Assembly (NCBI GenBank): GCA_015178975.1
Contig: WHVD01000007.1
Location: 744,001-808,000 of the forward strand
DNA: 64,000 bases
From: Hysterangium stoloniferum
Lineage: Eukaryota > Basidiomycota > Agaricomycetes > Hysterangiales > Hysterangiaceae
Reading direction: 5' to 3'
Shown here piece after piece: positions 1-64,000 of this stretch. The notes below the pieces were generated by a model. That model did not search any database. It saw only the letters and a program-made list of their open reading frames with translations, and had not been told where the DNA came from. Position numbers and translations under genes: made by a program. Within the stretch, counting starts at the first letter, position 1, and the number at the start of each line of letters is the position of its first letter.

Positions 1-1206
1 TCAATACTTTCGCAATTCCAATTTCGATAATTCTTGGTGTAAGCCAATTGGCGCCGAACGTGAATATGCTAGTTTGTGGGGAGCTGAGATCGTCAGGTTT
101 TCATCCACATATTGTGTCATGTATATTCAGTCATAATTGATTACACCCTAGGATTATTATTACACAGTCCTTCTGAATGAAATAATTTTCCCCAGGCTCA
201 CGTTAATTATGAGGGACTTGTTGTGAGACGCGACAATGTAACAGTCGATCATGGATTGTGAGGCAGCTCTTGCAGATGGAGCTCTTCGGGTTTGTACAGG
301 TTCAGCATGGTCACTAGGTTCTTGCGTGGGTTTTCCTGTCACCTTGTCGACCCCTAGTATGCTTCCCACTCCATCTTCCTCTGTAACCTCACAAAGGTGT
401 TGTCCTTCCGTCATCAAACACCAATTTACTGATGCTTCATCTTCAAGACATCCCGTGTCCATGGGGATTCTTCCTCTTCATTTTCCTCCTTCAAGCCGCG
501 GTCACAGAATATCGGTGATATACAGGTGTGTCACCTGGTCAGGTTTTCTATACCTAATTTAGACCAGTTGCTATCAAGTGGCCATAGCTTCTAGCTTCCT
601 CACACGTCTCCTGTATCGCTAAGCATCAGTTATACCGTATAGCGGTCTCAAAAGTGCTTTGGGATGCTCTTTTGACCTTATTTGCAACATACGCAATTTT
701 CTTTGTCCTCACATCTGATCTCATGGGAGAGAGGCGCTCTAGCCTCGGGTCGAGGTTTTGAATGGAGGGAAATACTTAATTGAATGCGCCCACCGCCGTT
801 GCCGTACGTTTTAAAGGCCCTTCCTTTAATTCCAGAGTTTATGCCTCATGATAGCCAATCCGGAGATTGAACATAGATTTTGAAGATTAGGTGAATCTGA
901 CCGAGATACCTGTCGGCATGGATTAGTGAGTTGGGGGTGTTTTTTGGTGCTCTTCAATGACTTGTGTCATGCCATCCAAACTAACTGACACCCTTCTTTC
1001 TTTGAGACCTCCTAGTGGTATTATATTCAGGTGATTCTCGTTGATAAATGGATGTGATTCTAGCCAGGACTAGGGTCCACCCAATATACGCAACATGTGT
1101 ATAGCATCAACGAGAAGAGAGCACACCAAGGTGGTAAGAAGTGACTATATGCGCTCCTGAATTCTCTCAAACTATGTAGCAATGTGTTTGTGCCGCCCAA
1201 GAGAAA
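1..1206 (-). other. A-unit flanking DNA (5' flank of an off-window copy, then 3' flank of A1)
   Basis: Bases 1-250 match, in reverse orientation, the conserved 5' flank seen ahead of A2, A5 and A11, for example the GTCCGTCAGG box and the following A/T-rich block. They would belong to a minus-strand copy whose coding part lies left of the window. Bases 250-1206 match the 3' flank found after A4, A5 and A15. No gene of its own is supported; short open frames here are not conserved between copies. Confidence 0.6.
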
Positions 1207-2885
1207 CTATGATATATGGTGCGGAATGGATGGCACAAGAGCATCAGCAGGCCAACAATGATCCTCTAATGCTAATGTAAAGTCCGAACTAGAGGTCACC
1301 GACACACAGGTAAAAGGTGTGGCGATGACGCAAAGGAGAGAACGAGCCATGAGGTTTAATTTCTCAAAGCGGGAACCGGGGGCTTGGTCGTTGGTTGAGC
1401 CACGCATTGCCTCACAATGTGGAAGAGCAGGAGCGAGAATGGGGATTATATTGAGGCTGCGCACTATGGTACACGCGGATTCCATGTCGGAAGATGTAGC
1501 TACCAGCTTCCGAGTAACCTCGACTAGTCCCGAGCCTGACCAGAGGTGCCATAAATTTTGAGTCATATGTGTCTGAATCAGACTGGTAGGATATTTGAAT
1601 GGGAGGATATGAGATCATGCTGGAAGGGAAAACATTGTCAACATACCTTAGGATGGGCACAATGAGCGAAGAAACCACATTAAACTGGTTGATATGATCC
1701 GTGCCAAGCGCTCCGTCGTCGAAGAAATATTCTAGGGCCCGGATACGGTTCAAAGTGAATATGACATGTACTCATCCATATCAAGTGTCAATGACGCCAT
1801 ATGGAGTTTTATGTCGTCCATTATAATCTGCAAAGCATCTCCAGAAATATCTCGAAACGAGGCATCTTCGTGCATGCAATACACGAAAAGCCGTATAGGA
1901 TGTTTAACCAAAGGAGCTTGATGGGGGGCATTTTGTCTGTTGTGGTTTCGGTGGGCAGGATGAAATTATGTGATGACTTGACGCACAGTTGTACCCACAA
2001 TTCAATGCAACCTTTGATCGCAGCGAGCTCCTCGACAGAGAGTTTACGCATGTGATCAATGTTTTCCATGATATTCTCAAGGTCACCGAGAAGGGTGGTA
2101 CTTTCAAAGGACATTAAATATGCGGCGATTTCCAGAAGAAATGTCGACACAACCTCATCCACATTGGTGTTTAGGGATTATTTTATGACAACATTGTAAA
2201 GAAATGACGTAATTGCAGTTGGTGACCGATATACATCTGGCCATCCAATGCCGGGACACCAGTAGAAGGCGGAACCCAAAGATGCCATGAGCTCGACAGT
2301 GTGTCCTCCGTTTATCCGCTTCATAATAATTGCAAGCTGGACCCCGTCTAAGACCATACACGCCTGTTCTCGAATTCGATGGGGGTAAGTCTGTCTAGAA
2401 AGACGTGAGAATTTTGAGTATATTTAATGATTGGCGCCGAAGCATCCCCACCTCGTTAAGTCAATGGTCTCTTAAATTAATATTCCGATTCTTGGGGCAG
2501 TAAGGTGCTTGCGTATCAACCTGTTAAATTTCCTGTCGTCTCTGTACACCATTCGCTTGTATATTACCAACTTTGCCATCAGCGCAGCTATCTTTGCGTT
2601 GTGAAGCACGTTCCTCCCAACCCGCTCCAAACCAACCTACAGTAATACCCCGGCTCAATTTTATTACTTGAAGATGTCGATGACCTGTAAACCAGTGAGA
2701 CCGCTCCCCAGTCCACGTCATGACTGTAATGTGGGCTGAGGCTGGATATGGCGAGGGTGGATCTACCTCGCATGTTAATAATAGTCGGTGGATCATGACA
2801 ATTTGTCTCTCCTAGCCACTGAAAGAGTCCAGTTTGTGAACAGTGTACATGAACGGCTGTCTCTTTTTTGGGCGGATTCAATTAG
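1207..2885 (-). pseudogene. Family A copy A1, 5'-truncated
   Basis: This minus-strand copy keeps the last exon (about 1207-1566, with the conserved run ending in SIPHHI), the exon 3 and 4 region (about 1690-2400) and much of exon 2 (about 2540-2850, with NCHDPP and DVDWG). Exon 1 and the promoter are missing. At about 2885 the sequence switches abruptly to a plus-strand 3' flank, so the copy was cut by a rearrangement. It is probably not functional. Family membership rests on shared peptide blocks with the intact copies A11 and A15; the biochemical role is unknown. Confidence 0.75.
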
Positions 2886-5300
2886 GTATTTCGCTCCATT
2901 CGAAACCTTGATCCGATGCTAGAGCGCCTCGCTGCCCTGGGATCCGAGTTGTGAAAAACGACCATCGCTAATATGGCAAAGAAGGTCAAGCGAGCATCCC
3001 AAGGCACTTTTAAGACCGGTATAATGTATAACTGATGCTTAGCGATACAATAACAGTGCGAGGAAGCCAGATTCCATGACCACGTAAAAAGCAAACGCGT
3101 CTAAATTAGGAATAACACAGCTGGCCGGGTGACACACCTGTATATGACCGAGAATTTGTGACCGCGGCTTGAGGGAGGAAACTGAAGAGGAAGAAGCAGC
3201 AAAGACGCTGGATGCCTTGAAGAAGACGAAGCATCAGTAAATTGGTATTGGAGCATCCCGAGAGCCGTTCTTCCTCCCAGCGCTTAAACCATTGTAGTGA
3301 CGAGTCTTCAATTGGTATAAGTCGTTTCTTATATGTAACGGAACCTCTTTTATCACCTGGATGGTGTTATGCTCCTATTTCCATACAAAAGCAATAGAGT
3401 GAGACATCCTGTAGCCATTATCTGGGTGAGTGCGTTCGTCCGCGTCCGCCGTTGTTATCGCAATTGATATATTTTGACTCCTATCAGTCTTCTCTTCGGT
3501 AGAATCACATCTTCAAGATTTTTCTTCTTGGTTGCCTTCATGTCGTCACGATCGGCGATAGAATCGAAAGCTGGCGGCACCCGAAAGAACATGGTTTTCT
3601 TTCCCGCAAATCCCGGCTCTCAATCTCAACAGGGCTAACGAATTTAGACGACACCATGAGGCTAATCTTGACGAGCACTCGTTAAGGAATTCCATGTCGA
3701 TACTCACTCATATCCATCCAGGTGATAGACAACAGGTACAAGCCGGCGACCAAACACCCATGCTGGCAGGCTTCCAGGTTCCTGGCAGAAGAAATATGAC
3801 TACAACTCAAGCTGGAAACAGCGGGAGCGGAGCAGGGATTTGACTTGGACCAGAGTCTTTTCCATATATGGGACTACTGCTCGACTTGTTTGAGTGACGG
3901 CTAGGGTGGCGGGAAGGGAAGGAAGGGGTCAAATGCATGCATTTTCATTGTGCTGATGAGCGCGGGCCCAGGGCTCCCGATCGTGCGTAGAAGTCAGGAT
4001 CGTGAGGCTCGCTGAATACTAAGAGGCGCGAATACTATTTCTAGTCGGTTTTGAAGATAGCTTTGAATGTAAGCGTACTTGCCGGTTGCCATAACATGAC
4101 TAGTGAAGGCAAGAGAAGAGCAATTGCAACTTACTATGCTCATGTGAGGAGGGGGTCGACGTCGAATGGGTGGTCGGTAAGGAGTGTAGGACACTGGTGG
4201 AACCCTGTCAAGATATTAGCCACCTTTTTTGTTACTTATATGTTCTCAACACACTTCCATTTTTATCCTCCTTCTGGTAATTTGTTGCAGGGTTGACCTC
4301 GCAGTCATGTATTTCATTAGCGGAAATTGTCCAACTTACTATTTAAACCACGACCGGGACAGAGTGAACTACAAGATCCAAGAGTTCTCGCTAATAGCCG
4401 GATCATCACGAACGTGTGCACGCACGGAAGTAGCGCTTGGTGCATTTCGAAAGGACACGTAATGTCGGGGCTTCGTACCTTCTCTGTGTATGAAGTCCAC
4501 GGAACAGCTGTGCAGGTACCGGATGAGACGTCAAGATATCAACACCTGCATCTCCCTCACCCCGCCCGGAACATGGTGAATGATCTACCATACCACCTTT
4601 TCTGCCCTTCTGTTCCGAGATTTCGTATGTCCCGAATACGAGTGGAGATCATTTCTTGGTAGCGAATGTGAGCGGTCCTGCATGTGGAAATGAGAAAAGA
4701 CAGTATCCTGTACCATAAATTCAATTAAAGTCGGTTCATCCCTTAATGTGCGCCTTCAAAGACTGGAACGGGGGCTTAGAATCCTGGCAAAAACAAGCCT
4801 TTGGGAAATTGGGTGTTAAGTGAGGAGAAGAGACGATGGCCAAAACGAATGCACAAATGAAGCTCTAATTATTGCACAGACGGAGCGTGTAAGGATAGTG
4901 ACGATGAAAATGCCCTTGCAGGAAGCATGATATAACGTTTATAATTAAACTCTAGGAACGTCCCCGTGAGTCTTCCTGCCCCCCCCCATCACAGAAAATG
5001 TTGCCAAGTTGGCTAATATAGTGGTTCTAGCCATGGAGACAACGCCAGGTATGTGCTTAGAAGCTCAGACGGACTCATATTACTCATTGAATCCCGATCC
5101 AGGAATCTTGGAAAAGAAAATGGTGAAAGGGTCAACCAGAAACGATATGAAATCACTATAGTGGTAAGGAATAAAGATTCCTACAATAACGTTTGTGAAG
5201 TTCTAGGGGAAAGTAAATTGGGCAGCGTCGTAAGGGTCAACAAGGTGGCAGGAAGAGGGCATGCATAGCGAGCATGCTGAGTCTTTACAAACCCGAAGAG
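2886..5300 (+). other. A-unit 3' flank and unassigned DNA
   Basis: Bases 2886-3480 match the 3' flank of plus-strand copies (compare 25025-25700 and 31090-31400). Bases 3630-3780 and 3830-4160 match 31540-31720 and 32160-32470. From about 4200 to 5280 I find no match inside the window and no recognisable gene. Open frames of up to 111 codons are present (for example 4327-4662, +) but show no family motif and no splice pattern I can support. Confidence 0.5.
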
Positions 5301-5399
5301 CTCCGCCTGCAAGAGGTTGAGCTGCGCTGCGTCACAATCCGTGATCTACCCTGACATTGCTGCATCACACAAACAAGCCTGGGACAAACTACTTCACTC

Positions 5400-6067
5400 A
5401 GAAGGACATGTGTAATGATAGTATCAGCGTGTAAGTAGTTTGACTGAATATAGATGACATGCACAATTTCTTAATGAACACATGAACACCTGACGGACTC
5501 GCCACAAACAGGCATATTCACGTTTAACGGCAATTAGCCTAAGTAAATAATTATTGAAATGATTTGCTTGTTGGAATTCCGAAATCATTGAACATGAAGC
5601 GCATATTTCTGCTAGACATAGCCCGAGTGGAAAGCGCCCGAGGCTGTCCCTCAGAAGCACTGTCATGGATAGCATCCACTGCATTAACATACTCTATCAA
5701 TAAATATGTCACTTCTCAACTAACGTAAAAGCTGAATTGCTCCAAAATATAGCGCTGAAGAAGTCGGAAGTTACCACATTATGCGGTGAAACAATTCGTA
5801 GCTGCCATATGTGCTCTCTGCCGTAGACGATCTCTTGAAGAGTAAGGAATTAGAGTATCCCATAGTGAGTGAACTCAAGAGTATCCTGGTGCCTGTGTTA
5901 ATAAAGGTGGTTGAGGGGCTTCAAGGTGTTTACAAGGGCAGAATGAAACGCTGGGTATCCTGTATAAAGCACCGCCACAATGCTATGCCTGGAAATTCAT
6001 TCCCCTGATAACTGAAACTTAGAGGCGCAAGACCACTGCCGATATCACAACAACCTGCCACCCACCA
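5400..6067 (+). promoter_or_regulatory. 5' flank of A2
   Basis: This block is conserved ahead of A4, A5, A8 and A11 on the plus strand and, reversed, ahead of A13, A15 and A16. It holds the CCTGACGGACTCGCC box near 5490 and ends in a CCACCAATG start context. Its conservation together with the gene argues that promoter and gene multiply as one unit. Confidence 0.6.
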
Positions 6068-6928
6068 ATGTCAACTTCAAATGAGACGACTCTGAGCAGC
6101 AACGATATCAAACGGGGAATACACCTCCTACAAGAACTTGAGTGGCTACAACCCTTGGTTTCCCCAGCTGCATTGAGCTCAGAAGAACGGGAGGAATTCA
6201 TTGACAGAGTGATAAGGGAAAAATTCCGGGGAAATCTTCGAGACCGATGGAGCTGTATCGAACATGGGCACGGTTTGTGTTATCGAGTTCCCGACGGCGA
6301 CCGGCACATACCAATGTCTGAAGAAGACGTGGAGGTGTGGGTGGAGGAATGGGTGTGCAAAATTGAATATCCATTTCACGTCCATTGTTGACAAATCTCA
6401 TCCTTTCAGTGCCAGGGAGAGACGAACTGCCATGCCCCGCCAACCATTATCAAGATGCAAGGGAGATCCAGCAATCCCACATCCAACCTCAGTCCATATC
6501 TCTGTCCTGGCACAGACTGGGGGAGTGGGCTTACTACCTGATAGCTTGCCTTCAAGTGTTGAAATTAGTCCCGGGTATTCCTTAGGAGTCGGTATGGAAA
6601 AGGTTGGGATGAAAGTGCTTTACAACGCAAAGAAAGCTTTGCTGATGGCAAAGTTGACAATATACGAGGTAATAGCGTGTGGATATGGAAACAACAAGGC
6701 CTTTAACAAGTTTCTAAGAAAGTATCTTATGCTGCCAAGACTGGGAATAGTAATTCAAGAGACCATTGATTTGATGAGGTAGGGATACTACAGCATCAAT
6801 CATTGAATACACTCAACATACTCATGTCCTTCTAGACCCACTTATCCCACTCGAATTCGAAAACAGGCATCAGCGGTCTTAGAAGGGTTCTGGCACTCAA
6901 GTGTTATACAGCGGAGGAACGGAGGTCA
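6068..6928 (+). pseudogene. Family A copy A2, 5' part (exons 1-2 and start of exon 3)
   Basis: Exon 1 (6068-6352) is open and has the same 285-nt length as in the intact copies. It carries the WSCIEHGHGLCYRVP block and ends at EEW before a short intron (6353-6409, GTGTGC to TTTCAG). Exon 2 follows with NCH, KVLY and the PRLGIVIQETIDLMR block, but a one-base gain near 6510 shifts the frame. Exon 3 starts after a TTTCTAG acceptor near 6834. At 6929 a copia element interrupts it, and the gene resumes at 12673 after a GGTCA duplication. The copy was therefore probably a pseudogene even apart from the insertion. Confidence 0.8.
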
Positions 6929-7351
6929 TGTTGAAAAGAAGACAATATTTTGGAAGGGTAGAGTCTGTTTGTGAAACTCAGTGAGTGAGTGAGTGAGTAA
7001 ACTTCACTATATATTATAGTACCTGTTTGCGAAACTACAAGATATTTATAAGTAATGGAATAATAATAAATGATTGTGCATATACCTCAGTGAGTGAGTG
7101 AGTAAACTTCACTGAGGGATATGGCGAAATATTGCGACTTTTTATCTACTTTCTAATTATTTTAGGAGAGTTATTAGGGGAGTAAATAGGAGAAATTTTA
7201 GATGCTCGAAGTTTCTAGTTAATTGCATCATAAAGAAAAATTCGTGATTAGGAGTTACTCTCCCCTTAACGGCACTACAATATATGCACATACATTCGTC
7301 ATTGTAGGTTTGATTCCGATTTCGGTTTATGCGAAGACTTGATTACTAACA
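6929..7351 (-). repeat. copia 3' LTR (left side)
   Basis: The LTR starts TGTTGAAAAG and ends ACTAACA on the plus strand. It is about 100 bp longer than the right LTR, because it carries an additional stretch between two GTGAGTGAGTGAG tracts (about 6980-7100). Confidence 0.88.
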
Positions 7352-7384
7352 CTTCCCCTCAAGTCGAGTGTTGATAAGACCGAG

Positions 7385-10300
7385 TTTTGATGTAAAATAG
7401 ATGAGTTTTGGGCAAGGTAAAGCTTTGGTGAATATGTCTGCTGTCATATTTTCGGTAGGACAATATTCGATTGTAATTGTGCCATTTTCCACAATTTCGT
7501 ATATGAATTTGTAACGTATATCGATATGCTTTGTTCGTCCTTGAAATCTGTTATTCTTCGATATGATAATAGCGGCTTGATTGTTGCAATAGAGTGTAAT
7601 TGATTTTGTGAATGGATAAAAGATTTCGTTCATGAATTTGCGAATCCAGCATGCCTCTTTGATAGCATATGTGGCTGCAACGAATTCGGCCTCGGTGCTA
7701 GATAAAGTTACGAGTCTTTGTTTGTTTGAACTCCAAGAAAATGCTCCACCATTTAGTAGAAAACAATAACCTGACATTGAATGTCAATCTGGTTGTTGTC
7801 CCCAATCCACATCTGTATACCCCATTATTCCACTTTCATTTCTTCCCAATGTTAATTTGAAGTCTCTTGTTCCCTTCAAATATTTTAGTACTCTTTTTGT
7901 TGCTTCCCAATGTACTCGTCCCAGATTCTCCATAAATTGAGATAAAATAGATACTGCGAAAGCAATATCTGGTCTTGTACCCATTGCGGCCCACATTAGC
8001 GAACCAATGGCTTCGTGATATGGAATATTCTTCATATTTTCACATTCTTTTGGTGTAGTAGGACATTGTTCTTTTGATAATAATGGTTTGGGATCCATAG
8101 GCAATGCAATTGGGACTGCATCTTGTAAATTGAAACATTTGATGATTAAGTCGATATATGTGGTTTGCCCGAATGAGATTGTATGCACTTTTATATCATA
8201 TTTGACCTCTATATTCAGTAACCAATGTAATTCACCCATATCCTTCATCTTGAAATATGATTTGAATTGCTCTTTTGTTTGAATTATCCCTTCGTTCGTA
8301 TTTGCAGTGATAGTAAGATCATCCACGGCTACTGCAATAATGATAATACTGTGTTCCACTCGTTTGTAGAATATGGCTGGATCGGATAGTGAGCAAGTAA
8401 ATCCCATTTGATTCATCACCTTGCTGAGTAGCTTGTACCATTCTCTACCCAATTGTTTTAAACTGTATAGTGCCTTTTTCAATTTGAGTACTTTCGATGG
8501 TGGACCTTGAGGAAATCCCGGTGGTTGGTGCATATACACCGTTTCTGAAAGTTTTGCATTCAAGTATGCATTATTAACGTCCATTTGTTCTATAGGCCAG
8601 CTGTTTTGGGCTGCTATGCCTGTTATAAGCCTCAGTGAAGCCAGACAAACAATTGGAGAAAACGTCTCTTCATAGTCTGTCCCAAATACTTGTGTAAAGC
8701 CTTGAGCTACTAGTCGTGCCTTGTATGTATTGATGTTTCCATTTGCATCGCGTTTTATTCTTAACGTCCATTTAGAACTGACTATATTGATTCCTTTGGG
8801 TTTATTGACGAGTTCCCAGGTGCCTAAATCGTGTAAGGCTTTTAATTCCTTTAAAAATGCCGGCTTCCACAATGGCCAATTGTTAAGTTCCCGAACAAAA
8901 GCTATAAACTCCGAGGAATTCCCACGGAGGTTTCTCCAGTAACTATATTCCGAACACACACTCTCCGGGTAATAGTCCCACGGACTCCCCGGGTAATAGG
9001 TCCGGGGAGAGTTCCGGGGATATTAGTAGTACAAGACAGGTGTGTCAGAATAGTTACCAGAGAATGACTGAGATGGACTTGGCTTCAGCTTATAGGCTGC
9101 GCCCTCGTACACTCATTCGGGCATCCATATTTCGAACTGACAGAATGCATGCAAGGAGATATAGATTCCGGAGTTCCCGTGGGAGTTCCGGGAATCGAGC
9201 ATGCAGACAGACAAGAGGGCTAGAGACTGGGATCGAAGGGAAACTTGTTCAAGGGTCAAACTAGTTCGGGGGTCAAACTTGTTCGAGATTGAAACTGGAT
9301 TCTAAGTACATGAATATAGCAGACTTATATAGACTGTGAAATGTAATAATACCAAATCCGGTATTAATGAGAGGCAGAACTATTAAACATAAAACGAAAC
9401 AAGCAAATACTAAACTGGGAATTAGGGACGGAACGGAACGGGAGCGGAGAACGAATCATGACACGTCATTTAACCATAACTGGAGCGGGGCTCAGTTAGA
9501 GGGGTTCCGGAAGTTCGGTTGGAGTCCGGTGACTTGGTGCACAAGATAGTGTCGGGTATAGAAAGGTTTGATGTGCAGGAGGTCCGGTGGAGTCCGGTGG
9601 GTTTTCCGATGACTGGTGTGTGAGACGCAGAGACAGATAACAGGAGCGGGGTTCTATGCTCTGTTAGAGGGGTTCCAGGAGTCCGGTCGGAGTCCGGTGA
9701 CTGGTACATAAGACACAGAGTGTCGAGTGTACATAGAGTGGAGTCCGGAGTCCGGTGGGTTTCCGGGGACTGGTATATGAGGCACAGAGGGTTAGGTGCA
9801 GACAGGTAGGTGGGTGCGTACAGAGAGTCAGGCATAAACAAGTTGACGTGCAGGCTCCCGTGGGAACTCCAGTTGTAACTATACAATATAAAAGGTCGGG
9901 AGCATGTAGGATGGGGTCCGGGGGCCCGGAGGCCGGCGGGTTTTCCGGTTCCTGACACCAATCATCTTCTCTCATAGCCTCTTCCACTGTAGCTGGTACA
10001 CCTTCTGAATGCTAACTTGAGGCGATTCAGGCAATGGTGCGTCTGTGGGCCTTTGAGGAAGTATCTTGTATGTTTTGTGTTCTAGATCCCTTCCTGATAC
10101 GAGTATAGGAACATCAGCTTGCTTAGGGAATGCCACATACCGTTCTACAGTCATGGTTCATTTTTCTGGCCAATATATGTGGTGTCCGTCACTGTTAAAA
10201 CTGTACCCGACCCAGTGGCCCTCTTTTGCCTTGGGTCCTAGTTTACCTCCCTCTGGTTCCATCCTCACATATACAATCTCTCCCCATTCTGGTAAGTCAC

Positions 10301-12344
10301 TTAGATTCGGCTTCTTGTTATGAACTAGCTCGTATGGTGTTTTTTCCATCAAGAGCTGATGTTGTTGTTCTGTTCTTTAGATACACTGCATGTTGTATGC
10401 ATTCGCCCCATAGGAACTTGGGTAGATTGGCAGCGATGAGCATTGACCGGGTGTGTTCAACTAATGTTCAATTTAGTCTTTCCGCGACACCATTCTGTTG
10501 GGGAGTATCATGAACGGTTAACTGTTGGAGGGTTCCTTGTGAGGATAGATAGTCTTTTAAACTCATTGGATGTATATTCGCCCCTATTATCTGATTATGA
10601 TTTCTTAATCACAATGTTTCTTTGTTGATTTAGGAATGCCTTGTATGCTTTGTACTTTTGGAATGCTTCTCCTTTCATTTTCATCAGGTAGGTTCTTGTT
10701 TCCCTTGTAAAATCATCAGTAAATGATATATACCATCTACAACCTCCGATGGTTTGAACTTCGGATGGCCCCCACACATCAGTGTGTATCTTCTGGCCTT
10801 GAGACTTGGCTCGTTCTGATTTCCGAACTTTTGGGATTGGTTCCTGAGTGATCTTCCCTTTGATACAGGCTTTGCAAAATTCGATAGGTTTTGAATGATC
10901 TAATGTAATTCCTTCGATTGCCCCATTTTCGACCATTTGCTTCGCAGCAGCTGGTGCTATGTGTCCCATACATGTATGCAGTTCGTTTATCGTCATTGTA
11001 GTGTAAGCTTCATTGTGTAGATTATTGGTCTTGTGGATAATATAGCTTCATTGATATAGACCATTGATTTGATTGATTTGACTGCATATACCTCCCTCCG
11101 GATTTCGAAGGGTGCATTTTCCATCGCCAAATGTGCATGAGAATCCCTTTTTATTGCAACATGTGATGGACACTAAAGTAAAAGCTAATTCAGGTGAGTA
11201 CAACACATTTTGTAATGTGATGTTAGTGGCCTTGCTGCCATTTTGCACTTGTATGCGCATATTGCCAATTCCTGTGGCTAGAAACTCTGTCTTATCAGTG
11301 GCGCAAATTTTCCGAGGTGGGTCTATTGTTTCAAAGCTTGAGAATAAGCTTAGGTATGGGGTCATGTGAGAATTGGCTCCAGAGTCCCATACTTCGACGA
11401 TCTTTGTGCTGCTGTCGCTAGTTTCGCCATTTGTTAAAATTCCTGTATTTAGTGAGCTAGCGAATGCATATGACTCTTCATTTACAATGTTTGCATTCCT
11501 GCTGTTGCCTGTATTGTATCCCCCGTGGTTTGTGTTATTGCACCTTGAATTTCTGCACATATATCTTGGTCCTTGCCCTTCCTTACCACCACATTTAGCC
11601 CAACAATCGGCTATGATGTGCCCGATCCGTCTGCAATTCAGATTGAAGCATGTCAGATTTCGATTTTGAGTTGTAGAGGTGTTTCTCGAGTTCCAGGAGT
11701 TATTGCTAGGGCCTGTACTTCGTCGCTGGCCCTTAGTATTAGCCAGAAGAGCTTGATTGTTGTTATTAGTTAGCTGAGTTTGGGGCTTTCTTTGATTTTC
11801 TACATTCGTACTCGGCTTTGATCATTGTTATTAGATTTGTTGGGGTTAAAACAGTTTCAGTGGCTGTTGCAGAAGTCGTTACTGCATTCATCATGACATC
11901 ATAAGAGTCCGGGAGTGAACTCAACATGATGTTGAAGAAATTGGTATCTTCTATCTTCATTCCCATGCTTGCTAACTGCTGATGCATTTCGAGCAGGGTG
12001 TCAAGGTGGCAAACGGCCTCCCATACTTCTCTTGCTGTGCCGAGTCTTTGAAGACTAGGCATAAGAGACGGGTCGACAGATAGGAAGATCTGAGCTTTGA
12101 CTCATCCTTCACGTGCAAGGTAACGGTCCAATCGTTCCTCTTGTTTGTCCCTAAGATCTAACTGGTCATTTGTTAATACAGTTCCTGCAATGTATATTGT
12201 AGGATCTGGGGGGCGCTGTGCACTTCCGTCGATATGTTTCAACAGTGCACCGGATTCCAATATGGATAATATTCGGCTTTTCCAAGCGATCCAATTTTCA
12301 CCATTATCGGCGAGTTTCTCGAGTGTAACTATAGTGGGGCCCAT
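7385..12344 (-). pseudogene. copia gag-pol coding region, broken fossil
   Basis: Reading on the minus strand, the parts are as follows. Gag lies at about 11766-12344, with a CCHC-like knuckle near 11580-11650. The protease has a DSGA active-site motif within 11048-11560. The GAG-pre-integrase and start of the integrase core (HTDVWGP, FTDDFTR) lie at 10595-10996, with more integrase at 9972-10352. Reverse transcriptase lies at 7784-8880 (ARLVAQGF, DVNNAYLNA, and VDDL of the catalytic box). RNase H is at 7346-7777 (STEAEFVA, CNNQAA). The first in-frame ATG of gag falls inside the primer-binding block three bases from the LTR. The region is broken in several places and is treated here only as a fossil. 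Confidence 0.9.
8881..9957 (-). mobile_element. Solo LTR nested in the copia reverse transcriptase region
   Basis: This 1077-bp block starts TGTTAAGTTCCC, ends TTCCTGACA and is flanked by the 5-bp duplication CCAAT (8876-8880 and 9958-9962). It is GC-rich and interrupts copia coding sequence. No internal coding region is present, so it is a solo LTR. It shares a core around CTTCAGCTTATAGGCTGC (near 9080) with the solo LTRs at 16305-17114 and 39349-39910. Strand is uncertain. Confidence 0.85.
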
Positions 12345-12348
12345 AACC

Positions 12349-12672
12349 TGTTGAATAGAAGACAATATTTTGGAAGGGTAGAGTCTGTTTGCGAAACTCA
12401 GTGAGTGAGTGAGTAAGCTTCACTGAGGTATATGGCAAAATATCACGACTTTTTATCTACTTTCTAATTATTTTGGGAGAGTTATTAGGGGAGTAAATAG
12501 GAGAAATTTTAGATGCTCGAGGTTTCTAGTTAATTGCATCATAAAGAAAAATTCGTGATTAGGAGTTACTCTCCCCTTAACGGCACTACAATATATGTGC
12601 ATATATGCACATACATTCGTCATTGTAGGTTTGATTCCGATTTTGGTTTATGCGAAGACTTGATTACTAACA
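12349..12672 (-). repeat. copia 5' LTR (right side)
   Basis: A 324-bp LTR begins TGTTGAATAG and ends ACTAACA on the plus strand, directly followed by the GGTCA target duplication. It contains a short ATATGTGCAT duplication absent from the left LTR. Confidence 0.9.
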
Positions 12673-13769
12673 GGTCACACTGCCAAGCTTATGGCATCTT
12701 TGGGATCGGCTTTCCTCTGCTGTCACGGTGCTCGCTGGTCAGATGTAGATCAGCCACCAACTACAATTACGCCATCGCTGTACAATGCAGTAATCAAATC
12801 ACCGCTACACACCAACTTGGATGAGGTTGCGTTGACATTTATTCTAAGAATTGCCCAATATTTATCATTCCTATGTGAAATTACCGTCCTCCTCGGCGAC
12901 CTTGGGTATATCGTGGACAACATCTGCCACGTGTGTCCACTGTCTGTCGAGGAGCTCACTGCGATCAGGGGGTGCATTGAATTCTGGATACAACTGTGCG
13001 TCGCAACATCACATCATTTTATCCTGCCCACCAAAAGAACAACAGACAAAATTACCCACACCGAATTTCCTTGTATGAATCTCCTATACAGCTTCTCGTG
13101 TGTTTCATCCACCAAGATCCCTGGTTTCGAGATATTTCTGGAGATGTATTGAAGGTCATAGTGGACGACACAGACCTCCATATAGCATCCTTGACTGCTC
13201 ATATCGATGAGGACACATCATATTCACTGTGACATAACATCTGGGTGCTGCAAACGTTCTTAAACGACAGCACGCTTCGCGCGGACCATATCAACCAGCT
13301 GAATGTGGTTTCTTCTCTCACTAAGGCCCTCATAAGGTATGTTGAGAATTTTTTACCTTCCGGAATGATCTCATAATCCGCTCATGTAAACATCCTCCCA
13401 GTCTGATTCTGACACACACGAGTCCAGATTCGTGGCTCATCTGGTCAGGCGAACAACTAATTGAGGTCAATCTGAACCTCATTGCTGGATCTTTCGATAT
13501 TGAATCTGCATGTACTACAGTGCGCAGTGTCAATATAATCACCACTCTTGCTCGTCTTCTCCCGCTGTGACGAAATGCATGGCTCAATCAACAATCAATA
13601 CCTCGGTGCCTACTTTGCAGGAGTAATCCTCGTGGCTCCTTCTTTCCTTTGCGTCATCGCCACACCTTTCACCGGTGTGTGCATAACATCCAAATCAGAC
13701 ACCGGATCAGTGTTGGAAGACCATGACTGGCCTGCCAATGCACTTGGTGTATCCATTCTGCATGCATAA
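12673..13769 (+). pseudogene. Family A copy A2, 3' part (rest of exon 3 to exon 5)
   Basis: The gene resumes after the copia element with the LYNAVIKSPLHTNLDEV block, then the ICHV..LSVEELTAIRGCIEFW block. A GTGCGT donor near 12994 follows, then exon 4 (CFIHQDPWFRDISGDVLKV, DDTDLHIASL), a GTATGT donor near 13337, and exon 5 ending at the stop at 13767-13769. Exon 4 has a TGA where the intact copies encode Trp in SLW, so this half is also disrupted. Confidence 0.78.
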
Positions 13770-13963
13770 ATTCTCTTGGATAACACCGATACATTATCTG
13801 AACCAGGAGGAAGGATAATAGTGTTACTCTTTACTCAACTCGCCTCGCCTTTGGGCAATACTTCTAATTTATATAAAACTACATAGTTTGAGGAATTCAA
13901 GCGTTGTGCTTGGTAACTTCTCTTTGATTCTATAACACACTTTGCATATTGGTGGGTGCTACT
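13770..13963 (+). other. 3' flank of A2, interrupted by FB1
   Basis: Bases match the sequence after the stop of A11 (47535-47740). The flank breaks off at 13963 where FB1 begins and resumes at 19684. About 80-100 bp of flank present in other copies are missing across the junction. Confidence 0.6.
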
Positions 13964-14040
13964 CACTACATGTCAATAAAGCATCTTAAGATTCTGTGTA
14001 TTAACTGATGGAAATGGGTCAGTATATAAGGAGCTCACAC

Positions 14041-14286
14041 AGATGTGATTCCTGAGATTCTTAGGGTAGATACATAGGATGTAATATGCAGATTATAGCA
14101 GTATTCACACAGAGGTGATTCTTAAGATTCTGGGTGTATATACACAAACCATGATATACAGACTATATAGGTACCCACACTGAGATGATTCTTAAGATTC
14201 CTGGGATAAATACATCCTACATGCTATGCAGAAAATAGATATACTCACACAGAAGTGATTCTTGAGATTTTTAGGGTAGACACATA
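14041..14286. repeat. FB1 subterminal tandem repeats, left arm
   Basis: Units of about 70 bp recur here and again at 14970-15110, each with a GTGATTCTTAAGATTC-like core, a TACATA block and a GATATACAGATTATA-like block. The inverted counterpart is 19120-19620. Confidence 0.7.
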
Positions 14287-14961
14287 GGAGGGTGTTTATA
14301 ATTACTATAATCTCAAATATTTACTAATAAAAGTCTTATTTTTACAAAACTCCATCTTTAAATAGTGATATCTATTCTGAAACAATTATATCATCAAAAA
14401 ACAACCATCAGAAATAGTTCTCCATATTACATCTTATACAACCCATAGTTATTTAACAAATTCCATTGTATATAATTTCCTTCCTTTTACAGATGCCTAC
14501 TAATACTTTTATTAGTACTTTGTTTTTTAAAAGCTGTAATGTAGCTATTTCCATGTAAAATATGTAAAATATTATTGAAAATTTTTCATTCCATAGCTGT
14601 CTTTATTAAGTAAAACCCCCTATATATTCTGGGTATGTTGAATCAAGTAGAAATCTGTTCAGATTGACAGATCCATTCCGAAGTAATACATATGTATTTA
14701 GAGGTGCCAATGATATACATATGCATGGAATGGACTATCTAAAGGTATCTACTTTTTAAAAGTATTAGTGTTTCAAACTACTAATTTTTTTTATTGTCTA
14801 CTCGTGTCTGGAAAGATTCTTTAGTTTGTAATGTATGAGAGAGTTTAAAACTCTTTGAAAGTTTTAAAAACCAAATTATGTTTGAATCACATCCCAGATG
14901 TTTAAATGACCTTTAGAGTATATTAGAATTTGGTATACTTAATAGTTTTCAGATATCCTCC
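14287..14961. mobile_element. MITE-like element, 675 bp, copy 1 (in FB1)
   Basis: The element runs from GGAGGGTGTTTATAA to ATATCCTCC. Its ends are imperfect inverted repeats (GGAGGGTGTTTATAA against GGAGGATATCTGAAA). It is flanked by ATA on both sides (14284-14286, 14962-14964), and the uninterrupted sequence occurs in FB2 near 35998-36015, where ATA is present once. There is no coding capacity. A 3-bp duplication and GG-starting ends fit a PIF/Harbinger-type MITE, but that assignment is inference. Confidence 0.85.
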
Positions 14962-15154
14962 ATACACAGCAAGTGATATACAGATTATAAGATAATTCAC
15001 ACAAAGGTAATTCTTGAGATTCTTAATGTACATACACAGAACATGATATACAGATTATATGGGTGTCTACACTGAGGTGATTCTCAAGATTTCTAGGGTG
15101 AATCAAATACAGCTGATCTGGAGATATTTAGGCAAATACATAGAGTAAAGCCTT

Positions 15155-15790
15155 ATGAGAATTAGGGAGATTGGGAGGATTGGGAGGATTAGGAGGATTG
15201 GAGAGATTGGGGGGATTAGGGGGATTAGGGGGATTAGAGGGATTAGGGGGATTAGGGGGATTAGGAGGATTAAGGGGATTAGGGGGATTAGGGGGATTAG
15301 GGGGATTGGGGGGATTAGGGGGATTGGGAGGATTGGGAGGATTGGGAGGATTGGGAGGATTAGGGAGATTAGGAGGATTGGGAGGATTGGGGGGATGGGA
15401 GAATTGGAGGGATTAGGAGGATTGGGAGGGTTGGGGGATGGGTGGATTAGGGGGATTGCGGGGATTGCGGGGATTGGGAGGATTAGGGGGATTGGGAGGA
15501 TTGGGAGGATTAGGGGGATTAGAGGGATTAGGGGGATTAGAGGAATTGGGGGGATTGGGGAGATTAGGGAAATTGGAGGGATTGGGAGGATTAGAGGGAT
15601 TGGAGGGATTCGTATATTTCACTGAGTCCTAGAAGTGAGTTGGGAAGGGGGATTGGGAGGATTGGGGGGATTGGGGGGATTGGAAGGATTGGGGGGATTG
15701 GAAGGATTGGGAGGATTGGTGGGATTAGGAGGATTGGGGGGATTGGGGGAATTAGGGGAATTAGAGAGATCAGAGAGATTGGGGGAATTG
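15155..15790. repeat. FB1 G-rich 9-bp array, left arm
   Basis: Tandem GGRGGATTR units (9 bp) fill about 15155-15610 and, after a short spacer near 15615-15640, about 15640-15760. All G-runs lie on the plus strand. Long frames reading Gly-Ile-Arg repeats are a product of the 9-bp period and are not genes. Confidence 0.9.
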
Positions 15791-16304
15791 GAGAGAGTTG
15801 AGGAATAATTCAACTCAATCCTAAACCTAATTCCTTTGTCCAACTCCTTGATATATTTCCCTCCATCTCTTTCCCAATACTCCCATCGCAATGTCCTCAA
15901 TCATTCTCCCAATACTTTCAATATCTCTTCTAATGTCTTCTAAACCATTCAATCAACTTCCAATACCTCAATACCTCTGCTAATGCCTTCTATCTCTCGC
16001 TGCCAGTACCTCCAACCTCTTTTCCAATGTCTAACCTCCCTCCTAATACTTCCAACCTCTCTCCCAACACTCTCAATCTCCTCCCAGACTTCTAATTTCC
16101 TCCCAATACTTCCATATCAATAACGCTGTAATGTGTAATCATGTCTATCCACATTTCACCAATTGCATACATAATTCTATCTGTTCCATTATACTCATAG
16201 TATCCCACTGTATACTCAACATCCTTAGTGACATCTGTTCTGTTCCTCTGTATTGTCCTTCTTAGTATCAAATGCATTCTACATCTAGAAGTTTCACTAA
16301 AAGC

Positions 16305-17114
16305 TGTTAGGATACACACACAGGGCGGGTCTCGTGAGAAACCCGCAGGATATCCAGTAGGACTTGGCTTCAGCTTATAGGCTGCTCCCTCGCTAGATCG
16401 TGTTGTCCAATTTCGAACAGGTGGACGGGAATCCCAGGGAGTCCGGGCGGGGTTCGTGGGTCGTAGATCGTAGGTCGTGAGGTCGTGAGTCGTGAGTTGA
16501 GATAGTCGAGAGAGAGAGATACGCTGGAGCCCGTGGGCTCCAACTAGTGCGAGCGGTGTGATTAGAGTAGGGAAAATATATTAGATTACTGGGGAGAATC
16601 TAAGCTAATTTTCTGACTGGATTGTATGTACAACATCTGCCAGTTTAAATAGACCATGGAGTGAATGAACATACTAATCCGGTAATAATGAAAATGAAAC
16701 TAACAAAACACAAACGGGAAATGTAAACACCAATTTTGGTGTTAGGAACGGAACGGAACGGAGCGGAGTCCGAATCGTGACACAGCATAACCCATAACGG
16801 GAAACGGAGCGGGAGCGGAGTCCTAATCGTGACAGGTCATTTGACTAAAACGGGAACGGGGCTCGAATAGAGCGGTGATGGGATTCTGAGCGGGATCCGG
16901 AGACTGATGCATGGGACGAAGACGGACATAGACAGAGACGGAGTCCGGGGGAAGTCCGGTTACTGATATGTGTCGTACTGAGGTTGAACGTAACAAGTCT
17001 TGACGTGACGGAGTCCGGGCGGGAAATCCTATAAACAGACGATTGGTGCTTGTGGCGCGTGGGGGCGTACAGGTTAGTGCCCGGAGTCCAGCAGGATTTG
17101 TCCGGGTCGTAACA
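16305..17114. mobile_element. Solo LTR in FB1
   Basis: This 810-bp block starts TGTTAGGATAC, ends GGGTCGTAACA and is flanked by AAAGC on both sides (16300-16304, 17115-17119). The empty site is readable in FB2 near 38190-38215. It shares the CTTCAGCTTATAGGCTGC core with the solo LTR in the copia element and has no coding content. Confidence 0.87.
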
Positions 17115-17219
17115 AAAGCAGTCAATATTTGAATACCCAGAATGTATAAGGTAGTGACACACCATACACTGTGAGGTGGTAATAGACTCTCATCATTCTT
17201 CTCTTTCTATTATTCTCCA

Positions 17220-18250
17220 AATGTATATGTACTTTACATGTGGTTTGCATAAAGTAGTGGTTTATTCCCCCTTATCACTCAATCTATTAGCTGTTTTTAT
17301 TTGCAACAGATATTAGTCCTACACTATTCAACTGTTGCACTGTTGAAACATGGCAAAGCATAGCCAAACTAAAAATTGCTACCAATGTGACTCAAATAGC
17401 AACTGCATAACAGCTAGAATAATTGCTATCTGAGGAATGAATGTGCAGAAGGTTCTGTTATAAACAATATCATTTTTGTGATGATCTGTATCATAATCTT
17501 ATAATGGTTATCACCATTCTCTTTAGTTGTGTAGAATATATGTAAACTATTGTAGTAAGATAAATTCCTATTACTATTAGAATGATATTTCCTTCTCTTG
17601 ATATATGTTTCATTGGCTTATAGAGCACTTCTGGTATACTCCATTACAATAATTCAGAATTCCAGTCATGATCTTTATAGTCTTTGTGGCAGTAGGATAA
17701 TATATAAAAAGTGTTAGTGCAAGGCAAACCTTGTTTCCAGTAGAATAACATTTCTTCCTTACTTGTATGACATGTTCATTTATTTAGAACTGTTTCAATG
17801 GTGTAGTAGTTCTACAGCCAGACCAGTTGAACAGTGTAGAACTAATATCTGCAGGAGATGCAAACAGCTAATAGATTGAGTACTGAGAGAGAAAAAACCA
17901 CAGCTTTTGTGCAGCCACATGTGAACTTGTTGTGAACTGAGATTTAAATGTATCTGAGAGAGTGGTGGAGTTGGAGTGTCCCTGAGAATAATAAGAAAAC
18001 TCTTGATCATGTATCACATTATCTGTCAACCTTCCTTTATTCCACATCTTACCACCACTTAATCTTTACTTCAATTGTTTTTTTTTCCTATGATTACCCC
18101 CTTTTAATCTTTTATATGTACCTCAGTCAATTTTCCCCATCATGTGGACTACGGTACATTATTCACAACTTAGTCTCTTTGTTACATTAGCATACTAAAT
18201 TTTAATTGGTAGTAATGCTATTTGTTATAGAGAAAAATAATGAGACCCTA
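17220..18250. other. FB1 centre, AT-rich and non-coding
   Basis: The centre holds a further, diverged inverted repeat: ACTCAATCTATTAGCTGTTT near 17277 and its complement near 17862-17882, with neighbouring sequence also pairing. No transposase or other gene is visible. The matching centre of FB2 (about 37080-38160) runs in the opposite direction. Confidence 0.6.
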
Positions 18251-18529
18251 TTTGAAACTCCCTATAAATCTCAGAGAGAATAAACAGGGGGTATTGGGAG
18301 AGAGGTTGGGAGTATTGGGAGAGACATTGGAGGTATTGGCAGGAGAATTAGAGGTATATGGAGAGAGAGATGGAAGGCATTAGAAGAGATATTGGAGGTA
18401 TTGTGAGAGTGATTGAGGACATTGGGATGGGAGTATTGGAAGGGAGATGGAGGAAAATATATCAAGGAGTTGGACAGAGGGTTTAAGTTTAGGATTGAGT
18501 TGAATTATTCCTCAACTCTCTCCAATTCA

Positions 18530-19115
18530 TCCAATCTCTCTGATCCTCCCAATCCCCCAAATCTCCTCAGTCTCCCCAATCTCCCAAATCCTCCCAATCC
18601 CCCAATCCCTCCAATCCCTCCAATCCCTCCAATCCCCCAATCCTCCCAATCCCCCCCAATCCCCTCAATCCCCCCAATCTTCTCAATCTCCCCAATCCCC
18701 CCCCCAATCCCCTCAATCCCCTCAATCCCCCCAATCTTCCCAATCTCCCCAATCCCCCAAACTCCCATAAGGCTTTACTCTATGTATTTGCTTAAAGATC
18801 TCCAGATAAGCTGTATTTGATTTACCTTAGGAATCATGAGAATCACCTCAGTGTAGACACACCTAATTCTCCCAATCCCCCCAATCCTCCCAATCCTCCC
18901 AATCCTCCCAATCCTCCCATTCTTCCCAATCCTCCCAATCCCCCTAATCCCCCCAATCCCCCCAATCCCCCAATCCCCCCAATCCCCCTAATCCCCCTAA
19001 TCCCCCCAATCCTCCTAATCCTCCTAATCCCCCTAATCCCTCTAATCCCCCCAATCCTCCCAATCCTCCCAATCCTCCCAATCCCCCCAATCCCCTAATT
19101 CCCATACTCTATGTA
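18530..19115. repeat. FB1 C-rich 9-bp arrays, right arm
   Basis: Two CCCCAATCC-type arrays (about 18540-18765 and 18865-19110) are the inverted counterparts of the left-arm arrays. A block with TTTACTCTATGTATTTGC and CAGCTGTATTTGATT-like sequence separates them and recurs after the second, so this end of the arm was internally duplicated. Confidence 0.85.
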
Positions 19116-19683
19116 TTTGCCTAAATATCTCCAGATCAGCTGTATTTGATTCACCCTAGGAATCTTGAGAATCACCTCAGTGTAGACACCCATATAATCT
19201 GTATATCATGTTCTGTGTATGTACATTAAGAATCTCAAGAATTACATACCTTTGTGAATTATCTTATAATCTGTATATCACTTGCTGTGTATGTATCTAC
19301 CCTAAAAATCTCAAGAATCACTTCTGTGTGAGTACATCCATTTTCTGCATAGCATGTAGGAGGTATTTACTCCAGGAATCTTAAGAATCACCTCAGTGTG
19401 GGTACCTATATAGTCTGTATATCATGGTTTGTGTATGTACACCCAGAATCTTAAGAATCACCTCAGTGTGGGTACCCATATAGTCTGTATATCATGGTTT
19501 GTGTATGTACACCCAGAATCTTAAGAATCACCTCTGTGTGAATACCGCTATAATCTGCATATTACATCCTATGTATCTACCCTAAGAATCTCAGGGATCA
19601 CATTTGTGTGAGCTCCCTATATACTGACCCATTTCCATCAGTTAATACACAGAATCTTAAGATGACTTATAGTCTATGGCCCC

Positions 19684-20108
19684 GCAGCGTGTTAATTCGT
19701 TGAGATAGAATCAAGAAAGTCATTGAACAGCAAAGAAACCCATAACAATCACTCACTAATCCATGCTGACGATTTATCTCAGTCAGATTCATCTAATCTT
19801 CAAAATCTATTTGCAATTTCCGGAATAGCTATCATCAGGTACAAAACTCTGGAATAAAGGAAGGCCCTTTCAATTGTAAAGGGACAGCATTGGGGGGATT
19901 TTATAAAGTATTTCTCTCCTTTCGAAACCTTGGCCGATGGTGGAGTACCCCACTTCTATGGGATCCAACTGGAAGAAATAATGACAATCACAAATATTGC
20001 ACAGAAAGTCAAAAAAACACCCCAAGGCACTTTTGCGACCCAAAGCGACAATAGTAGAGACACTGGATGACTCTCTGTAGCCCTGGAACTCTAAATTCTC
20101 AGTTTTAA
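19684..20108 (+). other. Continuation of the 3' flank of A2
   Basis: The block around CACTCACTAATCCATG (near 19750) and the ATAAAGTATTTCTCTCC block (near 19900) occur in the same order after A4, A5 and, reversed, after A13-A16. No gene is seen. Confidence 0.6.
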
Positions 20109-20364
20109 GTGACACTGCCAGTATGCCAATGGTTAAGTGACAGGGAAGCTGTCATGTCACCTTTCAAAAGTGGATGATTTGTCCTAAACGAAAAATTATG
20201 AACGAGGGTCAGGACCCTCGTTCATAATTTTTGGGAGTACCTCAATATGTCATATAATAATCCATATATCCTCTTCAGTTATTTGCTTCTGCCCTGCCAC
20301 TTGGCCCTCTATGATCCCTGCCATGTGTCACGAGTTAAACTAACTTTCCTTTTACAGTGTCACT
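20109..20364. mobile_element. Small palindrome-rich inverted-repeat element
   Basis: Ends are AGTGACACTG (20109-20118) and CAGTGTCACT (20355-20364), a perfect 10-bp inverted repeat. Inside are a TGACAG/CTGTCA hairpin and a long perfect palindrome at 20191-20232. The block interrupts A-unit flank sequence. No convincing target duplication is visible, so classification as a MITE is tentative. Confidence 0.5.
20191..20232. repeat. Perfect 42-base hairpin palindrome
   Basis: Two 20-base arms (AAAAATTATG.. on the left, ..CATAATTTTT on the right) pair without mismatch around a 2-base loop, AG. It lies in the middle of the small inverted-repeat element. Confidence 0.95.
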
Positions 20365-20414
20365 CTATGGGTGACTGTTGGAAAACGTAAACACAGAGTA
20401 ATGTGATTTGATCA

Positions 20415-21256
20415 CCCCGTTAGTCTCCTACGCAGTGCAGTCAGTTGTGCCTTGAAGGTGTGGAGGATCGCCTGGCGTGTTTGGCGGCCATTTGGAATCT
20501 TCACCCCATTGGTTGCACGTGCTGTGGCCCACATTTCAGTACATGGACTGGAGAGTGCTCTTACTGTCTGAGAGCTCATCGACATCTTCAAGTATTAAAA
20601 TTGAGCCGGGGTATTACTGTAGAGTCAGTTTGGAAAGGGTTGAGAGGAATGAGCTTCACAACCCAAAGACAGCTACACTGATGGAAAATTTGATGGTATA
20701 CAATCGAATGGTGTATGGAGACGACAAGGCCTTGAACAAGTTCCCAAGCATCTCACTCTGCCAATCTTATGGCATCTTTGGGTTCGGCCTTCTACTGCTG
20801 TTTCGGCACTTGATGGTCAGATAAGGATTGGCCACCAACTGAATTTACATCATCGCTTTACAATGCTGTAATAAAATCACCGCTATACACCAACTTGGAT
20901 GAGGTTGCGTCCACATTTTTTCTAAAAATGGCCAGATATTTATCATGCCAATGCCATCCACGTACCTTACTCCTCAGCGACCCTGGTTATATCGCGGAAC
21001 ACCTTTGCCCACGTGCATCGGCTGTCCGTAGAGGAACTCACTGCGATCAGAGGGTGTATTGAATTCTGGGTACAACCGTGCGTTGCGACATCATATCCTA
21101 TTATCCTCCAACCAAGCCCACAACAAACAAAATCCCATACACCGACTCTCCGTGGATGGATCTTTTATACGGCTACTTGTGTATTGTTTGCACCAGGATG
21201 CCTAGTTTCTAGATATTGCTGGAGATGTATTGAAGATGATGGTGGACGACATTGAC
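20415..21256 (+). pseudogene. Family A copy A3, truncated at both ends
   Basis: Begins inside exon 2 (the IEPGYYC-like block near 20595) and continues into exon 3 (SPLYTNLDEVAST-like, LSVEELTAIRGCIEFW near 21025-21070) and the start of exon 4. It stops at about 21250, where it joins 3' flank sequence. Exon 1, the exon 2/3 boundary and the C-terminal exon are absent or scrambled. A remnant. Confidence 0.65.
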
Positions 21257-22030
21257 TGCCCAGGACTCTGGTTTAGGTAGGCAGAATCTGAACCTTGAAA
21301 GGATCTGAATGCCATATGACTGGAATACTTCTCGAATCCCGCCATGCGTGGGTGGATCGTCGAGTGTCCAAACCTGGGTCTCATTCTTAACAGGGCCAAT
21401 GAATTTAGATGAATCCATCAGGTTAATGTTAAACAGAACATGGTAATGAATTCCATCTTGAAACTCACTCATATCTGTTCTAGTCATAGCAAACAGTTAC
21501 ACACCGGCGACCAAACACCCATTGAGGTAGTCTTTCCTCCTCTATTGGGTTGAGTTATAGTCAATTTACTACTCTCTTACATCCTTGCACACCCAACATC
21601 ATCAGTTGTAAATGCACACGAGGTCAACCCACTGCAAGACCACCCGCCACCCTTTAATTGTCAAATAGGTAGATACAAAATGTGGGTCAGCCACGTCAAG
21701 TGAGATACCCAGCTGTCAACTTCTCAACTTGCATATAATAATATATGTAATTATGCACTAATACACACACACCAATCTTCAAAGCATTACAATATGTCCA
21801 CTTTACAATATATATATATTATCAAAATTAGGGCGATAGAACAATGAAAAAAAGATGTTTCACGCGGGCAGTGGCTGGCAAGGTTTGATCTACGTTGACA
21901 TTGTCAAGTCGAACAGACAAGTCCTTAATTAATAACGTGAGCCTGTAAATTAGCTCACTGAGAAGGGCAGGGTAGTAATAAGACTATCCTGTGAGTAATA
22001 GTGACTGAATATTGCTTAGACGCACAATTT
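21257..22030 (+). other. A-unit flank between A3 and A4
   Basis: Bases 21380-21540 match 31540-31700, and 21655-21880 match 31795-32020 (TTGTCAAATA, then TCTTCAAAGCATTA). No gene is supported. Confidence 0.55.
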
Positions 22031-22624
22031 GTTAATAAAAAAGCCTGACGGACTCGCCACAAAGATGGATATTGGAGATAGACGCCAATTAGCATCACTA
22101 CTGAATTATTGGAATGGATTACTCGTTGGAATTACAAAAGAATTGAACACGAAGCGAATATTTCTGTTAGATATGGCCGGAGTCCAAACCGCCTGAGGCT
22201 ATACCTCACCAACACTGCCATGGATAACATCCAATGCACATATATTCTATCCATGGAGATGTCACTTCTGACGGAAAAAACTGGATTGCCTTGAAATATG
22301 ACGCTCAAAAACCCGGCAGATCGCACATTCTGCGGTGGCAGCCTATCAATTTTTTCTCAGCTGCCATTTGTGTTTCCTGCGGTAGACGATCTGATGAAGT
22401 GTAAGGAATGAGTGTAAATATAGGGTAGTAAGTTGAGAGTATCCTGCCTGTATTATTCAAGAAGGATTAGTGAGGCATCCAGTTGCTTAAAAGGAAAGGG
22501 TGGAACGGTGTTTATCTGCAAGAGCACGGCCACAGTGCTATCCCTGTAAATCAATTATCGGGGGCTATATTCGGCTTAAACGCGCAGCATTCCCTTCCCG
22601 TATGAGTACGACTGCTACCCACCA
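22031..22624 (+). promoter_or_regulatory. 5' flank of A4
   Basis: Contains the CCTGACGGACTCGCC box (about 22047), the conserved CCTGCGGTAGACGATCTG block (about 22376) and the start context ACCAATG at 22621-22627. Same layout as the flanks of A2, A5 and A11. Confidence 0.55.
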
Positions 22625-24582
22625 ATGTCAACTTCCAACGAGATAGCTCCGAGCAGGCAGGATATTCTATCCTTCGTACCTGAGGTCGAGTGGCTACAAC
22701 CCTTGGTTTCCACGGCTGTGTTGAGGTTGGAACGATAGGAGATCGACGACTCTGGAATGAGAGAAAGATCCCGGATGAAGCGTCGAGAACGATGTAGCTG
22801 TCTCGAACATGGGCACTGGTCATGTTCCCGAGCACACCATGACGAGCAGCACATGCCATTTTCTGAAGAAGACGTGCAGGTTTGTGTGGAAGAATAGGTG
22901 CGCAAAACGAAATATCCTTGGTATGGACACTGTTTGCAACCCGGATCTTTTCTGTTCCAAGGAGAGGGAAATTTCCATGACCCACCGAATAATATCAAGA
23001 TACGATGCGAGGGTGACCCACCAACGCCACAACGAAAATCAGTCCATATCGGAAGCATGACATAGACTGGGAAGTCGTCTCATCGCCGCATGGCTCATCT
23101 GCCAGGGTGAAAATTAGGCCCGGGTATTAATTACTGTGGAGTTGGTTCGGAAAAGGTTTGGATGAAAGTGCTTTACAGCACAAAGAAAGCTTCGCTGATG
23201 ACAAAATTGATGATATATGAGGGAATGACGCATGGACATGGGAAGGGCAGCACGTCGTTGACAGGTTTCTACTCAGGTATGTCACCCTGCCAAGACTGGG
23301 AATAATAATTCAAGAGATGGTTGATATAATGAGGTAGAGCTAAAGAAGTTTCCATCAGTGAGTACACTCACGATACCCACGTCTTTCTAGACCCAGCGCC
23401 TCGAATTCGACAACAGGGGTCAATGGTATTAGGGGGGTTCAGGAATTCGAGTGATATGCACTGAACGAATCAAGGTCCGCTTATGACATATTTGGCTTGG
23501 GCCTTCATTTGGTGTCCCGGCGCTCGATGGGCAGATAGAGATCGGATATCAACAGCAATTATGCCATCGCATTACAATGCTGTAATCAAATCACCGCTAC
23601 ACGCCAACTCGGATGAGGTTGCAACAACAACATTTATCACCCGGATCCCACAATGTTTTTCATCCGATTACCATCCCTTACTCCCCGCGAGCCTTAGCAA
23701 GACCGTGGAAAACATCTGCCGTGTGCGTCAGCTGCCTGTACGGGAGCTCAGCGCGATCAGAGATTCCTTTGAATTCTGGGTACAACCGTGCGTCGCGCGA
23801 TCACATCTTATCACTATGATCATGAAATCCATAACAGACAAATCGCCAGGGAGGACGCTTTGATATGTATCTTATGCAGCATTTCGTGCGGTGCCTGTAC
23901 GAAGAGGCGTGTTTTCGAGAGATTGATGGTGATGTATTGAAGGCTATAGTGGACGACACAAAGATCCATATTGCGCCATTGACACTTCGTATCGATGAGG
24001 ACACGTCACATTCAGTGTGGCGTGATATCTAGGCCCTGAAAACCTTCGAGGACAGCACACTTCGCACCGAGCAGATCAACCAGCTGCATGTAGTTTCTTC
24101 GTTGATTGGACTCTTCTACTGTATGTGTACAATATCTTACTTTCCACCACGTCTCACATTCAGCCATAACACTATCCTACCAGGCTGGCAAGGGGCTAAT
24201 CGAGGTCACCCTCAAGCTGATAGCTGGGTCTTCCGACATCGAATCCGCGTGTACCATAGTCCCCAGCCTCAATATTATCTCCATTCTCCCTCGTTTTCTT
24301 CCACATTGTAACACAATGCGGCGTTCAATAAACGATCAATTTTACAGTAGCTGCCTACATTTTGTAAATCAAATTGCTCATCCCTTCCTTTCCGTGATCG
24401 CGACACCTCTCACCGGTGCGTCGATAACATCTAATTCAAACTCCATATCAGTGTTGAAGAATCATGGTATGGCTCTCAAAGGCCCTCCTCATGATCTAGG
24501 CACAACATTAATCATCTCTCTGGATAACGGGACATATCTTCTGAAAACCAGGAGGAGAGATAGTGCTATTCTCCCAGATTAA
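22625..24582 (+). pseudogene. Family A copy A4, full length but disrupted
   Basis: All five exon regions are present in order. Exon 1 reads CSCLEHGH but has in-frame stops (for example after RLER and before VRKTK). Exon 2 has KVLYS and LMTKLMIYEGM, then loses frame. Exon 3 is well kept (YLAWAFIWCPGARWADRDR, NAVIKSPLHANSDEV, 23483-23860). Exon 5 is open from about 24190 to 24582 (LIEVTLKLIAGSSDIESACT). Together these make it a decayed full-length copy. It runs past the usual C-terminus by about 20 codons. Confidence 0.8.
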
Positions 24583-26030
24583 CTCGCTTTGTAACTGGAC
24601 TTACAGGTTGTATGACGCTACATAGTTTAGGGAAATTTATGGCGCATACAATCACTTTTACCATCGCCTCCTTTTTGGTAGTCTATCGTTCATGCCATAT
24701 ACATGTATAATAATATTCGTGAGGCGTCGCTAGAATCGCCTCTGATTTATGAGCGACAACCAGTCCAAATAGAATAGAATTCTCAAAAGTCAACCCCATC
24801 ACCGTGATTTTCTTGTCAGTCAGTTGGAATAGCATAAAAAAGGTCACTGAAGAAAAGCAAAGAACACCCACAATAACCACTCACTAATTCATGGCAAGGT
24901 TTATCTCGGCCAGACTCATCTAATCTTTAAAGTCTATGCTCAATCTCGGGATCGGCTATCACGAGGCACACAACCACTGAATAAAAGGAGGGGCCTTGGA
25001 ACATACCGGGATGGCGTTGAGAGGATTCCATGAAGTATTTCTCTCCATTCGAAACCTTGACCAGACGCTGCAGCACCTTGTTCCCATGGATTCCAAGTTC
25101 CAATGACAACAGTTGTGAATATTGCACTGAAGGCCAAAAGAGCACCTCGAGGCACTGTTGACACCGGTGTAGTATATAATTGATGCTTGGCGATACAAAA
25201 CACGTGCGAGGAATCTAGACGCTGTGACCACTTGATAAAAAAGGGTTCTAAATTAGATATAACAACGCCTGCCGGGTAACACACCTTTATATGACCGATA
25301 TTCTGTCACCGTAGCTTGAATGTCTTTGATTACAAGTGGAGTTGCTTGATTATCTGAAAATTCCTGAGGGAGGGAAATGCCGAGGAGGAAGCACCAAGAA
25401 GACAGGATGTATTGCAGAAGATGAAGCATCTGTCAATTGGAATTTGATCGGGACGGTTCACGGAGGGAAGTCCTAGCGAACTAGAATGCGCCCGGACTGG
25501 AATGCCTTGGACCATCCCACATAGTGGGACTTGCTCCCAGCTATTAAAGCCTTTTACTCGTGAGTTTTCAATTTGACCCACCCGTTTATTTTTTTGAAAC
25601 GGAACATTTTGAGCACTTGCTAGCATTTGTTTTTTAAGTACCGCAAATAAGGACCAGAGTAAGACATGCTGTCGCTATTATCGGTGAGAATACGTTCCTC
25701 GGCCTCCGAGCACCTTTTTCCTCCTCTCACCGACCATTTCACGATTGCTGGCGATTCAGAGTTCTCGTAATCACATATCTAAGGTTCTTAGGCTTCCCCA
25801 GGTCGGAGTCAAGTGACTATCTCCAAGTTATCATTACGGGGGAGGCATGGCTCATAGGGTGCAGTTTGTCTACCACTGCCCCTTTGGGTGCTGGCTTTGT
25901 GGAATGATATATCGGCTCCGCAGACGTTCATTTGCAAACTGGTCGCTCGGCTCCTTTTACTTTCTATATGGGCTTCACTCGTGTTAGTTGACGCAAATTA
26001 TTGCACTTAGAAGGACGGCGTAATAATAGT
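24583..26030 (+). other. Long 3' flank of A4 with convergent open frames
   Basis: Conserved with the flanks of A2, A5, A10 and, reversed, A13-A16. Minus-strand frames here (24940-25284 and 25330-25626, with NRPDQIPIDRCFIF) resemble frames in the same place in other units, for example 44711-45033 (-), 53062-53337 (+) and 62988-63248 (+). They may mark a second, convergent gene or simply shared non-coding ancestry. No start or splice pattern is secure. Confidence 0.45.
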
Positions 26031-26520
26031 AGCGTGTAATTAGTTATGATTGAATATTTGATTACATCCAGTTTGTTCATGAAAACCTGACGGACTCCCC
26101 ACAAACAGGTATATTCAGGATAGGGGCCAATTAGCCTAAGAAAGAATTATTGAAATTAGAATTCCGAAAGATTTGAACGCGAAGTGCATATATATGTTAG
26201 ACATTGCCCGAGTGGAAAGTGCCCGAGACTGGACCTGAGAAGCACTATCATGGATAGCCTCCACTGCCTTTACATATTCTATAAATCGAGATGTCACTTC
26301 TCAACTAAGGTAAAAGCTGAATTGCCGAACAATCTCGCGCTCAGGAAGTCGGAAGTTGGCACATTATGCGGTGAAGGCTCATCAAACGTTTCGTGGTTGC
26401 CATGTGCTCTCGGCTGTAGACGATCTGTTGAAGAGCCAGGAATTAGTGTATACCGCAGTGAGTGAACGTGAGAGTCTCCTGGAGCCTACACGAATGAACA
26501 AGTTGAGGGGCGTGGAGTTA

Positions 26521-26528
26521 TTTAAAAG
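26521..26528 (+). promoter_or_regulatory. TATA-like box of A5
   Basis: TTTAAAAG lies 137 bases before the A5 start codon, inside a GGAAGGGATGAAACGCTG context. The same box lies 140 bases before A11 and 139 before A15. Confidence 0.5.
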
Positions 26529-26657
26529 GAAGGGATGAAACGCTGTGTATACTCTCTAACGCACCGCAATGCTATGGCTGCAAATATATCCTCCTGATAA
26601 CTGGTCATTAAAAGGTCCGAATCCCCTTCTAGGATCACAGCAACGTCCTACCCGCCA

Positions 26658-28474
26658 ATGTCAACTTCAAACGAAACGACTCTGAGCAGCCACGATATCG
26701 TACGCGCCGGCAACCCCTTCCAAGAGGTTGAGGGGTTACAACCCTTGGTCTCACCAGTTGCATTGAGTTCAGAACAACGGGAGGAGATCATTGATGCGGG
26801 GATAAGGGAAAGGTTGCGGATGAAGCTTCGAGACCGATGGAGCTGTATAGAACATGCGGACGGTGTGTGCTATCGAGTTCCCGAAGACGACCAGCATATA
26901 CCGCTGTCTGAAGACGATGTGGAGGTTTGGATTGAGCAATGGGTGCGTGAGATAAAATTGCCTTTCATGTACACTATTGAAAAACTGGACGCTTTCAGTG
27001 GCTAGGAGAGACAACCTGTCATGATCCACCGGCGATTATTAATATGCGAGGTAGATCCACCAACGCCTCATCCAACCTCGGTGCATATGACAGTCATGGC
27101 GTGGAGTGGGGAGCGGTCTCACTGTCTGAGAGCTCATGGACAGGTTCACGTATTACTATTGAGCCGGGGTATTACTGTGGAGTCGGTTTGGGAAGGGCTG
27201 GGAGGACTGTGCTTTACACTGCAAAGACAGCTGCACTGATGGCAAAGTTGATGATATACAAGCGAATGTTGTATGGAGACGACAACGCCTGTAACAGGTT
27301 CCTAGGAAAGCGTCTCACTTTGCCAAGACTCGGAATAGTAATTCAAGAGACCATTGACTTAATGAGGTGAGGATACTTTGAGGCCATCATTCAAAAAAGT
27401 CAAAAAAAGTCACGTTTTGCTAGACCCACTTACCCGCCTCGAATTCGAGAGCAGGCGTGGATGGTCTCAGAGAGGTTGTGGGATTTAAGGGGTATACGGC
27501 GGAGGGACCAAGGTCACACTGCCACGCTTATGGCATATTTGGGTTCAGCTTTCTCCTCGTGTCCCGGCGTTCGATGGGGAGATAGAAATCGGCCATCAAC
27601 TGCAATTACGTCTTCGCTTTACCAAGCTGTCATCAAATCACCGCTACACACCAACCTGAAAGAGGTTTCGTCGGCATTCATTCTACAAATCGCCGGATAT
27701 TTATCATCCTTCTGCGAACGTACCTTCCTCCTCGACGAGCTTGGGTATATCGTGGAACAGGCTTGCCACGTGCGTCAACTGTTTTTAGAGGAGCTCACTA
27801 CGATTAGGCATTGTATTGAATTCTGGGTAAAACCGTGCGTCGCGATATCACATCATTTCATCTGGCCCACCAAAACCACAACAGACAAAATTATTCACAT
27901 CGACGTTCCTCGTATGATTCTTTTATACGCCTCCTCGTCTGTTGCATCCACCAAGATGCTTTGTTTCGAGATATTGCTGGATATGTATTGAAGGTTATAA
28001 TGGACGACACAAACCTCCACATAGCGTCCTTGACTCATCATATCGATCAGGACACATTGTATTCATTGTGGTATGATATCAGTGCACTGAAAACCTTCTT
28101 CGACGACAGCGCACTTCGCACGGATTACATCAACCAGTTTAATGTGATATCCTCCCTCATTGAACCCCTCCTAAGGTATGTTGACAATGTTTTACCTGCT
28201 AGTATGACCTTATATTCGCCCATGATAATATCCTACCAGTTTGATTTTGACAGACAAGCGTGCAAATTTATGGCTCCTCTGGTCAACCGAAGCACTACTT
28301 GAATGTGTTTTACAGTGCAAAGAGAGATTCACTGATGGAAAGTTGACAATATATGAGGGGATAGCTGGAAGACGTGGTGGAAGCAAGAAGCCCTTTAAAA
28401 TGTTTCTACTCAGGTATGTCACACTGCCAAGACTGGGACTAGTAATTCAAGAGATCATTGATTTAATGAGGTAA
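26658..28474 (+). CDS. Family A protein A5, open five-exon chimeric gene
   Basis: Exons 26658-26942, 26999-27366, 27424-27834, 27885-28175 and 28240-28474 give an unbroken frame of 529 codons. Intron lengths are 56, 57, 50 and 64 nt, with GTGCGT, GTGAGG, GTGCGT and GTATGT donors. Exons 1-4 match A11 and A15 (WSCIEHADGVCYRVP in exon 1, CHDPP and DLMR in exon 2, LYQAVIKSPLHTN in exon 3, CCIHQDALFRDIAGYV in exon 4). Exon 5 begins normally (ANLWLLWS) but near 28296 jumps into the 3' half of exon 2 of the next copy and still reads in frame to IQEIIDLMR before stopping. The usual C-terminal 100 residues are thus replaced. Function is unknown. Whether the chimera is expressed, or its last exon splices on into A6, cannot be told. 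Confidence 0.72.
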
Positions 28475-28536
28475 GGATACAACATCTTGAATAATTATAT
28501 ATACTCACAATACTCACCTCTTTCTAGAGCTACCTA

Positions 28537-28746
28537 CATCAGGAAAGTGGGAAGATCAGTAAGCATCCCGTCTATATTGTCTAGAGCATCTAGGAGAGCT
28601 AGCTAGCTGGGCTAGACTCGGCTAGACACCCTACTTTGGCGAGATCTCTATTTACTAGTCGGTAGAAAAGCTTACTATCGATATAGGGAGTCTAGGAAGG
28701 CAAGGAAGTCTATATAGTGGGTGTAGACATTCCCAAATATCTGATG
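28537..28746. mobile_element. 210-bp MITE with TA target duplication
   Basis: Ends CATCAGGAAAGTGGGAA and, on the other strand, CATCAGATATTTGGGAA are inverted repeats. TA flanks both sides (28535-28536, 28747-28748). Other copies read straight through this point near CCACTTATCCCC. A TA duplication fits the Tc1/mariner superfamily. There is no coding content. Confidence 0.7.
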
Positions 28747-29217
28747 TATCCCCTTAGAATTCAACAACAGGCATCAGTGGTCTTAGGGGACTGGGTGCTA
28801 GTAGGCGGACCTGGAATATTCTCATACAGCGGAGAAACGCAGGTCACAGTGCCCAGCTTATGGCATATTTGGCTTGGGCCTTCCTCTTGTGTCCCAGCGC
28901 TCGATGGTGAGATGCAGATCGGACACCAACTGCAATTACGTCATCGCTTTACAATGCTGTTATCAAATCACCATTACACACCAACCTGGATGAGGTTGTG
29001 TCGACATTCATTCTAGAAATTGCCGGATATTTATCATCCCTTTGTGAAAGCACCATCCCCATCGAAAACCTTGTGTATATGGTGAGAAACATCTGTCACG
29101 CACGTCAACTGTCTGTAGAGGAGCCCACTGCTATCAGAAACGTGCGTCACAAATCACATAATTCATTTCTTCCTGTCCACCAAAACCACAACAGCCAAAA
29201 TTCCCCACACCGACTTT

Positions 29218-29644
29218 TGTTAGAGTATGATATTACAGCTCTTACATAGTCTATGATATTCCCTGTATTTTTCTGATATTTGTAGTATTTTTCCCAGCAC
29301 TGTAGGTGCAGTATTGAGTGAGTTACCTAGTAAGGTAACTGATGTGTAGGTGCTTAGGTAAGCACCCTGTAGCATACTCCGCTGTGGGTGTGGGAAAGTC
29401 TCCTTAGTGTTTACTTTCCTCACACTCACAGGGTGTTTGTCAAGAGTTATTCAACTGTTTCAATAGGTTATGGGCCCCGGCTTCTAAACCGGTACATCCA
29501 GTTGTCATCTGCGCAATCCATCACTTTGCACATCTTTTCTGACAACTTCTACTTGTCCAAAACACTCTACATTGCGTTTGGATTTTATTTTGGTTATATC
29601 TCCTTGGATTTTGGCCAGATTTGGTCACTTTTTGGACTCACATT
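29218..29644 (+). mobile_element. copia-type LTR with start of internal region, fragment
   Basis: Starts TGTTAGAGTATG. The LTR appears to end at about 29465 and is followed at once by GGTTATGGGCCCC, the same primer-site block seen in the copia element of A2. About 175 bp of internal sequence follow before family A sequence resumes. It is a truncated fossil with no second LTR, and it differs in LTR sequence from the element in A2. Confidence 0.7.
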
Positions 29645-29748
29645 CTCATACAGCTTCTCGTGCATTGCATGCACCAAGATCACCAAGATGCCTGGTTTTG
29701 AGATATTACTGGAGATGTATTGAACGTCATGGTGGCCGACACAAACCT

Positions 29749-30058
29749 ATTGATAGGATACAATTTATCCATTATGACGTGATACCTTTATTAAAAATAG
29801 TGTGAGTTGGCTTATTGTAATACACAATCAACAAGGTGGTAATAGTCTTGTAATATAAGTATTTATGTCTCAATCAATGTGTCAGTTAGTGAATCACCTT
29901 TTGACATAGTAGGTAGGATGCTAGTTTAGGTGTACACTGGTTCTGGCATGCATTAACCTCCAAAAACATGGTCCACTATTAGCATCCTCCTATGAAAAAG
30001 TTAAGAAATAGGTGAACTGCCCCTAAGAAAAGGGTGGTTTCATCACCAATTCCAACAA
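29749..30058 (-). mobile_element. Probable solo LTR in A6
   Basis: On the minus strand the block begins TGTTGGAATTGGTGATG and ends near CTATCAATA, the ends expected for a copia LTR. It replaces part of exon 4. No clean target duplication is visible, so the boundaries are approximate. Confidence 0.5.
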
Positions 30059-30600
30059 CCTTGGCTCTGAAAACCTTCTTCGATGACATCACACTCCTCA
30101 AAAATCATATCAAGCAGTTGAATGTGGTTTCTTCGCTCATCGAGCCCCTCCTAAGGTATGTTGACAATTCTTTGCCTTCCAGCATCATCTCATTTCCACC
30201 CATGAAAATATCCTACTACTCTGATTCTGACACGCACAAATTCCAATTTATGGCTCCTCTGGTAAGGCGAGGGAATAATTAAGGTCACTCTGAAGCTGAT
30301 AGGTGCATCTTCTGACATCGAATCCGTGTGTACCACAGTCCGCAACCTTGATATAATTGCCATTCTCGCTCATATTCTTCCGCATTGCGACACAATGCTT
30401 AGATCAATCACTGATCAATACCTCGGTATCTACCTTGAGAGAGTAACCCTGCCGCTCACTCTTTCCTTCATGTCGTGTGATGTCTTTCACCGGTGTGTGC
30501 GTAAGATCCAATTCAAACTCCATATCAGTATTGGAGGACCATTGACTGGCCTGGCGATGGACTTGTTCCCTCCATTCCACACGATATATAATGATTTCTC

Positions 30601-32639
30601 TTTGATAACACTGACACAATTTATCCTAACCAGGAGGAGGGATAGCAGTATTACTCTTGACATAACTCTCCTTTTGGAAATATCGACAAGGAATTTAAAG
30701 TTATATAGTTTGAGCCAATTTAAGAGCGCATATAACAATTTTGTACCATCTTTTCATGCTTGGCAGCTTTTGTTGATGCTATACTCACCTTGTATATATT
30801 CCTGGGCCCTAGTAGTCGCAAGAATCAGATCCAATTTATCACCGAGAATCACTTCAAATAGAATGCCACTCGGAGGTCTCAAAGAAAGCAGCATTTCAGT
30901 TAAGATAACATTGAAAAACACCAAAGACCACCCGCAACAATCACTCCCTACTCGAGGGCGACGATTATCTTGGTCAGTTTCATCTAGTATTCAAAACATA
31001 TATTCAATATCCTTATTCGCCGTCATGAGGGACAAAGCTCTGGAATAAAAGAAGGGGGCCGTACAAGGTACACGGACGGCGTTAGGCGGATTTCATAAAG
31101 TATTTTTCTCCGCTCGAAACCTTGAGCCGATGGGTGAGCGCCTCGCTCCCATGGGATCCTACTTGAAACAGGCACAATCGATAATATTCCAAAGAAGGCC
31201 AAATGAGCACCCGAAAGCACTTTGAGACCGGTTACAGCTATAACTGATGCTTAGCGATACAGGAGAATTGAAAGGAATTTAGATGCCATGACGACTTGAT
31301 GGCAAACGGTTCTAAATTAAATATCACAAACCCTGCAGGGAAACACACATTTTATAACCGACATTCTGTGACCGTGGCTTGCAGATCCTTCATCATAAGT
31401 GTATTTGATTTTTGTCGGGTAAGACCCATCAAGGTTCTCCAATACGGTTTTCCGATGGATCGTTCTGAGACGACCATCGCGCGAGGGGAATAGAACCACA
31501 ATTGAAAAATCGATCGTTGAGTGTTTAATACTTAGTCTCGTTCTTAACAACTCTAACAAATTTAGATGACTCCATGAGGGTAATGTTAACAACCACTTCT
31601 TAATAAATTCAATGTCGACACTCACTCATATCCGTCCTGGTGGTCGAGAAAGCCACCACGCTGGTGACCAAACACCCATTAAGGGAGGTATTCCTCTTCT
31701 TTTCCCGGAGTCATTGGTGAATTTAAACTCTCGTATGATCTAATGGCATCAGCTGTGGAGGCACCTCTGGTCAACCTGCTCCGCTGAAATCCCAGGAGCC
31801 ACTCTTTAATTGTCAAATATGTAAATACACACTACGGGTCAGGCACGTCAAGTTATATACCCAGCCGTCAATATCTCAACTTTCCCGTAAAAAATCTATG
31901 TAATTATCCTCTACTCCACATACACCAGCGATCTTCAAAGCATTAAAATATATTTACTTCGAAAACATATTAAAAGAATTAGCGCGATCGAGAAATGAAA
32001 ATAAAAGAGATAAGTCACGCGGGGAAGATATTATATATGGCTTTTGCATCATGAACTGTGAAGGTCCAGCGGGGGAAACAGGGAGCATAACCATCACAAA
32101 TCCAATCATATCAGGGCTTCCATAGCGATCGATGTCCAGGCTGCTGGTAGAAGACAGGTGACTTCAACCTGGCAACGGCGGGAGCGTAGCACTGACATTG
32201 ATGTGACTACTGTTCAACGTGTTTGAGTGAAAATGGGCGGGGGGACGAAAGGCATGAGGTGCTGCATTTGTGTGGGGTGAGCGCCGGCCGCGGCTTCCCA
32301 TCTTGCGTAGAAGTCAGGATCGTGACGAGGAGACGCCAAGAGTATTGCTAGTCAGGATTGATGATAGCTTTGCATTGCACGTGTACTTGCCGGTCGCCAC
32401 AGGATGACTAGTGAAAGTAAAAGAAGACCAATTGCAGCTTGTTATCACTATCCTCGTATGAAGAGGGGTGGAGGTCTAATGGTTGGGTCTAATGGGTAAA
32501 AACTCTGGTGGACTGGCCCTAAGGAAGAATGTTCAGGCTTGAGCGCAATTAGCCTAAATCAAGAATTATGGAAATGGATTCGTTGGTATTCTAAGAGTAT
32601 TGAAAACGAACGGTATATTTCGGTTCGATATAGTTTGGA
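30601..32639 (+). other. 3' flank of A6 and 5' flank of A7
   Basis: Same order of conserved blocks as elsewhere: AACCAGGAGGAGGGATAG near 30629, the ATAAAGTATTTTTCTCC block near 31092, GACCAAACACCCATTAAG near 31666, then the 5' flank near 32520-32640. A long open frame (30326-31048) is exon 5 read on into this flank. Confidence 0.5.
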
Positions 32640-33545
32640 GAGAAAGGAAGGTAATGACACTGGAATAAGGAAAGTAATCCGAGGGAAGCTTCGAGAATGA
32701 TGCAGCTGTCCCGAACGTGGGTACGGTTTATGTTACCGGGAACCTGAAGACGTGGAGGTTTGGAGAGATGGGTGCGTAAAACGAAATATCCTTTTTACGT
32801 ACACTATTCACAGACCGGATATTGTCAGTGCCAATGAGAGAGAAATTGACACCACCCGACGATTGTTAAGATGCGAGGTAAACCCAGTCACACGACATCC
32901 AACCTCAGTCCACTTGAAAGACATGACATAGACTGGGGAGCGGTCTCGTTATACGACAGCTCATCTTCAAGTATTGAAATTGGCCCACGATATTACTGTG
33001 GAGTCGGTTCGCAAAGGGTTGGGATGAAAGTCTTTAAAACGCAAAGAAACTTCGCTTATGGAAAAATTGACGATAAACGAGTGAATTGCTCATGGAGCAT
33101 GACTAGACCAGAAGGTCATTCACAAGTTTCTACGGAGGTCTCTCACACTTTCAAGACTTGGAATACTAATTCAAAATACAATTGATTAATGAGGTAGGGA
33201 TACAATAGCGTTAATTATTGAATACACTTGAAATCCTCACGTGTCTAGACCCATAAACCCGCTTCGAGTTCGACGACAGGGGTCAATGGTCTTATGGGGG
33301 TTCTGGTATTTAGTTGATATACAACGGAGGAGCCAAAGTGACACTGCCAAGCTCGTGGAATCTTTCACTTAGGCTTTCTTATGGCGCCCAGCGCTCGATG
33401 GTCAGATGTAGATCGGCCCTCAACTGAAATTACGCCATCGCTTTATAACACTGTAATCAAATCACCGCTACACCAACGTGGATGAGGTTGAATCGACATT
33501 TATTCTACAAATCGCCGGATATTTATCATCCTCCATGTGATGTAG
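32640..33545 (+). pseudogene. Family A copy A7, degraded remnant
   Basis: Pieces of exon 1 (about 32645-32790), exon 2 (32871-33200, with DIDWGAVSLYDSSS) and exon 3 (about 33245-33540, ending YLSS-like) are present with many small gains and losses. Exons 4 and 5 are absent. The next unit's 5' flank follows at about 33600. Confidence 0.65.
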
Positions 33546-33907
33546 ACTACAATGAGATGTGGACAATAATGGAGACTAAATATTACCAAATCGCAGTATA
33601 GGGAGTCTCACTCCCTTACATTATGCGATCATGGCCTGTCAATTTATTCTCAGCTCCCATGTGTGTTTTTTGGCGTAGATGATCTGATGAAGTGTAAGGA
33701 AAAATAGTGAAGGAACGTGAGAGTATCCTGCCTGTATTATACAAGAAGGATTAGTGGGCCTTCAAACTGGGTAAAAGGAAAGGATGGGACGGTGTGTATC
33801 TTGTAGGAGTACGGCCACAATGCTATGCCTGGAAATTGACTGTCGGGATAACTACGCCTTAAAGGAGAAGAATTCCCTTCTGGGATGAGTGCGACCACTA
33901 CCCACCA

Positions 33908-34945
33908 ATGTCAAATTCGGACGAGATAACTCGGATCAGGGAGGATATCATATCCCTCTTACGAGAGTTTGAGTGGCTACAGCCCTTGGTTTCCCCGCCT
34001 GTATCGAGTTTGGAACGACAAATGATCAACGACACGAGAATGAGGAAAATATTCCACATGAAGCTTTCAAAACGATGTAGCTGCCTCGAACATGGGCATT
34101 GTGTATATTCCCGAGTACCCCATGACGACCGGCACATACCACTGGCTGAAGACGTGGAAGTTCGTGTGGAAGAATGGGTGCGTCAAGCGAAATGTCCTTG
34201 TTATGTACACTGTTCACAGACCAGATGTTTTCAGTGTCGAGGGGAGAAATTGCGATGACTCACCAAACAATATTAAGATACGAGGGAGACCCACCAACTC
34301 CACATACACACTTAGTCCATCTCCTAGCCATGACATAGACTGGGGAGTAGTCTCATTGCCAGATAGCTCCTCTCCAATTGGCCCTGTGTATTACTGTGTA
34401 GTCGGTTGAGAATAAAGTGTTTTACAGCGTGCGCAATGAAAGCTTCCCTGGTGAAAGGTTGATGATATACAAGCGAATGACGCGTGGACCTTGGGAAGGC
34501 CAGAACGTCATTGACAGGTTTCTACTCAAGTATCTCACGGTGCCAAGACTGGGTCTAGTAATTCAAGACTAATGATTTGATCAGGTAGGGATACAATAGC
34601 GTCAATCATTAGAAAATACTTACGTCTTTCTAGACCCACCTATCCCCCTCGAATTCGAAAACAGGCGTCAATGTTCTTAGAGGGGCTCTGGGATTCAAGT
34701 CACGTATGGAAGAGAAACGAAGGACACGCTGCCAAGCTCATGGCAATTTGGGTTTTGCCTTCATTTGGTGTCCCGGCGATCAACTGCAATTACGCCATCA
34801 TTTTAAAATGCTGTAATGAAATCACCGCTACACACCAACGTAGATGAGTTTTGCATCCACATTTATCACACAGATGACACAATGTTTGTCATGTGATCAC
34901 CATCGCTCACTGCCAGGATTAACAATATCGTGAAAAATATCTGCA
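33908..34945 (+). pseudogene. Family A copy A8, truncated in exon 3
   Basis: The start is CCACCAATG. Exon 1 reads SLLREFEWLQPLVSP and CSCLEHGHCVYSRVP and ends near 34180; exon 2 holds DIDWGVVSLPDSSS. The frame is broken before the end of exon 2. Exon 3 stops at about 34945 at the same place as A12 (49514) and joins the same foreign segment, so A8 and A12 are duplicates of one already truncated copy. Confidence 0.75.
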
Positions 34946-35272
34946 ATGTCACAAGGCTATTATATTTGTCCAGGATGCGTGGATTCGGGCTTATCTTCAC
35001 ATGAAATTTGATTGCTTTGAGGTGTTGTTCTCGGCCGTATTGGTATTTGTGGAGCTGATCCCATTCGTGGTTTAATTCTTGAAGCCGACCTGATGAGGCC
35101 TACGAACTTTAGACATATCATGAAGAGACCTCTGAATCGCCAAGAATCGTGCAATGGTCGGTCAGAGATGGGAAAGGTGTTGCGTGTTTGTGGTAATAGT
35201 AGCACATACTAAAAGTGGTTCTGTTTAAACTAAAGAAAAGACTGTTCGAATTGAAGACTTATCACTACAATG
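34946..35272 (+). repeat. Junction segment shared with 49515-49957
   Basis: From TTATATTTGTCCAGGA to GAAGACTTATCACTACAATG the two segments are near copies; the second is longer by several blocks. Both link a truncated plus-strand copy to an inverted minus-strand copy. Part of it resembles the A-unit 3' flank (CTTGTTTGCGG, AAGAAAAGACTG). Confidence 0.75.
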
Positions 35273-36194
35273 ACATACCTTAGGAGGGGCTCAATAAGGG
35301 AAGAAACCCCATTGAGCTGGTTGATATGATCAGTGCGAAGCATGCTGCTGTGGAAGAAGGTTTCTAGGGAGCAGATACGGATCAAAAGTGAATAGGACAC
35401 GCCCTCATCGAGATGAAGTGTCAATGACGCTATATGGAGTTTTGTGTCGTCCATTATAACCTGCAATACATCTCCAGCAATATATCGAAACCAGGCATCT
35501 TGGTGCATGCACCACACATGAGAAGCCATATGGGAAAGCCATACAAGGCAGGTCGGGATGGGTAAGTTTGTCTGTTGTGGTTTCGTGGGCAGGATGACAT
35601 GATACAATGTTGTGGGGCCATAGACTATAAGTCATCTTAAGATTCTGTGTATTAACTGATGGAAATGGGTCAGTATATAGGGAGCTCACACAGATGTGAT
35701 TCCTGAGATTCTTAGGATAGATACATAGGATGTAATATGCAGATTATAGCAGTATTCACACAGAGGTGATTCTTAAGATTCTGGGTGTACATATACAAAC
35801 CATGATATACAGACTATATGGGTATTCACACTGAGGTGATTCTTAAGATTCTGGGTGTACATACACAAACCATGATATACAGACTATATGGGTACCCACA
35901 CTGAGGTGATTCTTAAGATTCCTGGGGTAAATACCTCCTACATGCTATGCAGAAAATGGATGTACTCACACAGAAGTGATTCTTGAGATTTTTAGGGTAG
36001 ATACATACACAGCAAGTGATATACAGATTATAAGATAATTCACAAAGGTATGTAATTCTTGAGATTCTTAATGTACATACACAGAACATGATATACAGAT
36101 TATATGGGTGTCTAGATTCTCAAGATTCCTAAGGTGAATCAAATACAGCTGATCTGGAGATATTTAGGCAAATACATAGAGTAAAGCCTTATGG

Positions 36195-36610
36195 GAATTA
36201 GGGGATTGGGGGGATTAGAGGAGGATTAGGAGGATTAGGGGGATTAGGGGGATTGGGAGGATTGGGGAGATTGGGGGGATTGGGGGGATTGGGAGGATTG
36301 GGGGATTGGGAGGATTGGGGGGATTGGGAGGATTGGGGGGATTGGGAGAATTAGGAGTGTCTACACTGAAGTGATTCTCATGATTCCTAAGGTAAATCAA
36401 ATACAGCTTATCTGGAGATCTTTAAGCAAATACATAGAGTAAAGCCTCATGGGAGTTTGGAGGATTGGGGAGATTGGGAAGATTGGGGGAATTGAGGGGA
36501 TTGGGGGGATTGGGAGGATTGGGGGATTGGAGGGATTGGAGGGATTGGGGGATTGGGAGGATTGGGGAGATTGGGGAGACTGAGGAGATTTGGGGGATTG
36601 GGAGGATCAG
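36195..36610. repeat. FB2 G-rich 9-bp arrays, left arm
   Basis: Two GGGGATTGG-type arrays (about 36195-36355 and 36455-36605) lie either side of a spacer. This is the duplicated-arm layout seen in the right arm of FB1. Confidence 0.85.
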
Positions 36611-36611
36611 A

Positions 36612-36815
36612 GAGATTGGAGGAATTGGAGAGAGTTGAGGAATTGGAGAGAGTTGAGGAATTGGAGAGAGTTGAGGAATTGGAGAGAGTTGAGGAATTGG
36701 AGAGAGTTGAGGAATTGGAGAGAGTTGAGGAATTGGAGAGAGTTGAGGAATTGGAGAGAATTGGAGAGAGTTGAGGAATTGGAGAGAGTTGAGGAATTGG
36801 AGAGAGTTGAGGAAT
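36612..36815. repeat. 18-bp tandem array expanded in FB2
   Basis: About eleven copies of GAGGAATTGGAGAGAGTT. FB1 has essentially one copy at the matching place (near 15785-15810 and 18510-18535). The frame encoding EELERV repeats follows from the 18-bp period and is not a gene. Confidence 0.9.
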
Positions 36816-38744
36816 AATTCAACTCAATCCTAAACTTAAACCCTCTATCCAACTCCTTGATATATTTCCCTCCATCTCCCTTCCAATACTCCCATCCCAA
36901 TGTCCTCAATCACTCTCACAATACCTCCAATATCTCTTCTAATGCCTTCCATCTCTCTCTCCATATACCTCTAATTCTCCTGCCAATACCTCCAATGTCT
37001 CTCCCAATACTCCCAACCTCTCTCCCAATACCCCCTGTTTATTTTCTCTGAGATTTATAGAGAGTTTCAAATAGGGTCTCATTATTTTTCTCTATAACAA
37101 ATAGCATTACTACCAATTAAAATTTAGTATGCTAATGTAACAAATAGACTAAGTTGTGAATAATGTACCGTAGTCCACATGATGGGGAAAATTGACTGAG
37201 GTACATATGAAATATTAAAAGGGGGTAATCATAGGAAAAAAAAACAATTGAAGTAAAGATTAAGTGGTGGTAAGATGTGGAATAAAGGAAGGTTGATAAA
37301 TGATGTGATACATGATCAAGAGTTTTCTTATTATTCTCAGGGACACTCCAACTCCACCACTCTCTCAGGTACATTTAAATGTCAGTTCACAACAAGTTCA
37401 CATGTGGCTGCACACAGCTGTGGTTTTTTCTCTCTCAGTACTCAATCTATTAGCTGTTTGCATCTCCTGCAGATATTAGTTCTACACTGTTCAACTGGTC
37501 TGGCTGTAGAACTACTACACCATTGAAACAGTTCTAAATAAATGAACATGTCATACAAGTAAGGAAGAAATGTTATTCCACTGGAAACAAGGTTTGCCTT
37601 GCACTAACACTTTTTATATATTATCCTACTGCCACAAAGACTATAAAGATCATGACTGGAATTCTGAATTATTGTAATGGAGTATACCAGAAGTGCTCTA
37701 TAAGCCAATGAAACATATATCAAGAGAAGGAAATATCATTCTAATAGTAATAGGAATTTATCTTACTACAATAGTTTACATATATTCTACACAACTAAAG
37801 AGAATGGTGATAACCATTATAAGATTATGATACAGATCATCACAAAAATGATATTGTTTATAACAGAACCTTCTGCACATTCATTCCTCAGATAGCAATT
37901 ATTCTAGCTGTTATGCAGTTGCTATTTGAGTCACATTGGTAGCAATTTTTAGTTTGGCTGTGCTTTGCCATGTTTCAACAGTGCAGTTGAATAGTGTAGG
38001 ACTAATATCTGTTGCAAATAAAAACAGCTAATAGATTGAGTGATAAGGGGGAATAAACCACTACTTTATGCAAACCACATGTAAAGTACATATACATTTG
38101 GAGAATAATGGAAAGAGAAGAATAATGAGAGTCTATTACCACCTCATAGTGTATGGTGTGTCACTACCTTATACATTCTGGGTATTCAAACATTAACTGC
38201 TTTTAGTGAAACTTCTAGATGTATAATGCATTTGATACTAAGGAGGACAGAGGAACAGAACAGATGTCACTAAGGATGTTGAGTATACAGTGGGATACTA
38301 TGAGCATAATGGAACAGATAGAATTATGTATGCAATTGGTGAAATGTGGATAGACATGATTACACATTACAGTGTTATTGACATGGAAGTATTGGGAGGA
38401 AATTAGAAGTCTGGGAGGATATTGAGAGTGTTGGAAGGGAGGTTGGGGTATTAGGAGAGAGGTTGGGATATTAGGAGGGTGGTTGGGGTATTAGGAGGGA
38501 GGTTAGACATTGGAAAAGAGGTTGGAGGTACTGGCAGCGAGAGATAGAAGGCATTAGAAGAGGTATTGAGGTATTGGAAGTTGATTGAATGGTTTGGAAG
38601 GCATTAGAAGAGATATTGAAAATATTGGGAGAGTGATTGAGGATATTGGGATGGGAGTATTGGGAGAGAGATGGAGGGAAATATATCAAGGAGTTGGACA
38701 GAGGAATTAGGTTTAGGATTGAGTTGAATTATTCCTCAACTCTC

Positions 38745-38980
38745 TCCAATTCCTCCAATCTCTCCAATCCCTCTAATTCCCCTAATCCCCCCAATCCCCC
38801 TAATCCCACCAATTCTCCCAATCCTTCCAATCTCCCCAATCCTCCCATTCCCCCAAATCCCCCCAATCCCCCTAATCCTCCCAATCCTCCCAATCCCCCT
38901 AATCCCCCAATTCCTCTAATCCCTCCAATCCCCCTAATCCCCCTAATCCCCCTAATCCCCCTAATCCCCTAATTCCCATA
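38745..38980. repeat. FB2 C-rich 9-bp array, right arm
   Basis: CCCCCTAAT and CCTCCAATC units in tandem, the inverted partner of the left-arm arrays. Confidence 0.85.
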
Positions 38981-39348
38981 AGGCTTTACTCTATGTATTT
39001 GCCTAAATATCTCCAGATCAGCTGTATTTGATTCACCTTAGGAATCTTGAGAATCTAGACACCCATATAATCTGTATATCATGTTCTGTGTATGTACATT
39101 AAGAATCTCAAGAATTACCTTTGTGTGAATTATCTTATAATCTGTATATCACTTGCTGTGTATGTATCTACCCTAAAAATCTCAAGAATCACTTCTGTGT
39201 GAGTACATCCATTTTCTGCATAGTATGTAGGATGTATTTATCCCAGGAATCTTAAGAATCATTTCAGTGTAGATACCCATATAGTCTGTATATCATTGTA
39301 TATACACCCAGGATCTTAAGAATCACCTCTGTGTGAATACTGCTATAA

Positions 39349-39910
39349 TGTTACGACCCGTTCCCAGATGTTACAATATCCGATATCTGACTTCCGACTT
39401 CCGACTCCCGATCTACAACTACGGAACATCATAGTTACCGTATCATCCGTATTCTCCCTTGTTCTGTATTTGGTAATTTGTCCGTTGACAAGTATTCACT
39501 CGTTTGTTTGTTGTATTCCCGTTTCGGAATACTGTCTCCCTAATATGTCTTATTGTATTTCCGTTTTGAGATCATTTCCGTTTCCGTCTTATTATGGTCT
39601 TAGTTTGTAGTACAATAACGAGTAGACTATATTAGTTTCCACGAATTTGTACTTTACTTCAGATCTGATATCGACTTAGTTTCTTATTCCTCCTCCCGTC
39701 TTTCTGTACGCTCGATATTCGGAACTCTTCGGAACTCTGAATATCCATATCTTCCGTCTTCAGTTTTACTTCTGAAATTAAGGACATTGAGCGTTTGCGT
39801 AGAGGCGCAGCACATAAGCTGAAGCCGACGTCCTGACCCTATCTACGAGTTCCCGACTTCCGGTGACTTCCCGATAGTTCCGGAATAAGTTCCCAACACG
39901 GCACTTAACA
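39349..39910. mobile_element. Solo LTR in FB2
   Basis: A 562-bp block starts TGTTACGACCCG, ends GCACTTAACA and is flanked by TATAA (39344-39348, 39911-39915). FB1 shows the empty site near 19545. Its reverse complement carries the CTTCAGCTTATGTGCTGCGCC core related to the two larger solo LTRs. Confidence 0.87.
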
Positions 39911-40529
39911 TATAATCTGCATATTAAATCCTATGTATCTACCCTAAGAATCTCAGGAATCACATCTGTGTGAGCTCCCTATATACTGACCCATTTCCAT
40001 CAGTTAATACACAGAATCTTAAGATGTTTTATTGACATGTGGTGTGTCGCGACGCACTGTTGTAACCAGAATTCAATGGCACCTCTGATCGCAGTGAGCT
40101 CTTCGACAGATAGTTGATGCAATTCATATATGTTTTGCACGATATACACAAGTTCGTCGGCGAGGAAGGGATATTGATGGCATGACAAGTATCGTGCAAT
40201 TTTTAGAATAAATGTTGACGCAACCTCGTCCACGTTGGTGTGTAACGGTTATTTCATTACAGCATTTTAAAGGGATGACGTAATTGCAGTTGGTGCTTGA
40301 TCTCTATGTCCCAATTGAGCACCAAGACACCAGTAGAAGGCCGAACCCACATATACGACAAGGTTGGCATTGTGACCTCCGTTTCTCCACTGTACAACCC
40401 TTGAATTCCAGAACCCCTCTGAGACCACCGACGCCTGTTCTTGAATTCGAGCCGGTTAAGTGGGTCTAGAAAAACGTGAGTATTTTGAGCTTGTTGAATG
40501 ATGGCCTCAAAGTATCCCCACCTCATTAA

Positions 40530-41204
40530 GGAGGGTGTTTATAATTACTATAATCTCAAATATTTACTAATAAAAGTTTTATTTTTACAAAACTTCATCT
40601 TTAAATAGTGATATCTATTCTGAAACAATTATATCATCAAAAAACAACCATCAGAAATAGTTCTCCATATTACATCTTATACAACCCATAGTTATTTAAC
40701 AAATTCTATTGTATATAATTTCCTTCCTTTTACAGATGTCTACTAATACTTTTATTAGTACTTTGTCTTTTAAAAGCTGTAATGTAGTTATTTCCTAGTA
40801 AAATATATGAGATGTCATTGGAAATTTTTCATCCTATGGCCTTCTTTATTAAGTGAAATTACCTATATATTCTGGGTATGTTGAATGAAGTAGAAATCTG
40901 TTCAGATTGACAGATCCATTCCGAAGTAATACATATGTATTTAGAGGTGCCAATGATATACATATGCATGGAATGGACTATCTAAAGGTATCTACTTTTT
41001 AAAAGTATTAGTGTTTCAAACTACTAATTTATTTTATTGTCTACTCGTGTCTGGAAAGATTCTTTAGTTTGTAATGTATGAGAGAGTTTAAAACTTTTTG
41101 AAAGTTTTAAAAACCAAATTATGTTTGAATCACATCCCAGATGTTTAAATGACCTTTAGAGTATATTAGAATTTGGTATACTTAATAGTTTTCAGATATC
41201 CTCC
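40530..41204. mobile_element. MITE-like element, 675 bp, copy 2 (in A9)
   Basis: Same ends and same length as the copy at 14287-14961, with scattered single-base differences. It is flanked by TAA on both sides (40527-40529, 41205-41207). A13 has the empty site near 51270-51285, where TAA occurs once. It sits in exon 2 codons of A9. Confidence 0.88.
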
Positions 41205-41952
41205 TAAGTCAATGGTCTCTTGAATTACTATTCCGAGTCTTGGCAGAGTGAGATGCTTGTGTAGGAACTTGTTACAGGCCTTGTCGTCTCCATACACCAT
41301 TCACTTGTATATCATCAACTTTGCCATCAGTGTAGCTGTCTTCGCAGTGTAAAGCACATTCCTCCCAACCCTTTCCAAACCGACTCTACAGTAATGCCCC
41401 AGCTCAATAGTAATACTTGAGGATGTCGATGAGCTCTCATACAGTGAGACCACTCCCCAGTCCACGTCATGACTGTCATGTGGGCTGAGGTTGGATGCGG
41501 CATTGGTGCATCTACCTCACATATTAATACTCGTCGGTGGATAATGACAAGTTGTCTTTCCCAGCCACTGAAAGCGTCCAGTTTTTCAACAGCGTACATG
41601 AAAGGCTATCTCAGCACCCATTCCTCAACCCAAACTTCCACATCGTGTTCAGACAGTGGTATATGCTGGTCGTCTTCGTGAATTCGATAACACACACCGT
41701 CCCGACTCCCCATGTTCTACACACCTCCATCGGCCTCGAAGCTTCATCCGCATTCTTTCCCTTATCGCTGCGTCAATGATCTCCTGCCGTTGGTCTGAGC
41801 TCAATGCAGTTGGGGAGACTAGCGGTTGTAACCACTCAACCTCTTGTAGGAGGTTTCGAGCGCGTACCATATCATCGCTGCTCAGAGTCGTGTCCTTTGA
41901 AGTTGACATTGGTGGGTAGCAGGTTGCTGTGATACCAGGAGGGGAGTCAGCG

Positions 41953-43891
41953 CTTAGGTTGGAACGACAGGGGATTGATGACACGGGAATGAGGGAAAGA
42001 TCCGGGGCGAAGCTTCTAGAGGGATGTAGCTGTCCCGAACTTGGGCACTGATTATGTTACCGAGACCACCATGACGAATAGCATATACCACTGTCTGAAG
42101 AAGACGTGGATGTTTGTGTGGTGGAATGGGTGCGCACAAAGAAATATCCTTTTATGGACACTCTTCACAGGCCGGATGTTTTCAGTCCCAAGGAGAGAGA
42201 AATTGCCATGACCCACTGCATAATAGTAGGATACGAGGGAGATCCACCAACGCCATATTCAAACTCAGTCCATATCCCAGAGGTGGTATAGACTGGGGAG
42301 GCATCTCATCTCGGAATAGCTCATATTCAAGTGTTGAAATTAGCCCAGGGTATTACTGTGGAGTTGGTTTGGAAAGGTTGGGATGAGAGTACTTTGCAGC
42401 GCAAAGACAACTTCGCTGATGATAAAGTTGATGATATACGAGTGAATGACGCGCGCACCATGGGAAAGCCAGACTGTCGTTGTTACGTTTCTGCCCAACT
42501 ATTGCACTCTGCGATGGCTGGGAATAATAATTCAAGAAACCATTGATTTATTGATGTAGGGATACAACAGCGTCAATCAGCAAATAGATTCAAAATACTC
42601 ATGGCCTTCTAGCCCCACTGGCCCCCCTCGAATTCGAGAACAGGCGTGGACGTGTGGATCATGGGAATGCCAGAACGTCGTTGAGAAGTTTCTATTCAGG
42701 CATTTCAAACTGGCAAGACTGATGGATAAAACAGTGTCAATCAGGGAATACACTCACAATACTCATGCCTTTGTAAACCCTCTTATCCGCCTCGAATAGG
42801 CCTCAGTGGTCTTAGCGGGGATGTGGTATTCAGGTGTTATAAGGCAGAGGAACGAAGGTCACAGTGCCCAGCTTATGGCATAGATGGCTTGGGCCTTCAA
42901 TTTGTGTCCCGGCGCTCGATGGTCGGCGATCAACCGCAATTACATCAACACTTTACAATGCTGTCATCAAATCACCGCTACACACCAACCTGGATGAGGT
43001 TGGGTCGACATTTATTCAACAAACTTCCAGATATTTATCGTCCCTTTGTGAACTTCCCGTCCTCCTCGGTTACCTTGTGCGTATTGTGAAAAACATTTGC
43101 CACGTGCGTGACCTGTCTGTAGTGGAGCTCACTGATATCAGAGGTAATATTGAATTCTGGTTACAACCGTGAGTCGTGACATCACATCATTCATTCACCC
43201 CACCAAAACCACCACAGACACCATTACCCACACCCACATTGCTCGTATGAATCATCTATACAGCTTCTCGTGTGTTGCATCCACTAAGATAAATGGTTTC
43301 GAGATATTGCTGGAGATGTATTGATGGTTGTAGTGGAAGACACAAACCTCCATATAACCTCCTTGACTCTTCATATCGATGCGGACACAACGTATTCACT
43401 GCGTCATGATAGCGGGGCACTGACAACCTTCTTTGATGACAGCACCCTTCTCACGAATCATATCAACCATCTGAATGTGGTTTCTTCACTCATTCAGCCC
43501 CTCCTATGGTATGTCGAGAATGTTCTACCTTTCCCCATCATCTCATATCTGCTCACAACAATATCCTACCAGTCTGATTCTGATGTAGATGAGTGCAAAT
43601 GTGTGCCTTCTCTGGTCAGGCGAAAAATAAATCGAGGTTACTCTGAAGCTGATTGCCGCATCTTCAGACATCGAATCAGCGTGTTCCACAATGTGGAACC
43701 TCAATATAATCCCGTTTCTTTCACATTGTGACGCAATGCGTGGCTCAATCAACGATCAATACGTCGGTACCTACCTGGAAAGAATAACCGTCGCAGCTCA
43801 TTCCCTCCTTTCTGCCATCATCACACCTTCAACAGGTGTGTGGGCAAAATCTAATTCAAACTCCAGATCAGTGTTGGAGAACCATGACTAG
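41953..43891 (+). pseudogene. Family A copy A10, 5'-truncated with an internal partial duplication
   Basis: Begins partway through exon 1, head to head with A9 after only about 43 bp. Exon 2 (about 42160-42560) has DWGGISSRNSS and a GTAGGG donor near 42556. After the start of exon 3 (about 42617) the sequence jumps back to the end of exon 2 and repeats intron 2 before exon 3 restarts near 42780. Exon 3 (ITSTLYNAVIKSPLHTNLDEV), exon 4 (43321-43510) and exon 5, ending VLENHD at 43891, are recognisable. No start codon or promoter remains. Confidence 0.75.
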
Positions 43892-45424
43892 CCTGCCCAT
43901 GCTTTTGTTCCATCCATTCCGCACGATATACAATAATGTCCCTTGGATAACACCGACACATTACCCGAGACAGGAGGAAGGATAGTGCTATTACTTTTTA
44001 CTTAATCCACCTTTGGCAATATTTCAAAGTTCTTTAAAGCTACATAATGTTGGCCAATTAAAGAGCGCATATAGTCACCTTTTCTGCTTTGTAGCTTATT
44101 TCTGATCCTATCCACACATAGTTGCATATAGTCGTGGTCCCTAGTAGGGGCTAGAACCACATGCGATTTACGAAAAAGAACTAACGTCAAATGGAATATC
44201 GTCGGAGTTCTCAAAGAAAGCAGCGCGATAGTTTGGGATTGGACGAAACAAGTTATTGGAGAACAACAAAGAACACTGGCTACAATAACGCATAAATCCA
44301 TGCCGACGATTCGCTCGTTCAAGCTCATCTTGCGATCAAAATCCAATGTTCAATCTCCAAATCCGCGTTCTTGAGGCAAAAAACTCCGGAGTAAACTGAG
44401 GGGCCTTCAAAGCACACGGGGACAACATGGGTCAGATTTCATAACGCATGTCTCTCTCTATTATCTGTCTTTTCCCACCCTGTAGCGTCTCCTCCCCTTG
44501 GGTTCAGATTTGAAAAATACAATCATATTTCTCAAATTGTTCCTACTAAGACATCCCATAGAAAGAGAAATGTACCCCCAGGTAGCACTACGGGAGAACT
44601 GGGAGGAATGTAAATACCATCCATCACTTTCTACAAATGTTCCTAATTTGGACCGGCATAATGTATAGTTGATGCTTGGCAATACAGGAGAAGTGCAAGG
44701 AATCTAGATGTCATGACCACTTGATCACAAACGGTGGTAAATTAGCCAAACAAAACCTGTCGGAAGACACCTGTATACTCTGTGACCGCAGCTGCAATAT
44801 CTTTGATGACAAGTGTAGTTGATTGGTGGTCCGAAAATTCTTGAGGGTGGGAAATGAAGAGGAAGAAGCACTAAGGACACAGGATCTTTTGAAGAAGATG
44901 AAGCATCTGTAAATTGGTATTTGATCCGGACGGTAGGGAAGTCCCGGCAATCTAGAATGCGCCCGAACTGAAATACCTTGGAGCATCCCAGATAGCCGGA
45001 CTTCCTCACAGCGCTTAAAACCATTTTACTCATGCATTCACGATCGACGCCAATTCGCCTGGTTAAAGAATTATCGAAGTTGCAATTCAGAATGAATTGA
45101 AAACGAAGCGCACATGTCTCTTAGACATAGCCCGAATCGAGAGCGCCCGAGGCTGTACCTGACAAGCATTGTAATGGATAGCATCCACTGCATTTACGTA
45201 TTTTATCAATCGACATGTCACTTCTCAACTAACGTAAAAGCTGAATTGCCCAAAACTCTAACGCTCAAGAAGCCGGAAGTGACCACAACGTATCGCGGCT
45301 GCCACATGTGCGCTTTGCCGTAGGCGATCTGTTGAAGAGTAAGAAATTAGACTCTAAAATATTGAGTGAACCTGAGAGTAACGTGGAGGTGTATGCATTA
45401 AGGAGGTTGAGCGGCTTCAAGTTG
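43892..45424 (+). other. 3' flank of A10 and start of the 5' flank of A11
   Basis: Inverse counterpart of 62450-64000. The stretch 44461-44640 (CTGTCTTTTCCCACCCTG onward) occurs only here and at 63640-63830 reversed. The left copy keeps the empty site (ATCCA, about 44619-44623) of the solo LTR at 63372-63648. Minus-strand frames at 44711-45033 resemble those in other 3' flanks. Confidence 0.6.
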
Positions 45425-45432
45425 TTTAAAAT
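45425..45432 (+). promoter_or_regulatory. TATA-like box of A11
   Basis: TTTAAAAT, 140 bases before the start codon, in the conserved GTTGTTTAAAATGAAGGG context that recurs ahead of A5 and A15. Confidence 0.5.
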
Positions 45433-45564
45433 GAAGGGAGGAAACGCTGGGTGTCCAACATGAAGCACCGCCACAATGCTATACCTTGAAATTCATACCC
45501 CTGATAATTGCAACTTAATAGCCCAGCATCCCATTTCGGTATCACAATAACCTGCCACACATCA

Positions 45565-47534
45565 ATGTCGACTCCAAACGAAACTGCTCTGAGTAGCCAC
45601 GATATCGTACAGGCTGAAAGCCCCCTACAAGAGGTTGAGTGGCTACAACCCTTGGTCTCCCCAGCTGCAATGGGCTCAGAAGAACGGGAGGGGGTGGTTG
45701 ACGCGGCGATAAGGGAAAGATTCCGGGGCAAGCTTCGAGACCGATGGAGCTGTATCGAACACGGGCACGGTGTGTGTTATCGAGTTCCCGAAGACGACCA
45801 GCATATACCATTGTCGGTAGAAGATGTGGAATTTTGGGCTGAGGAATGGGTGCGCAAAATGGGATAACCTTTAATGTATACCGTTTACAAACCCGACGCT
45901 TTCAGTTCCTAGGAGAGACAAATTGTCATGATCCACCGAATTTTATTAAAGTGCGAGGTAGATCCACCAACGCCACATCCAACCTCAGTCCATATTACAG
46001 TCACAACGTGGACTGGGGAGTGGTCTCACTGTATGATACCTCATCGACATCGTCAAGCATTAACATTGAGCCGGGGTATTACTGTAGGGTCGGTTTGGAA
46101 AGGGTTGGGAGGAAAGTGCTTTACACTGCAAAGATAGCTGCACTGATGGCAAAGTTGATGATATACGAGCGAATGGTGTATGGATACGACGAGGACTGTA
46201 ACAAGTTCCTACGCAAACACCGCACTATGCCAAGACTCGGAATAGTAATTCAAGAAACCATTGACTTAATGAGGTGGGGATACTTCAGCGCCAATAATTT
46301 AATACAGTCAAAATACTCACGGCTTTCTAGACCCACTTATCCGGATCGAATTCAAAGACGGGCGGAGAGGGTCCTAGATGCGTTCTGGTATTCAAGGCTT
46401 ATACACCGGAGGAACGGAGGAGACACTGCCAGGCTTCTGACAACTTTGGCTTGGGCCTTCTCCACGTGTTCCTGCGCTCCATGGGCAGATGTAAATCGGC
46501 GACTCGGATTAACTCCAATGACGTCTTCGCTTTACAATGCTGTCATCAAATCACCGCTACACACCAACGTGGATACGGTTGCGTCGACATTCCTTCTACG
46601 AATCGCTGGGTATCTATCATCCCCATGCAATCCACCTCCCTTCATCCTCGGCGCCAACCTTGCGCGTATCGTGGAAAATATTTGCCACGTGCGTCAATTG
46701 TCTGCAGAGGAGCTCACTGCGATCAGAGGTTGCATTGAATTCTGGGTACAACCGTGCGTCGCGACATCATATCATTTTATCCTGCCCACAAAAACCATAA
46801 CAGAGAAAATTTCCTACACCGACAAACCTATAATAAATCTCCTGTCCGCCTTCTCGCGTGTTGCATCCACCAAGATGCCGGGTTTCGTGATATTTCTGGA
46901 GATTTATTGAAGATGATAATTGATGACACAAACCTCCACATAGCGTCCTTGACTCTTATTATGGATGAGGACACAACGATTGCATTGCAGCGTGGTATCC
47001 TGGCTCTGAAAGTCTTCTTAAACGACAGCACGCTGCGCGCGGATCACATCAACCAGTTGAATGTGATTTCTTCGCTCATTGAACCCGTCGTACGGTATGT
47101 TGACAATGTTTTACCTTCCAGCATCATCTCATATCCACCCATGAAAATATCCTACCAGTCTGATTCTGACACACAAGCGTCCAAATTACTGGCTCCTCTC
47201 TTCAGGCGAAGAACTACTTCACGTCACCCTGAAGCTGATAGCTGGATCTTCCAACTTCGAATCCGCGTGTACCACAGTGCGCAACCTCGATATGATTGCC
47301 ATTCTCGAACGTCTTCTCCCACATTGTGACCCAATGTGTGGCTCCATCAACGATCAATCCCCCCATAATCCCTTTGAGAGATTACACCTCATGTGTCATT
47401 CCCTCCTTTCCGTCATCGCCACACCCTTTACCGGCGTGTCAGTAGCCCCTACCTCTAACTGGATGTCTGCGTTAGAGGAAGATGCTTGGCCTGTCGATGC
47501 ATTTGCTCTACCCCTTCCACGCGATATATTCTAA
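45565..47534 (+). CDS. Family A protein A11, intact five-exon gene, function unknown
   Basis: Exons 45565-45849, 45906-46273, 46331-46753, 46804-47094 and 47159-47534 give 580 codons with no break. Introns are 56, 57, 50 and 64 nt and all end in AG. Exon 1 (residues 1-95) has the EVEWLQPLVSP block, then Cys63, His66, His68, Cys71 and His80. Exon 2 (96-217) has NCHDPP, DWGVVSLYD, KVLYTAK, LMIYERM and PRLGIVIQETIDLM. Exon 3 (to about 358) has SLYNAVIKSPLHTN and ICHVRQLSAEELTAIRGCIE. Exon 4 (to about 455) has CCIHQDAGFRDI, DDTNLHIASL and DHINQLNVISSL. Exon 5 has ELLHVTLKLIAGSS and ILERLLPHCD. The later exons look alpha-helical, perhaps repeat-like. There is no signal peptide, membrane segment, or transposase, nuclease or polymerase motif that I can recognise. 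Start chosen for the family-wide ATG context. Confidence 0.82.
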
Positions 47535-48477
47535 TTTCTCTTAGATGACACCGATCCATTATCCGAACCAGGAGGAAGGACGGTGTTATTAGCCTTTACT
47601 TAAATCGCCTTTTGCGAATATTTCTAATTTATGTAAAGCTATATAGTTTGAGTCAAATCAAGAGCGCATATAGTCACCTTTTACTGCCTTTGTGTTCTTG
47701 GCAGCTTCTCGTTGATGGGATAGAGACGTCGCATATATGGGTGGGCCCTAGTCGTGATTAGAATAATATCCGATTTACCAATTAGAATCACTTCAAATAG
47801 AATACCACTCAGAGGTCTCAAAGTAAGTAGCGTGTCAGTTCAACGGGACAGGGGAATAATGAACGCACGGGTCTAAGCAGTAATGATTGAATATAGAGTA
47901 CACATAATTGTTGGTGTACACACTGATGGACTCGCCGCAACCTAGAATATTCAGGTTGGACTCCAATTAGCATAAGGAATTATTCAAGTGGTTGAACGTT
48001 AACATTCTGAAATAATTGAACACGGAGCGCATATGTCCGTCAGATATAGCCGGAGTCCGAAGTGCCTAAGGCCATACCTGCATTTACATATTCCATCCAT
48101 GGAGATGTCACTTCTCAACTGACGGAAAAGCTGCATCATGAAATCTAGCGCTCAGGAACTGAGAAGTTCCCACATGTATATGCGGTGAGAACTTGTCAAT
48201 ATATTCCCAAGGGCCACATGTGGCGCCTGCAGTATGCGATCTAATGAAGTTAAGGAATAGCGGCAACAAAAAACGGTAAGGTAACTTGAGAGTATCCTGG
48301 CTGTATTATTGAAAAAGGAGGAACGGACCCTCAAGGCATTTCAAAGGAAGGGATGAAACGCTGGGTATCATGTATACCGCACCGCCACAATGCGAGACCT
48401 GGAAAATCATTCCCCTCATAACTGCACCTTAAAAGCGCAGCGTCCTCTTCGGTATCACAACAATCTGTTACTACCCA
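47535..48477 (+). other. 3' flank of A11 and 5' flank of A12
   Basis: The 3' flank is cut short near 47870. The 5' flank of A12 then follows (ACTGATGGACTCGCCGC near 47922, the GAACGGACCC and TCAAAGGAAGGGATGAAACG blocks near 48320-48360). No other gene is seen. Confidence 0.55.
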
Positions 48478-49514
48478 GTGTCAACTTCAAATGCGACCAC
48501 TCTGAGCAGCCACGATATCAGACGGGCTGAACGCCTCCTACAAGAGGTTGAGTGGCTGCAACCCTTGGTTTCACCGGCTATATTGAGTTTGGAACGCCAG
48601 GTGATCAATGACACGGGAATGAGGGAAAGATTCCGGATGAAGCTTGGAGAACCATGTAGCTGTCTCCAACACGTAGACTGTTTATGTTACCGAGCACCCG
48701 ATGACGACCAGCACATACCATCGTCTGAAGAAGACGTGGAAGGTTGGGTCGAGGAATGGGTGCGTAAGAGAAAATATTTTTCTGTACCCAGTGTACAGAC
48801 CGGATGTTTTCAGAGTCAAGGAGAGAGAACCGGCGATGACCCACCGAATCATATTAAGATACGAGGGAGATCCACAAACGCCACCTCCATATGGTCGGTA
48901 TAACATAGACATAGACTGGGAAGTCGTCTCATCACCAGATAGTTCGTCTCCAAGTGTACAAATTGGCCCCGGGTATTACTGTGGAGTCTGTTGGGAATAA
49001 AGTGCTTTGCAGCGCAAAGAAAGCTTCCCTGATGACAAGTTGATGACATACGACCGAATGACGCGTGGACCTTGGGAAGGCCAGAACGTCGTTGACAAGT
49101 GTCTACTCAGGTATCTCACAGTGCGAAGACTGGTAATCGTAATTCAAGAGACCATTTATTTGATGAGGTAGGGATACAACAGCATCAATCATTAAAAATC
49201 CTCACGTCTTTCTAGACCCACTCCCCCTCGAATTCGAAAACAGTCCAATTGTCATAGAAGTGCTCCGGGATTCAAGCTATTTATGGCAGAGGAGCGAAGG
49301 GCAGACTGCAAAGCTCATGGCAAATTTGGGTTTGCCTTCATTTGGTGTCCCGGCGATCACGTCATCGCTTTACAATGCTGTAATCAAATCACCGCTACAC
49401 ACGAACGTGGATGGGGTTGAATCGACATTTATCACACAGATCGCACGATGTTTGTCATCTGATCACCATCCCTTATCGCTGCCGGCATTAACAATATCGT
49501 GCAAAATATCTGCA
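48478..49514 (+). pseudogene. Family A copy A12, start codon lost and 3'-truncated
   Basis: The position of the family ATG reads GTG (48478-48480, CCCAGTGTCAAC). Exon 1 is otherwise open to EEW at about 48763 (RLLQEVEWLQPLVSP, CSCLQHVDCLCYRAP, DDDQHIP). Exon 2 has DIDWEVVSSPDSSS and then loses frame. Exon 3 ends at about 49514, at the same break as A8. Likely non-functional. Confidence 0.75.
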
Positions 49515-50069
49515 ATGTCACAAGGCCATTATATTTGTCCAGGAGGTATTCGTATATTCGGGCTTATATTCACATGAAATGCATGAAATTTGATTGCTTT
49601 GAGTTGTTGTTCTCGGCCGTATTGGTATTTATGGAGCTAAAGGCCATCGTCGGACTCACTTGTGCACTCGGTCCCGATCGTGGTTTAATTCTTGAAGCCG
49701 ACCTGATGAGGCCTTACGAACCTTAGACACATCATTAAGAGACCTCTTAATCGGCAGGAATTGTGCAATTGTCGGTGGGAGATGGGAATCGTGCTTGGAC
49801 GCGAGGAACGTATTCACCTGGATAATGGCGACAGGATGGCTCCTTATGTTGCTTGTTTGCGGTGATAGTAGCACAAATTCAGTCAGATACTAAAAGTGGT
49901 TCCGTTTAAATTAAAGAAAAGACTGTTCGAATTGAAGACTTATCACTACAATGCTTTTAAGCGCTAGGCGGAAGAACGGCTATCTGAGATGCTCCAGGAG
50001 TTCCAAACGCTACACCAGTCTAGGCACGCATTTTAGGTTATGGGCACTTCCCTTCATGAGCCTCCCCGA
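49515..50069 (+). repeat. Junction segment shared with 34946-35272
   Basis: Near copy of the earlier segment, with added blocks (for example the TGGACGCGAGGAACGTATTC region near 49797). From about 49957 it passes into 3' flank sequence and then A13. Confidence 0.7.
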
Positions 50070-51921
50070 TTAAATAAGATCCTCTAACACTGATGTGGAG
50101 TTCAAATTAGAGGTCGCCAAAACACCAGTAAAAGGGGTGGCGATGACGCAAAGGAGGGAATGTGCCGTGATGTTTAAGTTAGGAAAGCGGGTACGGATAA
50201 ATGGATCGCCGAATGAACCACGTATTGCGTCACAATGTGGAAGGAGACCAGCCAGAATCGGGATTATATTGAGACTGCGCACTGTGGCACACGCGGATTC
50301 TATGTCGGCCGATGCAGCTATCAGGTTCAGAGTAACCTCAATTAGTTCCTCGCCTGCCCAGAAGAGCCAGTAATTTGGACTCGGATGTGTCAGAATCAGA
50401 CTAGTAGGATATTGAATGGGCGCATATGAGATCATGCTGGAAGGTAAAACATTGTCAACATACCTTAAAAGGGGCTCAATGAGCGAAGAAACCACATTGA
50501 GCTGGTTGATATGATCAGTGCGAAGCGTGGTGTTGTGGAAGAAGGCTTCTAGCGAGCAGATACGAATCAAAAGTGAATAGGACACGCCCTCATCGATATG
50601 AAGTGTCAATGACGCTATATGGAGTTTTGTGTCGTCCATGACAACCTGCAATACATCTCCAGCAATATCTCGAAACCAGGGATCTTGGTGCATGCAACAC
50701 ACGAGAAGCCATATGGGAAAGCCATACAAGGCAGGTCGGGATGGGTAAGTTTGTCTATTGTGGTTTTCGTGGACAGGATGACAGGATATAATGTCGCAGC
50801 GCACTGTTGTAACCAGAATTCAATGGCACCTCTGATCGCAGTGAGCTCCTCTGCAGATAGTTGACGCAATTCGTAGATGTTTTGCACGATATAAACAAGT
50901 TCGTCAGCGAGGAAGGGATATTGATTGGATGACAAGTATCGTGCAATTTTTAGGATAAATGTCGACGCAACCTCATCCACGTTCATGTGTAACGGTGATT
51001 TCATTACAGCATTGTAAAGCGATGACGTAATTGCAGTTGATACTCGATCTCTATGTCCCAATCGAGCGCCGGGACACCAGTAGAAGGCCGAACCCAAATA
51101 TACCATAAGGTTGGCGTTGTGACCTCCGTTCCTTCGCTGTACAGCCCTTGAGTTCCAGAACCCCTCTGAGACCACCGACGCCTGTTCTCGAATTCGAGCC
51201 GGGTAAGTGGGTCTAGCAAAACGTGAGTATTTTGAGTTTGTTGAATGATGGCCTCAAAGTATCCCCACCTCATTAAGTCAATGGTCTCTTGAATTACTAT
51301 TCCGAGTCTTGGCAGAGTGAGATTCTTGCGTAGGAACTTATTACAGGCCTTGTCGTCTCCATACACCATTCGCTTGTATATCATCAACTTTGCCATCAGT
51401 GCAGCTGTCTTTGCGGTGTAAAGCACATTCCTCCCAACCCTTTCCAAACCGAGTCTACAGTAATGCCCCAGCTCAATAGCAGTACTTGAAGATGTCGATG
51501 AGCTCTCATACAGTGAGACCACTCCCCAGTCCACGTCATGACTGTCATGTGGGCCGAGGCTGGATGTGGCATTGGTGGATCTACTTCGCATATTAATAAT
51601 CGTCGGTGGATCATGACAAGTGATCTCTCCTAGCCACTGAAAGCGTGCAGTTTTTTAACAGCGTACATGAAAGGCTATCTCATTTTACGCACCCATTGCT
51701 CAACCCAAACTTCCACGTCGTCTTCGGGAGCTCGATAACATACACCATCCCCATGTTCTATACAGGTCCATCGCTCTCGGAGCTTCATCCGCAATCTTTC
51801 CCTTATCCCCACGTGAATGATCTCCTCGCGTTCTTCTGAGCTCAATGCAGCTGGGAGACCAGAGGTTTCGAGCGCGTGCCATATCGTCGCTGCTCACAGT
51901 CGTTTCGTTTGAAGTTGACAT
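50070..51921 (-). pseudogene. Family A copy A13, exons 2-5 open, exon 1 frameshifted
   Basis: The start codon is complementary to 51919-51921. Exon 1 measures 229 nt instead of 285, a loss of 56 that is not a multiple of three, so the Cys/His block is out of frame. Exon 2 reads PPTIINMRSRSTNATSS and on to DLM. Exon 3 reads ITSSLYNAVMKSPLHMN, exon 4 CCMHQDPWFRDIAGDV, and exon 5 LILTHPSPNYWLFW then ELIEVTLNLIAAS, ending LEDLI. All four are open on the same intron pattern as A15. An alternative start downstream could yield a shortened protein; I have no evidence for it. Confidence 0.75.
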
Positions 51922-54017
51922 TGGTGGGTAGCAGGTTGCTGTGATACCAGAAGTGGAGTCGGCGCTTTTAATGTCAAGTTATCAGGGTGGTATATTTTCA
52001 GCCATAGTATTGTGGGACACACCGTTTCATCCCTTCCTTATAAATAACTTGACGCCCCTCAACATGTCCGTTCGTATCGGCGCCAGGATGCTCTCAGGTT
52101 CACTCACTATGGTATACATTAATTCCCTACTCTTCAACAGATCGGTTGAAGAAGAGAGCACATATGGCAACCACGAACGTTTCATGAGCATTCACCGTAC
52201 AATGTGGCAACTTCCCACCTCCTGACCGCTAGATCTTTCGGCAATTCGGCTTTTACGTTAGTTTAGACGTGACATCTCGATTGATAGAATATATAAATGC
52301 AGTGGGTGCTATCCATGACACTGATTCTTAACTACATCATCGGGCACTTTCTACTCGGGCTATTTCCAATAGAAATATGCGCTTCGTGTTCAATTCTTTC
52401 CGAATTCCAATTCCAATACCAATAATTCTTTATTTAAGCTAATTGGTGTCTATCGTGAATTTGCCTGTTTGTGGGGAGTCCGTCAGGTTTTTATGAACAA
52501 ATTGTGCATGTAATCAAATATTCACTCATAAATAATTACACGCTAGTATTATTTCACGGTTCTTCTGATTAAAGTGGTTTGGGTCAGCTAACAAGGGTAA
52601 AGCCCCAATGGAAAGCAACAGGCGCCCAACGGCGAAGTTTGGAAATGAACCTCTGCCACGCCAAGATGTGATTCCACAAGGCGAGTACCCAAAGCACCAG
52701 TCGCAATGTTGCTCCCTATGAGCCTTATACCTCCCCAGTAATTATATCTTGCACGATAGTCACCTTATTCGATCTGATGGGGCCGAAGAGCCTTAGCTTT
52801 GTACTGGGGAGAACTCTGAATTGCCAGGAATCGTGAAATTATCGGTGAGAAATGTAAAAAGGACTTCGGATGCCGAGGAACGTATTCCCCCGGATAATGG
52901 CGACAACACCTCTCACTCTGGTCCTTGTTTGCGGTACTCGGAACACGAATCCCGGCAGGTGCTCTAAAATGTTTCGTGTAAAGAAAATAAACGAGTCGGT
53001 GAAATTGAAAACTCATGAGTAAAATGGGTTTAATCGCTCGGAGCAAGTCCGGCCATCTGGGATGCTCCAAGGTATTCCCGCCAGGGCCTATTTTAGATTG
53101 AAAGGACTTCCCTGCGTAAACCGTCCGGATCAAATCCCAATTTACCATCTCCTTCAAAAAACATCCTGTCTTCGTCGTGCTTCTTCCTCTTCATTTACTT
53201 CACTCAATAATTTTCGGACGACTATACAGGGATGTCACCCGGCAGGCTTTGTGATATCTAATTTAAAACTGCTTTCTATCATGTGGTCATGGCATTTACA
53301 TTCCTCGTACTTCTCCTGTATCGGAAAGCATCAGTGATGCATTATACGCGCCTCAACAGTGACTCGCGGCGCTCGTTTGGCTCCTCTGCAATACTTACGA
53401 CTGTCGTTTTTTCCAAGTCGAATACAATGGGTGCGAGGCGCTCCAACGTCGGGTCCAGGTTTCCAATTGAGAGATATCCTTTATGTAATCCACCCAACGC
53501 CGTTCCTGTACGGTCTAAAGGGCCCTCCTTTTATTCCCTGGTTTGTTGCCTCGTGATAGCCGATCCCGAGATTGAACATAGCCTTTGAAGATTAGATGGG
53601 TCTGACCGAGATGCACGTTGCCATGTATTAGTGAGGATTGTTGTGGGTATTCTTTGCTTTGCTTCACTGACGTGCTTCATGCTATCCTAACTGACTGACA
53701 CCAAAACCACGGTGGTGGGGCTGTCTTTGGAGAATTATCAATGTGATTCTATTTGACGTAGTTGTCGTTCGTAAATCAGGGGTGATTCTAGCCACGCCCA
53801 AGGATCGCGAATATTATTTTACATGTGCATGGCATGAACGGGAAGCTACAACACACCGGGAAATGGGAAAAAGTGACTGTATGCGCTATAAATTTCCCCA
53901 AATTATGTAGTGTTATACAACTTGTAACTCCTGTTACAAAGCGGTTGAAGTAGGGAGTAATGGCATTATCTCTCCTCCTGGTTTTATAAGACGTGTCGGC
54001 GTTATCCAGAGAACTGA
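51922..54017 (-). other. 5' flank of A13 and 3' flank of A14
   Basis: Bases 51922-52560 carry the reversed 5' flank (ATCCCTTCCTTATAAATAACTTG near 52028, GGGGAGTCCGTCAGG near 52475). Bases 52760-53960 carry the reversed 3' flank. On the plus strand 52798-52977 holds an open stretch reading SVRNVKRTSDAEERIPPDNG, similar to translated sequence at the matching place in the A4 flank (minus strand, near 25690-25770). This may be an exon of an unrecognised second gene, or chance. Confidence 0.45.
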
Positions 54018-55250
54018 TTATATGTCATGGAGCAAGGCCTTCAACGGGCGAGCCATATTGTTCAACACTGATGTGGAGTTTGAATTAGACGTTACCGATA
54101 CGCCAGTGAAATGTGTGGCGATCACGCAAAGGAAGGAATGTACGATGTCATTTAAAAAATGTAGGCAGCTACTACAAAATTGATCGTTAATTGAGCGGCG
54201 CATTGTGTCACAATGTAGAAGGAAACGAGCGAGGATGGAGATAATATTGAGGTTGCGGACTGTGGTACACGCGGATTCGGTGTCGGAAGACCCAGCTATC
54301 AGCTTCAGGGTGACTTCGATTAGTCCCTTTCTAGACTCTAGGAGCGGCCAATTTGGCCAGGTGTGTGTCAGAGTCAGACTGGTAAGAGAGTTTAATGAGT
54401 GGGTGTGAGACGATGATGGTAAGTCAAATATTTCACAAATCCCGTAGAAGGGTGCCTCTCAACGAAGAAACTACATGAAGCTGGTTGATATGCTCCGTGC
54501 GAAGCGTGCTGTCCTCGAAGATGGTTTTCTGGGCCCAGATATAGCGCCACAGTGAATGTGAGGTGTCCGCATCGATATCTGAACGTGGTGAGCTCCTGGA
54601 CAGCTGACGAACATGGCAGATATTTTCCACGATATTGCTAAGGCCGGCAGCGAGCAAGGGATGGTGATGGGATGACAAACATCGTACGATCTGTATGATA
54701 AATGTTGATGCAACCTCATCCAAGTTGGTGTGTAGCGGTGATTTGATTAAAGTATTGTAAAGCGATGACGTAATTGCAGTCGATGTCCGATCTCTATCTG
54801 GCCATCGAGCGCCGGGACACCAATTGAAGGGCCAAGCCAAATATGTCATGAGCTGACCTTGGTTCGTCCAATGGATATCACTCGAATTCCAGAACCCCCT
54901 AATACCATTGACCCCTGTTGTCGAATTCGAGGCGCTGGGTCTAGAAGACGTAAGTACTGTGAGTGTATTCACTGATTGGCACTGTCTGATCCCTACTTCA
55001 TTACATCAACGCTCTCTTGAATTATTATTCCCAGTCGTGGTTGTGTGACATACCTGAGTAGAAACTTGTCAACGACGTTCTGGCCTTCCCATAGTTCACG
55101 CGTCATTCGCTCATATATCATCAACTTTGTCATCAGCGATGCTTTCTTTGCGCTGTAAAGGACTTTCATCCCAACCTGTACCCGCTCAAACTCTCATAGG
55201 AGGGATATGATATCCTGCCGGCTCAGAGTTATCTCGTTGGAGATTGACAT
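54018..55250 (-). pseudogene. Family A copy A14, internal deletion
   Basis: Exon 5 (54018-54370), exon 4 (partly lost), exon 3 (about 54570-54930, AWPFNWCPGARWPDRDRTSTAITSSLYNTLIKSPLHTN) and the end of exon 2 (55010-55170) are present. At about 55190 exon 2 joins directly to the first 60 bases of exon 1, whose start codon is complementary to 55248-55250. Most of the Cys/His region is therefore gone. Confidence 0.72.
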
Positions 55251-55299
55251 TGGTGGGTAGTAGTCATACTCATCCCGGAAGGGAATTCCCCGCCTTTAA

Positions 55300-55625
55300 G
55301 GTGTATTTAGACTGAGGTTGGATGTGGTGTTAGTGGATCTCCCATCCATCTTAATAATCGTCGGGGGGTGATGGCAATCTCTAACATTGGAACTGACTAC
55401 ATCCAGTCTATGAACAGTGTCCATAAAAAGGACAATGCGTTTCACTCACCCATTCCTCCATCAAACCACCACGACCTCTCCGGACAGTGGTATGTGCTGG
55501 TCGTCTTCAGGTGTTGGTAACATAAACCGTGCCCATGTTGGAGACAGCTTCATCTTTCTCGGGGCTTCACCCGGAATATTTTCCTCATTCCCGTGTGATT
55601 GACCGCCTGTCGTTCCAAACTATCT
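55300..55625 (-). pseudogene. Family A fragment (exon 2 start and exon 1 end)
   Basis: A separate minus-strand piece carries the RSTN-region of exon 2, intron 1 and the C-terminal part of exon 1. It has no start codon: it joins 5' flank sequence near 55620. It may be the segment displaced from A14 or part of another lost copy. Confidence 0.6.
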
Positions 55626-56384
55626 CCAACGGAAATATGCGCTTCGTGTTCAATTATGTCAGAATACCAACGAGAAATCTATTTCCATAATGCTTAATTT
55701 AGGTTAATTGGGGTAAACCTGGATATTCGTGTTTGTGGCTAGTCCATCAGAGTTTTTATCACCAGATAGTGCGTGTAATCTATATTCAGTCATAATTCAT
55801 TGAGGCCTTGTCTTATTACCCTGTCCTGCTGAGTACCATTAATCGCCCTTGGCTCACGTTATGGCTCAGAGACTTGTCTGTTCGACACGACAATGTCAAG
55901 GCAGATCAAGGATTGTGGGTCATCGTAGCTTGATTCTAGGCGGAGTTCTTCATGTTTTTAAAGATTCAGTATCATCCCTATGCTTTGACATGCGCTTTCC
56001 ACCGGATTAGTGAGTGATTGTGGTGTGTGTTTTCTGCTGTTCTTCAATGACTTGCTTCATCCTATGCCAACTAACTCACACGCTGCTTTCTTTGAGACCC
56101 CCGGAGTAGTATCCAATTTGAGGTGACTCTAGTGGGTAGATCGGATGTCATTTCTAGCCACTACTAGGCTCCATGAACATATGCAGCGTATGTGTCCCAT
56201 CAACGAGAAGCTGCGAAGCACACAAAGGCGGTTAAAAGTGACTACATGCGCTCTGGAATTGGCTCAAACTATATAGCCTACATAAATTAGAAGTATTTCC
56301 ACAAGGTGAGTTAAGGAAAGAGTAATATTATTACCCTTCCTCCTGGTTCGCATAAGATGAGTCGGTGTTTTCCAAGAAACATTA
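55626..56384 (-). other. 5' flank remnant and 3' flank of A15
   Basis: Reversed 5' flank at 55626-55850 (ATATGCGCTTCGTGTTCAAT) followed by reversed 3' flank (CTTCAATGACTTGCTTCAT near 56042, TCCTGGTTCG near 56341). No gene is supported. Confidence 0.55.
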
Positions 56385-58317
56385 TTATATATGGTGCGGC
56401 GTGGATGGATCGGCAGGCCAGTCATGGTTTTCCAGCACTGATCTGGCGTTTTTAGATGTTACGCACACACCGGTGAAAGGTGTGGTGATGACACAAAGCA
56501 ATGAATGAGCTGCGAGGGTTACTCGTTCAAGGAGGTAACTGAAGTATTGATCATTGGTTGAGCGGCGCATTGCGTCACAATGTGGAAGAAGACGAGCAAG
56601 AATGGGGATGATATTCAGGCTGCGCATTGTGATACAGGCGGATTCGATGTCAGAAGAACCAGCTATCAGCTTCAGAGTGACCTCTATCAGGTCCTCGCCT
56701 GACATGAGGACCTTCGAATTTGGATTCGTGTGCGTCAGAATCAGACTAGTAAGGTATATTCATCATGGGTAGATATGAGATGATGCTGGAAGGTAAACCA
56801 TTCTCACCATACCTTAGGACGCGCTCAGTGAGCGAAGAAACCATATCCAGCTCCTTGATATGATCCATGCGAAGCGTCCTGTCGCCGAAGAAGGTGGTCA
56901 GGGCCCAGGAACCCTCCCACAGTACATATGATGTGTCCTCGTCGATATGGAGTGTCAATGAGGCGATAGTCATTTTCATATTATCCACCACAACTTTTAA
57001 TACATCTCCAGCAATATCTCGAAACCAGGCATCTTGGTGGATGCAACACACGAGAAGCTTTATAGGAGATCCAAGAAAGGAAAGTCCGTATGGGTAATTT
57101 TGTCTGTTATGGTTTTGGTGGGCAGGATGAAATGATGTGATGTTGCGACGCACGGTTGTACCCAGAATTCAATGCAACCTCTGATCACAGTGAGCTCCTC
57201 TACTGACAGTTGACGCATGTGGCTGATGTTTTCCACGATATACACAAGGTCCTGAACGAGGAGGGGATCTTGATGGCATGACAAATATCGTGCGATTTGT
57301 AGAACGAATGTCGACGCAACCTCATCCACGCTGGTGTGTAGCGGTGATTTGATGACAGCATTGTAGAGTGATGACGTCATTGCAGCAGGTGGCTGCTTCA
57401 CATCTTGCCATTGAACACCAAGACACCGGAAGAACCCACTCAACAACATCATCAGCCTTTCAGTGTGACGATCTTTGCTCCACGGTGTACAATTTCCAAA
57501 CAAGAAGAAAATTTCTACGACCATCCACGCCTGGTTTCGAATTCGAAGGGGATAAGTGGGTCTAGAAAGATGTGAGTATTTTGAGTGTATCCAATGATTC
57601 AGGCTGTTGTCTCCGTACCGCATTAAATCAATGCTCTCTTGAATTATTATTCCCAATCTTGGAAGTGTAATATACTTCTGTAGAGACTTGTTAAAGGCAT
57701 ATCTCCATGCTATTCGCTCGTATATCGTTAACTTTCCCATCAGCGAAACTCGCCTTGCGCTATAAAGCACTTTCATGCCAACCCTGTCCATTAAAACTCC
57801 TAAATAATACCCGGGGGTAATTTCAACACTCGAAGACGAGCTACCAGCCAGCGAAACCACTCCCCAGTCTACGTTATCATGACTGCGATATGGATTGCGG
57901 TTCGATGTCCTGTCAGTGGATCTACCTCGCATGTTTATAATAGCCGGTGGGTCATGACAATTACTCTCTCCTAGCCACTGAAAAGGTTTAGTTTGTTAAC
58001 AGTGTACTTGAAAGGCTAACTCATTTACGCACCCATTCCTCAACCCACACTTCCACATCTTGTTTAGACAGTGGTATATGCTGGCCATCTTCGGGTACTC
58101 TATAACACAATCCGTGCCCATGTTCGATACAGCTCCATCGGTCTCGAAGCCTTACCCTCAATCGTTCCCTTATCCCCGCGTCAATGATCTCTTCCCTTTC
58201 CTCTGAGCTCAATGCAGCTGGGGAGACCAGTGGTTGTAGCCACTCAACCTCTTGTAGGAGGCTTTCAGCCCGTAAGATATCGTGGCTGCTCGGAGTCGTC
58301 TCGTTTGAAGTGGACAT
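56385..58317 (-). CDS. Family A protein A15, intact five-exon gene, function unknown
   Basis: Read on the minus strand, exons 58317-58033, 57977-57619, 57561-57154, 57103-56813 and 56745-56385 give 567 codons without a break. Introns are 55, 57, 50 and 67 nt. Exon 1 has EVEWLQPLVSPAALSSEE and WSCIEHGHGLCYRVPEDG; exon 2 has NCHDPPAIINMRGRSTD and PRLGIIIQESIDLM; exon 3 has MTSSLYNAVIKSPLHTS and LSVEELTVIRGCIEFW; exon 4 has CCIHQDAWFRDIAGDVL and DHIKELDMVSSL; exon 5 has LIEVTLKLIAGSSDIESAC and ILARLLPHCDAMRRS. Compared with A11, exons 1 and 4 are the same length and exons 2, 3 and 5 differ by 9, 15 and 15 nt, all multiples of three. That argues for selection on the protein until recently. No known domain is recognised. 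The start is the family ATG in CCACCAATG context (reversed). Confidence 0.84.
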
Positions 58318-58447
58318 TGGTGGGTAGCGGGTTGTCGTGATACAGGAAAGGGATTCTGCGCGTGTAATTCAAGTTATCATGGCAATGAATTTCCAGGTAT
58401 AGCATTGTGGCGGTGCTTGATACAGGATATCCAGTGTTTCATCCCTT

Positions 58448-58456
58448 CCTTTTAAA
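58448..58456 (-). promoter_or_regulatory. TATA-like box of A15
   Basis: TTTAAAAGG on the minus strand, 139 bases before the start codon, with the same surrounding AGGAAGGGATGAAAC context as A5. Confidence 0.5.
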
Positions 58457-60569
58457 CAACTTGAAGCCGCTCAACCTCCTTCATTCATACGGGCTCCAGG
58501 ATACTCGCAAGCTCATTCACAATGTTATGCTCTAATTTTTGACTCTCGAAAAGATAGTTTACGGCAGAGCGCACATATAACATCTACAAATACTTTCATG
58601 AGCCCTCACCGCATAATGTGGCAACTTCTAACTTCGCGAGCGCTAGGTTTTTTTGGCAATTCCGCTTTTACAGTAGTTGAGGAGTGACATATCCATTGAT
58701 AGAATATGTAAATGCAGTGGATGCTATCCATAACAATACTTGTCAGGTACAGCTGCGGGCGCCTTCCACTCGGACTATATCTTCTGGAAACATCCGCTTC
58801 GTGTTCAATTCTTTCAGAAATAGAACGGGCATCCCCGTTTAATAATTCTTTACTTGGGTTAATTGGCGTCAAACGTGAATATGCCTGTTTGTGACGTGTC
58901 CGTCAGGTTGACATTAACAAATTCTGCATATAATCTTTATCTAGTCATAATTAAGTACACGCAAGTATTATTATTACCCGGTCCTTCTGAGTGGAATACT
59001 TCGTCCCAAACTCACGTTATTTATCAGGGAATTGTTTGTGTGATGCGACAATGTGAAGCTCGTCCAGTTTGTAAAGGTTCACCATAGTCGCTATGCTTTG
59101 CGTGGCCTTCTCCTGCCACCGTGTCGACCTCTACGACGCCGCCTACTCCACTGTCCCCTGGAACTGCACAAATGGTGTCGTAGTAATCTTTATTCCTTAC
59201 CACTATATTGATTCGGTATCGTATCCGGGGATGTTACGTGAACTTCTCGCACATCTGGTGGTGTCTCCCTGGCTAACACCACTATGCGGGCTCACTTTCC
59301 AACAGCATAGTTGATGGGAGTCGCAAGGTGCTCAGATGACGAGGAACATATTGACCCGGATAATGGAACAACATGTCTCACACTGTTCCTTGTTTGCGGG
59401 AATGGGAAAGCAATGTCATCCAGGTGCTCAAAGAGATTTCATTTAAATACAAGAAACAACTTGGTCGAATTGAAGACTCATCACTACAATGGTTTTGAGC
59501 GCTGGGAGGAAGACGGTGATGCTCCAGACGCTCCACCATATCCAGGGGCATGCTATATTACGAGGATGTCCCTCCGTGAGCCGGGCAGATCAAATACCAA
59601 TTTGCTCATACATCTTCTTCTTCAAGACATCACGTGTCCTTGGCCCTTCTTCCTCAGATGCCTACCTCAATAATTACCATACAAAAATCAAATACTTGTG
59701 ATGAAGGATACGCAAGCCGCGATCACACCATATCGGTCATAACATGTGTGTCTCCCGGAAGGCTTTGTGTCTCCCGAAAGGCCTTGTGTCTCCCGGAAGG
59801 CTTTGTGTCTCCCGGAAGGCTTTGTTATATATAATTCAGAACCGTTTGCCATCAAGTCGTCATGGCATCTTAATTCCTCTCAATTATCCTGTATCGCTAA
59901 ATATCAGTTATGGATCCACCCGCTCTCAAAAGTGCTTTCGGGTGCTCATTTGGCCTTACTTGGAACATTCCAGATTGGACCTGTTTCAAGTAGGATCCCA
60001 TGGGAGCGAGGCTCTCCCGCATCGGGTCAAAAGGTTTATAACGGAGAGAAATACTTTATGAAATCCGCCTAACGCCGTCCGTGTCCCTTGTACAGCCCCC
60101 TTCTTTTATTCCAGAGTTTTGTGCCTCGTGATGGCCAATTAGGATATTGAACATATGTTGTGAATACTAGATGAAACCGACCGACACAATCGTCGCCATG
60201 GATTAGTTAGTGATCGTTGCGGGTGGTCTTTGGTGTTCTTCAATGACTTGCTTCATGCTATCTTAACCGAAATGCTGCTTTCTTTGAGACCGCCGAGTAG
60301 CATTCTATTTGAAGTGATTATCGGTGATAACTTGGATCTGATTCTGGCGACTAATAGGGCCCACTAATATATGTAAGGTGAGTATAGCATCAACAAAAGC
60401 TGCCAAGCATGCAACGACGGTGAAAAGTGGCTATATGCCCTCTTAAATTGGCCCAAACTATGTAACTTTAAATTACTTGTCAATATTTCCAAAAGGAGAG
60501 TTACGTCAAGAGTAATAGTACTATCCCTCCTCCTGGTGAGGATAAATTGTTTTGGTGCTATCGAAGAGA
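58457..60569 (-). other. 5' flank of A15 and 3' flank of A16
   Basis: Reversed 5' flank to about 59010, then reversed 3' flank. A plus-strand frame of 120 codons (59311-59673, with ELKTHHYNGFERWEE) lies in the same place as other convergent open frames in A-unit flanks. A 19-bp tandem array lies at 59747-59822. No secure gene model. Confidence 0.5.
59747..59822. repeat. 19-bp tandem repeat, four units
   Basis: Four units of TGTGTCTCCCGGAAGGCTT in direct repeat; the second unit differs at two positions. Sister flanks (for example 53225 and 63215) have a single unit-like sequence here. Confidence 0.9.
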
Positions 60570-62397
60570 AATCATGATATATCAGGCGGAATGGATGGAA
60601 CAAGTGCATCGGTAGGCCAGTCGTGGTCTTCCAACGCTGATCTGGAGTTTGAATTGAATATTACACACACCGGCGAAAGGTGTGGCGATGACACAAAGGA
60701 GAGAGTGATCCGCCAGGATTACTCTTTCAAACCAGGTACCGAGGTATCGATCGGTGATTGAGCCAAGCATTGCGTCGCAATGTGGGAAAAGATGAGCGAG
60801 AATGGGGACGATATTGAGGCTCCGCACTGTGGTACACGCGGATTCGATGTCGCAAGATCCAGCTATAGGTTTAGAGTGACCTCGATCAGTGCATCGGCTG
60901 ACCTGAGGACGTCCCAATTTGGACTCGTGTGCGTCAGAATCAGAATAGTGGGATATTTTCATGGGTGGATATGAGATGATGCTGGAAGGCAAAAAATTGT
61001 CAACATACCTTAGGAAGGGCTCGAATGAGCGAAGAAACGACATTCAGCTGGTTGATATGATCCGTGCGAAGCGTGCTGTCATTGAAGAAGGTTTTCAGGA
61101 TCAAGATATGATCCCAAAGTGAACGTTAGGTGTCATCGATATGAAGTGTCAAGGACGCTATAAGGAGTGTTGTGTCGTCTTTTATTACCTGTAATACATT
61201 TCCAGCAATACCTCGAAACCAGGCATCTTGGTGCACGCAATACACGAGAATCCCTATAGGAGATATATGTGAGGAAAGTCGGTGTGGAGAATTTTGGCTG
61301 TTGTGGTTTTGGGTGAGCAGGAAGAAATGATGTAATGTCGCGACGCACGGTTGTACCCAGAATTCAATGCAACCTCTGACGAAGTGAGATCCTCAACAGA
61401 CAGTCTACGCACGTCGTAAATACTTTCGACGATATCCTGAAGGTCACGGAGGAGGACGGTACTTTCAAAGGATGATAAATATGAGGCGATTTGCAGAATG
61501 AATGTCGACGCAACCTCATCCAAGTTGGTGTGTAGTGGTGATTGGATGACAGCATTGTACAGCGAAGACGTCATTGCAGTTGATGGATCTACATCTGACC
61601 ATCGAGCACGGGAACACGATTGGAAGGCCCAAGCCAACGTTAGCAGAACCCTGGCAGTTTCTCCTCCGTTCCTCCGGTGTCTAACCCTTGAATACCGGAA
61701 CCCTTCTAAGCCCCACCACGCTCGTTTTTGAATTCGAGGGGGATAGGTGGGTCTAGAACGACGTGAGTCTTTTCAGTGTATTCAATTATTGGGTCTAAAT
61801 TATCCCCACCTAATTAAGTCAATAGTCTCTTGAATTACTATTCCGAGTCAGGGCAGAGTGAGATGCTTCCCTAGGAACTTGGTACCGGCGTTGTCGTCTC
61901 CATACACCATTCGGCTGTATATCATCAACTTGCCATCAGTGCACCTGTCTTTTCAGTGTAAAGCACATTCCTCCCAACCCTTTCCAAACCGACTCTAAAG
62001 TAATACCCCGGCTCAATTTTAATACTTGACGATGTCGATGAGTTATCATACAGTGAGAGTACTCCCCAGTCCACGTCGTGACTGTAATATGGACTGAGGT
62101 TGGATGTGGCGTTGGTGGATCGACCTCGCACTTTAATACAATTCGATGGATCATGACAATTTGTCTCTCCTAGGAACTGACATGGGTCACACCGTGTCCG
62201 TGTTAGATACAGCTCCATCGGTCTCGAAGCCTTGCCCGGAATCTTTCCCCAATCGCCGTGTCAACTCCCCACTCCCGTTCTTCTCAGCTCATTGCAGCTG
62301 GGGAGACCAAGGGTTGTACCCACTCAACCTCTTGTAGGAAGCTTTCAGCCTGTACGATATCGTTGCTACTCAGAGTAGTTTCGTTTGAAGTTGACAT
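60570..62397 (-). pseudogene. Family A copy A16, disrupted
   Basis: The start codon is complementary to 62395-62397. Exon 1 begins normally (LLQEVEWVQPLVSPAA) but its 3' half, with the conserved acidic C-terminal part, and intron 1 are replaced by a direct join into exon 2 near 62180. Exon 2 (NCHDPSNCIKVRGRSTN, DWGVLSLYD), exon 3 (AMTSSLYNAVIQSPLHTN) and exon 5 (ESACTTVRSLNIVPILAHLFPHCD) are recognisable, with small frame changes in exons 3, 4 and 5. Confidence 0.75.
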
Positions 62398-64000
62398 TTA
62401 TGGGTGGCAGGATATTGTGATACCGGAAGGGATGCTGCCTTTTAAGTTGCAGTTATCGGAGGTATGAATTTAATGGTATGGCATTGTGGCGGTGCTTCAT
62501 GTAGGACACAAAGCGTTTCCTCCCTTCATTTCAAACACCTTGAAGCCGCTCAACGTCCTTCATGCATACACGCTCCAGGTTTCTCAGGTTCACTCACTAT
62601 TTTAGAGTCTAATTTCCTACTCTTCAACAGATCGCCTGCGGCAAAGCGCACATATGGCAACCCGATACGTTTCAAGAGCCACATAATGTGGCAACTTCCG
62701 GCTTCTTGAGCGGTAGATTGTTGGGCAATTCAACTTTTACGTTAGTTGAGAAGTGACATCTCAATTGATATATTATCTAAACCCAGTGGATGCTATCCAT
62801 TATAATGCTTCTCAGGCACAGCCTCGGGCCCTTTCGATTCGGGCTATGTCTAAGAGACATGTGCGCTTCGTTTTCAATTCTTTCTGAATTCCAACTTCGA
62901 TAATTCTTTACTCAGGCGAATTGGGGTTGATCGTGAATGCATGAGTAAAATGTTTTTAAGCGCTGTGAGGAAGTCCGGCTATCTGGGATGCTCCAAGGTA
63001 TTCCAGTTCGGGCGCATCCTAGATTGCCGGGACTTCCCTGCGTGAACCGTCCGGATCAAATACCAATTTACAGATGCTTCATCTTCTTCAAAACATCCTG
63101 TGTCCTTAGTGCTTCTTCCTCTTCATTTCCCACCCTCAAGAATTTTCGGCCAACCAATCAACTACACTTGTCATCACAGATATTGCACCTGCGGTCACAG
63201 AGTATCGGTCCTATACAGGTGTCGTCTGGCCAATTTTGTTTTGGCTAATTTACCACCGTTTTCGATCAAGTGGTCATGGCATCTAGATTCCTTGCACTTC
63301 TCCTGTATCGCCAAGCATCAGCTATACATTATGCCGGTCCAAATTAGGAACATTTGTAGAAAGTGATGGATTGTAAGCCTGGCGCCCCAGTCTTACGCGT
63401 TCACTCATTGTTCCTGTTACGTGTTCACTCCTTTGTTTTGTGTTCACCCTTTGTTTCTTGTTTCCTTTGTTCCACTCCTTTTGTTCTGGCATGTGACCAC
63501 ATCATACATGTATATAACCTAGGTAGTTTTCTCCCTCTTACCTTACTGTACGCTGTAACCTCCTGTATCCCGTCTCGGTTCTAGACAATACACCGTGGTC
63601 CTGTCAACTCGTGTGACCACCAGTGATCTCATTGACAACGAGATTCCATGGATGGTGTTTAAATTCCTCCCAGTTCTCCCGTAGCGCTACCTGGGGGGTA
63701 CACTTCTCCTCTAAGGGATGTTTCGGTAGGAAAATTTTGAGAAATGTAATTCTATTTTTCAAATCTGAGCCCAAGGGAAAGAGACGCTACAGGGTCGGTT
63801 TAAGGCAGAGAATGGAGAGACATGCGTTATAAAATCTGTCCCATGCTGACCCCATGTGCTTTGAAGGCCCCTCAGTTTATTCCAGAGTTTTGTGCCTCAA
63901 TATCGCGGATTTGGAGATTGAACAATGGATTTTGATCGCAAGATGAGCTTCAACGAGCGAATCGTCGGTATGGATTGATGCGTGATTGTGGCCAGGATTC
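62398..64000 (-). other. 5' flank of A16 and following 3' flank
   Basis: Inverse counterpart of 43900-45560. The reversed 5' flank reaches to about 62935. From there the reversed 3' flank of another unit begins (plus-strand frame 62988-63248 with CVNRPDQIPIYRCFIFF) and is interrupted by a solo LTR. Confidence 0.6.
63372..63648. mobile_element. Solo LTR, 277 bp
   Basis: Starts TGTAAGCCTGGCGCCCC, ends GAGATTCCA and is flanked by the 5-bp duplication TGGAT (63367-63371, 63649-63653). The empty site is present, reversed, at 44619-44623. It contains a TATATAA box near 63510. It is unlike the other LTRs here and possibly of gypsy type. No coding content. Confidence 0.85.

What the first reader, a model, noticed from the sequence alone, without database searches (positions are those of the whole stretch)
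45565..47534. Unrecognised five-exon gene family with at least two intact members
A11 and A15 each read through five exons (580 and 567 codons) with four tiny introns at identical positions. I recognise no domain. Every boundary was checked by hand for frame, donor and acceptor. Many decayed copies surround two intact ones, which suggests an active or recently active family rather than random ORFs.
Basis: partly seen in the sequence, partly recalled or inferred. Interest (0 to 1): 0.85.

Follow-up and report, generated by a model that had tools for sequence, protein, structure and literature searches.

The report
Huge fast-evolving fungal gene family
The two genes are real members of a very large fungal gene family that matched nothing in the protein libraries searched, and whose proteins look like helical scaffolds that keep changing residues on one face of their helices, as recognition proteins do.

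Summary
A11 (45565-47534) and A15 (58317-56385, minus) are intact five-exon genes of 580 and 567 codons with the same four introns. In 41 aligned copies each splice dinucleotide is kept in 39-41, frequent in-frame stops sit inside intron 2, and exon indels are mostly whole codons, weakest in exon 5. The family is far larger than seen: a 25-base signature occurs at 489 places in the 111-Mb genome, control 0. The window holds 17 copies or remnants, two intact. Spread looks tandem and segmental; no transposon ends were found. No convincing Pfam or PDB sequence match.

Site models put 11-16% of codons at omega 3.6-6.7 in three copy sets, above every null and recombination simulation, though strong recombination reaches 78 against 120 in one set. 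The signal repeats with a helical period. Exons 4-5 model as all-helical (pLDDT 76) with weak armadillo resemblance. Best reading: intracellular helical recognition proteins in an arms race. Function is inferred; expression and occurrence in other fungi are untested.

The parts
45565..45849 (+). A11 exon 1: N-terminal part; C63, C71, Y72, R73 and H80 invariant in 10 members, W91 nearly so (A11 numbering)
45850..45905 (+). A11 intron 1, 56 nt, GTGCGC..TCAG
   Evidence: GT 41/41, AG 41/41
45906..46273 (+). A11 exon 2
46274..46330 (+). A11 intron 2, 57 nt, GTGGGG..CTAG; length a multiple of 3 in 40 of 41 copies; in-frame stop in 30 of 41 copies, none in A11
46331..46753 (+). A11 exon 3: highest mean posterior for diversifying sites
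46754..46803 (+). A11 intron 3, 50 nt, GTGCGT..ACAG; unusually conserved
46804..47094 (+). A11 exon 4: helical in the model, diversifying sites
47095..47158 (+). A11 intron 4, 64 nt, GTATGT..CCAG
   Evidence: GT 40/41, AG 39/41
47159..47534 (+). A11 exon 5 and stop; helical in the model
45450..45564 (+). proximal 5' region, better conserved between clades (0.54) than distal upstream (0.29): likely promoter/5' UTR
   Evidence: function inferred
58033..58317 (-). A15 exon 1
57619..57977 (-). A15 exon 2
57154..57561 (-). A15 exon 3
56813..57103 (-). A15 exon 4
56385..56745 (-). A15 exon 5 and stop
1210..2863 (-). decayed family copy
6068..13763 (+). decayed family copy split in exon 3 by a Ty1/copia element (copy pieces 6068-6968 and 12673-13763)
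20495..21256 (+). decayed family copy
22625..24498 (+). decayed family copy
26646..28315 (+). family copy with exons 1-4 free of frame breaks, exon 5 truncated
28337..30588 (+). decayed family copy
32632..33537 (+). decayed family copy
33908..35028 (+). decayed family copy
35251..35570 (-). remnant, mainly exon 4
39940..41909 (-). decayed family copy with an insertion
41920..43930 (+). decayed family copy
48478..49490 (+). decayed family copy
50079..51921 (-). decayed family copy
54021..55630 (-). decayed family copy
60575..62397 (-). decayed family copy

Best explanation
A11 and A15 belong to a family of a spliced protein-coding gene with a signature at 489 places in a filamentous basidiomycete genome, most likely an agaricomycete. 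The product is probably intracellular and mainly alpha-helical, about 530-610 residues: a more conserved N-terminal part (exons 1-2) and a helical, armadillo-like solenoid (exons 3-5). Arrays grow by tandem and segmental duplication and decay by mutation. In surviving copies a set of codons on one face of the helices changes under diversifying selection while the rest is held. The most likely job is binding a changing partner: a non-self, parasite or selfish-element molecule recognised inside the cell, with the N-terminal part as the constant end. Shown: gene structure, copy number of the signature, duplication pattern, selection pattern, helical period. Predicted with low to moderate confidence: the fold. 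Inferred: location, binding, non-self recognition, expression.
For: Splice sites, codon-sized exon indels and stop placement across 41 copies. 53 of 542 codons with an excess of synonymous change at uncorrected p < 0.05. 489 places of a 25-mer, control 0. M2a beats M1a by 2dlnL 128.2 (10 widespread copies), 42.7 (5 near copies) and 119.8 (10 C522-type copies; A11 is in both of the last two), after re-optimisation. Simulations without selection: 0.1-5.3 in 8 runs (widespread), 0-2.1 in 4 runs (near) and 0 in 2 runs (C522). 8 sites are shared between the widespread and C522 sets where 1.3 are expected (p = 1e-5), and sites picked in the widespread clade show omega 2.33 in six C522 pairs. Near copies differ by 74-107 exon substitutions per 1743 nt with no exon indel, apart from the pair L040-L042 with 8. 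The posterior repeats at lags 3, 4 and 7, and power at 100 degrees exceeds all 1000 local shuffles. AlphaFold2: exons 4-5 all-alpha, pLDDT 75.8, pTM 0.71; the four best PDB matches are the armadillo domain of HSF2BP/MEILB2, and CNOT9/Rcd-1, CIP2A and designed helical repeats follow. No hydrophobic N-terminus in 28 of 28 open copies.
Against: Reshuffling taxa every 50 codons with rate changes gives 2dlnL up to 77.8 for the C522 set, 38.4 for the widespread set and 18.8 for the near set (5, 5 and 6 runs), so gene conversion could supply part of the signal. Whole-gene omega is near or below 1 in two sets (0.95, 0.86) and 1.37 in the near set; for the near set omega is not significantly above 1 (2dlnL 2.2). 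The reverse cross-clade test gives only 0.99. In the near copies the excess of amino-acid changes is borderline (121:31, p = 0.05) and flanks vary about as much as exons (p = 0.11). No Foldseek match reaches E <= 0.001 (best 0.042, TM of armadillo matches 0.29-0.41), and the list also holds unlike helical proteins such as CYRI-B, translin, 14-3-3 and nuclear-receptor domains; the exon 1-3 model is poor (pLDDT 51). 12 of 28 open copies have a 19-residue stretch above hydropathy 1.6, so a membrane span is not excluded. 15 of 17 window copies are broken. No NOD, HET, kinase or other signalling domain was found. No expression data.
Confidence: 0.5

Rival explanations
1. Selfish genes: a meiotic-driver or spore-killer family of the kind of the S. 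pombe wtf genes (recalled), kept by drive rather than by use, with fast divergence because killers and antidotes must differ.
For: Large copy number, many dead copies around a few intact ones, fast divergence, and a short repeat expansion, the (MRGS)n run in L036. Some members have one hydrophobic stretch (12 of 28 above 1.6).
Against: No set of several membrane spans was evident; the hydrophobic maxima lie at different places. Selected sites follow a helix face, more like a binding surface. A second start or dual transcript was not looked for.
Confidence: 0.17
2. By-product of array amplification and gene conversion: once a normal gene, now mostly neutral duplicates, with intact copies just young and mosaicism mimicking selection.
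For: Most window copies are broken; whole-gene omega near 1; simulated recombination alone raises the site-model statistic to 78 in one set.
Against: Codon-sized indels, conserved splice sites and stops across clades of about 50-55% protein identity; constrained codons; observed statistics above all simulations; recurrence of sites between clades; no close donor for A11's variable exon 4 stretch among the matches listed.
Confidence: 0.14
3. Passenger gene of a transposon or other mobile element, whose copies spread with the element.
For: Hundreds of signature places on many contigs, in repeat-rich DNA.
Against: The apparent ends of the A11 unit at 45036 and 47840 continue in other C522-type copies (12 and 17 ends inspected). 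Orientation is clustered (5 runs in 17 copies, p = 0.025) and a tandem spacing of about 6 kb is seen on C388. No transposase or integrase domain in the gene.
Confidence: 0.12
4. Effector-like proteins that act on a plant or other host.
For: Expanded, diversifying, repeat-rich surroundings, like effector compartments (inference).
Against: No secretion-type N-terminus in 28 open copies (hydropathy only); long and intron-rich; lifestyle of the fungus unknown.
Confidence: 0.07

Closest known systems
Fungal NLR receptors (NACHT/NB-ARC with WD40, TPR or ANK sensors)
   Same: Large repertoires; residues under diversifying selection predicted on exposed faces of superstructure-forming repeats. The review PMC10197012 (passages seen) gives a mean of 83 NLRs per basidiomycete genome and a record of 602 in Fibularhizoctonia.
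   Different: No nucleotide-binding domain, no known effector domain and no known sensor repeat is detected by Pfam; one family rather than many architectures.
Armadillo-fold proteins HSF2BP/MEILB2, CNOT9 (Rcd-1), CIP2A
   Same: Among the best structural neighbours of the exon 4-5 model, all-alpha repeats.
   Different: E 0.04-0.8, TM 0.29-0.41, 10-16% identity: weak fold resemblance, no shown descent.
wtf drivers of fission yeast (recalled)
   Same: Multi-copy, multi-exon, fast-evolving, many pseudogenes.
   Different: Longer protein, no clear series of membrane spans; no sequence comparison was run.
HET-domain allorecognition genes
   Same: Multi-copy and often hypervariable (PMC10197012, passages).
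   Different: No HET domain by Pfam.

Membership tests
NLR (STAND) receptors | NACHT or NB-ARC domain | tested here: not met
   hmmscan of 10 spliced members against Pfam-A, E up to 10: none
NLR (STAND) receptors | superstructure-forming repeat sensor under diversifying selection | tested here: inconclusive
   selection with helical period; recombination can supply part of it; repeat nature only from a moderate-confidence model
HET-domain proteins | HET domain | tested here: not met
Armadillo/HEAT proteins | sequence profile of ARM/HEAT repeats | tested here: not met
   no Pfam ARM/HEAT match
Armadillo/HEAT proteins | right-handed alpha-solenoid | tested here: inconclusive
   exon 4-5 model pLDDT 75.8; armadillo chains lead the Foldseek list with prob up to 0.97 but E >= 0.04; exon 1-3 model pLDDT 51
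Transposable element | common termini and target-site duplications | tested here: not met
   12 5' ends and 17 3' ends of C522-type copies inspected, no common end; the widespread clade only by alignment extents
Transposable element | transposase, integrase or reverse transcriptase in the unit | tested here: inconclusive
   none in the gene by Pfam; flanking ORFs of two units were only read by eye
Retrocopied gene family | intron-less copies | tested here: inconclusive
   exon 4-5 junction 16-mer with one mismatch: 2 hits against 6 in the reversed control; other junctions not tested
Secreted effector | N-terminal signal peptide | tested here: not met
   no 19-residue window starting in the first 25 residues above hydropathy 1.6 in 28 open copies; no dedicated predictor
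wtf-type driver | several membrane spans | tested here: inconclusive
   12 of 28 open copies have one stretch above 1.6, at scattered places
wtf-type driver | poison and antidote transcripts; biased transmission | not testable with these tools
   no RNA or crosses
Viral or endogenised viral family | relatives in viral contigs or viral structure library | tested here: not met
   no relative in viral contigs; exon 4-5 model against BFVD best E 0.43

The most novel reading that the evidence does not exclude
A so far undescribed repertoire of fungal intracellular recognition proteins, built from stand-alone armadillo-like solenoids without a nucleotide-binding engine, in raw copy number (broken copies included) comparable to the largest fungal NLR repertoires, and diversified by array turnover plus selection on one helix face.
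Probability: 0.27. Interest if true: 0.88.

Novelty: new variant of a known kind. Interest (0 to 1): 0.66.

Why it matters
One family with hundreds of copies shows the marks of an arms race and has no match in Pfam. If it is a recognition repertoire, this fungus carries an immune-like gene set outside NLR and HET genes, and the codons likely to touch the partner are already listed for testing. If it is selfish, it would be an unusually large driver-like family (judged from recall). Either outcome is testable with RNA reads, strain resequencing and one solved structure.

Tried and rejected
Rejected or weakened: a transposon with fixed ends; random open frames; a viral source; relatives in the bacterial/archaeal collection (none by its patterns); recent gene conversion from a surviving donor as the source of A11's variable exon 4 stretch: the best other matches are its four near copies at 90-93%, the rest of the 40 listed at most 82% (40 of 280 candidates scored).

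Led nowhere: an intron-less copy; naming the species by an ITS4-B pattern (0 hits) and a 5.8S-like pattern (0 hits), so ribosomal DNA is probably missing from the assembly; telomere repeats (11 hits, none on C522); paper searches for species or family (listings only; I saw nothing in them on this family). Pairwise dN/dS and one-omega models did not decide; one search failed to read omega. A first site-model fit was only roughly optimised; one search was refitted because some start values could have stuck, with nearly unchanged results. Alignment A3 for exons 4-5 was misaligned; A4 still misplaces the tail of the exon-4 rows, so the exon 4-5 model rests on a flawed alignment there. Dropping rows: selection work uses 28 of the 41 aligned rows with usable open frames (L023 lacks the start codon and L025 a standard acceptor; neither is in the three site-model sets; L043 is cut at its stop); A15 is not among them.

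Full report
1. Observation. A 301-residue piece of A11 found 134 matches in the window's genome (G000, 111 Mb, 554 contigs; 2426 first-look candidates, 131 scored). Forty loci of 5 kb were fetched and aligned with A11. The alignment shows four introns. Splice dinucleotides are kept in 39-41 of 41 copies at every site. The in-frame TAG and TGA codons seen in many genome matches fall inside intron 2 in the aligned copies; 30 of 41 have such a stop.

2. Coding reality. Distinct indel events are multiples of three in exons: E1 6 of 10, E2 11 of 12, E3 25 of 33, E4 13 of 18, E5 12 of 29; in non-coding parts: intron 1 2 of 10, intron 3 1 of 2, intron 4 3 of 11, 5' flank 8 of 40, 3' flank 25 of 94; intron 2 is odd with 5 of 6. 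E1+E4 against introns 1 and 4 and the flanks gives p = 2.5e-5. Exon 5 is the weak case. In 15 of the 20 loci L009-L028 the frame of exon 5 ends after the same 98 codons. Counting on a tree of 28 open copies gives omega 0.69, 53 of 542 codons with synonymous excess and 2 with non-synonymous excess, all at uncorrected p < 0.05.

3. Size and growth. A 25-base signature with up to two mismatches occurs 231 + 258 times, control 0 + 0; broken copies are included. The window has 17 copies or remnants in 64 kb by my grouping, two intact, in 5 orientation runs (p = 0.025). Near copies of A11 match its region at 93-94%, four of them over 4.5-5 kb, neighbouring family copies included. On C388 two copies lie about 6.1 kb apart with shared flanks. 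Apparent ends at 45036 and 47840 are not ends in other C522-type copies. I conclude tandem and segmental duplication.

4. Selection. Hypervariable and conserved blocks alternate while synonymous change stays flatter; in the widespread clade, however, synonymous divergence is also higher in the variable parts. Without selection, simulations gave 0.1-5.3 (8 runs, widespread), 0-2.1 (4 runs, near) and 0 (2 runs, C522). With taxa reshuffled every 25 or 50 codons they gave 4.4-32.3 (8 runs, widespread), and with reshuffling every 50 codons plus rate changes 9.8-38.4 (5, widespread), 3.1-18.8 (6, near) and 37.2-77.8 (5, C522). So extreme recombination inflates the statistic, most in the C522 set, but no run reached the observed value. 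Sites above 0.9 posterior: 29 widespread, 25 C522, 8 near (9 near). Widespread and C522 share 8 where 1.3 are expected. At the 29 widespread sites six C522 pairs show omega 2.33 against 0.73 elsewhere; at the 25 C522 sites five widespread pairs show 0.99 against 0.68: raised, but not above 1. In the near copies alone, amino-acid changes exceed the neutral share only marginally (121:31, p = 0.05), exons vary more than introns (p = 0.016) but not more than flanks (p = 0.11).

5. Shape. In residues 218-540 the mean posterior of the two clades has autocorrelation peaks at lags 3, 4 and 7 (z 2.4, 3.2, 3.3) and power at 100 degrees above all 1000 local shuffles. Buried-face constraint alone could give such a period; together with the omega > 1 class it puts the diversifying sites on one helix face. 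AlphaFold2 on exons 1-3 (L011, read through introns 1 and 2) is poor, pLDDT 51, with no meaningful PDB match (best E 0.38). On exons 4-5 (L023, read through intron 4, 230 residues) it is all-helical, pLDDT 75.8, pTM 0.71. The four best PDB neighbours are HSF2BP/MEILB2 armadillo domains; CNOT9, CIP2A and designed repeats follow, mixed with CYRI-B, translin, 14-3-3 and nuclear-receptor domains; none reaches E 0.001. No hydrophobic N-terminus in 28 open copies; 12 of 28 have one inner stretch above 1.6.

6. What it is not, by test. No Pfam family beyond two single weak hits, no PDB sequence relative (best E 0.48), no relative found in viral contigs or the bacterial and archaeal collection, no viral fold neighbour (best E 0.43). 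Eukaryotic protein databases were not available, so presence in other fungi is untested. A resemblance of the exon 1-2 stretch to motifs in unnamed agaricomycete proteins is recalled only.

7. Host. KDZ transposase (71 matches), DUF6534 (21) and hydrophobin (18) families are present. KDZ elements occur in mushrooms and rusts (PMC12730594, passages); that hydrophobins, DUF6534 and 50-67-nt introns point to an agaricomycete is recalled knowledge. The species is not identified.

8. Reading. A large, decaying and regrowing array family of helical proteins with a conserved N-terminal part and a diversifying face works like a recognition repertoire. It is not filed as an NLR or HET family, since the defining domains were tested and not found. 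The closest parallel is the sensor part of fungal NLRs, where residues under diversifying selection are predicted on exposed surfaces (PMC10197012, passages). Selfish drive, and neutral arrays with gene conversion, are the main rivals. The added controls did not move my odds: the refit kept the signal and the recombination runs stayed below it.

Noticed in passing
window 6927-12677: Ty1/copia-like element on the minus strand with 91-93% identical LTR pieces (6929-7351, 12349-12672) and a likely GGTCA target duplication (by eye), inserted in exon 3 of a family copy.
   Followed up: partly
window 17336-19686 and 35611-37985: Near-identical inverted block (95%, 100% over 570 nt, 96%) flanking about 16 kb that holds family copies, with 9-nt tandem repeats alongside.
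   Followed up: no
window 46754-46803 and equivalents: Intron 3 is far better conserved between clades (0.82) than intron 1 (0.42), introns 2 and 4 (0.64) or exons (0.61-0.69), and is 50 nt long in 39 of 41 copies. Cause unknown: overlapping frame, retained intron or an RNA element.
   Followed up: partly
window 46274-46330 and equivalents: Intron 2 keeps a length divisible by three (5 of 6 distinct indels) and has no in-frame stop in 11 of 41 copies, so retention would give a slightly longer protein.
   Followed up: partly
L036 exon 5 (L036:2957-3436): A 12-nt tandem expansion coding (MRGS)n inside an otherwise open copy.
   Followed up: no
G000:C547:200400-211400 (L054, L017, L055), about 8.7-9.4 kb into that stretch: Open frames resembling a PIF/Harbinger-type transposase near a family copy (by eye and recall).
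   Followed up: no
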